64,000 nt of DNA. It comes from Malania oleifera. Lineage: Eukaryota; Streptophyta; Magnoliopsida; Santalales; Ximeniaceae. The DNA is taken from contig NC_080423.1 of assembly GCF_029873635.1 (NCBI RefSeq), positions 96,250,953 to 96,314,952 of the forward strand. Reading direction: 5' to 3'. A program made the position numbers and the translations under genes. Under the pieces are notes generated by a model that made no database searches, was not told where the DNA came from, and saw nothing but the letters and a program-made list of their open reading frames with translations. Positions 1 through 64,000 of the stretch are shown here, piece after piece; position 1 is the stretch's first letter; each line of letters begins with the position of its first letter.

Positions 1-132
1 CACTCCTATCTAATCCTAGTAAGGAAAGCTCGGGTATAAAGCGTGAAAGTGTGTGAATTTAAATTTAACCTAATCCCGCTATCCCCACATTTATTCACAT
101 GCTATAAACAATATGGAAACAAAATATCTACC

Positions 133-178
<46 letters not shown>

Positions 179-562
179 AAGATAAGGAAACACAATATAT
201 GCAATTAATATGTTTATTCACAAAAAATTTGGAAACAAAAGAATAAGGAAACAAAATATTTACGATTAGTATATAAAATATCTATAATTAATATGCTTTA
301 TTTAGAATATCTACCATTAATATGCTTCATTCAGAATATCTACAATTAATATTCAAAAAATTAGGAAACAGAATATTTTTAATTAATTAAGGTTATTTAC
401 AAATTATGGAAGTAAGATATCTACAATTAATCAAAGTTATTTACAAATTACAATATCCACAAAATAAGGAGTAATTAAAAGTTTTATTAAATTTGAACTT
501 GGGATAATTTCTAATTAATTAATGGCTCGACTCTCTAAAGATCCCCAGCGGAGTCGCCAAGC
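1..562 (-). mobile_element. Leader and primer-binding site of a Tat/Ogre-like LTR retrotransposon (partial)
   Basis: Read on the minus strand, this stretch directly follows the LTR that ends at 563. It begins with a sequence fitting a primer-binding site for a tRNA-Arg, TGGCGACTCCGCTGGGGAT (complement of 541-559), two to three bases after the LTR end. This site fixes the orientation of the whole family in the window. The rest is AT-rich untranslated leader with no coding frame. It resembles 61680-62011, the leader of another family member. The element's gag-pol would lie to the left, outside the window. The tRNA assignment is from memory of Ogre elements; the position of the site is seen directly. 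Confidence 0.65.
138..174. repeat. (TA)n microsatellite
   Basis: An uninterrupted run of alternating T and A inside the retroelement leader. The 67-codon open frame across it is a by-product of the repeat. Confidence 0.95.
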
Positions 563-1084
563 TGTCGCGACGTCCCGAGCGCGCGTGTGCCCCGGGCGGC
601 GAAATTAGAAATCATTTTAATATTTTAATGGAAAAACATGGATATCGGAGTCGCCACTAACCTTTAGTGCGGTTAGAACACATGATTACTACCCCGTTAG
701 GGGTAGAATCGGTCTACATTACCAGAGTTGGGGTCGGGAGTTCGGTTACGTGAGGGGAAGGTACGAGCACCCCCTACGCGCCCGTTCTTACGAACGGTAC
801 CTAATTAATTTGAAATTATCCCTTAGTTAATCTAATAATTCTTTAAATTACTCTTTTTTATGAATTTATAAATACATAGAGAAAATAAATAAATAAATAT
901 ATACATATATTCCCTCAGAGTTTAAGGTCCGTGAAGCCCGAAGGCTCATACCCCTGCATTTAAATCATAGGGATAAAATCAAAAATAATTTACAAAAATA
1001 TACTCCCAAAATTATTTCAAATCTTATAGGGTTTTTTTCTAAGTATAAAACTACTAGCTTGGGAGGTTTTTGAAATAACAAATA

Positions 1085-1115
<31 letters not shown>

Positions 1116-3145
1116 GAAAATAGTGAAAGCCAAGTCAAAAATGTTTTTAGAATTTTCTCTTAGTTTTCTATTTTTTTTTCTTTACTTTTCTGTATATCAC
1201 AAAAATTTCAAATAGCTAATAACAAAAAATAATATACTACTTAAAATATAAATCAAAACCCGTAAATATTATATATCATAATAGTCAAATTTTCAATGAT
1301 AAGACCCCAAGTATTAATAATCAAACCCTAATGATATACTCTAGAATGGAAATAATCAAACCCTAAAAATTATGTACTTTTTGTAAACATGTAAAGAGAT
1401 AGAATGAGATTATGGACAATAATTCACATCATGGATCTATTATAAAATATACACAAACTCTAAAATATTAATATACCTTAATATGGAAATGCTGTACATA
1501 AATATGGAAACTAAATCAAATTCTTCTAAGTCATATAAAAGTCAAAGAAGTAATATACATTTTATGAAAACCCTTAAGATCAATATTCAATGGTATGGAA
1601 TCCCTAAAATTAGTACACAATAACAATATAGAGACGGATAAAACACCACTCCAAACCCTAATGACGTAAAATAGTCAAAACCCTAACATAAAACAATAAC
1701 CAAAATCTTAAATGATAATATCGTGAAAATAATGTAAATAATCAAGAATCATGAACATACATAAATATTACAATCCTAAATAATGAACAATAATACACAA
1801 AATCCTTAAATATCCCATAAACAATAATCATGATAAATATCCTAAATACATCAAAAAGCCTAAATAATGTCTAGACAATAAAACAAACACCCTAAATAAT
1901 ATGTAACAATAAAAATGATTACAAAAAAAAAAATACAACGATAATATAAGTACTTTAAACAAATATAGAACAATATCATATATGTAGTGAAAATCTGAAC
2001 TTTAACCAATTTCTATAATCAAAACTTTACAATAAAAAAAATATGAACACAAATATTAACCACATGAACAAATATTATTACAGGAAAATAAAAATATTTA
2101 TTATTTAAAATGCATAAAAAAAAACAAAAAGAATTTAAACATGCATGAATATTATGACCTTAAAATTCCTCCGCAAAAAAAAAAAATAATAAAATAAAAT
2201 AAAACATCCTACAATAATGAGAGCAAACCGGTTAATATTTACAATAATAAAAAAAACAAGATGGTGTTTCAGTGTGTGTGTTTGTGGGTGTTCAGTGTAT
2301 GTGTGTGTGTGTTATGTGTACGTGAGAGACAGGAGGCAGGGGGAGACTCACCGGGGGCTTACCACTGGGGTACCACCGGGAGACGCCGACGGCGACGGGA
2401 GCGAGGGATGGCGACGGTGGCGGGGGTGAGTGGGCTACTGGGTGGTTGCTCCTGCGGGGACGGCCAAAGGAAACAGTGGCAGTGCGGTGTCCCTGGAGGT
2501 TGCAGGGAATGCCGATGGTGGGAGGTTTCGCCGCCGGAACTCGCCGCTTGAGTCGCTGCTGCTGGGGGTCTTGCTGGAGGGACCAGTGGCCGGAGCTGGG
2601 CTGTGACAGTGTTCGGGGTTGTAGAGTAGGGAGCGGCGGCGGCAACTGCTGCAGCGGTGCTCGGATCTTCGGGTGGCCGTGTGGCCCGCCGGTGTGGAGG
2701 GTGGCTCGCGGCAGTGCAACAAGAGACAGACTGAAGGGCCGTTTGGGTAAGGGACTGAGAGTGAGGGTGAGGTTGAAACTGAGAGTGAGGGAGAGGCTAG
2801 GCTGGAAGGAGATAGAGTGGTGATGGCAGAGGGTCTCGGCTGGTTCAGTCAGGAACAAGGAGGCTGTGGAGGATGGAGAGAGAGTGGTGATGTGGTTAGA
2901 GGTGGTCTGGTGTTGCAGCGATTGCAGAGGATGGCCGGAGTGGAGGTTGCTGGAAGAAGAAAAATTTCATTTGGCTCTCTACGTGATGCTGTGTAGCGCC
3001 CCCCCCTTTGAGAAGCCAAAAGAGACCCTTTATAAAAAAAAAAATTTAGAAACCCTACTTCTCTTTTCCTTTTTTGGTTTTTTTGTATTTTATGGTATTT
3101 TTCTTTTTTTGGAAATAATATATACTACTATTATGGTAATAAGGA

Positions 3146-3198
<53 letters not shown>

Positions 3199-3324
3199 GA
3201 AGGTAAAAATAATAATAATAATAATAGTAATAACAAAGATAAATAAATAAATAAAATAATAATAATAATAGTAATAATAAAGGTAAAAATACTAATAATA
3301 ATGTCAATAATAATGAAAATAATA

Positions 3325-3363
<39 letters not shown>

Positions 3364-3756
3364 CAATATAAATAGAAATAAAAATAAAAGTAATAATAAT
3401 AATACTAATGAAAAATAATAATAATAAAAATAATAATAAATAAAATAATAGTAATAATAGTAATAAAAATGCTAATAATAATGATAATAAAAATTAAAAA
3501 TAATAATGAAAATAATAAATAATAATAATAATAAAATAGACGTAAAAAAAAATAAAGATAAAAGTAATATTAATAATACTAATGAAAAATAATAATAATA
3601 ATAAAAATAATAATAATAATAAGATTAGTGAAAATTAATAATAATAATAATAATAAGAATAAATAAAATAATAATAATAATAATAATAAAATAAAAATAA
3701 TAATAATAATAATAGTAATACATATATTAGGCCTGGGTAAAAATGGGGTGTCTACA
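563..3756 (-). mobile_element. 5' LTR of a Tat/Ogre-like retrotransposon (3.19 kb)
   Basis: On the minus strand the LTR starts TGTAGACACCCC (at 3756) and ends CGTCGCGACA (at 563), so it has TG...CA ends. The same ends occur at 45002-47978 and 52747-56259. Near its start it holds a long AAT/TTA microsatellite. A TATA-like TTTATAAAGGG on the minus strand near 3030 is followed by a GC-rich, pyrimidine-rich block (about 2200-2990) that looks like a transcribed leader. Open frames in that GC-rich block occur on both strands and are not convincing genes. The flank at 3757 is CACTA subterminal repeat, so this element inserted into a CACTA transposon. Confidence 0.75.
3141..3720. repeat. (AAT)n microsatellite tract in LTR
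   Basis: About 580 bp of AAT trinucleotides with scattered interruptions, near the 5' end of the LTR when read on its own (minus) strand. The same location in the related LTRs at 47757-47948 and 52800-53535 holds equivalent tracts of different length, so the tract is a family hallmark. Confidence 0.9.
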
Positions 3757-4290
3757 AGTATTAGTGACGGTTTGGGAGAACCATCACTAATAATGGGGTA
3801 TTATTGACGATTTTGAAACCGTCACTACTAGTGTTTTTATTTAAAAAATATATTAAAAAAATTTGTTAAAAGCATTAGTGACGGTTTGAGAGATCCGTCA
3901 CTAATAATAGGATATTAGTGACGGTTTTGAAACTGTCACCACTAATTTTTTTTATTTAAAAAATATATTAAAAAAAATTATTTAAGAACATTAGTGACGG
4001 ATTGGGAGATCCGTCACTAATAATAGTGTATTAGTGATGGTTTTGAAACCGTTATTACTAGTGTTTTTATTTAAAAAATATTAAATAAAATCAGTTAAGG
4101 GTATTAGGGATGGATTGGGAGGCCCGTCACTAATAATAGGGTATTAGAGACGGTTTTGAAATCATCACTAATAGTTTTTTATTTAAAAAAATAAAAAAAA
4201 AATTAGTGAGGGGTATTAGTGACGGATTAGGAGACTCGTCACTAATAATAGGGTATTAGTGACGGTTTTGAAACTGTCACTGATACTCGA
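3757..4290. repeat. CACTA subterminal repeat array (left part)
   Basis: Repeated units of TTAGTGACGGTTTTGAAAC followed by the complement CCGTCACTAATA, four or more times, separated by AT-rich TTTATTTAAAAAATAT stretches. Such arrays are typical of the transposase-binding subterminal region of plant CACTA (En/Spm) elements. The outer left terminus is not in the window because the LTR element at 1-3756 interrupts the array. Confidence 0.75.
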
Positions 4291-4851
4291 AATCTTAAAT
4301 TCCCACACTTTTCCCAAATTTTATTTTGCTTCTCCGGAGTCCTCCCTCCTTCTCCCTCCTATGGTCTTTTTTTTTCCCAAATTTCTTTTGCTCTCTCCCT
4401 CACCCGCTCTCTCCCGCAAACCACTCACCCGGGCCCTCCGCTTCTCTCTCGGTGGTAGCTCTGCCACCAGCTCGGAGGTCCTTCCGCTTTCCACCTCCAC
4501 ACCAACAAGGGGTTTAGGGTTCAGACCTCGCCCCTCCCTCTCAATGTTCTTTGCTTGCGCGATTACGACGGTAACCACGACGTAACAATATTATCCGATG
4601 CCCCCCTGCTGTTTACGATCTTCCTCCCGCGCTGAGCCGTTGCTTCGCTCGATCATCGCACGCCCGATGATACCCTCTCCAATCGCCACCGTCCATTGAT
4701 TGGACTTTCCATGACGACCCTCATCTCAATCCGCGACGCCGTCTCGGCCGACGATAACCACGACGCTATGTACTCTCAGGCGAAGGAGAAGGCCGCCAAC
4801 AGAGGCACTTATGTTTGTCGGTCACCTCTTCTCCTTCGCCGGTTCCGTTAA
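4291..4851 (+). other. GC-rich captured sequence inside CACTA, function unknown
   Basis: This block is clearly richer in G and C than its surroundings and has long CT-rich runs, like a plant 5' untranslated region or first exon. A frame of 108 codons (4259-4585) begins in the CACTA repeats and has no recognisable domain. The block leads straight into the putative exon at 4852. I infer that it was acquired from a host gene with that exon, but I cannot name the donor. Confidence 0.4.
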
Positions 4852-4982
4852 ATGGTCACTGCATCCAAAGCGAAGCTTTTTCTAGGTATGTGTGCTCTTT
4901 GCGTCCTCGTTCTACTCATTTCCAAAATCAGTTCCTTTATGGGTTGGAACCCCCCTGATCCTTCCTCTGTCTCTTCTTCTAG
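4852..4982 (+). pseudogene. Captured first exon with predicted signal anchor, donor gene unknown
   Basis: An ATG at 4852 opens a 43-codon frame ending at a good splice donor (TCTAG then GTAAATG at 4983). The predicted peptide has a short basic N-terminus followed by a hydrophobic stretch of about 18 residues (FLGMCALCVLVLLIS), then a polar, proline- and serine-rich end. That is the layout of a type II signal anchor, as in Golgi glycosyltransferases, but also of a signal peptide. No downstream exon that continues it was found, so it looks like a gene fragment carried by the CACTA element. The identity is not recognised. Confidence 0.4.
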
Positions 4983-7068
4983 GTAAATGTTTTACTTTTA
5001 TTTTGTTTATGTTTTTAATTTAAGCTTAAATTTTGTTTGATTTTATGGTTGATTTTATGTGGGTCTTGTAAATTTATGTATTGGGTATTTTGGGTCGTTA
5101 CGTTTGCAGTGCTTTCATAGTGTTTTGATTTTATGTTTGATAATCAGTTCCTTTGATTATCTGTACTATTAATTTCCTGTCATGCCTGGTTCTTTGGGGA
5201 CAAATTGTTTTCTTAGACTAATATTAGATGGGATTGTGACTTTTGAGACTATTCCTAAAGTTGATCTTTCAAATATCATAAGCTATATAATCCTAGTAAC
5301 TCATGCTTCCATGTTTTAATGGTTAGTGCTGTTGAAAAGAAATTAAAATGACAGGAAAATAACAATGTCATAGTTGGAAAATGGAGCTAGGAGAGACATT
5401 GACTATGTGATCTTTAAGAGGATTTGCACCCCCCCCCCCCCCATATGTGAGACTGGTGCAGAAGGCTGCCTCCAAGATACAATGAGAAGCTCTACTGTCT
5501 CTCTCAACACCTGCACAACCTTGGTTTGAAACTTTTAATTTTTGGGCAAATGGTTTGGTTTCAATTCTACCCATTCAATAACCATGATTAACCAAAACAA
5601 ATTTATATATTATAAATATGTATTTATTATATATCATATATTTAATAATTTGAATAAATAATTGTTTTCAACAATTTATAATTTGGTGTTCTTACTTATT
5701 TTAGGTTATTTTCCAACAATTAGAATTTAGATTTTGGATTTCATTTATATTTAATTCATGGGGGAATATTTTTAAGCTTAAAAAAAAAAAAAAATCTTTT
5801 TCATGGACTTAATGGTGTAAGGTAAACATCTTTTATATTTATTTAATTTAATGTTCATGTACTTGTGAATTAATTAGGATATTATTATTGATGATTAGCT
5901 TGTTATAAGAAATTTTGCAATTGATTTTTGAGCCAATTCCCTAAAATCATCCATAGTTGTGAGCATGAAAAAAAATATTTTTTTTTTCTGTTTTAAAATT
6001 TCAAATTAATGGATGTATGTTATGATAATTTTTTAGCAACTAACCAAATTTTTATAACGATTTTGAGAGAGATGGACTGAATATAAGTTTAGAAGCTCTT
6101 GGTTGTGAGCAGTCTCATATGTTTTGTTTCCAAAAAAAAAATTTTGAGCGCTTTTATTGATGAAGAACGGGTTGTAGTCAAGTGATAATATTTTATAAAA
6201 ATTGAAGTTGTAGTTCTAACATTATCCTCCATATCGCATGTATAACGTGATTTTTGTGTTTTGCCCAATTCACTTATTATGATCAAAATTTAAATTTTGT
6301 AGAGTTTTGTGAAAGTAAAATTTCTAGATAATTGTTAATATATTTATTCTAAGAGTATCGATATCATTTATAATATAAATAATTGTTATTGGATTATGAT
6401 AATCTTCTTTTAATGAAGTTATCACGAACAATGAATAATCCGTAAAGTAACTTATGTAGTCTGACAATTTCAACTATTATCGTGATTTAATGAGACAAAA
6501 AGTAAAGGACTATCAAGTGGATATATAGTTTTAAGTGTTACAATACTTTAATAAGCATATTTATTAACGACATTTAAGATAAAGAAAAATAATGGTTAGA
6601 AAAGGAGTTCGTTGTTAAATTTTGTAGCTCATAACTAAGCTTAGGGACATTTCCTTTATAGAGGTCAAACTTCGGGCACCCTAAAATAATATTATTTATT
6701 ATTTATTATTTATATTTTATTTTTTTTGAGATGAATGAGGTTTAGGCAAAGCTTTTTTAAACCGGTTTCTAAAATAGTTGTCCAAAAAATAAGCCCTACT
6801 TATTAATAAGTGTGAGAAATTGTCTAACTAAAGGGTTGATTCCTTGTACATAGATGAACTAATCCATGCTAGGGTTTACAAATATGCAAACTAATGCATA
6901 AATAGGCTACCTACAACATAGTTCTTGCATTTATTATATTAATTTTTTTTTCTTGTTATCCTAAAAGGGATATCCTGATTATGACTTGAGACTTCGAACT
7001 TTCATGTTAAAGGTCTTAACTAATAATATGAATATTTTGTTATTTACTATAAATGTTTGATTTGCTAG
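4983..7068. other. AT-rich non-coding interior of the CACTA element
   Basis: About 2.1 kb of T-rich sequence resembling intron DNA, with a run of 13 C at 5421-5433 and many short A/T homopolymers. No coding frame with recognisable content is present on either strand; the two short minus-strand frames near 5400 and 6100 show no motif. Confidence 0.6.
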
Positions 7069-7132
7069 CATGCTGCATATCTTGTTCTGGATGCTTCCGC
7101 TTTATTCTTTGGAGTTTATGATGGACATGGAG
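7069..7132 (+). pseudogene. Captured PP2C protein phosphatase exon
   Basis: A 64-bp exon bounded by an acceptor (TTTGCTAG before 7069) and a donor (GGAG then GTAAG at 7133). It encodes HAAYLVLD followed by FFGVYDGHGG. The DGHGG motif, with its metal-binding Asp and Gly, is the signature of plant type 2C protein phosphatases, and HAAY a few residues upstream matches the usual position in that family. No neighbouring PP2C exon is seen, so this is a fragment rather than a gene. It lies between two CACTA subterminal arrays, which fits transduplication by a Pack-CACTA-type element. The phosphatase would be non-functional in this form. Confidence 0.75.
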
Positions 7133-7168
7133 GTAAGAATCGGGAGGTTCAGGTACTCTTATAGTGGG

Positions 7169-7573
7169 GTGGATGGTGGTGGCTGCATCAATGATTCTTT
7201 ATCTAGTTTACCTGGAGTTTCTTTTCAAAATTGATTTGAAATACGATAAGCCTACCCATGTAGACAAAATGAATTTTAGCCTTTCATCTGATAGGTTGTC
7301 TCTTATAGTTAACGTATGATTTAAATATTAATTTTATTTCTCTTGAATCTTGATGCCCTTCTTGTGGTCATTGCATCCACTTGCCTTATCGAGATTTAGG
7401 ATAAATAAAATTAATATTTAAATCATACCTTAACTACAAGAGGCAACCTATCAGATGAAAGACTAAAATTCATTTTGTCTACATGGGCAGGCTTATCGCA
7501 TTTCAAATCAATTTTGAAAAGAAACTCTGGGTAAACTAGATAAAGAATCGTTGATGCAGCCACCACCATCCAC
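7169..7573. repeat. Inverted repeat with 171-bp arms and 63-bp loop
   Basis: The left arm (7169-7339) begins GTGGATGGTGGTGGCTGCATC and its near-exact complement ends the right arm (7403-7573). The arms contain only a few mismatches. A transcript across this region would fold into a long hairpin. The arms share no terminal signature with the CACTA repeats. It could be an inverted duplication of captured gene sequence or a foldback element. Confidence 0.85.
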
Positions 7574-7808
7574 AGCCTTGTCGTCTTTCTTTGTCATCCG
7601 AGATCTCATTGTCCTTCATCACCCTCCATGGCCTTGTCCGTTTGCTCCATCACCATCAGGGTCGAGGATTCTGAAGTTGGGCCCTAGATTACAGATTGAG
7701 CCTTATTGTTCGAGAACTTCACCCTCGAGGATGACGCTGCAGCAAGCCATAGCTGCCCATGCTGCCATGGTCTCTTACTGTCGAAGCTCGCATCACCATC
7801 ACTACTGA
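7574..7808 (+). other. Captured coding-like fragment, unknown
   Basis: A 233-bp stretch of coding-like composition follows the inverted repeat and ends at TGA (7806-7808). The frame is open from 7551 but shows no motif I recognise; the end is serine- and histidine-rich. It is probably another fragment of a captured host gene. An accidental frame cannot be excluded. Confidence 0.3.
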
Positions 7809-7809
7809 T

Positions 7810-8040
7810 TGTCCAATTTAAATTTGAATTTATATAATATATTTGTATTTGAATTTGAATTTGTATAATATATTTGGATTTTTATTTAAATTTGAATTTG
7901 AATTTTGAATTTGTATAATGTATTTATATTTAAATTTGAATTTGTATAATATATTTGTATTTGAATTTGAATTTGAATTTGTATAATATATTTGTATTTT
8001 AATTTAAATTTGAATTTGAGTTTTGAATAATTTATGAATT
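7810..8040. repeat. AT-rich direct repeats (GAATTTGTATAATATATTTG)
   Basis: At least five imperfect direct copies of a unit around GAATTTGTATAATATATTTG at irregular spacing of about 33-50 bp. A related block occurs at 10455-10620, in the same position relative to the second CACTA terminus. Confidence 0.8.
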
Positions 8041-8129
8041 TTTTAGCAATTATGGTTTAATGTTACGTATACGAAAATGTAATTACAGATTTTTACAGAA
8101 ATTAATAATTGAAAAAAAATTAATTTAAA

Positions 8130-8576
8130 ATTATCAGTGACAATTTTAAAACCGTCACTACTAACTGTTCAATTTAAGTATTAGTGAAGGTTTCAAAACC
8201 GTCACTAATAATTGCTTTTTTTTTTTTTTAAAGAGTTTTAGTGAAGGTTTTCAAACCGTCACTAATAATATAGTATTAGTGACGGTTTGAAGACCGTCAC
8301 TAATAGTTGCCTGTGAGCGATAGTGACGATTTTCAAACCGTCACTAATAATAGAGCATTAGTGACGAATTTAAAATTGTCACTAATATTATGGCTTTAGT
8401 GACGATTTTTGATCAAGTCAGTGTAGAATTTATAGTGATGGACTTAGGTTTTTTAGTGACGGTTTTAATTAGTCACTAATACTCTATTATTAGTGACGAT
8501 TTGAAAATAAGTATTAGTAACGGCAGATATAGCGACTAGTTCAAAACCATCACTAATAACCTTATTTTTTGTAGTG
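8130..8576. mobile_element. CACTA right subterminal array and terminus (first)
   Basis: An array of TTAGTGACGG units in both orientations ends in CCTTATTTTTTGTAGTG, whose complement CACTACAAAAAATAAGG is a CACTA-type terminal inverted repeat. The terminus is at 8576. The three bases after it are AAT; the matching left end is not visible, so the duplication could not be checked. Confidence 0.75.
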
Positions 8577-10440
8577 AATGATATATCTATTTCTCTGTCT
8601 GTTTGAGTCCTTCCACCATTGTAGCAGCGAAAAGCCCTCTTTTCTCCCTCCCGCACTAGGAAGCCCTCCTTTCTCCCATCACGGGCTTTGCAACTGCAAG
8701 AAGCCCTTTTCTCGCTCTTGTCGTAGGCTTTGTAGCAGCATGAGGTTCTCCACTTTCCTAGCCCCCCAAAACACCTAAAGGAGACTTTGCAGCAGCTGTG
8801 AATATATTCATACGAATTTTGAAATTTGAGAACGTTTTCATATATATATTTTTTAATTAATTAACAAATCTATGTCGCCAGTTTGGGGATTTTGATTTTG
8901 ATTCCTCATTGGTCTGGGATGCTATTGACTAAGGAGGCTTTGCAGCTACAATGAGCATTTTAAGATGATATTTGAAATTTGTGAATGATTTTAACTGATT
9001 TTTTTTTTTTTGAAAATGGTTACCAAATCTGGGTTGCCACTTTAGGAATTATAATTATGATTCCTCATTGGTCTGGGATGCCGTTGACCCATGTATTGGA
9101 CCAATCAATATGTGCAATCTGATTTTGCAGACTCGAGGGGCAGTGACCTAGACAACTATGGTTTGGCCCCTTATGAAAAAGGAGGAAGAAAAAGCAAATT
9201 CTGAATGTTTGGTTAAAATGTAGTTGTGTGAAAATATTTAAATTTTAAAATGACAATTGGATATCCATATTTTAGGATAACTTTATGGGATTACTTAGGC
9301 AATAGGAAGTCTATTTGTATTTGTGTGCTTATATTTATGTACATGTGCATGTGCATGTTCTTAGACCCTGTGTATGTGATCCAAATTTATTGGTCAATTT
9401 ATTTTATATTATTTTCAAGTTTTTTAATGAAAGATCTTTTCACTAGTCTAATATTTATCAAGATTTTAGGCTTTGGCTATCCATTTTTAATAAAATCATG
9501 TCTCCTTTGTCTTTGTTCTTTATACCCATTTTTCTCCAACTAAATTAAGCTTTATTTCTCGTAATATGTTTAGTATTTTGGCTACTAAATTTTTATACAT
9601 TTAGTTGTCTGTTTGTGCCATGTGGACTGCTAATAATTATGTTGGATTTTTGGTTGAAATATGTTTTTTACTTGAATTTGTGAATTTTCCTCCTTTTAGA
9701 CTACTAGTATTCATCCGAATGAATAAATCTTTTTTATGGATGGTATTATGTTATATGAATTGTAGATTGAACTATTGGAATACATGCTTGTGTTGAACGC
9801 GAACTGCATGGCTGATGCAGTATATTGTGAATTGTATGCTAGTAGTAGATTTAGGTTGTTGCATGCTTGAAATGATTTATTTGTTGAAAACAATTAGGTT
9901 TCAGGTATAGGTTGTATTGGAAAATGTCCAATTTACAGATGACATGCTGTTGAAATTTTATTAAAATTTTTTCAAAATAAAACCATGTACAAAAATAATT
10001 ATAATAAAATGAATGTTAAAATATTTGTGAAAAGATAAGTGAAAGTTAAACGAATATTAAGCTTCATCCTTTATGTGAACAACATTGCAGATTACTATCT
10101 ATATTGCACCGAATGACTAAATCTTTTTGCGAACTCATCAATAATTCCTCCGATGTACATTTCCCATAATCGCACTTAAATTATTATACTTCTCTCGAGT
10201 TTTTTTTTTCTAGTTTTTTATTTCGTATTAGTTTTTGAATGTTCGATTATTTTGCTATCAAATAATTGATATTTATGGTACGTATACATATATTTTCAAA
10301 AATCGTATACTAATTTTTTTTTGAAATTCTTAATTTGTAGGGTTTGTAACTATCATAGCATCAGCATGATGTCATGCACTACAGTCGGATGAAGGTTTTG
10401 ATTATTTTTTTTGTATATTTTTTTGTTATCTAAAGAGATG
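8577..10440. other. Spacer between two CACTA termini, with a ~160-bp tandem duplication
   Basis: No recognisable gene. Between about 8780 and 9100 two copies of a unit of about 160 bp are in tandem, each ending in GATTCCTCATTGGTCTGGGA (about 8900 and 9060). The remainder is T-rich, with short frames lacking motifs. Because both flanks carry CACTA ends, this may be interior sequence of an outer CACTA element. Confidence 0.5.
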
Positions 10441-11045
10441 GGATTTCTGTATTTTAACTTGAATTTGTATAATGTATTTGTATTTGAATTTGAATTTTAA
10501 ATTTTTTTGTATTTTTGTTTGTTATCTGAACAGATAGAATTTCTGTATTTTAATTGAATTTGTATAATGTATTTGTATTTGTATTTACTTTTGAATTATA
10601 ATTTTGAATAATTTATGAATTTTGTAGTAATTATGGTTTAATATTATGTATGCAAAAATGTAATTACAGATTTTTACAGGAATAAATGATTAAAAAAATT
10701 ATTAATTCTAAATTATTAGTGACAGTTTTAAAACTGTCACTAATAATTGTTCATTTTTTAAGTATTAGTGAATGTTTCAAAATTGTCACTAATAGTAGTG
10801 TATTAGTGACGAATTTCAAAATATTAGTAAAGGTTTCAAAATCGTCACTAATAGTAGAGTTTTAGTGACGAATTTCAAAGTATTAGTGACGGTTTTAAAT
10901 TTGTCACTACTAGCATATTATTAGTGATGGTTTTAATTATTAGTGAAGGTTTCAAAACCGTTACTAATAGTATGATATTAGTAACAAATTTCAAAGTATT
11001 AGTGACGGTAATGATCATTCACTAATAACCTTATTTTTTGTAGTG
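10441..11045. mobile_element. CACTA right subterminal array and terminus (second)
   Basis: This repeats the order seen at 7810-8576: AT-rich GAATTTGTATAATGTATTTG repeats, a shared block around ATTATGGTTTAAT, then TTAGTGACGG units and the terminus CCTTATTTTTTGTAGTG ending at 11045. It diverges from the first copy by many substitutions. Confidence 0.75.
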
Positions 11046-11100
11046 TGCATACATCCCCGCATTCTAGCATCATAAGTAGCAACATGCATACATCACATAA

Positions 11101-11704
11101 GATTTTGAATGAGTTTCAAATTAAGCATCAGGGAGTTAATATTTTGAATGAGTTTCAAATTACGCATGAGGGAGTTTGCGATAGGCCTAGAAAAATTATT
11201 TCATGGGTTAAACCTCTAGTAGGATGGATAAAACTTAATTGTGATGGGGGTTGTAGGGGCAATCCGGGTACTTCAGGAGATGGAGGAATTATTCGGGATT
11301 GCCATCACATGGTAAAAGTGGCTTTTAAAAGTTATTTTGGTAATGGTATGAATAATAGTGCGGAATTAAAAGTAATCAGGGAAGGAATTCGTTTGTGTAA
11401 ATGTTTACATTATGTTAATGTGATTATTGAAAGTGACTCACGAATTGTAGTTGATTGACTTCGAAAAGGTAGATGTACTTTGTGGTATCTTTGGAAATTT
11501 GGGGAGGAGCTCGTGACAGAGTTAGAAGGAGTGAATGTCATGGTGATGCATCAATATAGGGAAGGCAATAGTGTGGTTGATTTTCTTGCTAAAGAAGGAG
11601 AAATGAAAAACAATGTAATCTACAAAGAACAACATCTTCTACCACGTTATCTGAAAGGTATCCTTCGGATGGATAGGTGGGGTCTTGTTTCCGTTCGTCG
11701 TTAG
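11101..11704 (+). pseudogene. LINE RNase H domain, one internal stop
   Basis: The frame reads through an RNase H fold of the type found at the C-terminus of plant LINE reverse transcriptases. Visible are the first strand with catalytic Asp (LNCDGGCRGNPG), the AEL motif with Glu (SAELKVIREGI), the third acidic site (IIESDSRIVVD) and the C-terminal REGNSVVDFLAKEG motif. A single in-frame TGA at 11456-11458 breaks it, and both halves are in the same frame, so the copy was intact here at insertion or died by one substitution. The N-terminal endonuclease and reverse transcriptase domains are missing through 5' truncation. The start of the insert also holds a short internal duplication (ILNEFQI twice). 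Confidence 0.85.
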
Positions 11705-11903
11705 TTCATCTCTAGAGTTTCGTTTGGTGTATTTTGTTTTGTTTTTGGTTATGTTTTTATCTCCTTTGTTAGTTATGTTTAATTTTGTTTGTCCTAGTTT
11801 GGTTGGTTTGTTTTAACTTATAACCACGGTATTCATCCGCCAAAAGTGAGGGTTTATTAATAAATAAATGGAGGTGCCGCCCTCTTTTACCAAAAAAAAA
11901 AAA
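11101..11903 (+). mobile_element. 5'-truncated L1-type LINE with 17-bp target duplication
   Basis: The insert carries the C-terminal end of a LINE reverse-transcriptase protein, a short 3' untranslated region (GCCAAAAGTGAGGG ... GGAGGTGCCGCCCTC) and a poly(A) tail (11892-11903). It is flanked by perfect 17-bp copies of ATGCATACATCACATAA at 11084-11100 and 11904-11920. Short terminal poly(A) with a long target duplication is the hallmark of target-primed reverse transcription. Related 3' ends occur at 14934-15288 and, inverted, at 19966-20047. Confidence 0.92.
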
Positions 11904-11920
11904 ATGCATACATCACATAA

Positions 11921-12290
11921 CATCATTCATCCATTCTTGTCTTGTTGTATAGATTTTTGTACATCTCTTTTCATTCTTATCTAAGCAAATCATGTTTCGC
12001 TAATGTCTAAGTCAATCCATCTACTTTGAAACTGGGGCAGCTGACCTAGGTTTAAATTGAGTCATTTGCTTTGAAACTGGGGCAACTAACCTAAATTTAA
12101 TTTGAATCATCTACTTTGAAATTGGGGGCAACTAACCCAGGTTTAAATTGAGTCATCTACTTTAAAACTGGGGCAACCAACCCATGTTTAAATTGAGTCA
12201 TCTACTTTGAAATTGAAGCACTAACCCTGGTCCAAAGTTTAGCATCGACTTTGAAACTAGGGCATCAGCTTTTAGGACCAAATTAAGTCA
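11921..12290. repeat. Minisatellite 1, units of about 45-55 bp
   Basis: Five or six copies of a unit around CATCTACTTTGAAACTGGGG, followed by CAACTAACCCAGGTTTAAATTGAGT, with clear divergence between copies. No coding capacity is apparent. Confidence 0.85.
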
Positions 12291-13290
12291 TCTAGCTCTC
12301 GGGATCCTCACCTGAGCTTTCATCTTCAAATCAACAATGCATCTGCCTCTTGGGATCCTACACCCGAGCATTCATCTTCAATTTGAAAATTCATCAAGCT
12401 CTCGGGATCTTACACTCAAGTAGTCATTTTCCAAAGACTCTTGGGATCCTACACCCAAGTAGTCCTCTTACAAAGACTCTCGAGGTCCTACACTCGAGTA
12501 GTCATCGTCTAAAGGCTCTCAGGATCCTACACCTCACCTCTTTAGTTCTTGGGATCCTACACCCAAGTGATCCATAGACTCTCAAGATTCTACATTTGAG
12601 AAGTCATCATTTGGACCCTTGAGATCCTACACTCGAGCAATCATTAGACTCTCAAGATTCTACACTTGAGACTTTCGAGATCCTACACTCGAACAATTAT
12701 GAGAGTTTCATGATCATATATTGGAGTAGTCATTAGACTCTCAAGATTCTTCACTTGAGACTTTTGAGATCCTATACTCGAGTAGTTATGATACTTACAA
12801 TATCCTACACTCGAGTAGTCATTAGACTCTCAAGATTTCACACTTGAGACTTTCGAGATCCTACACTCGAGTAGTTATGAGACTTTCGAGATTCTACACT
12901 TGAGTAGTCATTAGAATCTAAAGATTCTACACTTGAGACTTTCGAGATCCTATACTCGAACAATTATGAGACTTTCAAGATCCTACACTCGAAAAGTTAT
13001 GAGACTTTCGAGATCCTACACTCAAGTAGTCATTAGACTCTCAAGATTCAACACTTGAGAATTTTGAGATCCTACACTCGAGCAATTATGAGACTTTCAA
13101 GATCCTACATTGAGTAGTCATTAGACTCTTAAGATTCTATACTTGAAACTTTCAAGATCCTACACTCGAGCAGTTGTGAGACTTTCGAGATCCTACACTC
13201 GAGTAGTCATTAAACTCTTAAGATTCTACACTTGAGACTTTGGAGATCCTACACTCAAGAAGTTATGAGACTTTCGAGATCCTACACCAA
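12291..13290. repeat. Minisatellite 2, GAGATCCTACACTCGAGTAG units
   Basis: About 1 kb of degenerate tandem units of about 31-35 bp. Two variants alternate: one around TTTCGAGATCCTACACTCGAG and one around CTCAAGATTCTACACTTGAG. The alternation gives a higher-order period of roughly 60-65 bp. Many units contain CTCGAG, so each is partly palindromic. The array abuts the Tat/Ogre-like LTR fragment that follows. Confidence 0.9.
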
Positions 13291-14933
13291 GGAGAAGGAG
13301 CCACCCATGGCCAAGTAACAGGTAAGCATCCCACAGCAGCCACCTCCCTCACGATCTCCCTGTAACTCCTTGCACCATCTCTGGCAGCCAACGCGCGACC
13401 AGTTCCTTACAGAGCCTCAACAAATCCAGCCACCCTTTGCTCTGGTCACCCATTTTGACCCCTGGCGGCGAGTGTTCCATGCATGCAACCAGTACACACA
13501 CCTGCACGTTCTTATATAAATACATACATACATAGATACATACATACATACATACATACATATACTTTCATTTTTCATCTATTAGGATAGAACTTTTTGA
13601 GTTGAATATCTATTTTTAAAAAAATCTTTTTTTTGTTGTATTTATTTATTATTGTTGGGAATCTGTATAGTTGGAATTTGTCCTAATGTTTAAATTTAAT
13701 TTTTTATTGTATTTGTTACTTATATTAAATGATTTTTTTATTTATCGTCGTTGTATTATTTCGATCATTGTTTTATTATTATTCTTGTATTTCCTTATTT
13801 AGGATGTTCTTGTATCATTTAATGTTTTATCATGGTTTTATATACTCATTTTTTTTGGTTGTATAGTCATGGTGTGTATATAATTGTTGTATTAGTTAAG
13901 GTTAGTTTACATTGTTACTTAATGGCATATATTCATGCTTGTTTCAATTATTGTATGGTGTCTCTAAGTTTTTAATTATTATATGTTTTAATAAGGGATT
14001 TGATTATTCGTTGTTAAGGTTTGGTTAAGTCATACTCTTATGATGTTATTAATATTGTGATATATGTGTATTATTAACTTAGTAGCATTATACTAGTAAT
14101 TGCATGTTATGATATTGTTATTATTCTAGTATCATTATTTTCTCCATTTATTTTTCATATTACCTTATTCGATATTTCGAGAAAGCTATAGAAAAATCAT
14201 AAAAAGAGAAAATTATGCTAAAATTCTAAAAATATTTTTGACTTAACTTTGACTACTTACTTTAATTTTCTTTTCGTTATTTAGTAGCTCAAAGTTCGGG
14301 AGATATTAAAAAAGATTACAAAAAAATTTATAAAAATAGAAAAATCAGGAAAAATATTTTTGAGACCTAGAAATCATTTTTGGTAACTTTTCCACTCGAA
14401 TAAGATCCAAAACCTTCCGAAGTAGTATTTTTATGCTTAGAAAAAACTTATGAAATTTCAAAATGTTGGGAGTGTATTTTGTAACATATTTTCTCGATTT
14501 TTCGATCCCTATGATTGTAACAAAAGGGTATAGGCATTTTAAGTCTTGCATACCCCGGTTCTGAGAAAATATGTATGTTGTATATGTTATGTAGATATTG
14601 GTATGGTTCATTTATTTGCATGTTGTAAATTCACAAGGGGAGTAAAATATAAGGTTTTTTTTAATTAAATTTGGGATAATTTTCAATTAATTAGATACTG
14701 TTCATAGAACGGGTTCACAAGGGATGCTAATACCTTCCCCTCGCATAATCGAACTCCCGATCCTTACTTTGGTAACACAGATCAATTCTACCCTTAATTG
14801 AGTAGTAATCAAGTGTTCTAACCACACTTAAAAAGGTTAGTGGTTACTCCACCATTCCTATTTTTCTTGAAAATTAAACATTCATTTTTCATTTGCCACC
14901 CCTGGGCACCCTCGCTCCAGGGATGTCGCGACA
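13291..14933 (+). mobile_element. Truncated Tat/Ogre-like LTR (3' part)
   Basis: The right end (TTTGCCACCCCTGGGCACCC ... GGATGTCGCGACA at 14933) matches the plus-oriented 3' end of the LTR at 52747-56259, including the block with CTTCCCCTCGCATAATCGAACTCCCGA. A GC-richer leader-like block (13291-13500) and a T-rich block precede it, in the same order as in that LTR. The 5' end of the LTR is missing, replaced by the minisatellite. Confidence 0.6.
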
Positions 14934-15288
14934 AATGTCATCTACAAAGAATAACATCTTTTTCCACGTTCTCTGAAAGGTATACTTCGAATGGATAGGT
15001 TGAGTCTCACTTATTTTTGCGTTAGTCCAACTCTCAAGTTTTGTTTGGTGGATTTAAATTTATTTAATTTTTTTAAAAAAATTTTCTAGGTCTGTTTAGA
15101 CTTGTTTCTTAGTTAGCATTATTTGGTTTTGTTGTCTTGATTTGGTTGGTTGTTGATGTTGTTTTTGGGAGGATTTTATTTTATTTTTATCTGTATTCTC
15201 CCAATTGCTTGTCTTGTAATCATGGTATTACTCTGCCAAAAGTGAGGGTATATCAATAAAGATTTTCAATTTTTTTAAAAAAATAGAA
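14934..15288 (+). mobile_element. LINE 3' end remnant
   Basis: Sequence from AATGTCATCTACAAAGAATA onward matches 11611-11880 of the LINE above, including the last codons before its stop and the GCCAAAAGTGAGGG 3' end. It is older, with many differences. It starts exactly at the LTR end, so the LTR probably inserted into it or joined it by deletion. Confidence 0.75.
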
Positions 15289-15407
15289 GAAGTCATTATT
15301 TATTAATTATAGATAATGAGGAAGAAGATATAGTCTTCCTCTAGCTAATTCAATACATCCAAGTATAATAAGGAAAATTTACATTTTTATTCTTAAAACA
15401 ATCTCTC

Positions 15408-20513
<5,106 letters not shown>

Positions 20514-20570
20514 ATACTCACTGAGCAATTAACTTTGATGGTGTGTGCTTCAACCCTTGCTCAAGCTCTC

Positions 20571-20580
20571 CTTTATATAG
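20571..20580 (-). promoter_or_regulatory. TATA box of the beta-glucosidase gene
   Basis: CTATATAAAG on the minus strand lies about 60 bp upstream of the ATG at 20513, a typical plant spacing that leaves a 5' leader of about 30 bp. Confidence 0.7.
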
Positions 20581-20833
20581 GGCTAGCTAAGGTTGATTAA
20601 TAGTGGGGGTGCCTCCCCTTAATGTGTTTCTTTTATAAATGCCCCATACACGTATGTGAGGACATTTGCTGCCTGATTTTGCTTTCATCAATAAACTACT
20701 ATAATTTTGTGCCAAATCTTATTATGCAATTTCATTTTTGAAGCTCCATTTTTATGTTCAGTTAGATTAGGTTATGCTCTGTGGCCAGCCAAAGTAGCCG
20801 GTGATGGATGTCCTCATCTTTTTACCTCCTCAA

Positions 20834-21013
20834 TATTGTCAATTAAGAGGACAGAGACAGATCACGAAATGCCTTACAAGCGAGATCATTAATTAGCTTA
20901 AGAATTAATTATTCTTAAAGTTGGGGCATCTCATCTTAGTAGTCAATTAAGAGGAGAGAAAGACAGATGATTAAATGCCTTAAAAGCGAGATCATCAATT
21001 AGCTTAAGAATTA
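20834..21013. repeat. Tandem duplication in the beta-glucosidase upstream region
   Basis: Two copies (20834-20905 and 20944-21013) of a unit running from CAATTAAGAGGA through AAATGCCTTA and AAGCGAGATCAT to TTAGCTTAAGAATTAA, at a period of about 110 bp. The second copy carries several substitutions. The region lies 300-500 bp upstream of the ATG and could hold duplicated regulatory sites; I recognise no specific one. Confidence 0.8.
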
Positions 21014-21459
21014 ATGAATACACATAAGGATGTAATTACAGCAACCTTCTTCCTTCTATGACCTTTTTGTGTTTCTCTAATGACATTTCGTCACTGGTAT
21101 TGATTGGAATGCCTTGTGCTTGTCTCTAACCTACCTCCCCAACCATGCCCACTCCATTCTATCTTCATCCCTTTCTGCTCTCTCTCTCTCTAAAAAAAAA
21201 AAAAAAAATGTTTATGGCATTAGATGATTCCGTTTCATTCGTGAAGAACGAGCAAATTGTTATTAAGTAAAAAAATTTCAATAATAATAAACTTCACTAT
21301 TAGGCATTCAAACTTAGGGTTTTATATCTCATCTTGTGCAGCCTGTACTAGAGAGCCACACAATATATCAGAAATAAGCATATACATTTCTAATAATGTT
21401 ATTTGTTGAAGTATGTCAAATAAGACCCGGCCAATAATCTGTCATGGCTATGCAATAAT
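21014..21459. other. Intergenic sequence between beta-glucosidase promoter and element T
   Basis: No gene seen. It contains a short (CT)n and poly(A) stretch near 21180-21210. The last five bases (ATAAT, 21455-21459) are the left target duplication of element T. Confidence 0.7.
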
Positions 21460-22461
21460 TGTAGTGATCCTAAAAAAGAATTAAAAAATAAAAATAAAAA
21501 TTAAATTAAATAATTATTATTATTTAAATAATATATATAAGTAAGTTAAGTCCTCAAGGAATTTAATTCCTTTAGGAAGAAGCATCTGCTGCGCCTCTCT
21601 TCAGTCTCTCTCTACGTTTATCTCACTCCAGTCGCCATGCCTTCTCTCTCTCTTTATTTTCACGGCAAATATTCGGTTGATCGAAAAGCGGAAAATACTC
21701 TTGGGTTCCGTTCTCCGCCACCGACATTCCTACTGGAGTGAATTTTTCATTGGAGCGACATAGGCACCACTCCCGGGATAAGGTATACTCCCTCTCTTTC
21801 CTCAATTTCTCCCTAAATTTTTAACTGAATCAACGATTGGACACCACCATAGGGTCCTAGCTCCGATCCTCATCATTTTGGCCAGAGCAAATATTTAATT
21901 GGGGGTCGTAGACACTACTCCAAAGCGAGGGTGAGATTCAGGGAATTAAGAAAACTGATTATTTTTTAGAGTTTAATTGTTTATCAGGAATTTATGGGTC
22001 TAGAAAATGTTAAAATAATATTTTTATTTAGGATTGATTGATTAAATTAGGGTTATTGAATTAGGGTTCGGGTGAGCGCCGCAGGCATCGTTTTGGGGTC
22101 CCTGTTGGCATAGTCTTTGGAAACTAGGTAAGGGGAATAGATTAAGCAAGTTGACTTGTAAATTTCACCATTTAAAATGCAAATTATGTGTATATAAATA
22201 TATACGATTATCATGCGAGTTTTAAAAGAAAAGCCAATAGTTTGAACTGTGGTTTTTGAGCCTAAGATTATAGTTATTATTTGTGAAAATGGAATGATAA
22301 AAGTAATGGATTTTTTTGGTAATTGTGGAGATAATTTGATGTGTATTTTCAATAAATATGATGTTGAATATGGGTTGGCTTACTATTTTATTGAGATATA
22401 ATTATGCGTATTATTTGAAATGTGTGGCATGAGTAAAATGAAAATATTGAGTTGAGTTGTG

Positions 22462-22501
<40 letters not shown>

Positions 22502-24018
22502 CATATTGGAAATACTGAAATGTGTTGGGATTATATTGCATGTGTATTGTTAATCAGAGCTGGATGTGAATGTTAAATTGTAATGTATGATTTGATAACT
22601 CCAGTGCATAGTGAGGCACAGTACTATTGCATATGATTTTGGCAGAGCTTAGTGCACCCATACGTCTCATGGAGAGTGTGGAGATGGGATAGTCGATTGT
22701 GCTGTATAGGGTAGAGTTCCCCCTAGAGTCTAGACCAGTGTGGGAAAGCTAATCTAATTTACATACTAAAGAGGTTGTTTTATGATTTAACTATGGTCTG
22801 CCGACAAGGGTTAAGTCCAGCCTTCAGGCCACACAACCCGTTATGGTAGTGAGTTCTAAATGCAAAATTATTTAATTTAACCATTGAATAAAATGAGAAC
22901 ATAATGTGTGAATGTAGACATGAATACAAAGTAGCATGAAATCTAAGTAATGTGAAATGTAAATGTGAAATACGGATGATGTGAAATGTGGAAGTGAGAT
23001 TCACGTAATGTGAAATGTGGTGAATTATGTGATGTGAAATACTGAAAACATGAAAAGATAAGGAATACAGAGATAACAGATACAGAGTAAAGTAAATATG
23101 TATTATACATTGTAGTATTATATATATTTGGGACTAAGTGTACTCTCTGCCCGAGGGCTTGCTGAGAAAGGTGAGTGTCCTGATTAAAATTAGATGTAGC
23201 CATACTGGGTTGCCTAACGTATTAGGGTAGAGGTAAACTACTTATATGGGTGGGTAATCTTCTCTATTCTCGGAAACTTCTGCTAGTAAACATTTGTGTG
23301 AGTGTGTGTGAGTACGAGATGAACTAACCACCTGAGGGTTTATTGAGTAAGGTAAGTGCCCTGATATGCTTCAATTGTAGCCATGGGTTGCATAAGGTAT
23401 CAGAGTAGAAGGGTGCTACTTGTATGGGCGGATAATCATCCAAATCCTTGGGAACTCTCATTAGTAAAATATTTTGCATGTGTGTGAGTAGGGACAGAGA
23501 TAGGTTTCATAACTGTGATAATTTTATAAGTGGTGATTATATTTTGTACACTTAACTTCATGATAGCCACACACTAGTACAAATCTATTCCAACTTACTG
23601 AGATGTGTCTCACCTAATATGAATTCTATCTTTTTTAGCACCTCCGCGTGATTGAGCTCAATGAGCTCGGGGCTGGTGTAGCGTTTTTTTAGGGAGAAAG
23701 GCTATAGACTTTTGGATGTATATATATTTTTGGGTTTGTTTAAGTTTTTTGGGATGTATAAATGCATACATGTTTGTCAATACTGGAAGATGGAAAAATA
23801 CCTTTTGAGATTAAAGATATGTAGAAACTCTAGTATATTATTGAGGAGTTGTCATTATTCCCACTACGTAATTAATGTGAGAATATCAAATATAGGTGAA
23901 TGGAACACGTGGCACCCGACCCCCACTTGGCGGGTTTGGGGCGTCCCAAGGTGCAGTGGTACCAAAGATATATTTTAAATAACACTCCAAACCCTAGTTT
24001 CGGGTTCGAGGTGTAATA
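21460..24018 (+). mobile_element. Element T: 5' LTR (Tekay-like Ty3/gypsy)
   Basis: Starts TGTAGTGATCC and matches the LTR at 40007-42643 along its length, with numerous substitutions. The end is mutated (GTGTAATA instead of GTGTTACA). Flanks of the whole element carry a perfect ATAAT duplication (21455-21459 and 42644-42648). The LTR holds a (TA)n run at 22468-22499 and an internal duplicated block of about 180 bp (23145-23480, each beginning GAGGGCTT or GAGGGTTT and ending near TAGTAAA). The same organisation occurs in element D. Confidence 0.9.
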
Positions 24019-24021
24019 GTT

Positions 24022-24033
24022 TGGTATCAGAGC
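24022..24033 (+). other. Primer-binding site of element T
   Basis: TGGTATCAGAGC, complementary to the 3' end of the initiator methionine tRNA, lies three bases after the LTR end. Confidence 0.85.
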
Positions 24034-24357
24034 ATTAGGTTTTAGGTTCTGCAGACTTAGTGATGATAAATACTAGATTATAGGAACATATGACAATAAG
24101 GATAGGAATTGGGTAGGCTAGGTGTTGAGAGTTATAGGATGTTGTCTTGTAGCTTGGAGGCGAAAGTCCACCGAAGGCTTTCTGTGATTTTTCTGAAGCA
24201 GTCAATGGTTTCAGAAAAACCATGGCAAATCTTAGATGATTTTTGTTTCTAAGCTGTAGTATTGGTCCTTAAGTTAGAGATTTGGATGTATATTGGATTT
24301 TAGTTTAATGATTGTGTTGAGTAGGTTATGATAATGGAAATCTTAACTCTTTTCTGT

Positions 24358-25239
24358 CCTATTTTTAGGATGGATCCTAGGGGTGAGGATGTAGAGGTTG
24401 AAGGAAGAGATGACTCGGAGACTTCTAGTGAGGAGGATTTTGATACCACCACAATGTTGAAGGGTATAGTCCGACAGGTTAGGGCAGAAATGAGGAAAGA
24501 TCCTAGAGAGCAAAACTACCTAGCTGTAGATCAGGGTTGTAGCATCAAGGAGTTCATGAGGTTGAACCCTCATACTTTTGAGGGATGACCTGATCTAGTG
24601 ATTGCAAAGAACTAGGTTCAAGAAATTGAGGAGATAATGGAAGTACTTGGCTGCATGGACGAGAAGAAGGTCCGTTATGTCGCGTTTAAGATAACATGAG
24701 ATGTGAAACGTTGGTGGCTTTCTGTGAAGCTGTTGAAAGAACAGAGACTGGTAAAGGTGGCACTGACATGGGATCGGTTTAAGGAGCTGTTCTTTGCTAG
24801 ATATTTTCCCTTGTTTACCAGAGAAGAAAAGATTGAGGAGTTCACCAACTTGACATAGGGGAGTATGATTGTCAAGGATTATGCAACCAAGTTCCTCAAA
24901 CTATCACGTTTTGCTCCATTTCTGATCCTGAATGAGGCAAGGAAGGCCAGAACGTTTGAAAAAGGCCCATGACGAAAGATCTATGAACTTGTGATGGGAT
25001 TCCAAGTCCAGAATTTCTTAGACTTGGTGGATAAGGCCTCGGTACTGGAGAAGATCTTGCAGGGAAGTACAGAGCTATCAGAGCAGAGAAAGAGGCCTAC
25101 ACCTCCCAGTTTTTAGGCTGAGGCTAGTCAGGGCTCATGGAAGAGGGAGAGATAGATATGGGCCCGAGGCAGGAGGCGAGAGATTGGGGTTATTCTGGTT
25201 ACCAAGATGAATTATTTTACCTTGTAGCACAGGGGTGAA
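24358..25239 (+). pseudogene. Element T gag, 5' portion, interrupted by element W
   Basis: Begins ATGGATCCTAGG at 24370 and encodes an acidic N-terminus followed by SIKEFMRLNPHTFEG, then, through several stops, RWWLSVKLLKEQR, WDRFKELFFARYFP and KLSRFAPF, the conserved core of chromovirus gag. In-frame stops (the first just after FEG near 24586) show it is dead. The frame breaks off at 25239, where element W is inserted, and resumes at 39638 with the zinc knuckle. Gag forms the particle in which reverse transcription occurs. No pol domain exists on either side of the insertion. Confidence 0.85.
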
Positions 25240-28091
25240 TGTGATGACCCAAAAAAATATATATATATGATTAAAGTACAATAATAATAAAATAATAAAA
25301 ATAGTCATTAAGTTAATATCAATACAGAAGTGTTTTTCTGTAGGATCCTTGATTCCATGTTTGATGCCTAAGAAAGACCTTGTCTTAGCGAGTGCTCAGA
25401 GACCATTGCGGCTCAGTCGCTCCCTGGAGGTCGGCCTGGTCAAAATAGAATTTCATAGGATAAACAGGATAGATACTGTTTGTATACGTAAATAAGTATA
25501 TATACATAAAATAGTGTTTTGACAGACATAATTTGTAGAAATACATAATAAGATGATAATAATATAGGTATCATATGTGGGGCCCACAAGATTATGTGGG
25601 GTCCACATGAGTCCCGGAGCCACAAGACACTGTTTATATACGTAAATGAGTACATAAAACAATGTTTTAACTGATATAATTTGAAGAAATATATGATAAA
25701 ATAATAATAATATAGGTATCCTATGCGGGGCCCACAAGACTGTGTGGGGCCCACATGAGTCCCGAAACCGTATGAAGGTTTTCACAAGTCTCAAAACTAT
25801 GCAGGATGCATAAAATCGTATAAGAGTTATTGGAATTACGTACGATCCATTTGGGTCTCAAAATTGTGTGGGGCCCACAAGACTACATAGGGCCCACAAG
25901 ACCATGTGGGGCCCACATGAGTTTTTAAAATTTAAATTTAATTCTTGTTCAAAAATAAAATAAAATAAAATAAATACTAAATATAGTTTAAAATTAATAA
26001 CAATGATAATAATAATGATTAAGAAAAATAATAAAATAATAAAATAATTAGTTAGGTAATGGATTAATTAATAAGGTAAGTAATTAATTAAAAATTTATT
26101 TAGTGAGAATGGTGGCAAACACTCCCAAATGGCCTCCACTCAAGTTTAAAATTAATAACAATGATAATAATAATGATAATAATGATTAAGAAAAATAATA
26201 AAATAATAAAATAATTAGTTAGGTAATGGATTAATTAATTAGGTAAGTAATTAATTAAAAATTTATTTAGTGGGAATGGTGGCAAGCACTCCCAAATAGC
26301 CTCCACTCAACCCATACCTTGCCCATCCCTTGCCCATTCTTTAATTTTTAAAATTATAATTTCACCCATCTCCCCACACTTTTATAAATTCTATTTCTTC
26401 CCCAAAATTTTCCTATAAATAGGGAGCTCTCAACCTTCATTTTTCACAACAATTTTCCAAGGAAGAGAAGGATTAGTGAGTGAAAGAATTTGTGGTGGAG
26501 AGAGAATTTTTGAATAAATTCTTAATCACCCACTTTTTCTGATCTCATTTCTTAAAGATAATTATTGTGTTCGTAGCACACGGTAAAAGAAGAAGGTAAA
26601 TAAATTTGATTATGTTAGTATTTTTATTCAAAATTTATACCCGAGTTTATTTGTAAGTAAATTTTGATTATGTTAGTTTCTTTTTTATTTAAAATTCATA
26701 CCCGAGTTTATTTTGTAAGTAAATTTGATTATGTTAGTATTTTTATTCAAAATTTATACCCGAGTTTATTTGTAAGTAAATTTTGATTATGTTAGTTTCT
26801 TTTTATTTTAAATTCATACCCGAGTTTATTTTGTACGTAAATTTTAATTATCTTACTTAGTTCCACAAAATTTCCATGAGTTTATTTTTACGCATATTTA
26901 ATTATACCAGTTCTATCTTTAATATACTTGCATCTATTTTTGGGTTAAGAAATGTTCCAATCCCCTCGGGTAAATTTTCAGCATTTCTTTCTATTCAAAA
27001 ATAAAATTATATATATTTTTAACACAAAAATTGTGTGGCATGAGTTTATTTCTACGTTACATTTTTTTTATGTAAATATGAGTAAAGATGAGATTTTCAC
27101 GATATTATTTTAAATTGCATAAATTATAATAAGATGATTTTCAAACCCCTTATGGCAACGAAAGTTCAAAGTTACAGATGCTCGGTACCGCAGCTTAAAG
27201 TTTATACGGATCAGAGTGCACCCACACTGTTTACAGAGTGGTTATTTATGTTAGTGGATTTCTCCTGAGTGCACACCTGGTTTAAGTCCAGGACTTAATA
27301 AGGAAAATCTCACTTAAAGTTTACGTACGTTGATTTAGTTTGGTCGGCCAGCCAGCTAAGTCCAGTCTTCGGACCGCACAACCCAGTCATGGGGGTAAAC
27401 ATGACTTACGGCAAAAAGGCCTAAGGGTGGTTTTTATACTATATGTTTATACATATTTAATTACGTATACAAGTTACTGATGATTTGAAGGAAAAGTATA
27501 AGTTTACGTGAAAAGGATCATTCTGGTGCTTAAATGACGATCTAAGGAAAACGTATAAGGAAAAGTATATGTATGTTTATCATTAAATGTTTTTACAGTT
27601 TTAAAGTTAAAAGTTTAATTTAACAGTTATAATATATGATTATAAAATTTACTGTTGAAATTGATGACAAAAGTTTTATGCAGAAATTTTTAAATTTATA
27701 TTTATTCTAAAAGCAGTCTTGAAGTTATATTATTAAATATTGTTTTACGAAATTCTTTAAAAGCTCATTTTAGCCACACACTAATAATAATCTTATTTAC
27801 TTACTGAGCGTCGTCTCACCCCAATCATATTTTATTTCAGATAACTCTGAAGGACATGTCGGAAATCAGGCTTAACAAGCATGCGGGTGGGGATTAGAAA
27901 AAATAAAGATTTATTAGAAATATAGTATGATTTCAGATATTTACGTTTGTGTAATTTTCTTCTTTTGAAATAAGTGATTGTAACATGAATAATTAGCGCT
28001 CTGGTTTAAATAAAATTGAGTTTATTTGCTTCCGCTGTAAATCAGTAGTAAAAAGTTAATATCGCAGGCCCCTCGGGGTCGGGGTGTTACA
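25240..28091 (+). mobile_element. Element W: first LTR (2852 bp)
   Basis: Runs from TGTGATGACCC to GGGGTGTTACA. The five bases before it (GTGAA, 25235-25239) match those after the third LTR (39633-39637). In U3 there are seven GTGGGGCCCAC-like palindromes (25575-25920). A TATA box CTATAAATAG lies at 26413-26422. Four copies of a unit of about 60 bp containing ATACCCGAGTTTATTT lie at 26596-26850. The 104- and 113-codon minus-strand frames in it are not considered genes. Confidence 0.95.
26413..26422 (+). promoter_or_regulatory. TATA box of W LTR 1
   Basis: CTATAAATAG followed by GGAGCTC, the probable promoter of the element's genomic RNA. Identical boxes lie at 32185-32194 and 37953-37962 in the other two LTRs. 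Confidence 0.75.
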
Positions 28092-28093
28092 TT

Positions 28094-28105
28094 TGGTATC
28101 AGAGC
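28094..28105 (+). other. Primer-binding site of W, internal region 1
   Basis: TGGTATCAGAGC two bases after the LTR end, matching initiator methionine tRNA. The second copy is at 33867-33878. Confidence 0.85.
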
Positions 28106-28323
28106 AATAGGTTATAGGTTCTGTAGACTTTAAAGAAATAATTTTACCAGAGCATAGGATATAGGTTCTGCATAATCTAATATATAAATTTTATCAGAGC
28201 ATAGGTATAAAATATGATTTGGGTAGGATTGGGTAGTTTAGAATATTTATTTTAGTTTGTTATATTATTATACGTTAATAATAGATTTATGATTTTAAGA
28301 TAACATTTGATCATTATTTAAGA

Positions 28324-28389
28324 ATGGATCCTAAAGATAGTAGTATTGGAGGAAATGAGATTTACGTGAAGGCTCCCAATGACAGGTAA
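28324..28389 (+). pseudogene. Vestigial gag start in W, copy 1
   Basis: ATGGATCCTAAAGAT opens a 21-codon frame (MDPKDSSIGG...) that ends in TAA. It lines up with the gag start of element T (MDPRGEDVEV) and sits at the same distance after the primer-binding site. It is the only trace of the retroviral genes in W. The same 21 codons, with one silent T-to-C change, occur in copy 2 (from 34097). The frame ends on CAG-GTAA, which resembles a splice donor. Confidence 0.6.
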
Positions 28390-29185
28390 TAATTATAAAT
28401 TCTCTAAGAAAAATAGTAGTATTATTGAAGACACGTTAATTAATTTAAATATGTTATTTATGTTTGTAGAAACACGTACCCATATTAATGATTTATAATT
28501 AATTGTCAAATGCATTAATAATTTAAATTTTTTTTTTATATATAAATATAATAATAATATCTGAGATTTAATTATTTTCACTATTGTTATTTTCACTAAA
28601 TATATAAGAAATAACCCATTAAACCCTACCGAATTTAGAAGTGCTACACATACAAATAGATATGAACAAACGGTCTATTATGAAATCTGAATTTACCCAA
28701 AATTTCTTTGCATGTATAAGTTGGATATGAATATGTATTTTTTTTTTACATCACATATTCAGTTATCAACAGAACATTCAAGCTTAATTTAGGAAAATAT
28801 ATTTTAGCAAAATCTTTAATTTTAATTTTGTATTAGTATATAAGGAATTAAATATCATTTAAATATTACTTATTATATTTAAATTCAATATATATATAAT
28901 CCCTTAGCATGTGCAAGTTAAATATGTATATCTATTTTTTTTCCCATTACATATTCAATTTCCATCAAGTATCCAAGTTTAATTTAGGAGTACAAATTTT
29001 GATGAAACCTTTAATTTTGTATAAATTTATAAAAGTTAATACAACTTAAAATTTTCTATATAAAAAAAAAAATATACATATATATTTTTTTAATGAAAGC
29101 AATATAAAAATTTACTAATTTCTTTCAAATAACTAACCAATGTCAAATCATCAATTGGCAAAACATGCCCAACATATATTTGATC

Positions 29186-29231
<46 letters not shown>

Positions 29232-29278
29232 AATGTTAATGGAATATATATATAAAAGGGGTACTCTTGTAGTTATAA

Positions 29279-29446
29279 AAAAAAAAAAAAAAAAGGGGCC
29301 TCATGGGTGGAAATCATTGGCTATAGCTCACTTACCCCCGAAGCAAGGTCAGGGCATGAGACCACTTGGGCGTAGTGGGGACTCGAACCCGCGATCACAT
29401 GGATGCACGGCCGGTTCCTTACCACTAGGCCACCCACCCAAGTGGT
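29279..29446 (-). mobile_element. tRNA-derived SINE in W, copy 1
   Basis: On the minus strand it starts CACTTGGGTGGGTGGCCTAG and has an A-box-like GGCCTAGTGGT and a B box GGTTCGAGTCC (complement of 29379-29389), the two halves of an RNA polymerase III promoter. It ends in a T-rich tail (A run on the plus strand at 29279-29294). No clear target duplication was found. The tRNA-like part does not fold into a convincing tRNA, so it is a SINE rather than a tRNA gene. Confidence 0.75.
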
Positions 29447-29536
29447 GATCTAAGGATGAAATTAATTATAGTTAAAGCATTAACAAAGATGTAAAAACAT
29501 AAAAATAACCTAGAGTTTGCAAATTTTGCAATACGT

Positions 29537-29898
29537 GTCACTCACTCAATTTCCGTGACACATGTCGCTATCCCTTGATTTGTGCAAAACGCGTTGCTCA
29601 ATATCTGTGACACGCGTCGCTTTCTCTCGATTCTTGTGACACACGTCGTTCTCCCTCGATTTGTGCAAAACGCGTTAATCGATATCTGTGACACGCGTCA
29701 CCCCCTCTCGGTTCTCACGACACACATCGTTATCCCTCGATTTGTGCAAAATGCGTTGATTGATATCCATGACACGTGTCGCCCTCTCTTGATTCTCGTG
29801 ACACATATCGTTCTCTCTCGATTTGTGCAAAATGCGTTGCTCGATATCCGTGACACACGTCGCTCTCTCTCGATTTCCACAACACGCGGTCATCCCCT
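29537..29898 (+). repeat. 81-bp tandem repeat array upstream of WOX, copy 1
   Basis: Four full units start at 29577, 29658, 29739 and 29820, exactly 81 bp apart, with partial units on the left. Each has GATTTGTGCAAAACGCGTT, then TGACACGCGTC or TGACACGTGTC, then GTGACACACGTCG. Thus each unit carries several ACGCGT/ACGTGT palindromes that resemble CAMTA (CGCGTT) and G-box (CACGTG) sites. The array ends at the TATA box of the WOX frame. Since 81 is a multiple of three, it stays open in frames on both strands; I take it as promoter, not protein. Confidence 0.85.
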
Positions 29899-29908
29899 TA
29901 TAAAAAGG
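29898..29908 (+). promoter_or_regulatory. TATA box of WOX copy 1
   Basis: TTATAAAAAGG, 117 bp before the WOX ATG and immediately after the 81-bp array. It suggests that WOX has its own promoter, independent of the LTR promoter at 26413. Confidence 0.65.
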
Positions 29909-30024
29909 GTACGCCCTCCTCGAACTCTAAGCATCACAGTTTTCTATCATCTTGAACAATCACATTTCGGTTTGTAGTGATTAGCTCTTCCCAACTTGTC
30001 TCTTAGTTGTCTCATTACTCGAAA

Positions 30025-30717
30025 ATGTTGCCAAATCACCCAACTCCCGAAGTTGCTGAGAGCAGCACTAGATCGTCGATTCAAAGATGGAAACCCGGTA
30101 AGGCACAGCTGGAGATTCTAGAGGAGGTCTTCCACAACAGTCAAGGGGAACTCCCTTCAGTGGAGCAGACTATCTTGCTTGCAGCACAACTTCGACGGTA
30201 TGGTCCAATCGAGCCGAAAAATATACGCTTTTGGTTTGAGAACCGTAAGCGTAGGCGGGGATCAGTTGGAGAAGCCACTATTTCAACTACTGCCCCAACA
30301 ATTCTCCATATCACTTCCTCCGCCACTACCGACCCAAGCAGTGCCCCTGCCATTCTTCCAACCCTCTTCCCTATCGAGAATATTCCGACTGTGAAACTTA
30401 CAACTAATATCTCACCAATGAGCCATATCCCTTACAATGGCAATATCGCAGTCACCACACTAAGGGTTTCGGATAATGCTGGCTTACTTCACCATTTCAA
30501 GGAAACCCGATTCGCAATGAGACTCATATATGGGCCACCAATAACTCGGGAAGAGAGCAGCTCTTCCTCCTTCGCCGAACAAATGGGCGTCCTCTCCCTT
30601 TTTCCAACCCAAGCCGGCGACATTATAAGAGGTCAACTCTGCCAAGAAAGAACCCAAGCGGTTAGCAGTGACACCGCTAGTACTGCGATAGATGTTGACA
30701 TTGATCTAAGGCTCTAA
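30025..30717 (+). CDS. WUSCHEL-related homeobox (WOX) protein, copy 1, carried by retrotransposon W
   Basis: WOX proteins are plant transcription factors that control stem cells and early patterning in the nucleus. The 230-residue frame has a WOX-type homeodomain at about 17-79: RW at 21-22, LEILEEVF in helix 1, the extended loops of this family, YGPIEPKN, and recognition helix RFWFENRKRRR (68-78). VLSLFP (189-194) resembles the WUS box and the C-terminal DIDLRL (225-230) an EAR repression motif. Together these point to the WUS clade. Position 50 of the homeodomain, normally Gln (WFQN), is Glu (WFEN). There are no introns, unlike host WUS-clade genes, which fits capture through RNA. The ATG at 30025 is the first in frame; an upstream TTG at 30007 was rejected. 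It occupies the place of gag-pol between the PBS and PPT of W. The intact frame suggests selection or recent capture. Confidence 0.85.
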   Translation: MLPNHPTPEVAESSTRSSIQRWKPGKAQLEILEEVFHNSQGELPSVEQTILLAAQLRRYGPIEPKNIRFWFENRKRRRGSVGEATISTTAPTILHITSSATTDPSSAPAILPTLFPIENIPTVKLTTNISPMSHIPYNGNIAVTTLRVSDNAGLLHHFKETRFAMRLIYGPPITREESSSSSFAEQMGVLSLFPTQAGDIIRGQLCQERTQAVSSDTASTAIDVDIDLRL

Positions 30718-31012
30718 AGGCCAGATCTCGTATATTTTTATTTATTTATAGGACATGTATAATATATATACATATATATAATTATCCTTTTCCACATCTT
30801 CTGAATTTCTTTTCCATTTCAACCACTATTAGACCGACGATTCACACTTCAATTCCCAAAATAAAATACATCGTCAAATTGACCCTCAATCTATTCTAAG
30901 ACTTAATTAAATCATTAATCAATTTACTCTTTCTAATAGTGCAAACCAATTATACAGTACTCATTTTAAATTAGCAAATTTCGAGGACGAAATTTTTATA
31001 AGGAGGAGAGAT
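30718..31012 (+). other. 3' flank of WOX copy 1 and polypurine tract of W
   Basis: AT-rich 3' region, then the conserved Tekay-like block TTTCGAGGACGAAATTTTTA (30980-30999) and the polypurine tract AAGGAGGAGAGA just before LTR 2. Confidence 0.7.
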
Positions 31013-33864
31013 TGTGATGACCCAAAAAAATATATATATATGATTAAAGTACAATAATAATAAAATAATAAAAATAGTCATTAAGTTAATATCAATACAG
31101 AAGTGTTTTTCTGTAGGATCCTTGATTCCATGTTTGATGCCTAAGAAAGACCTTGTCTTAGCGAGTGCTCAGAGACCATTGCGGCTCAGTCGCTCCCTGG
31201 AGGTCGGCCTGGTCAAAATGGAATTTCATAGGATAAACAGGATAGATACTGTTTGTATACGTAAATAAGTATATATACATAAAATAGTGTTTTGACAGAC
31301 ATAATTTGTAGAAATACATAATAAGATGATAATAATATAGGTATCATATGTGGGGCCCACAAGATTATGTGGGGTCCACATGAGTCCCGGAGCCACAAGA
31401 CACTGTTTATATACGTAAATGAGTACATAAAACAATGTTTTAACTGATATAATTTGAAGAAATATATGATAAAATAATAATAATATAGGTATCCTATGCG
31501 GGGCCCACAAGACTGTGTGGGGCCCACATGAGTCCCGAAACCGTATGAAGGTTTTCACAAGTCTCAAAACTATGCAGGATGCATAAAATCGTATAAGAGT
31601 TATTGGAATTACGTACGATCCATTTGGGTCTCAAAATTGTGTGGGGCCCACAAGACTACATAGGGCCCACAAGACCATGTGGGGCCCACATGAGTTTTTA
31701 AAATTTAAATTTAATTCTTGTTCAAAAATAAAATAAAATAAAATAAATACTAAATATAGTTTAAAATTAATAACAATGATAATAATAATGATTAAGAAAA
31801 ATAATAAAATAATAAAATAATTAGTTAGGTAATGGATTAATTAATAAGGTAAGTAATTAATTAAAAATTTATTTAGTGAGAATGGTGGCAAACACTCCCA
31901 AATGGCCTCCACTCAAGTTTAAAATTAATAACAATGATAATAATAATGATAATAATGATTAAGAAAATAATAAAATAATAAAATAATTAGTTAGGTAATG
32001 GATTAATTAATTAGGTAAGTAATTAATTAAAAATTTATTTAGTGGGAATGGTGGCAAGCACTCCCAAATAGCCTCCACTCAACCCATACCTTGCCCATCC
32101 CTTGCCCATTCTTTAATTTTTAAAATTATAATTTCACCCATCTCCCCACACTTTTATAAATTCTATTTCTTCCCCAAAATTTTCCTATAAATAGGGAGCT
32201 CTCAACCTTCATTTTTCACAACAATTTTCCAAGGAAGAGAAGGATTAGTGAGTGAAAGAATTTGTGGTGGAGAGAGAATTTTTGAATAAATTCTTAATCA
32301 CCCACTTTTTCTGATCTCATTTCTTAAAGATAATTATTGTGTTCGTAGCACACGGTAAAAGAAGAAGGTAAGTAAATTTGATTATGTTAGTATTTTTATT
32401 CAAAATTTATACCCGAGTTTATTTGTAAGTAAATTTTGATTATGTTAGTTTCTTTTTTATTTAAAATTCATACCCGAGTTTATTTTGTAAGTAAATTTGA
32501 TTATGTTAGTATTTTTATTCAAAATTTATACCCGAGTTTATTTGTAAGTAAATTTTGATTATGTTAGTTTCTTTTTATTTTAAATTCATACCCGAGTTTA
32601 TTTTGTACGTAAATTTTAATTATCTTACTTAGTTCCACAAAATTTCCATGAGTTTATTTTTACGCATATTTAATTATACCAGTTCTATCTTTAATATACT
32701 TGCATCTATTTTTGGGTTAAGAAATGTTCCAATCCCCTCGGGTAAATTTTCAGCATTTCTTTCTATTCAAAAATAAAATTATATATATTTTTAACACAAA
32801 AATTGTGTGGCATGAGTTTATTTCTACGTTACATTTTTTTTATGTAAATATGAGTAAAGATGAGATTTTCACGATATTATTTTAAATTGCATAAATTATA
32901 ATAAGATGATTTTCAAACCCCTTATGGCAACGAAAGTTCAAAGTTACAGATGCTCGGTACCGCAGCTTAAAGTTTATACGGATCAGAGTGCACCCACACT
33001 GTTTACAGAGTGGTTATTTATGTTAGTGGATTTCTCCTGAGTGCACACCTGGTTTAAGTCCAGGACTTAATAAGGAAAATCTCACTTAAAGTTTACGTAC
33101 GTTGATTTAGTTTGGTCGGCCAGCCAGCTAAGTCCAGTCTTCGGACCGCACAACCCAGTCATGGGGGTAAACATGACTTACGGCAAAAAGGCCTAAGGGT
33201 GGTTTTTATACTATATGTTTATACATATTTAATTACGTATACAAGTTACTGATGATTTGAAGGAAAAGTATAAGTTTACGTGAAAAGGATCATTCTGGTG
33301 CTTAAATGACGATCTAAGGAAAACGTATAAGGAAAAATATATGTATGTTTATCATTAAATGTTTTTACAGTTTTAAAGTTAAAAGTTTAATTTAACAGTT
33401 ATAATATATGATTATAAAAATTTACTGTTGAAATTGATGACAAAAGTTTTATGCAGAAATTTTTAAATTTATATTTATTCTAAAAGCAGTCTTGAAGTTA
33501 TATTATTAAATATTGTTTTACGAAATTCTTTAAAAGCTCATTTTAGCCACACACTAATAATAATCTTATTTACTTACTGAGCGTCGTCTCACCCCAATCA
33601 TATTTTATTTCAGATAACTCTGAAGGACATGTCGGAAATCAGGCTTAACAAGCATGCGGGTGGGGATTAGAAAAAATAAAGATTTATTAGAAATATAGTA
33701 TGATTTCAGATATTTACGTTTGTGTAATTTTCTTCTTTTGAAATAAGTGATTGTAACATGAATAATTAGCGCTCTGGTTTAAATAAAATTGAGTTTATTT
33801 GCTTCCGCTGTAAATCAGTAGTAAAAAGTTAATATCCCAGGCCCCTCGGGGTCGGGGTGTTACA
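31013..33864 (+). mobile_element. Element W: middle LTR (2852 bp)
   Basis: Almost identical to LTR 1. At four sites checked it agrees with LTR 3 against LTR 1: G at 31220, GGTAAGTAAA in place of GGTAAATAAA, five rather than four A before TTTACTG, and ATCCCAGG in place of ATCGCAGG. Private changes include one lost A near 31965 and AAAAATATATG near 33337. TATA box at 32185-32194. Confidence 0.95.
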
Positions 33865-34096
33865 TTTGGTATCAGAGCAATAGGTTATAGGTTCTGTAGA
33901 CTTTAAAGAAATAATTTTACCAGAGCATAGGATATAGGTTCTGCATAATCTAATATATAAATTTTATCAGAGCATAGGTATAAAATATGATTTGGGTAGG
34001 ATTGGGTAGTTTAGAATATTTATTTTAGTTTGTTATATTATTATACGTTAATAATAGATTTATGATTTTAAGATAACATTTGATCATTATTTAAGA

Positions 34097-34162
34097 ATGG
34101 ATCCTAAAGATAGTAGCATTGGAGGAAATGAGATTTACGTGAAGGCTCCCAATGACAGGTAA
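34097..34162 (+). pseudogene. Vestigial gag start in W, copy 2
   Basis: Same 21-codon remnant as in copy 1, with AGC in place of AGT for one serine. Confidence 0.55.
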
Positions 34163-34958
34163 TAATTATAAATTCTCTAAGAAAAATAGTAGTATTATTG
34201 AAGACACGTTAATTAATTTAAATATGTTATTTATGTTTGTAGAAACACGTACCCATATTAATGATTTATAATTAATTGTCAAATGCATTAATAATTTAAA
34301 TTTTTTTTTTATATATAAATATAATAATAATATCTGAGATTTAATTATTTTCACTATTGTTATTTTCACTAAATATATAAGAAATAACCCATTAAACCCT
34401 ACCGAATTTAGAAGTGCTACACATACAAATAGATATGAACAAACGGTCTATTATGAAATCTGAATTTACCCAAAATTTCTTTGCATGTATAAGTTGGATA
34501 TGAATATGTATTTTTTTTTTACATCACATATTCAGTTATCAACAGAACATTCAAGCTTAATTTAGGAAAATATATTTTAGCAAAATCTTTAATTTTAATT
34601 TTGTATTAGTATATAAGGAATTAAATATCATTTAAATATTACTTATTATATTTAAATTCAATATATATATAATCCCTTAGCATGTGCAAGTTAAATATGT
34701 ATATCTATTTTTTTTCCCATTACATATTCAATTTCCATCAAGTATCCAAGTTTAATTTAGGAGTACAAATTTTGATGAAACCTTTAATTTTGTATAAATT
34801 TATAAAAGTTAATACAACTTAAAATTTTCTATATAAAAAAAAAAATATACATATATATTTTTTTAATGAAAGCAATATAAAAATTTACTAATTTCTTTCA
34901 AATAACTAACCAATGTCAAATCATCAATTGGCAAAACATGCCCAACATATATTTGATC

Positions 34959-35004
<46 letters not shown>

Positions 35005-35049
35005 AATGTTAATGGAATATATATATAAAAGGGGTACTCTTGTAGTTAT

Positions 35050-35210
35050 AAAAAAAAAAAGGGGCCTCATGGGTGGAAATCATCGGCTATAGCTCACTTA
35101 CCCCCGAAGCAAGGTCAGGGCATGAGACCACTTGGGCGTAGTGGGGACTCGAACCCGCGATCACATGGATGCACGGCCGGTTCCTTACCACTAGGCCACC
35201 CACCCAAGTG
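35050..35210 (-). mobile_element. tRNA-derived SINE in W, copy 2
   Basis: Same insertion as in copy 1, at the same place in the internal region. It differs by a shorter A run and CATCGG instead of CATTGG. The SINE therefore entered before W was duplicated. Confidence 0.75.
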
Positions 35211-35302
35211 GTGATCTAAGGATGAAATTAATTATAGTTAAAGCATTAACAAAGATGTAAAAACATAAAAATAACCTAGAGTTTGCAAATTTTGCAATAC
35301 GT

Positions 35303-35664
35303 GTCACTCACTCAATTTCCGTGACACATGTCGCTATCCCTTGATTTGTGCAAAACGCGTTGCTCAATATCTGTGACACGCGTCGCTTTCTCTCGATTCT
35401 TGTGACACACGTCGTTCTCCCTCGATTTGTGCAAAACGCGTTAATCGATATCTGTGACACGCGTCACCCCCTCTCGGTTCTCACGACACACATCGTTATC
35501 CCTCGATTTGTGCAAAATGCGTTGATTGATATCCATGACACGTGTCGCCCTCTCTTGATTCTCGTGACACATATCGTTCTCTCTCGATTTGTGCAAAATG
35601 CGTTGCTCGATATCCGTGACACACGTCGCTCTCTCTCGATTTCCACAACACGCGGTCATCCCCT
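35303..35664 (+). repeat. 81-bp tandem repeat array upstream of WOX, copy 2
   Basis: Same four full units as upstream of copy 1, with no difference noticed between the two arrays. It ends at the TATA box 35664-35674. Confidence 0.85.
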
Positions 35665-35674
35665 TATAAAAAGG
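35664..35674 (+). promoter_or_regulatory. TATA box of WOX copy 2
   Basis: TTATAAAAAGG in the same position as in copy 1. Confidence 0.65.
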
Positions 35675-35790
35675 GTACGCCCTCCTCGAACTCTAAGCAT
35701 CACAGTTTTCTATCATCTTGAACAATCACATTTCGGTTTGTAGTGATTAGCTCTTCCCAACTTGTCTCTTAGTTGTCTCATTACTCGAAA

Positions 35791-36483
35791 ATGTTGCCAA
35801 ATCACCCAACTCCCGAAGTTGCTGAGAGCAGCACTAGATCGTCGATTCAAAGATGGAAACCCGGTAAGGCACAGCTGGAGATTCTAGAGGAGGTCTTCCA
35901 CAACAGTCAAGGGGAACTCCCTTCAGTGGAGCAGACTATCTTGCTTGCAGCACAACTTCGACGGTATGGTCCAATCGAGCCGAAAAATATACGCTTTTGG
36001 TTTGAGAACCGTAAGCGTAGGCGGGGATCAGTTGGAGAAGCCACTATTTCAACTACTGCCCCAACAATTCTCCATATCACTTCCTCCGCCACTACCGACC
36101 CAAGCAGTGCCCCTGCCATTCTTCCAACCCTCTTCCCTATCGAGAATATTCCGACTGTGAAACTTACAACTAATATCTCACCAATGAGCCATATCCCTTA
36201 CAATGGCAATATCGCAGTCACCACACTAAGGGTTTCGGATAATGCTGGCTTACTTCACCATTTCAAGGAAACCCGATTCGCAATGAGACTCATATATGGG
36301 CCACCAATAACTCGGGAAGAGAGCAGCTCTTCCTCCTTCGCCGAACAAATGGGCGTCCTCTCCCTTTTTCCAACCCAAGCCGGCGACATTATAAGAGGTC
36401 AACTCTGCCAAGAAAGAACCCAAGCGGTTAGCAGTGACACCGCTAGTACTGCGATAGATGTTGACATTGATCTAAGGCTCTAA
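35791..36483 (+). CDS. WUSCHEL-related homeobox (WOX) protein, copy 2
   Basis: The predicted 230-residue protein is identical to copy 1, with the same homeodomain, WFEN recognition helix, VLSLFP box and DIDLRL end. Upstream and downstream sequence is also nearly identical, so both copies should behave alike. The pair sits 5766 bp apart as a direct repeat. The identity could reflect a very recent duplication or gene conversion. If either copy is transcribed the other probably is too, and short reads could not tell them apart. Confidence 0.85.
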   Translation: MLPNHPTPEVAESSTRSSIQRWKPGKAQLEILEEVFHNSQGELPSVEQTILLAAQLRRYGPIEPKNIRFWFENRKRRRGSVGEATISTTAPTILHITSSATTDPSSAPAILPTLFPIENIPTVKLTTNISPMSHIPYNGNIAVTTLRVSDNAGLLHHFKETRFAMRLIYGPPITREESSSSSFAEQMGVLSLFPTQAGDIIRGQLCQERTQAVSSDTASTAIDVDIDLRL

Positions 36484-36778
36484 AGGCCAGATCTCGTATA
36501 TTTTTATTTATTTATAGGACATGTATAATATATATACATATATATAATTATCCTTTTCCACATCTTCTGAATTTCTTTTCCATTTCAACCACTATTAGAC
36601 CGACGATTCACACTTCAATTCCCAAAATAAAATACATCGTCAAATTGACCCTCAATCTATTCTAAGACTTAATTAAATCATTAATCAATTTACTCTTTCT
36701 AATAGTGCAAACCAATTATACAGTACTCATTTTAAATTAGCAAATTTCGAGGACGAAATTTTTATAAGGAGGAGAGAT
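36484..36778 (+). other. 3' flank of WOX copy 2 and second polypurine tract
   Basis: Same layout as 30718-31012, ending AAGGAGGAGAGAT before LTR 3. Confidence 0.7.
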
Positions 36779-39632
36779 TGTGATGACCCAAAAAAAATAT
36801 ATATATATGATTAAAGTACAATAATAATAAAATAATAAAAATAGTCATTAAGTTAATATCAATACAGAAGTGTTTTTCTGTAGGATCCTTGATTCCATGT
36901 TTGATGCCTAAGAAAGACCTTGTCTTAGCGAGTGCTCAGAGACCATTGCGGCTCAGTCGCTCCCTGGAGGTCGGCCTGGTCAAAATGGAATTTCATAGGA
37001 TAAACAGGATAGATACTGTTTGTATACGTAAATAAGTATATATACATAAAATAGTGTTTTGACAGACATAATTTGTAGAAATACATAATAAGATGATAAT
37101 AATATAGGTATCATATGTGGGGCCCACAAGATTATGTGGGGTCCACATGAGTCCCGGAGCCACAAGACACTGTTTATATACGTAAATGAGTACATAAAAC
37201 AATGTTTTAACTGATATAATTTGAAGAAATATATGATAAAATAATAATAATATAGGTATCCTATGCGGGGCCCACAAGACTGTGTGGGGCCCACATGAGT
37301 CCCGAAACCGTATGAAGGTTTTCACAAGTCTCAAAACTATGCAGGATGCATAAAATCGTATAAGAGTTATTGGAATTACGTACGATCCATTTGGGTCTCG
37401 AAATTGTGTGGGGCCCACAAGACTACATAGGGCCCACAAGACCATGTGGGGCCCACATGAGTTTTTAAAATTTAAATTTAATTCTTGTTCAAAAATAAAA
37501 TAAAATAAAATAAATACTAAATATAGTTTAAAATTAATAACAATGATAATAATAATGATTAAGAAAAATAATAAAATAATAAAATAATTAGTTAGGTAAT
37601 GGATTAATTAATAAGGTAAGTAATTAATTAAAAATTTATTTAGTGAGAATGGTGGCAAACACTCCCAAATGGCCTCCACTCAAGTTTAAAATTAATAACA
37701 ATGATAATAATAATGATAATAATGATTAAGAAAAATAATAAAATAATAAAATAATTAGTTAGGTAATGGATTAATTAATTAGGTAAGTAATTAATTAAAA
37801 ATTTATTTAGTGGGAATGGTGGCAAGCACTCCCAAATAGCCTCCACTCAACCCATACCTTGCCCATCCCTTGCCCATTCTTTAATTTTTAAAATTATAAT
37901 TTCACCCATCTCCCCACACTTTTATAAATTCTATTTCTTCCCCAAAATTTTCCTATAAATAGGGAGCTCTCAACCTTCATTTTTCACAACAATTTTCCAA
38001 GGAAGAGAAGGATTAGTGAGTGAAAGAATTTGTGGTGGAGAGAGAATTTTTGAATAAATTCTTAATCACCCACTTTTTCTGATCTCATTTCTTAAAGATA
38101 ATTATTGTGTTCGTAGCACACGGTAAAAGAAGAAGGTAAGTAAATTTGATTATGTTAGTATTTTTATTCAAAATTTATACCCGAGTTTATTTGTAAGTAA
38201 ATTTTGATTATGTTAGTTTCTTTTTTATTTAAAATTCATACCCGAGTTTATTTTGTAAGTAAATTTGATTATGTTAGTATTTTTATTCAAAATTTATACC
38301 CGAGTTTATTTGTAAGTAAATTTTGATTATGTTAGTTTCTTTTTATTTTAAATTCATACCCGAGTTTATTTTGTACGTAAATTTTAATTATCTTACTTAG
38401 TTCCACAAAATTTCCATGAGTTTATTTTTACGCATATTTAATTATACCAGTTCTATCTTTAATATACTTGCATCTATTTTTGGGTTAAGAAATGTTCCAA
38501 TCCCCTCGGGTAAATTTTCAGCATTTCTTTCTATTCAAAAATAAAATTATATATATTTTTAACACAAAAATTGTGTGGCATGAGTTTATTTCTACGTTAC
38601 ATTTTTTTTATGTAAATATGAGTAAAGATGAGATTTTCACGATATTATTTTAAATTGCATAAATTATAATAAGATGATTTTCAAACCCCTTATGGCAACG
38701 AAAGTTCAAAGTTACAGATGCTCGGTACCGCAGCTTAAAGTTTATACGGATCAGAGTGCACCCACACTGTTTACAGAGTGGTTATTTATGTTAGTGGATT
38801 TCTCCTGAGTGCACACCTGGTTTAAGTCCAGGACTTAATAAGGAAAATCTCACTTAAAGTTTACGTACGTTGATTTAGTTTGGTCGGCCAGCCAGCTAAG
38901 TCCAGTCTTCGGACCGCACAACCCAGTCATGGGGGTAAACATGACTTACGGCAAAAAGGCCTAAGGGTGGTTTTTATACTATATGTTTATACATATTTAA
39001 TTACGTATACAAGTTACTGATGATTTGAAGGAAAAGTATAAGTTTACGTGAAAAGGATCATTCTGGTGCTTAAATGACGATCTAAGGAAAACGTATAAGG
39101 AAAAGTATATGTATGTTTATCATTAAATGTTTTTACAGTTTTAAAGTTAAAAGTTTAATTTAACAGTTATAATATATGATTATAAAAATTTACTGTTGAA
39201 ATTGATGACAAAAGTTTTATGCAGAAATTTTTAAATTTATATTTATTCTAAAAGCAGTCTTGAAGTTATATTATTAAATATTGTTTTACAAAATTCTTTA
39301 AAAGCTCATTTTAGCCACACACTAATAATAATCTTATTTACTTACTGAGCGTCGTCTCACCCCAATCATATTTTATTTCAGATAACTCTGAAGGACATGT
39401 CGGAAATCAGGCTTAACAAGCATGCGGGTGGGGATTAGAAAAAATAAAGATTTATTAGAAATATAGTATGATTTCAGATATTTACGTTTGTGTAATTTTC
39501 TTCTTTTGAAATAAGTGATTGTAACATGAATAATTAGCGCTCTGGTTTAAATAAAATTGAGTTTATTTGCTTCCGCTGTAAATCAGTAGTAAAAAGTTAA
39601 TATCCCAGGCCCCTCGGGGTCGGGGTGTTACA
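36779..39632 (+). mobile_element. Element W: third LTR (2854 bp)
   Basis: Runs from TGTGATGACCC to GGGTGTTACA and is followed by GTGAA (39633-39637), the right target duplication of the whole W array. Private changes include an extra A near 36790, GGTCTCGAAATT near 37400 and TTTTACAAAATT near 39289. TATA box at 37953-37962. Confidence 0.95.
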
Positions 39633-39637
39633 GTGAA

Positions 39638-39763
39638 TGCTGAGCTGGAGGTCCTAATTGTTATAGGTGCGGTAAATTGGGGCATATTGCAAAGAACTGT
39701 CTTGTGCTACTGCCTAATGCACCTGTACCTAATGAGATTCGGGGAAAGCATAAAGTACCCTGA
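39638..39763 (+). pseudogene. Element T gag, 3' portion with zinc knuckle
   Basis: Continuation of the gag frame after element W. It has a canonical CCHC knuckle, CYRCGKLGHIAKNC, which binds RNA, then about 20 residues and a TGA at 39761-39763. Only about 240 bp separate this stop from the 3' LTR, so T never had room for pol. This matches gag-only non-autonomous elements (TR-GAG type). Its protease, reverse transcriptase and integrase would have to come from a relative. Confidence 0.85.
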
Positions 39764-39990
39764 GGTGGAGGTGGTCTAGCACGTGTGTATACGATGATCC
39801 CGATCGGGGCAAATTTTTCCAAAGGCGCCTGTTTGTGTGTACGATTGAAATAAATAGTAGTTTTATTTAAGTATAGATGATGTAGAAGTTCGTATGGTAG
39901 CATATATTGAAATGTATAAGATATAGTGAGTTAATATATTTGAGATATGTGAAAAATGAACGATTAGCAAAAGTTTGAAGATGAAATTTT

Positions 39991-40006
39991 TGTTAGGAGG
40001 GGACAA
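39991..40006 (+). other. Polypurine tract region of element T
   Basis: TTAGGAGGGGAC precedes the 3' LTR, after the conserved GAAGATGAAATTTTTG block that many Tekay-like elements carry there. Confidence 0.7.
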
Positions 40007-40131
40007 TATAGTGATCCTAAAAAAAATAAAAAATAAAAAATAAAAAAATTAAAATTAAAATTAATTAATTAATTAAAAACAAATTATTATTATTTAAATA
40101 ATATAATATAATATAATATAGTATTAAAATA

Positions 40132-40165
<34 letters not shown>

Positions 40166-41081
40166 AGTAAGTTAAGTCTTGAAGGAATTAAATTCCTTCA
40201 GGAAGAAACATCTGTAGCGCCTCTCTTCAGTCTCTCTCTACATCTCTCTCACTCCAGCCTCCACTCCTCCTCTCTCTCCTCATTTTTTAGGAAAATATTC
40301 GACTGATCAGAAAACGAAAAATACCACTAGGTTTCATTCTTTACCACCGACATTTCTACCGAAGTGGATTTTTTGTAAGAGCGTTGTAGGCACCACTCCT
40401 GGGGTAAGGTATACTCCCTCTCAATTCTCAATTTCTCCTTAATTTTTTGGCCAAATCAACGACTCCACCACAGGATCCTAGCTCAGATTCTCATCATTTT
40501 TGTTGGAGCAAAATTTCAATTTAGGGGTCCTAGGCACCACTCTAAAGTGAGGGTGAGATTTAGGGAATTAAGAAAACTGGTTATTTTTGGGAGTTTAATT
40601 GTTTATTTGGAATTTATGGGGTTAGAAAATGTTAAAATAGTATTTTATTTAGGATTGATTTAATTAAATTAGGGTTGTAGAATAAGGGTTCGAGTGAGCG
40701 CCGTAGGCATCGTTTTGGGGTCCTTATTGGCGTAGTTTCTAGAAATCAGGTAAGGGGAATAGATTAAGTAAGTTGACTTGTAAATTTCACTGGTTAAAAT
40801 GGAAATTATATGTGTATATAAATATATATGATTATCATGTGAGTTTTAAAAGAAAAGCCAACCGTTTGAACTGTGGTTTTTAAGCCGAGGGCTATAGTTA
40901 TTATTTGTGAAAATGGAATGATGAAAGTAATTGATTTTTTGGAAATTATGGAGATAATTTGATGTGTATTTTCAGTAAAACTGACGTTGAATATGGGTTG
41001 GCTTACTATTTTTGTGAGATATAATTATGCGTATTATTTGAAATGTGTGGCACGAGTAAAATGAAAATACTGAGTTGAGTT

Positions 41082-41129
<48 letters not shown>

Positions 41130-42643
41130 ACATGTTGAAAATAATGAAATGTATTGGGATTATACTGCATGTGTATTATTAATCAGAGCTTGATGTGAAT
41201 GTTAAATTGTAATGTATGATTTGAGAACTCCGGTGTACCATACTGAGGCACAGTACTGTTGTGTTTGATTTTGGAAGAGCTTAGTGCACCCACGCGTCTT
41301 GTGGAGGGTGTGGTGACGGGATGATTGATATGTGCTGTGTAGGGTAGAGTTTCCCCTAGAGTATAGACCAGTGTGGGAAAGCTAATCTAACATATAGACT
41401 TAAGAGGTTGTTTTCTGATTTAACTTAGGTGGACCAATCAGGGTTAAGTCCAACCTTCAGGCAACACAGCCCGTCATGGGGGGAAGCATGATAGTGACTA
41501 TCCATCTAGTGAGTTCTAAATGCATAATTGTTTAATTTAACCAATGAATAAAATGAAAACAGAATATGTGAATGCAAACATGTATACAGAGTAGCATGAA
41601 ATTAGAGTAATGTAAAATGTGGAAGTGAGATTCACGTGATGTGAAATGTGAAAGTGAATTATGTGATGTGAAATACTGAAAACATGAAAAGATGAGTAAT
41701 ACAGAGATAATTGATACAGAGTAAAGTAAATATGTATTATACATTGTAGTACTATATATACTTAGCGCGAAATGCACTCTCCGCCCGAGGGCTTCTTGAG
41801 AAAGGTGAGCGCCCTGATTAACATTAAATGTAGCCATACTGGGTTGTATAATGTATTAGGACTGAGGGAAGCTACTTGTATCGGCAACCAATCTTCCCTA
41901 TTCTTGGGAACTTCTACTAGTCAACATTTGTGTGAGTGTGTGTGAGTATGATATAAAATAATCACTTGAGGGCATACTGAGAAAGGTAAGTGCTCTAATA
42001 TGCTTTAGTTGTAGCCATGAGTTGCATAAGGTATCAGAGCAGAGGGGTGCTACTTGTATAGGTGGGTAATCATTACAATCCTTAGGAACTCTAGTTAGTA
42101 AAATATTCTGCATGTGTGTGAGTAGGGACAGAGAATGGTTTCATAACTGTGATAATATTATAAATGGTGATTATATTTTGTACACTTAACCTCATCATAA
42201 CCACACACTGGTACTAATCTATTCTGACTTATTGAGATGTGTCTCACCCGATATGAATTCTATCTTTTTCAAAACCTTCGCGTGATCGAGCTCAGTGAGC
42301 TTGGGGCTGGTGTAGCATTTTTTAGAGAGAAAGGGTATAAACTTTGGATGTATATATATTTTTGGGTTTGTTTAAGTTTTCTGGGATGTATAAATGCATA
42401 CATGTTTGTGAATATTGGATGATGGAAAAATACCTTTTGAGATTATAGATATGTAGAAACTTTGGTATGTTATTGAGGAGTTGTCATTATTTCCGATGCG
42501 TAATTGATGTGAGAATATCAAATACGGGTGAATGGAAAATGTGGCACCCGGGCCCCGCTTGGCGGGTTCGGGGCATCCCAAGGTGGTATCAGAGATATTT
42601 TAAATAACACTTCGGACCCTAGTTTTGGGTTCGGTGTGTTACA
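40007..42643 (+). mobile_element. Element T: 3' LTR
   Basis: Homologous to 21460-24018; starts TATAGTGATCC (one change from TG) and ends GTGTTACA. The following ATAAT (42644-42648) is the right target duplication. It includes a (TA)n run at about 41080-41120 and the same duplicated block as the 5' LTR. Divergence between the two LTRs is clearly larger than among the LTRs of W, so T is the older insertion. Confidence 0.9.
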
Positions 42644-42648
42644 ATAAT

Positions 42649-42900
42649 TATTGTATCCAACACACTTTATCCTTCCATGACTTTCTCGTGCCACAAATTT
42701 GGTATGCCACTTGCGCGTATGTATGCATGTATATGACCATAATTAGCCTTTTCTTAATTTAAAAAAAAAAAATAAAAATGAGTTACCCTTTTCTTATTTA
42801 AAGATAGCAATCCATGCATTCATGATTTCCTTTTTTTTTTTTTCAATTTAAAAAACAATTTAAAAGTGCATACCTAGTACAATATAATTCTTGTGCTAAG
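42649..42900. other. Intergenic sequence between element T and the copia remnant
   Basis: AT-rich with long A and T homopolymers. No gene or repeat boundary seen. Confidence 0.6.
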
Positions 42901-43321
42901 TGTTAAGCTTTTGTAAAGCCTAATTGCGTTCGATCTGGATGATGACTTGACTTTTCTTTAATGATCCTTTGCTCCCTGGACTAAGCAGCCCAAGTCGTAC
43001 TCGTGGGGGTCCGGGGGCGTTTTTGGGCCCTTTTTGTAGCCCATTCAAAACCCTGTGCGCAACATATAAAATAATTCTTTTAGGATGATTAGGTTCAGTG
43101 GTCACACTTTGCGAGAAGGTAAGAGAGAGAGTATTGTATCGCCGCACTCTCTATATTTTTTTTCCCAATAATAGTGAAATCCTTGCAACTTCGTGGACGT
43201 AGGAAAAATTGCCGAACCACGTAAATGCCGAATTGTGCATGTGATTGATTTTTCTTTGGTATGTATTCTTTCTCTATTTTGTTTCTCACATATTTTAGGA
43301 ATTTGTTGTTAATTCCCAACA
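42901..43321 (+). mobile_element. Putative 5' LTR of a Ty1/copia element
   Basis: The end is clear: TTAATTCCCAACA at 43321 followed one base later by the methionine tRNA primer-binding site TGGTATCAGAGCC. The proposed start TGTTAAGC at 42901 gives TG...CA ends and a length of 421 bp, normal for small copia LTRs, but no 3' LTR was found to confirm it. Confidence 0.5.
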
Positions 43322-43360
43322 ACTGGTATCAGAGCCAAGTTATGTTCAAGTGGGAGCAAT

Positions 43361-44294
43361 GGCAGAGGAAGCAGGAAAGGCGTTTGGAATAGAAAAGTTT
43401 GATGGCACAGACTTTGGATTCTGGAAATCGAGAATTATATCTATGGGAAGAAGTTACATCTGCTGCTTCTAGGAGCAAAATCTATTACTATGATGGACGA
43501 GGAATTGACTCTCCTTGACAGACAGGTACTAGGAGTTATAAGATTAACTCTATCGAGGTCTGTTGCACACAATGTTGTGAAGGAGAAGATTACAGCAGAT
43601 CTTATGAAGGCTTTGTCTGGTATGCATGAAAAATCATCAACAAATAACAAGGTAAATTTGATAAAGAAATTGTTTAATTTGAAGATGGTAGAGAATGCAT
43701 CAGTAGCACAACATCTAAATGAGTTTAATATTATCACAAATAAATTATCGTCTGTAGAAATTGATTTTGATTATGAGATTCATGCACTGATCGTTTTGGC
43801 TTCATTACCAAACAGTTGGGAGGCAATGAGGATGGCAGTAAGCAACTCTACTGGAAAAGAAAAACTGAAGTACAATGATATACGGGATTTAATTAAGACT
43901 GAGGAGATTCGTAGAAGAGATGCGGGTGAAACCTTAGGATCTGGTTTTGTCCTAAACCTTGAGATAACAGGTAGAGGTAATGACCAAAATTTAGATCGGG
44001 GTTTGATCAAAATCTAGAAATTATAATCAGAACATAAGTAAATCTAGATCTGAGCAAAAAGGACAATGCTGGAATTGTGGAAAAACGGGTCACTTTAGGA
44101 GACAATGCAAAAGCCTTAAGAAAAAGAATGAGGATGATTCCACTAATGTTGTAACAGAAGAGGTACAAGATGCATTACTTCTTGCAGTAGATAGTCCACT
44201 TGATGATTGGGTTTTGGATTCAAGAGCTTCGTTTCATACCACTTCACATAGAAAAAGTTTGAATTTAAAAACTTATGAAAAATATGTCCGTTAA
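43361..44294 (+). pseudogene. Ty1/copia gag and start of protease, broken
   Basis: ATG at 43361 begins the copia gag start (FGIEKFDGTDFGFWKSRI). A frameshift near 43440 moves the reading to the frame that runs 43490-44017, which carries the UBN2-type gag core (LMKALSGMHEKSS, KKLFNLKM, VAQHLNEFN, ALIVLASLPNSWEA). A second break near 44000 precedes the zinc knuckle CWNCGKTGHFRRQC (about 44069-44110). Then comes WVLDSRASFH, the protease active site with Gly replaced by Arg (normally DSGAS). The element ends soon after, so integrase and reverse transcriptase are missing. Tork/Tnt1-type by resemblance. Clearly dead. Confidence 0.85.
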
Positions 44295-44295
44295 T

Positions 44296-44520
44296 AGTGT
44301 TCAGATAACTGAACTTTCAGGTTCAGTTGTCTGAGGAGGTTCTGCCTCTTTAGAAAATTCAGCAAAAAATCTTCAGATGACTGAACTTAATCTTCAGTCA
44401 TTAGAAGTTATTCTTCAGGTGTCTGAAGTTACACTTCAAATGTCTTAAGTTACACTCCAGTCGTCTGAAGTGGTTCTGTGTGCTGTTCATTCAGCTGAAG
44501 TTCCTCCTGTGAACAATGTT
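44296..44520 (+). repeat. Array of TTCAG...CTGAA palindromes
   Basis: About nine short imperfect palindromes such as CTTCAGGTGTCTGAAG, CTTCAGATGACTGAA and CCAGTCGTCTGAAG, spaced roughly 20-30 bp. They begin immediately where copia coding sequence stops. Confidence 0.7.
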
Positions 44521-45001
44521 CAGTTGGCTGACAACTGTGACCCCGTTTCAGTATTTTGTGCATAACTTTTTCTTTATAACTTTAAATTAAGTTTTCTTGG
44601 TTTAAAAAGAAAGCTAAGAGAAACTCCTATAACTTTCATGTTGAACACTCTTTAAAATAAGGAGTTTTTGATAGTTAAAAATGCACCTCAATGTGGATAT
44701 ATAAAAACTGACAGCATTTGGAAAAACCTCCTTTTGGTGCTTTTCATTCCAAAAATAATTTTAACCTTTTTGAAATATTTTTTGACCTTATAAAAATATT
44801 TTCCAAGTATTTTAAAAGGTATCTAGGTCCAAGAATTTAACTTAAGAGCTTCATAATATTTTAAACGATATTTAAACATTAAAGTGCTTACATAAAGACT
44901 TCTAAGACTTGACATTCTAAACACTCAAGTCTTCATGCTTTCTTTGACTCTTTCTTGGTCTTCAAGCTTTAATATTCTTTGGGCTTTCTTACTTTGCTTT
45001 T
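44521..45001. other. Non-coding sequence left of the solo LTR
   Basis: T-rich, with repeated CTTCAAGCTTTAATATTC and CTTTGGGCTTTC-like phrases that continue at 47979 on the far side of the solo LTR. No gene seen. Its last five bases CTTTT are the left target duplication. Confidence 0.6.
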
Positions 45002-45499
45002 TGTCGCGACGTCCCAGAGCGCATGTGCCCCGGGCGGCGAAATAAAAATCAATTTTAATTTTCAAGGAAAAATATGGAATGTCGAAGTTGCCATTAACCT
45101 TTTAGTGTGGTTAGAACACATGATTACTACCCCATTATGGGTAAAATGGGTCTACGTTACCAGAACTGGGGTCGGGAGTTCGGTTACATGAGGGGAAGGT
45201 ACGAGCACCCCCTACGCGCCCGTTCTTACAAACGGTACCTAATTAATTTAATATTATCCCTAAATTAATTTAAAAAGTCTTTAAGTTACTCATTTTATGA
45301 GTTTATAAATACACATGAAAAATAAATAAATAAATGAATGTCATATATACATATATATTCCCTCAGAGCTTAAGGTACGTGAAGCCCGAAAGCTCATACC
45401 CTAGCATTAAAATCAAAGGGATAAAGATAGAAAAAAAATCAAAAATAATTAATAACAAAAATAACAAAATGATAACAAGTTATTACATATTAAAAATAA

Positions 45500-45900
45500 C
45501 ACGATTAAACATACAGATAATTCACAATAGAATAATGATAGTAATAATAATGATAATGATAAATAACATTAATAATAATAAATACACTAAAGATAATATA
45601 CAATAGTGACAAAAAAATAGCAATAATAAAGAAAATAATAATAGAAATAATAATAAATAATGATGGTAATAATAATAATAATGATAATAATAATAATAAC
45701 AATAATAATAACAATAATAGTAATAAAAATAATAATAATAATATAAGCAATAATAATAGCATTAAAGATAATAAACACCATGATGATGACAGTAATAATA
45801 ATAATGAATAATGATAATAGCAATAACGATAATATTAATAGTAATAAATACAATAAATAATAACAATAGATAATAGTACTAATAATAATAATGTTACCAA
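45500..45900. repeat. AAT/AATG-rich microsatellite in solo LTR
   Basis: Degenerate trinucleotide-rich tract near the LTR 3' end (minus-strand sense). Poly-isoleucine and poly-leucine frames across it are artefacts. Confidence 0.8.
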
Positions 45901-46654
45901 ATAATCACAAAGATACCTTTTTTACATACATAAATATATACAACAAGGGTAATAATAATACTTTTATTGGATAGCACTAACATTGATAATGCTTCTACCT
46001 ACATTTATATATATATATATATATACACTAATGGTTATAATACTAGTAATGCCTTTAAATGGTAACACTAACAATAATAAACATGAACACACAATCAAAG
46101 ATATACACAGCATATATAGAAACAAAATTGTGAAAGCTAAGGAAACAAACTTATAATCAGATTATGGAAACCAAGTAATCCTAAAATCAGTGAGTCATTG
46201 TACAAAGGTAAGCAAACAGTGAAGTTATGGAAATAATCTAAAGCTAATAATAATATATGAATATTCAATATAACCACTAAACGGAAAATTATCGAATTGA
46301 AGATTGGTGTAGAACCCTAAAATAAAAATAATATGCTACACATGAAATAAACACTAACCCTATATGTGAACATTAATTATAACAAAAACCCTACATAGCC
46401 CTAAACATATGGATATCAAACAAAGACGCCCTTAAGTAAATAATTACAACAGCTATTCTAACTACGTATTAAACATGCAATAATAATATTAACAGTTCAA
46501 TGAATAAAATGAAATTAAACTTTAAATATCCAAACAAATTCCAACTATGAAAATTCCACAAATAAAGAAAATTAATGTATATAAATAATACAACCAAAAC
46601 CTACCATGAATATGAATACTAAATATTAAAATAACCAATAAAAACAATAGAAAC

Positions 46655-47010
46655 CTACATACCTGCATATACACAAAAAATAAAAAACAAAAAAAAAAAA
46701 AAAAAAACAAAAAACAACCCCAGACATTAGATATTAGAGCAAATAAAACAACAATAATATAATATATATAAAAAAATAGAAACAAATAAATAAAAAAATC
46801 ACACGTGCATGTGTGTGTGCAGTGTGTGTGAATACATACCTGCATATACACAAAAAAGAAAAAACAAAAAAAAAAAACAAAAACAAAAAACAACCCCAGA
46901 CATTAGATATTAGAGCAAATAAAACAACAATAATATAATATATATAAAAAAATAGAAACAAATAAATAAAAAAATCACACGTGCATGTGTGTGTGCAGTG
47001 TGTGTGAAAT
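46655..47010. repeat. 177-bp tandem duplication in solo LTR
   Basis: Two copies, each from ACCTGCATATACACAAAAAA through ACCCCAGACATTAGATATTA to the GTGCATGTGTGTGTGCAGTG stretch. Confidence 0.9.
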
Positions 47011-47756
47011 TGTGTGTGTAAAAAGCGTGTCTTTTCTGGATGTGTGAATATGTGTGTGTGTGTATTGATGTGCATACATGGAACTAACGGGGGGTACCGC
47101 CGGGACTGAGGAAGACAGCGGTTCGGGTCCTGCTGTAGAGTTGAGGTCTTGCCAGGAGATGGTGATGATGACGGCGATGGCGGTGGGAGCGAGTGACGAG
47201 AGGCAAAGATGACAGAGTCTGAGGAGCGACGGCCTTAGGGGATGACGACGGTGGTGGTGTAGCGGGTTGGCAGCAGGTTGCTGATGGGGGTTGTTGCGAA
47301 GCTTCTGGTATGAGATGGGAGCCTCCCGGAGTGAGGCGGCGATGGCGTGGCGCCGATGGCGACTGCGTGGTCCTGCGGTGGCGAGGACGTAGCGTGGCCT
47401 TGGGGGGGCTGGCCGGAGAAGCTGGTTCGTGAGAGGATAAAGGTTGTAGAGGGGGGGGGCTTGGGTGCTTGCTGCGGTGATGGGAGGACCGTGAGGGCGA
47501 AGGGAGTGTAGGAGAACAGAGGGAGTCTGAGGAGCTGCGGTGATGGATGGCTCGGGAAGAAGAAGAAGAAGAAGAAGAAGAAGAAGAAGAAGACGATGAC
47601 GACGAAAGAGAAGCAGAAGATGAAGTTGTTTTTTTATTTTTTATTTTTCTCCTTCGGCTCTGTCATGCACCCCCCCTTTTTGGCTTGTGAGAATGAGCCT
47701 ATAAATAGGCTCTCTCCCCCCAAAACCCTAAAAATCTTTCCTTTTTTGTTTTTTTC

Positions 47757-47762
47757 TTTTTT

Positions 47763-47796
<34 letters not shown>

Positions 47797-47872
47797 GTAA
47801 GATAATAATAATAATAATAATAATAAAATAATAATAATAATAATAATAATAATGATAATAATAACAAAAATA

Positions 47873-47948
<76 letters not shown>
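47757..47948. repeat. (AAT)n microsatellite at the LTR 5' end
   Basis: Near-perfect AAT run equivalent to 3141-3720 in the related LTR, here much shorter. Confidence 0.95.
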
Positions 47949-47983
47949 TTGGGCCTGGGTAAAAATGGGGTGTCTACACTTTT

Positions 47984-48333
47984 CTTTGGCTCTTTTGACT
48001 TTAACATTCCTTGGCTTTCAAACAATCATTCATGTCCTCATATTCTTCAAGTTTTAATATATCATCTTTAAATCCATGTTTTGATCTTTAAATCCATGCT
48101 TTAACTCTTTCAAGCTTTATTTGATTCTTGTGAGCACTTTGACCTTGTTTTCTCTTATATGAGCCCTGAGACAACATTACTCATACAAATATGTTAAATT
48201 CTATTTGTTTGTTAGTATCAAAACAAGATAACAAGATTTTAAGCCTTGTAAGGCCAACAAACATTATAAGCTTATGAAACAAACAACACTATTTCATGCT
48301 TTTTGACACGTGAATCCATGAGGCGAGGGAGAT
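47984..48333. other. Non-coding spacer between two solo LTRs
   Basis: Continuation of the T-rich sequence at 44521-45001. The end GAGGCGAGGGAGAT resembles a polypurine tract before an LTR. GAGAT (48329-48333) is the left target duplication of the next LTR. Confidence 0.55.
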
Positions 48334-49230
48334 TGTAACGACCTGCTTAATTAAATAGGGTCTTTTTTTTTTAATTTTTTTAGACTATAATATTCTACAT
48401 GCACTGATACCATACTGAAGAAAACTCAATCATAAACCTAAGCAGCGAAAAGCATAAACTAAATAAACATGTCCATATCATACAATATCAATACCATAGT
48501 GCTACCATGTTTTTCCCAAAATATACACATATATCTGTTTTCCCAAAAATTCCCTCAACTATATTGGGATGTACAAAAATACTCCCAAAAACATACCCAC
48601 TCTCTGGCAGGGCACTACTGAAGCTCTTCTATTGCGAACCTGGTCTGCTCGCCTACCTGGATCACCTGAAAAATATATCAACACTGGGATGAGCCAAAGC
48701 TCGGTAAGGAGAAATATGCTATTGCTAGTGTGTAGCAAATGAGCTACTATATATCATGAAATCTGTTTTCATATACACATGAATAACTGAGTACAAAAGT
48801 ACTATACAAATAATAGAATACACCACCCCTTTTTCCTATTGCTTAACATGACAGTATTATGGTTATAATTTAAATACTTCTAGTGTACATAAGTATAGTC
48901 CCTGTTACTGTAAATCCGTACGTATGTAATAGTAACTGAAACTATTCCCTGTGGCTATCTATGTGTCATGACTTGCCCCCCTCATGACAGGGTTGTGCAG
49001 CCCGTAGGCTAGATTCACGCTGGCTGGCCAACCAGGAATAAATCACTAAATTTCGCCAGTCGACCTGCCTACCTCAATCCATATCTAGATGGGAAGCCTA
49101 ACCTCTTCAAGGGCCTAGGTGGTCGACCTTATTACGTATTATCTGAATACGTGGCTGCACTAAATAAGTAACATAGTATCTGTAGCAACGGTACCGTGCT
49201 CTGTAACTGCAAGTCCAACAAGGTTTGATA

Positions 49231-49261
<31 letters not shown>

Positions 49262-49839
49262 CTGATTTGTCATGATTCTGAAGTACTGAAATAATCATGA
49301 TGCTGCATAAACTGTAACTGTAATTCATACATAATACTGAGAACTGAATAATCATAATACTGAAATTCATAAAATCATGAAACTAAATTCATAAAACATA
49401 TCCCCGTACCATATACATATTCACAAGCCACACCATACTAAATACATAATTTTCGTAATTAAATAAACTGTATCATATTTTAAGAAATGCCTAGCATAGC
49501 ATATTTCCCTTACCAGACTACTGCAAAGCCCCTAGGGAATACAAGCCTAACACCCGCAGGGCCTCCTACAAAACACCCTGAAACCAACACATGCTAGAAC
49601 ATAATATTAGCATTTTTCTGTCTATATCATTTCCTATAACTTCCAGAAAGCCAAAAACTAACTAAAAGACCTTACCCTGAATTTGGAATGAAATCCAACT
49701 CTATTTTCCCGACAATCTGCTCCGGCAGATTTGCAGAGAACTCCGCCAGGAGTGTCGCGGTAGCTTCGGATTGTCGATTCAGCAACTGGTGGGGCCGAAA
49801 TTGAAGAGAGAAGGGAGAGGGAGACGTAGAGAGATAGAG

Positions 49840-49874
<35 letters not shown>

Positions 49875-50193
49875 GCACGGTGAAAATGACAAAATATCCT
49901 GATTTCCCTCCTTTTATACTGCCAGATTTCTCGACGAGACACGTCACCTCGTCGACGAGTCTTTCATAAAATTCATCGACGAAGCCTTGTATTCGTCGAC
50001 GAAATTCAGAGCAACCGGAAACCTCTCTCGGTATTTTCTCGTCGACGAAGCCCTGTGTTCATCGACGAAATTTTGAAGACCTTCGTCGATGAGATCCTGT
50101 GTTCGTCGATGAAGTCTACGGCCTCCTTCTGTTTCTGTATCTATTTCTCTCTCTCTTATTATTTAAATACTATTATTTTTTCGGGTCACTACA
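48334..50193 (-). mobile_element. Solo LTR of a Tekay-like element with TCGTCGACGA repeats (1860 bp)
   Basis: On the minus strand it starts TGTAGTGACCCGAAAAA and ends AGGTCGTTACA, the same terminal style as elements T, W and D. Flanks are GAGAT (48329-48333) and AAGAT (50194-50198), a 5-bp duplication with one change. A minus-strand TATA box GTATAAAAGGAGGG lies at about 49908-49921. Upstream of it (49930-50119) are about nine copies of (T)CGTCGACGA or CGTCGATGA. It also contains (TA)n (49240-49261) and (GA)n (49850-49873). Confidence 0.8.
49930..50119. repeat. Cluster of TCGTCGACGA palindromes in LTR U3
   Basis: About nine 9-10-bp palindromes in 190 bp, just upstream of the LTR TATA box, with variants CATCGACGA and CGTCGATGA. 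Confidence 0.85.
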
Positions 50194-50198
50194 AAGAT

Positions 50199-50400
50199 TG
50201 TTTCATTTTTTTTCATCCTCCCTTTTTAAGTTTTCATCATTTTCATGGCTTGTGAATACTGGTGTTTTGTTTTCCTAATCTTTGCATGAGACATAAGCAA
50301 AAAAAATCTTGGCATTTGAACTCATAATGAGAATGCATAATTTCATTGAACGGAATTGTCAAAGGGTTACAAGGAAAAACTAAAATAACAAAAGCATAAC
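50199..50400. other. Non-coding sequence between solo LTR and gag remnant
   Basis: T-rich on the left, then A-rich. No gene seen. Confidence 0.5.
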
Positions 50401-52015
50401 ATGAAGTAAATCAAATGGCAAAAGGGTTTTTTGTTTCGGTGATTAAAAGACAAGTCAATATGCTCTGTCATCAGTGAGCTTCTTTTCCCTTTGGTGGCTC
50501 TTAGACCCTTACTTGCTGCTCCCTTCCCTATGGTTAGGTAAATGATTGCTCTGAACTCCAGACTGCTTATCATCAAACTGTAACCACCCCGCGTCCCTCA
50601 AAATCCGCACCTTGTTTTTGAATGCTCAGTAGCGCTCAATGAAGTGCGTAGGAGTATTGGTGTGGTAAATGCATTGGACATTTGGGTCGTACCAATGTGG
50701 AAAAAGAGGTAAGACAGGAATCCTCGGAACGATTATAGCCATGTTTCGTTCCACCAGTTAAGCGAATAAGTCTGAATACGCCATCGAAACGGGGTCTATC
50801 TTTCTGAAATTTATTTGGACGCCTCTTTCTTGAGCTTGGTTAATCGGCTGGGCAGGTCTAAGCTTGGGAAGAACCATCTGGGCCTCCTGCCTGTTTACAC
50901 CATCTGATTAATGGAGGATTCAAAAGAAAAATTCTTCTTAGGCCACCGATTTCCACCTCCCTGGTAATAATGCCCCTGAATCATATGAGCTTCTTCATCC
51001 TTCTTCATACCCATCCATCTTTTTCCCAGACTGGCCTCATTTCCACCGTCTCTGACTAGACTTGCCTTGATGTCGACTTCAATTCTCCCTCCTACAACCA
51101 CACTATCTATGAAATCATGGGGAGTTGCTCCCCAAAGGTGCATACGGTAAGGGTCTTTTAGTGTGCTCACGGATAAAGAAATGGTCTCTCGATCTCCTAT
51201 AGGGGGATCCACCTAGATCGCCATATCCCTCCACCTATAAGCATACTCTCTAAATGTTTCAGTAGGTTTCTTCTCCATTTCCTGCAGCATCATGCGGTCA
51301 GGTGCCATCTCTATCACGTGGCGATAATGAGTCACAAAGGCGTTGGCCAAGTCTTTCCAAGTGTGGACCTGAGCCTTATCCTGTTGAATGTTCCAATGGA
51401 TGGTAGACCCAGTCAAACTGCTTTGAAAGTAGTGCATCATTAGCTTCTTGTCATCTGAGTACGCCACCATGGCTTGATAGTACATCAGTAAGTGGGCTTG
51501 AGGACCTCGTGTTCCGTCGTATTTTTCAAAGTCTACCATCTTAAACTTCCGCGGCAGAGTGATCTCTGGCACCAAGTAGAGGTTTGTTGGATCAACGATA
51601 CTGACCGAATTGGACCCTTCGATGGCCCCTAATCGTTCATCAAGTACGTCACAGCGACGCTCAGTTGTGATTCGGTTTGCCCCCATATCTGTCATCATTA
51701 TCGGGGGTATTCCGACTGCTGGGACCCCTAGTGTTGGTGCGGTAGGAATGAATGAAACACAGTTTGGTGGGGGATTTTCTGCAGCGACCGAAGGTTGTGT
51801 CGAGGTCTACCCATGTAACGGAGTGAATCCTAGAGGATAGGTGGAGTCTGACTCCTCCTCAACATTTTTTTGTTGCACAGTCTTGCCCTTATTCATCATT
51901 AGGTCCAAAAGCTTATTCATCTTGTTATTCAGCTCTTCCTGCGACTGTTCCATTCCCAGGATTCTACTTTCCAATTGTTTTGTCATGGTCTTTGCCTTAC
52001 TCCTGGTGTTATAGT
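50400..52015 (-). pseudogene. Tat/Ogre-like Ty3/gypsy gag, minus strand
   Basis: Reads leftward from 52015. It starts with YNTRSKAKT and a coiled-coil-like stretch (KQLESRILGMEQSQEELNNK). The gag core follows: LPRKFKMVDFEKYDGTRGPQ, AYSDDKKLMMHYFQSSLTGS, VHTWKDLANAFVTHY and MAPDRMMLQEM. An in-frame TAG at 51213-51215 is followed in the same frame by VDPPIGDRETISLSVSTLKD. Further on (about 50580-50690) comes a knuckle-like region, WYDPNVQCIYHTNTPTHF, then KNKVRILRDAGWLQ, where Ogre-type gag has CxYH...H...C. Some of its metal-binding residues are lost. The N-terminal end lies across element D, at 61086 onward. Pol is missing. Confidence 0.8.
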
Positions 52016-52235
52016 TGTAATAACCCAAAAAAAAATTCTTAAAAGAATTAATTAATTAAAAAAATTAAAATTAAGAGTAATTATTGATTAGTTAATATAT
52101 TAAACATTATTTAATTAATTAATTAATTAATTAAACAAAAAAAAAGGAATAAAAAATTGAATTAAATTAAAATTTTTATTTTTAATCAATTAATTAATTA
52201 AGTATTGTTTAATTTGATTTGTTGAACAAATAATA

Positions 52236-52285
<50 letters not shown>

Positions 52286-52799
52286 ATATGATTAAGGAAA
52301 AAAAAAGAAAAAAAATATAAAGAAAACTTACCTGAGAAGGATCCTCACACCTGCGCCTCTCTCCTTCTCTCTCCATTTGCCTCTCCTACTCTCCGTCCAC
52401 TCCTCCGTCTCCTCTCTCTCCCTCCCCCCTCATTCTTGATGGATGTTCGACCGATCGGGAAACGGAAGGTGCTGTTAGATTCCTAACTCCGCCACCGACA
52501 TTTCTACTGGAGTAGATTTTTCGTGGGAGCGACATAGGCACAATTCCTACGGTTAAACAACTTTTTTCTAATTTCTCAATTTCTCGTTACGTTTGTTGTG
52601 AAATCAACGATCAGGAACCACCACGGGGTCCTAGTCATGATCGTCGTCATTTTGGCACAAGTAAATTTCCAATTGGGGTTTTCTAAGCCCCACTCCAAAG
52701 TGAGAGTGAGATTTAGAAAGTTTGGCAAATTGGTTATATTTGAGGGTGTAGACACCCTATTTTTGCTCTAACCAAATAAAACAAGGGGTCCTTTCTCAT

Positions 52800-52918
52800 T
52801 GTATTATTATTATTATTATTATTTCCTTATTTTTATTATTATTATTATTTTATTATCACTATTATTTCATTATTATTATTATTATTATTATTACTATGAT
52901 TTTTATTGTTGTTATTTA

Positions 52919-52955
<37 letters not shown>

Positions 52956-53183
52956 TTCACTATTATTATCATTATTAATTATTTTCCTATATTGATATAA
53001 GTAATTTATTATTATTACTATTATTATTATTATTTTTATTTTTATTGTTATCATTATTATTTTTACCACAATTATTATTATTATTATTATTATTATTTTT
53101 ATATTATCATTAATATTAATATTATTTTTATTTTATTATTATTAGTATTTTTATCTTTATTATTATTATTATTATTACTTTGC

Positions 53184-53222
<39 letters not shown>

Positions 53223-53343
53223 CATTAATATTTTTTATTATTATTATTATTTGTTAGAATTATTATTATTATTTTGTTATCATTATTATTATTATTATTA
53301 TTATTTATTTTTGTTATTATTATTATTATTATTTATTATTTTT

Positions 53344-53382
<39 letters not shown>

Positions 53383-53486
53383 TTACTATAATTATTGTTA
53401 CTATTTTTACTATTTCTATTTACTATTACTATTATTAGTAGTATTTTCATATTATTATCATTATATTACTATTATTAACATCATCA

Positions 53487-53534
<48 letters not shown>

Positions 53535-53535
53535 G
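52800..53535. repeat. (TTA)n microsatellite, about 730 bp
   Basis: Longest of the trinucleotide tracts at this LTR position. Confidence 0.95.
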
Positions 53536-55318
53536 TACCTAGGGTTTTAGAAAAGCCTTAAAAAGGCTTGATACGCAGCATTGAGTGGGGGGGGGGTGGC
53601 GGGGGGTGCGCACAGCACGGGCAGCGGAGACCAAAAAAAAAGAAACACAAAAAAAAAACCTACCCTCTCCTCTCCAGGCAGTAGCGCTCCCTCTCCGTCA
53701 CTCTCTCCCCTCTCCCGTCCTCTTCCATCTCTCATTCTTCCAGCTCTGGCCAGCTTCCAGCAGCAGCCTGAGCACCATCCCAGCAATAACCACCCTCCGC
53801 ACCACCAGACATCAGCAGCCGAGACCCGAGACTCTCCTCTGAACCCAGCGCCAACAACTCCGCAGCACTGCACCACCGGAGTTCCCCTGCTTCTCGGCCA
53901 CAACCTTCTGAAACCCGAACCAGCAGGCCTCCCTGCCGCCAGCTTCCCGTGAAGCTGCCCTCCGCAGCAGAACCAGTAGCAACACCAGATTCATCCTCAG
54001 TCATCTCCGGCCACAGCTGCAACACTCCGGCCACCGGCCAAACTTCCTCGGCTCCACCGCTGTTACACCAGCCCCCCAGGACCTCCGACCACCATCATAG
54101 CCCAGCACTCTGGTGACATCCTCTTCCTGCTCCGGCGATCCACCTCCGGCGGTAAACTCCTTTCATGCAAGCCACACGCGCACGTATATGTGTAAAGTTT
54201 AATTTTGTTATTTTTATTTTTATTTTTTTTATCATACATTTAATTGATGTTATATATATATACTAACTTTAATTTATTTTTCGCAGGATTTTTTTTTTTG
54301 TCTTTCATCTTGTGTAATAATATTTATTCATTTATATATATATATATATATTTGATGTTCATTTGTTTATTTATTAATTAATGAATTTATTTATTTATTT
54401 TTCTGTTTCTTTTCTTATTTTGACTTGTTTTAATATTTAAAGCTTAAGACTTCATTGTATAGGTGTTTATATTAATATGTTATTTATCGTAGTATGTAGT
54501 CAATATTCGCATTTAGGCTTTTTGTTATATATATGTTAAATTTTTAAATATTATGTTCACGATCTCATTTAATCGAGGTGATGTTTGTTTAAATTTTTTG
54601 TGATAATTACTGTAAATACTAATTGATTTTCTCTCATTTTTATAGGTTTCCTTTTTATTTGTGGGGGCTGATTTCAATTTTTAAATTTTGAATTGTACAT
54701 ATGTTAAATAGGTAACATTGTGGTTGATTGAATATAATTGTTAAAGTTTTAATTTTTTTTATTATCATATATTTATTTAACAAATAGTATATTACTATTT
54801 AGGGTTGTAATTATGTTTTATTATTATTTAAGCATGTTTAGAGTTTCAATTGGATTCTGCGTCTAAGATTTAATTTATTTCTATATGGCTTGTATACTAA
54901 CTTTAGAGATTACATGTATATTAATCTTAAGTGTTTCCATAATTTCATTATCTTGGTGTCATCTTCATAATCGTGTAAGTACCTACTAATTTTAGAACTG
55001 ATTTGTCTTCATATTGTATAACTTGCACATTAATTGTAGGATTGGATTGTTTCCCAATTTCATTAGTGGCTTTGCATATTGGTTTTAGGGTTGATTTGTT
55101 TCCTTAATTGCATTAGTTGCTCCCATACTTGTTATTGTATTTGGTATATTAATTTTAGGATTGATTTGCTTCCATATGTAGTATTGTATATTTACATATT
55201 AATTTTAGGGCTTTACGTGTTTCCATGTATATATATTTTAGGATTTTGATCAGTTTACATTGTTTTAGGTATTTTTAGGGTTTCCTTTATTACATGTAGT
55301 TATTATGGTATTATAGTT

Positions 55319-55590
55319 ATGTATTGTGATATTTTTTGTTTTATCTTAAAATATTTAGTACTAATTATTTTTGGTATCTTAATATATTTAGTATTAATTA
55401 TTTTTAAAATCTTAATACATTTAATATTAATTATTTTTGGTATCTTAACGTGTTTAATATTAATTATTTTCAGCATCTTAATATATTTAGTATTAATTAT
55501 TTTTTTAGTATCTTAATACATTTGTGTTAATTATTTTTGGTATCTTAATATATTTAGTATTAATTACTTTTAGTATCTTGATATATTTAG
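55319..55590 (+). repeat. Short tandem repeats of about 32 bp in solo LTR
   Basis: Eight or so units of ATATTTAGTATTAATTATTT followed by TTGGTATCTTA. The 65- and 69-codon frames rich in Ile and Leu across it are repeat artefacts. Confidence 0.85.
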
Positions 55591-58050
55591 TATTAATTTT
55601 TTTTTATAGTGTCTTTAGTGTCTTAATATACATAGTATCATGGTATTTCATTACTTACTTTGATATTTGTAATCTTTTAGCATATATGTATCCCTATTAT
55701 TATTACATGTATTATGGTAATTTAATTTCTTAGTTTATTATCTTATTAATATGTATTAAAACCTCCCATACTAGTATTTTCCTATAAAAATTTTATATAC
55801 AATTTCAAAATTTGGGAGTGTATTTTCTTAATTATTATCCCTATGATTTTAATGCGGGGGGTATGAGCCTTCGGGTTTCACGTACCTTAAGCTCTGAGGG
55901 AATATATATGTATATATGACATTCATTTATTTATTTATTTTTCATGTGTATTTATAAACTCATAAAAGGAGTAACTTAAAGATTTTTTAAATTAACTTAG
56001 GGATAATTTTAAATTAATTAGGTACCGTTCGTAAGAACGGACGCGTAGGGGGTGCTCGTACCTTCCCCTCGCGTAACCGAACTCCCGACCCCAGCTCTGG
56101 TAACGTAGGCCCATTCTACCCCTAACGAAGTAGTAATCATGTGTTCTAACCACACCAAGAGGTTAGTGGCGACTCTAATATTCCTTATTTTTCCTTGAAA
56201 ATTAAAATTGATTTTTAATTTCGCCACCCGGAGCACACGCGCTCCGGGACGTCGCGACAGTGGGTATAACTGTTTATTTGGTATTTAAGGGCCTATGAAA
56301 TATTAAAATAATATTTTATTTAGGGTTAATTTAATAGAATTAGGATTTTTGATTCAGAGCTCGGGTGAGCACCGTAGGTATTTTTCAGGGTCCTTGTTGG
56401 CGTAATTCAAGAAATCAGGTAAGGGAAAATTATATATTAAATCAGATTTTATGAAAATAAAGGCAATAATTTATGTTATATTATATGTATGTTTTGGTGT
56501 GAATTATTAAAATGTCAACTATGTAAACCTATGTTTTTTGAGCCTAGGATTGCTTATGTAACTATGTATATGTGAAAATAAATGAATGAAAGTGAAAAGT
56601 GATTTCTGAGGAATTATGTAAGAAATGAAATATATTTTATACATAAAAATGTTAAATGTGGGTTGGCCTATTTTATAGGAATATGTATGAATTTTTACTG
56701 TTAACTTGCATGGCATGGGATTTTTCGCAGATATATGTTAAATGTATGAGATGCAGGTTAAGTAAGTAAAGCCTTAAAAGTAAAAATGTTATGGACCATG
56801 CTGCTTGTGTATGTTAAATGCAACTATGTAAATGTAAGACAGCTGAAAGACAGTCATGCTAGCAGATTTTAGCACACTTCTGTGTAGACTAATTGATGAA
56901 AGCTAAAAGGAGTTGTAGACTAATTGATGATGGCTAAAGATCAGCTATAGCACCAATGAAAGAAATGAAAATGCAATGTAATGACAATGAAATGATAAAG
57001 GAATGAAATGACTAATGTGAACGATGTAATACTGATGATTACGTAAAGTGAAATGCAATGCAATGTTTAAGCTATGAACATAAACAAATATGTAAAATTG
57101 AATAATGACAAAAAGAATAATGTATTATGATATTAGAAGTATTTATGTATGTAAAACATGTCACGATTGGGCGAGGCGTACTCTTCGCCTGAGGGCTTGC
57201 AGAGTAAGGCGAGTACACTAGTAGTTTCAGATGTGGTAGTAGCTTCATAACGTATTAGGGCAGAGGAAACCTACTTGTATGGGTAGGTAGATTTCTCTAT
57301 CCTTAGGGCCTTTCTCGATAAACTATTGTTGAATGATGTGAGTACGTGATCAATCTAACACTTGAGGGCTTCCTAAGTAAGGTGAGTGCCCTGGTATGCT
57401 TTAGTAGGGACCTTAGGGTTACCTAAATATCAGAGAAGAGGGGTGCTACTTGTATGGGCGGGTAATCACCCATATCGTTGGGTAATCTCGTGGGTTAAAT
57501 CTTTACATGTGATTGATTAGGATCAGAGAATGATTTTAGTGTTATGTTAATATTTTAAAAAATGTTATTAAAATGATATTTATATGTCTCATATTAGCCA
57601 CACACTGTTTTACTATATAGTTTATTCCCTTACTGAGATGTGTCTCACCTGAATATGAATTTATCTTTTTCAGGATTTCCTCGAGATTGAGCTTAAAAAG
57701 CTCGAGGTTTTATAATATTTTTGGGGAAAATAGAAAGAAAAAAGGGTATATTTTTTTGTTAATTTTGAGATATAAAATTTATGTTTTATATTTTAAGTCT
57801 TCTGAGGAAATGGTTAGTTATGAATCCTTAATGTTTTTGGAGATATATATATATATATATATATATGTGAATACAAGTGGATGTATGATTTATGTTAGAA
57901 TGTAGATGGATGTAGAAAACTCTGGTATTATATCTGTTGGGAGATTATATTTATGTTTTCCGCTGTGTACATGATATTAGTATGTGGATTATCAGGTAAA
58001 TGAATGGAATAGTAGTACTCTGGGCTCGCGTGGAGGGTCGGGGCGTTACA

Positions 58051-58624
58051 GATGGTATCAAAGTAATGTCCAGCCAGAAATATGATTAGATTCACATCGC
58101 CTAGATATGGAAATGTTAGAGTATTAGGTTAAAGATGATTTATATCAGAGTATAGGATTGAGTTGCGATAAGTATAGGGATAGGTAGATTAAGATACCGT
58201 TAGGAATTTTGAGTTATGTTTCGTAAGCTTGGGGGCAGAAATCCCTTGATGGTCTTCTGTGTTTTTCCGAAGAAGTAGTTAGCTTTAGAAAATCATGATA
58301 AATCCATCGATGGTGATATTTCCGAGTATAGAAATTAGAACTTGGTATTTGAACTCGAAGGTTAAGTTGGTTGATTTAGGGGGAAAAAAAAATCTTTGAA
58401 GGAGAATAATTTAGACGATGTTATTAAATGGTTTGTGGTCAAGTTGGGTGTTTCATATTTAAATTGGAGTATATGGAAATGTGTGGTATGAGGTTGGTTA
58501 GTTGGTTTCAAAGGTTATGGTATTAGGGGTGTAAGGTGTGTTGAGTTATGAATTCTTAAAATGAAGAAATGATTGATTAGTTGGTAAAAATTTCGAGAAT
58601 AAAATTCTTTAAAGGTGGGAAGAA
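58051..58624 (+). mobile_element. Element D: internal region, 574 bp, non-coding
   Basis: Begins with a decayed primer-binding site TGGTATCAAAGT (58053-58064; intact form TGGTATCAGAGC) and ends with TTTCGAGAATAAAATTC and the purine-rich AAAGGTGGGAAGAA before the 3' LTR. No gag or pol trace is present. D is therefore a non-autonomous element whose LTRs are over four times as long as its interior. Confidence 0.85.
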
Positions 58625-58842
58625 CGTAATAACCCAGAAAAAAAATTATTAAAAAAATTAATTAATTAAAAAAATTAAAATTAAGAGTAATTATTGATTA
58701 CTTAATTAATTAAACATTATTAAAATAATAAATTAAATAAAAAAATAAAAGGAATAAAAAAATTAAATTAAATTAAAATTATTTATTATTAATCAATTAA
58801 TTAATTAAGTATTGTTAAATTTGATTTATTGAATAAATAATA

Positions 58843-58887
<45 letters not shown>

Positions 58888-61085
58888 CATATGATTAAGT
58901 AAGTAAAGGAAAAAAGAAAACAAAAAAGAAAAAAAATATAAAGAAAACTTACCTAAGAAGGATCCTCAGACGTGCGCCTCTCTCCTTCTCTCTCCATTTG
59001 CCTCTCCCACTCTCCATCCACTCCTCTATCTCCTCTCTCTCACTCCCCTCATTCTCAACTGATATTCAACCAATCGGGAAACAGAAGGTCCTATTGGATT
59101 CCTAACTCCGCCACCAACATTTTTACTAGAGCGGATTTGTCGTAGGAGCAGCGTAGGCACCATTCCTGGGGTAAGACAACTTTTTTTTCTAATTTCTTAA
59201 TTTCTTGTTAAATTTGCCATGAAATTGACGATCACGTACGACCACGGGGTCCTAGTCATGATTGTCGTTATTTTGGTACAAATAAATTTCCAATTGGGGT
59301 TTTCTAGGCCCCACTCCAAAGCGAGAGTGAGATTTGAGAAATTTAGCAAATTGGTTATATTTGAGGGTATAACTGTTTATTTGGTATTTAAGGGCATAAG
59401 AAATATTAAAATAATATTTTATTTAAGGTTAATTTAATAGAATTAGGATTTTTTATTTAGGGCTCGGGTGAGCGTTGTAGGTATTTTTCAGGATCCCTGT
59501 TGGCGTAGTTCAAGAAACCAGATAAGGGGAAATTATATATTAAATCAGATTTTACGAAATCAAAGGTAATAATTTATGTTATGTTATATTATATGTATGT
59601 TTTGGTGTGAATTATTAAAATGTCAACCATGTAAAACTATGTTTTCTAAGCCTAGGATTGCTTATGTAGTTATGTATATGTGAAAGTCAATAAATGAAAG
59701 TGAAAGTGATTTTTGATGAATTATGTAAGAAATGAAATGTATTTTCAGCATATAAATGTTAAATATGGGTTGACCTTTTTTACAGGAATTTGTATGAATT
59801 TTTACTATTAAATTGTGTGGCATGGGATTCTAGTACAAATATATGTTAAATGTATGAAATGCAGGTTAAGTAAAGCATTAAGAGTACAAATGTTATGGAC
59901 CATGTCATTTTTGTATGTTAAATGCAACCATGTAAATGTAAGACAGTTGAAAGATAACCATGTTAGCATATTCTAGAACACTTCTGTGTAAACTAACTGA
60001 TGACAACTGAAAGGAGCTATAGACTAACTATTGATGGCTAAAGATCAGCTATAGTATGAAGGAAAGAAATGAAAATGCAATGTAATGACAATGAAATGAT
60101 AAAGGAATGAAATGACAAATGTGAACGATGTGATGTTAATGATTATGTAAAGTGAAATGCAATGCAATGTTTAAGCTATGAACATGAACAGATGTGTATG
60201 ATTGAATAATGACAAAAAGAATAATGTATTATGATATTAGAAGTATTTATATATGTAGAACATGTTATGATTGGGCGAGGTGTACTCTTTGCTTGAGGGC
60301 TTGCTAAGTAAGGCGAGTGCACTAGTAGTTTCAGATGTGACAGTCGCTGCATAACGTAATAGGGTAGAGGGAACCTACTTGTATGGGCGGGTAGATTTAC
60401 CTATCCTTAGGGCCTTTGCCGGTAAGCTATTGTTGAACGGTATGACTACGAGATCAATCTAACACTTGAGACCTTACTGAGTAAGGTAAGTGCTCTGGTA
60501 TGCTTTAGTAGTGGGTAATTTCGTGGGTTAAATCTCTGCATGTGATTGATTAGGATCAAAGAATGATTTCAGTATTATGTTAATGATTTGAAAAATGTTA
60601 TTAAAATGATATTTATATACCTTATATTAGCCACACGCTATTTTAATATATTGTTTCTTCCTTTACCGAGATGTGTCTCACCCGAATATGAATTTATCTT
60701 TTTTAGGATTTCCTCAAGATCAAGCTTAGAGAGCTTGAGGTTTTATAACTTTTTTGGGGAAAATAGAAAGAGAAATGGGTATATTTTTATGTTAATTTTG
60801 AGATATAAAATTTATGTTTTATGTTTTGTGTATTTTGTTTTAAGTCTTCTGAGGAAATGGTTAGTTATGAATACTGAATGTTTTTGGAGATATATATATA
60901 CGTGAATACAGGTGGATGTATGATTTATGTTAGAATGTAGATGGATGTAGAAAACTCTGGTATTATGACTATTGGGAGATTATATTTATGATTTCTGTTG
61001 TGTACATGATATTAGTATGTGGATTATCAGGTAAATGAATGGATTAGTAGTACTCCGGGCCCGCATGGAGGGTCGGGACGTTACA
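58625..61085 (+). mobile_element. Element D: 3' LTR
   Basis: Homologous to 52016-58050 without the nested insert. Start is CGTAATAACCC (T lost), end GGACGTTACA. Compared with the 5' LTR it lacks about 80 bp in the second half of the duplicated block (near 60510). (TA)n at 58844-58882. Confidence 0.88.
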
Positions 61086-62011
61086 GTAGTGGTGAGTAGA
61101 GGTGGGCTCAATGTTGGATTCTGGGTTTAACTTGGCCTGACAGAAAGTAGGAAAGTGATTACCGGCCTATTGGAGAAAAACATATATGCATGTATGCATG
61201 TAATGCAGCCTAAACAATTATTTGGCCAGAGTTCCGGAAAAAACCTCAATGATCTCATGAACGATCCATTTTCCCCTAAGTAGGGAACTTTAAGAGATAA
61301 AATTTGAAATTTTCATAAATGAATTAGGCTTTTCTTGAGACATTGGCCAAGTGATATGGATGTCTGATATGGATGCAGGATGTACAAAATACAGAGCATT
61401 TTTCACAACATATATACAACAGACATGGATTACAACATATGGAGAAGGATGTGACTTCTGTCCCAACCCTGGGGAAGGTATGTACATAGGGTTCTCTGAA
61501 GCTCTACCCTAGGTAAGGGATCGTGGACAGTCATGTGTAGTTAGGCTCTAATCCCTATTACCAACAGGTTCCTAGATTGAAACGTTATCCTCCCTCACAA
61601 AGGTTCGGAAAAAGCTCGCACTGAACGGAGTGGTTCGTGGGTCCCCATAGGTCATGCCATAAGGGAATTGACACTATTACACTCCTTTCTAATCCTAGTA
61701 AGGGAAAACCTGGGTATGGAGCTATGAAAGTGCGTGAGATCATATTTTTAACCTAAACCTTCTACCCCATATTCATCCGTTTTTCAGAATTAAACACATG
61801 CATAAACGATTAGAACTAATCACTTGCTTTTCCAAATATCAAAGCAAGCAAAGCATTTACAATTATTTACGCATATGCAATGAAGTTATCAATTTGTACA
61901 AAAATGAAAGGGAGTAATCAAGAAGGCTTATTTAGATTTTAGATCGGGATAATTCTTAATTAATCACTGGCTCGACTCCCAAACGTATTTAGTGGAGTTT
62001 CCAAGTTGTTG
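61086..62011 (-). mobile_element. Gag N-terminus and leader of the Tat/Ogre-like element split by D
   Basis: On the minus strand the frame of 61086-61150 (KLNPESNIEPTSTHH) joins that of the gag at 52015 (YNTRSKAK), as expected if D inserted here; an in-frame TAG lies a little further upstream. The rest is untranslated leader similar to 1-562. Its primer-binding site region (61985-62011, minus strand TTGGAAACTCCACTAAATAC) is decayed compared with 541-559. Confidence 0.6.
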
Positions 62012-63599
62012 CGAAGTCCCAGACCCAGCCAGAGAACCACCCCCTGGCAAAAAAAATATGGGTACAGTTGCAAATTGGGAAAAATGGATGTGAAAGCCTG
62101 TGAGAGACGGGAGATCGTGAGCATGATCGACCTATGGGAGGCCGAAGCGAGCTGTGCTGGCTATGTCGGAAACCGAGAGGTCAAAGACAGGAGTGAGCTG
62201 GAACGTCTGACAGTGTATGGAGGTTGAGGGGCAACCGGAGATGATTTCTAGTGACGGTGAGGTGTGAGTAGCGGCGATCAGCGTGTTGGTACTCGGCTGC
62301 GATGACGGAGGTGAAACCACTACGATGGTGGATGATTCGAGTGGGAGAGCGATGACTGAACAACGAATTGGTGAAGGTACGTCAAGGCAAGGATTGTCAT
62401 ATACTCACGAGGGTCCGTGAGTGGGCGATGGGTGGTGGTCGATGGCGGCGACGGAAAATGAATGCATGAAACCTGAAACGGAAGTGAACAGGAACCCGGA
62501 AGTGGAAAGGGAACTAGGAGGAGAAGAGCCCCCTGGGGGAAAAGGAAGAGTTGCACGTGGTCGGGGCTGTGGGTGTGTTGGCGTGGCCCTACTGTGATGA
62601 CGCATAGTAGTGGTGGCAGAGCGCGCAACCGAAGGTGGCTACAATAGTGGGACGGTTGGAAATTTTCTGTGGGTGAGCTTAGGCTGCCCGGAGTTGGTTG
62701 CGAGTGGTTGTGGGAGCTTTGTGAGGTTGCAACCGTAGGGGATTTGAGAGGGTCTGTGAAACTGAGAATGGATATAGGGTAGAGAGAAGATCGGAGATGG
62801 GTGGTGAGAGGTTGTGCGAGGATGATGATGGTACGAGCGAATGCCCGAGAGGAAGGGAGGAGCGTGAACTGTGAGGTGGGAGTGAAAGAAGGTGGCGGCG
62901 GCGTAGGCGTTAATAGTGAGGTGATGGAGCTGTGGTATGGCCGGATCTGCTGGTGGTGGTCATGGGAAATGGTTGGGGATCAGCAACGGGAGAGATGGAG
63001 AGAGTGGGGGAGCTGGTGTGGGTGAGAGATGAGAATGCTCTTCGTGCAGCCAAGAAAAAGGTGAACAGTGGAAAAAAAATTGCTTCGCCCCACCCCTGTG
63101 TGCGCTGAGACCCTCTTTATAGAGTCCAACCATTCATTTGGCGGTAGGAATTTGTTAACAGGGGAATGATTACCTGTGCGTGGCAAAAAGGTTCCTAACA
63201 GAAGAATATTTTTTTTCTACATGCGTCATTCTGTTTGGGCGAGAATCACCTTTCCAATTGCACGTGATTTGTTTTTATTTAATTTTCTGAAATTTTTGTT
63301 GTGCAGTGATTTCCAATTTTGTTGTGCAGTGATTCCGGACTTTATTTTTTTTTATTTCTCAGGATTTTATTTGTATTTGCTTGGTATTTTCTTTTTTTGT
63401 ATTTTTTATGTCTCTTTTTGCAATTGTCCGGTAAAGACTTGATTGCTGAACACCGAGGGACCCAAACGCGACGTAATTAAAATACCAAGACTCACTTAAA
63501 ATATTATGACTCATTTTTTGAATTATTATTAATATTATTATTATTATTATTATTATTATTTGAAAAATAACCTGGACGCATTTTTTTGAAAATAACTGG
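62012..63599 (-). mobile_element. Diverged Tat/Ogre-like LTR, bounded by CACTA
   Basis: Minus-strand sense: a (AAT)n tract (complement of 63530-63560), a T/A-rich part, TATA box CTCTATAAAGAGGG (63110-63124), a pyrimidine- and GC-rich leader block (62050-63100) and the end GGGACTTCGCAACA at 62012. This order matches 563-3756, but sequence similarity is low. The GC-rich block has many overlapping open frames without domains. The outer end is uncertain because a CACTA terminus starts at 63600. Confidence 0.5.
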
Positions 63600-64000
63600 C
63601 ACTACAAAAAAACAGGTTTTTAGTGACGAAAGTATTAGTGACGATTTTAAAACCGTCACTAATAGTGTCGTATTAGTCATGATTTTTCAGAACCATCACA
63701 AATAGTGTAAGCATTAGTGATGGTTTTAGAAGCCGCCACTAATACAATACTATTAGTGACGGCTTAAAACCGTCACTAATATTTTCGTCACTAAAAACTG
63801 CGCAGTAAATAATTTTTGCGCGAAAATTTTTACGAAAAAATATTAGCGATGATTCTATGATATTAGTGACGAACTAAATTCATCACTAAAAGTCATTTAT
63901 TAGTGACGATTAACAAACTGTCGCTACTAATATTTATGAATATATAAAAAAAATTAGTTAAGGGTATTAGTGACAGATACCCAAATCCCTTACTAATAAG
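63600..64000 (+). mobile_element. CACTA transposon, left terminus (partial)
   Basis: Starts with the terminal inverted repeat CACTACAAAAAAACAGG, followed by subterminal units TTAGTGACGATTTTAAAACC and complements. At least eight TAGTGACG-type motifs lie within 400 bp. The preceding three bases are TGG; the right end is outside the window. Confidence 0.8.

Follow-up and report, generated by a model that had tools for sequence, protein, structure and literature searches.

A WUSCHEL-related homeobox gene as the only recognisable gene of a mobile LTR retrotransposon family in Malania oleifera

Can an LTR retrotransposon carry a host developmental regulator as its only gene and, if so, what keeps that gene intact? 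Plants set no germline aside early, so that an element has access to it only through activity in meristem cells. The question is raised by the window analysed here, a stretch of 64,000 nucleotides from contig C7 of Malania oleifera, in which each internal region of an LTR array holds one intact, intronless WUSCHEL-related homeobox (WOX) frame; the LTR element family is termed W. If our reading is right, a selfish element would be directly using a host developmental regulator to reach the germline, a possible parallel to the animal retroviruses that acquired host growth genes.

The capture of genes by LTR elements is already known. Bs1 of maize is, like W, an LTR element moving with host coding sequence, but no Bs1 segment has a full-length ORF according to PMC13317346, whereas the W frame looks full-length and is intact through many copies. 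The passages of PMC3726574 consulted count 672 LTR-captured genes in rice, 1,343 in sorghum and 424 in maize, defined as annotated genes inside full-length elements. Like W, these are host genes within LTR pairs, some of them expressed and under purifying selection; unlike W, no case is described there of a cargo that is its family's only gene, and the terms "homeobox" and "transcription factor" are absent from the main text. A prior report of a WOX-carrying LTR element was not found in the titles and abstract openings of the literature searched, the coverage of which is incomplete.

Structure of the array and identity of the WOX frame

The array has the order LTR-internal-LTR-internal-LTR and is flanked by a GTGAA target duplication. 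The following features were mapped:

21460-42643 (+): older element, host of the W insertion and no part of W
25235-25239 (no strand): target-site duplication GTGAA, left
25240-28091 (+): LTR1 (TGTGATGACCC...GTGTTACA)
25980-26330 (+): U3 with a duplicated ~160-bp unit, TAATTA-rich; candidate role only
28092-31012: internal region 1
28092-28113 (+): primer-binding site TTTGGTATCAGAGC, directly after LTR1; also present after LTR2
28324-28389 (+): 21-codon frame, formerly "gag stub"
29294-29443 (-): tRNA-SINE-like piece, recognised by eye only
29461-29956 (+): 81-bp tandem repeats, immediately upstream of the putative promoter
29899-29906 (+): TATA-like box TATAAAAA, present in 12/12 internal regions compared
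30025-30717 (+): WOX frame, copy 1, 230 aa (homeodomain, aa 17-80; WUS-box-like motif, aa 188-199; C-terminal DIDLRL)
30986-31012 (+): polypurine tract region before LTR2; a purine-rich tract also precedes LTR3
31013-33864 (+): LTR2
33865-36778 (+): internal region 2, content as region 1 apart from 2 substitutions and a length difference in one A-run
35791-36483 (+): WOX frame, copy 2, DNA identical to copy 1
36779-39632 (+): LTR3
39633-39637 (no strand): target-site duplication GTGAA, right

LTR1 is 99.8% identical to LTR2 and 99.8% to LTR3, and W displays the paired LTRs, primer-binding site (presumably of the initiator-Met tRNA type), polypurine tract and 5-bp target duplication of an LTR retrotransposon. 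These elements and the homeodomain, all named in a preliminary description of this DNA, were borne out by the coordinates and by Pfam; the array is, however, a single insertion with two internal regions and not two independent insertions. The surrounding older element has LTRs at about 21460-24018 and 40007-42643, 85.7% alike, and a target duplication ATAAT. It is to be noted that the proof of mobility lies in copies elsewhere in the genome and not in the window array.

Neither gag nor pol could be recognised in internal region 1 among ORFs of at least 80 aa at Pfam cut-offs. Besides WOX, two frames of this size occur there, one of 102 aa in microsatellite/SINE-like sequence and one of 131 aa in the 81-bp repeats, both without a Pfam match above cut-off. 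Being without pol, W is not an autonomous element. The 21-codon frame described earlier as a gag stub does exist, but its gag identity is conjectural, since the likeness is limited to its place and MDP start and the frame was matched by pattern in only 4/12 internal regions, in one of them with an inner stop. A splice fusion of this frame to WOX (donor 28386, acceptor 30006) was rejected: joining these sites leaves the 21-codon frame in a different reading frame from WOX, and L016-L019 lack the acceptor AG. The SINE-like piece yielded nothing with ARAGORN or Rfam.

Within 29961-31000 the longest ORF reaches 230 aa, as compared to a maximum of 168 in 1000 single-base shuffles, and its homeodomain is matched by Pfam (E 4.9e-8, 33.1 bits vs a cut-off of 22.9). 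The best solved structures by sequence are WUSCHEL (8.5e-11) and then STENOFOLIA (1.9e-10), which also rank first with the predicted fold (homeodomain blocks at pLDDT 86-97; best PDB matches WUS-HD). The W homeodomain matches a profile of 28 WUS proteins and aligns to WUS without gaps, sharing the base-reading residues R38, N90 and R94. A WUS-box-like motif is present as in WUS-clade proteins, and the C-terminus is a candidate EAR-like motif. The former (GVLSLFPTQAGD, aa 188-199) is degenerate, reading VLSLFP where TLPLFP is canonical, and was equalled by 3/5000 shuffles; the latter forms the last 6 residues and is not significant by motif (PSSM) alone (2869/5000 shuffles match as well), with LRL nevertheless invariant in 32/32 intact frames. 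W differs from WUSCHEL in being only 38% identical over 64 homeodomain columns and from the WUS clade by its intronless frame, by E in place of Q89 in 31/32 intact frames and by a stem branch of 2.78 changes. In a homeodomain tree that includes Arabidopsis WOX homeodomains besides WUS, the W copies form their own 100/100 clade whose placement among WOX is not fixed. The WUS-clade assignment put forward beforehand is thus backed by the WUS-box match and the profile score but gains no placement from the tree, and on sequence grounds W WOX likely belongs to this clade. Searches of the protein database found one relative only, P0001.

Copies of W elsewhere in the genome

A further 70 loci with a W-type WOX frame were taken from the host genome. 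These copies were picked by homeodomain score (best 150 of 656 candidates), a choice that favours intact copies and hides any member without WOX. In a first set of 20 loci of 10 kb around homeodomain matches, 19 had W-type LTR sequence together with the WOX frame. Eleven of these 19 could be delimited at both ends, and 11/11 showed equal 5-bp target duplications, all mutually different, with LTR divergences of 0.07-4.1% (8/11 under 0.8%). Another 11 copies (57-96% aa identity) had the W-type 3' flank in 11/11 cases and the 3' LTR in 10/11; overall, the same LTR family surrounds the WOX frame in 29/30 loci with context read. The 40 remaining loci were W-type by protein alone (40/40).

Since each delimited copy has its own target duplication and the LTR family recurs, WOX moves with the element, and we regard it as practically certain that W is a mobile LTR family carrying WOX. 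The preliminary claim that WOX is the only recognisable gene of a mobile non-autonomous LTR element is therefore upheld. It had named a contrary case, in which all other W copies lack WOX; the copies seen, which do carry it, contradict this. The window alone, with its one insertion and duplicated internal region, could be read as a host WOX gene beside or inside an accidental LTR pair, with neither capture nor mobility; the recurrence of this LTR family in no fewer than 29 genomic copies, 11 of them with target duplications of their own, rules this out and leaves it a negligible probability.

Selection on the WOX frame and what may maintain it

The comparison of dN/dS between W copies, proposed beforehand, indicated purifying selection. 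Using NG86 on 32 intact ORFs (pairs with dS 0.05-2), the whole frame gave a median omega of 0.402 over 440 pairs, with every pair below 1. The sequence downstream of the homeodomain, outside the search criterion, gave 0.41 over 422 pairs, 99.8% of them below 1. For 4 pairs, neutral evolution was simulated with a mutation spectrum derived from the elements' LTRs: the observed omega was 0.24-0.35 as against 0.71-0.78 in simulations, and neutral runs as low as observed numbered 3/198, 0/200, 0/200 and 0/200. A weak first estimate from W vs P0001 alone, now superseded, had given 11 and 21 of 1000 neutral runs (stop-free 14%). Among the 32 intact frames, R38, W39, N83 and N90 are kept in all and R94 in 31 (residue roles from PMC7203112), as is the WUS-box core LSLF in 32/32, while backbone-contact positions drift (K82 to R in 19, K92 to R in 31, Y86 to F in 28 and to C in 3). 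Between W and the L009-L014 group, K is 0.093-0.10 in the coding frame, 0.20 in the 81-bp repeats and 0.03-0.05 in the non-coding flanks; since the flanks differ less than the frame and repeats, simple dating and dN/dS are disturbed by subfamily recombination or uneven mutability. We hold purifying selection on the WOX frame to be very probable.

Frames that are not intact make up 39 of the 70, one of them merely cut by the locus end, and none of the 39 (about 33 clean tests) has its first stop in common with the nearest copy. Rare variants common to the nearest neighbour were 2/33 for stops vs 114/367 for synonymous changes (Fisher p 0.0012), a contrast that weakens with C>T/G>A changes only (2/27 vs 61/244, p 0.052). 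Both shared stop variants come from L032 and L069, a single pair in which each is the other's nearest neighbour at 10% divergence; their common stop at codon 207 may mark a broken copy that bred. Broken copies otherwise look like dead ends with few or no descendants.

We think it probable that W, a non-autonomous family, acquired a WUS-type WOX gene in the distant past and has spread copies of it to many sites since then, with the frame under selection. Gag and pol would be supplied in trans by another element, and transcription for the WOX protein would start at the internal TATA promoter, in the LTR or at both. This protein may still bind DNA, with R38, N90 and R94 kept and Q89 changed to E, and may still recruit co-repressors through its WUS-box and EAR-like ends. 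Because copies with a broken frame appear to have little or no offspring, WOX would aid the very copy or cell expressing it. The simplest route would be action in stem cells or germline precursors, from which new insertions pass to the next generation. That WOX is selected for the element's own spread appears evenly balanced, an estimate lowered from slightly above even because one pair has a common late stop. It is a tentative proposal that selection acts through stem-cell fate or meristem expression; equally tentatively, WOX might maintain the carrying cell lineage as stem cells or germline precursors or turn it into such, or might activate its own LTR in them, and copies with a functional WOX would then be the ones that breed.

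The same observations have to be weighed under other readings. A captured WOX could simply ride along, its low dN/dS arising from mutation bias and from a sample restricted to intact frames with high scores; the choice of copies by homeodomain score, the many non-intact frames and the codon-207 stop agree with this, but the omega values lie well below those expected from the elements' own mutation spectrum, the post-homeodomain part is conserved although it lay outside the selection criterion, and nearest copies lack common first stops, which makes a mere passenger quite improbable. Purifying selection is silent on who benefits, and some W copies could serve the plant as WOX genes, conservation then reflecting these master copies, as might be expected from the expression and constraint of captured genes given in PMC3726574. 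We nevertheless consider this unlikely, as conservation extends over young insertions at unrelated sites, illustrated by the low LTR divergences, rather than few old fixed loci. Alternatively, a basic homeodomain protein could bind the element's RNA or cDNA and replace part of gag. Such a packaging role would account for selection on the same copy and for the dead-end pattern, hard to obtain with a transcription factor that acts purely in trans, and it agrees with the lack of any recognisable gag-like frame in the internal region; the WUS-box core and C-terminal LRL, needless for packaging, are however invariant in 32/32 frames, and we judge it very unlikely.

As to the origin of the gene, the suggestion that a spliced WOX transcript was captured holds insofar as WOX lies inside a non-autonomous element, but the spliced-transcript route is only a candidate. 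The captured stretch extends upstream past the TATA box, through the 81-bp repeats and the SINE-like piece, no poly(A) trace was seen by eye and the stem branch is very long, so that an old event by some other route fits equally. No closer source was found among the loci examined than the host WUS-like cluster L015, 36-39% identical to W.

Whatever its origin, the genome contains many WOX frames, closely related and possibly expressed, which annotation and RNA-seq mapping may mask or miscount. Binding of WOX to its own LTR was rejected: the classical WUS site TTAATGG occurs 0 times in the W LTR, TGAA is depleted, and many motifs were tried (12 motifs in 5 segments). TAATTA, found 9 times in U3 vs 1.4-2.5 expected and as often in 0/500 shuffles, in a unit that is itself duplicated, is a lead only.

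The W array in the window and its genomic family

The coordinates that the preliminary description had given for W proved correct to the base: three LTRs enclose two internal regions, and GTGAA flanks the array at either end. The main features of this part of the window are:

15411-20528, minus strand: GH1 beta-glucosidase gene (three exons by Pfam, first exon by eye)
21460-42643: older element, target duplication ATAAT, LTRs 85.7% alike
25240-28091: W LTR, flanked on the left by GTGAA
31013-33864: W LTR
36779-39632: W LTR, flanked on the right by GTGAA
29899: TATAAAAA box, putative internal promoter, found in 12/12 internal regions compared

Any two of the LTRs are separated by 3-5 substitutions over roughly 2,850 bases, and 2 substitutions distinguish one internal region from the other. 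Both the insertion and the duplication that made it a tandem array are therefore young: substitution rates between 1.3e-8 and 2.5e-9 place the LTR pairs at 41-351 thousand years. W was inserted in the gag-like part (judged by eye) of the older element, whose frame 24328-24585 gave no Pfam match. The beta-glucosidase gene lies about 0.9 kb from this outer element, and a Copia-type gag fragment (PF14223, 1.7e-22) is found to the right of the element at 43490-44014. A tblastn search with the annotated Malania oleifera protein LOC131144967 (P0001) detected no WOX frame in the window outside W.

The preliminary description had also proposed that WOX became a mobile gene, and further copies were indeed found. 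A whole-genome homeodomain search, through which all copies were identified, gave 656 candidates (150 scored, 506 unscored); the 74 stretches taken from the scored rows (best 150 of 656) comprised 70 W-type stretches and four other WOX loci, namely a tandem WUS-like cluster (L015) and three loci picked as probable host genes (L029-L031). The WOX frame was accompanied by W-type LTR sequence in 19 of the 20 stretches of 10 kb. Both LTRs could be delimited by script in 11 of these 19 loci, all 11 with equal 5-bp duplications, each different, and the same PBS; their LTR divergence ranges from 2 in 2,688 to 99 in 2,427. When 1.5 kb downstream of 11 further copies was read, the same 3' flank was present in all 11 and the 3' LTR in 10, one of the 11 copies being only 57% identical in protein. 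The last 40 copies, for which the frame alone was fetched, were all W-type. We conclude that W is a family and that WOX moves with the element.

Tandem arrays of W seem to form repeatedly. A second LTR-internal-LTR-internal array of the family was observed at L028 (G000:C1:68243000-68252900). The WUS-like genes of L015 (G000:C1:44654000-44663900) also form a tandem array, with a unit of about 3.4 kb, 96-97% alike; they share 55% identity with grape WUS over 132 alignment columns and are adjoined by a pararetrovirus-like protease/reverse-transcriptase frame, recognized by eye.

The WOX protein and its annotated relative

The 230-aa frame contains a Pfam homeodomain (4.9e-8), to which WUSCHEL is the closest by sequence. 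The alignment to WUS is gapless over the whole domain; among Arabidopsis homeodomains the score is 127 for WUS, 126 for WOX1 and at most 112 for the others. Profile comparison matched the protein to 28 WUS proteins with 98.2% probability, and the first structure matches of the predicted fold were WUS-HD (pLDDT 86-97 in the domain, low elsewhere). Towards the C-terminus, where WUS has its WUS-box, W carries a similar motif (3/5000 shuffles of the post-homeodomain part were as good), and the final LRL forms an EAR-like end, not significant by itself. Three of the four base-reading residues of WUS, listed as R38, Q89, N90 and R94 in PMC7203112, are kept in W, whereas Q89 is replaced by E. Backbone-contact residues drift, mostly from K to R and from Y to F, and three of the 32 intact frames have C. 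A homeodomain tree recovered the W family as a single clade with strong support and a very long stem, and did not fix the position of that clade.

LOC131144967 was the only protein relative returned (1/378 candidates, word-limited search), with 70% identity over 159 aa. An insert near its end recurs in L034, L036 and L037, which are older copies of W, and at its start 50 residues match a retroelement gag read in antisense at 51679-51828 of the window (35.8 bits, against at most 29.6 in 300 shuffles). The protein probably represents a piece of an old W-type copy that was annotated as a gene.

Selection on the frame and fate of broken copies

Pairwise NG86 comparison of 32 intact frames (29 distinct proteins, copies chosen via the homeodomain) indicated purifying selection, with a median dN/dS of 0.402 over 440 pairs with dS 0.05-2 and every pair below 1. 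The value was 0.268 for the homeodomain and 0.41 for the post-homeodomain part, which had no share in copy finding (422 pairs, 99.8% below 1). Neutral simulation of four frame pairs, with the mutation spectrum measured from 11 LTR pairs, gave medians of 0.71-0.78 versus observed values of 0.24, 0.26, 0.25 and 0.35, and runs as low as observed numbered 3/198, 0/200, 0/200 and 0/200. R38, W39, N83, N90, the WUS-box core LSLF and the last LRL are invariant in all 32 intact frames, and R94 is kept in 31. The WOX frame is kept by selection.

At one frame per locus, 31 of the 70 loci are intact and 39 are not, and in none of the 39 is the first stop common to the nearest copy. Clean tests were available for 33 of them, L028 (cut by the locus end alone), L019, L057, L073 and L077 (poor alignment) and L089 (nearest copy cut before the lesion) being set aside. 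Rare variants were common to the nearest copy in 2/33 stop-making versus 114/367 synonymous cases (p 0.0012), and in 2/27 versus 61/244 when C>T and G>A were the only changes counted (p 0.052). Both shared stops belong to L032 and L069, a single pair of copies that differ by 10% and both carry a stop at codon 207, past the WUS-box; this may reflect a broken frame that bred or a repeated change, the one such sign among W copies. A stop at codon 57 recurs in L033, L042, L062, L063 and L072, copies 2.7-12% apart, and is more likely due to recurrent deamination (C>T, one site) than to descent. Broken W copies thus seem to breed rarely or never. A trans regulator acting on all copies equally would not protect each frame, so this dead-end pattern suggests that the benefit falls to whichever copy or cell expresses WOX. 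With a WUS-type protein, such a benefit would most simply be a stem-cell or germline-precursor state.

Proposed expression, capture route and possible exchange

A W transcript running from LTR to LTR would most likely depend on the proteins of another element for its packaging and copying, and WOX could be made from the internal promoter with the TATAAAAA box; no ATG occurs between 29925 and the WOX ATG. Upstream of the LTR TATA box, a U3 duplication (25980-26330) is packed with TAATTA/ATTAATTAA, a homeodomain-type core.

The intact frames have no introns, which fits the RNA-mediated capture put forward in the preliminary description. The stretch also includes the promoter, repeats and a SINE-like piece upstream of the frame and, by eye, no poly(A) trace, so that capture at the DNA level, from a gene that already lacked introns, or assembly in steps accounts equally well for W. 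The long stem suggests that WOX parted from its relatives in the host well before today's copies multiplied. Capture of genes by LTR elements is well known from Bs1 (PMC13317346) and has been surveyed in rice, sorghum and maize (PMC3726574); a limited literature search brought up no case in which a homeobox or WOX gene is the sole gene of a multiplied LTR family.

Between W and the L009-L014 group of copies, the non-coding parts are 3-5% apart, the frame 9-10% and the upstream repeats 20%. This contrast, which argues against a simple history of W, reflects either faster mutation of GC-rich parts or a block exchanged between subfamilies. The divergence of window 29461-30717 from L009-L014 is far above that of the LTRs and non-coding flanks.
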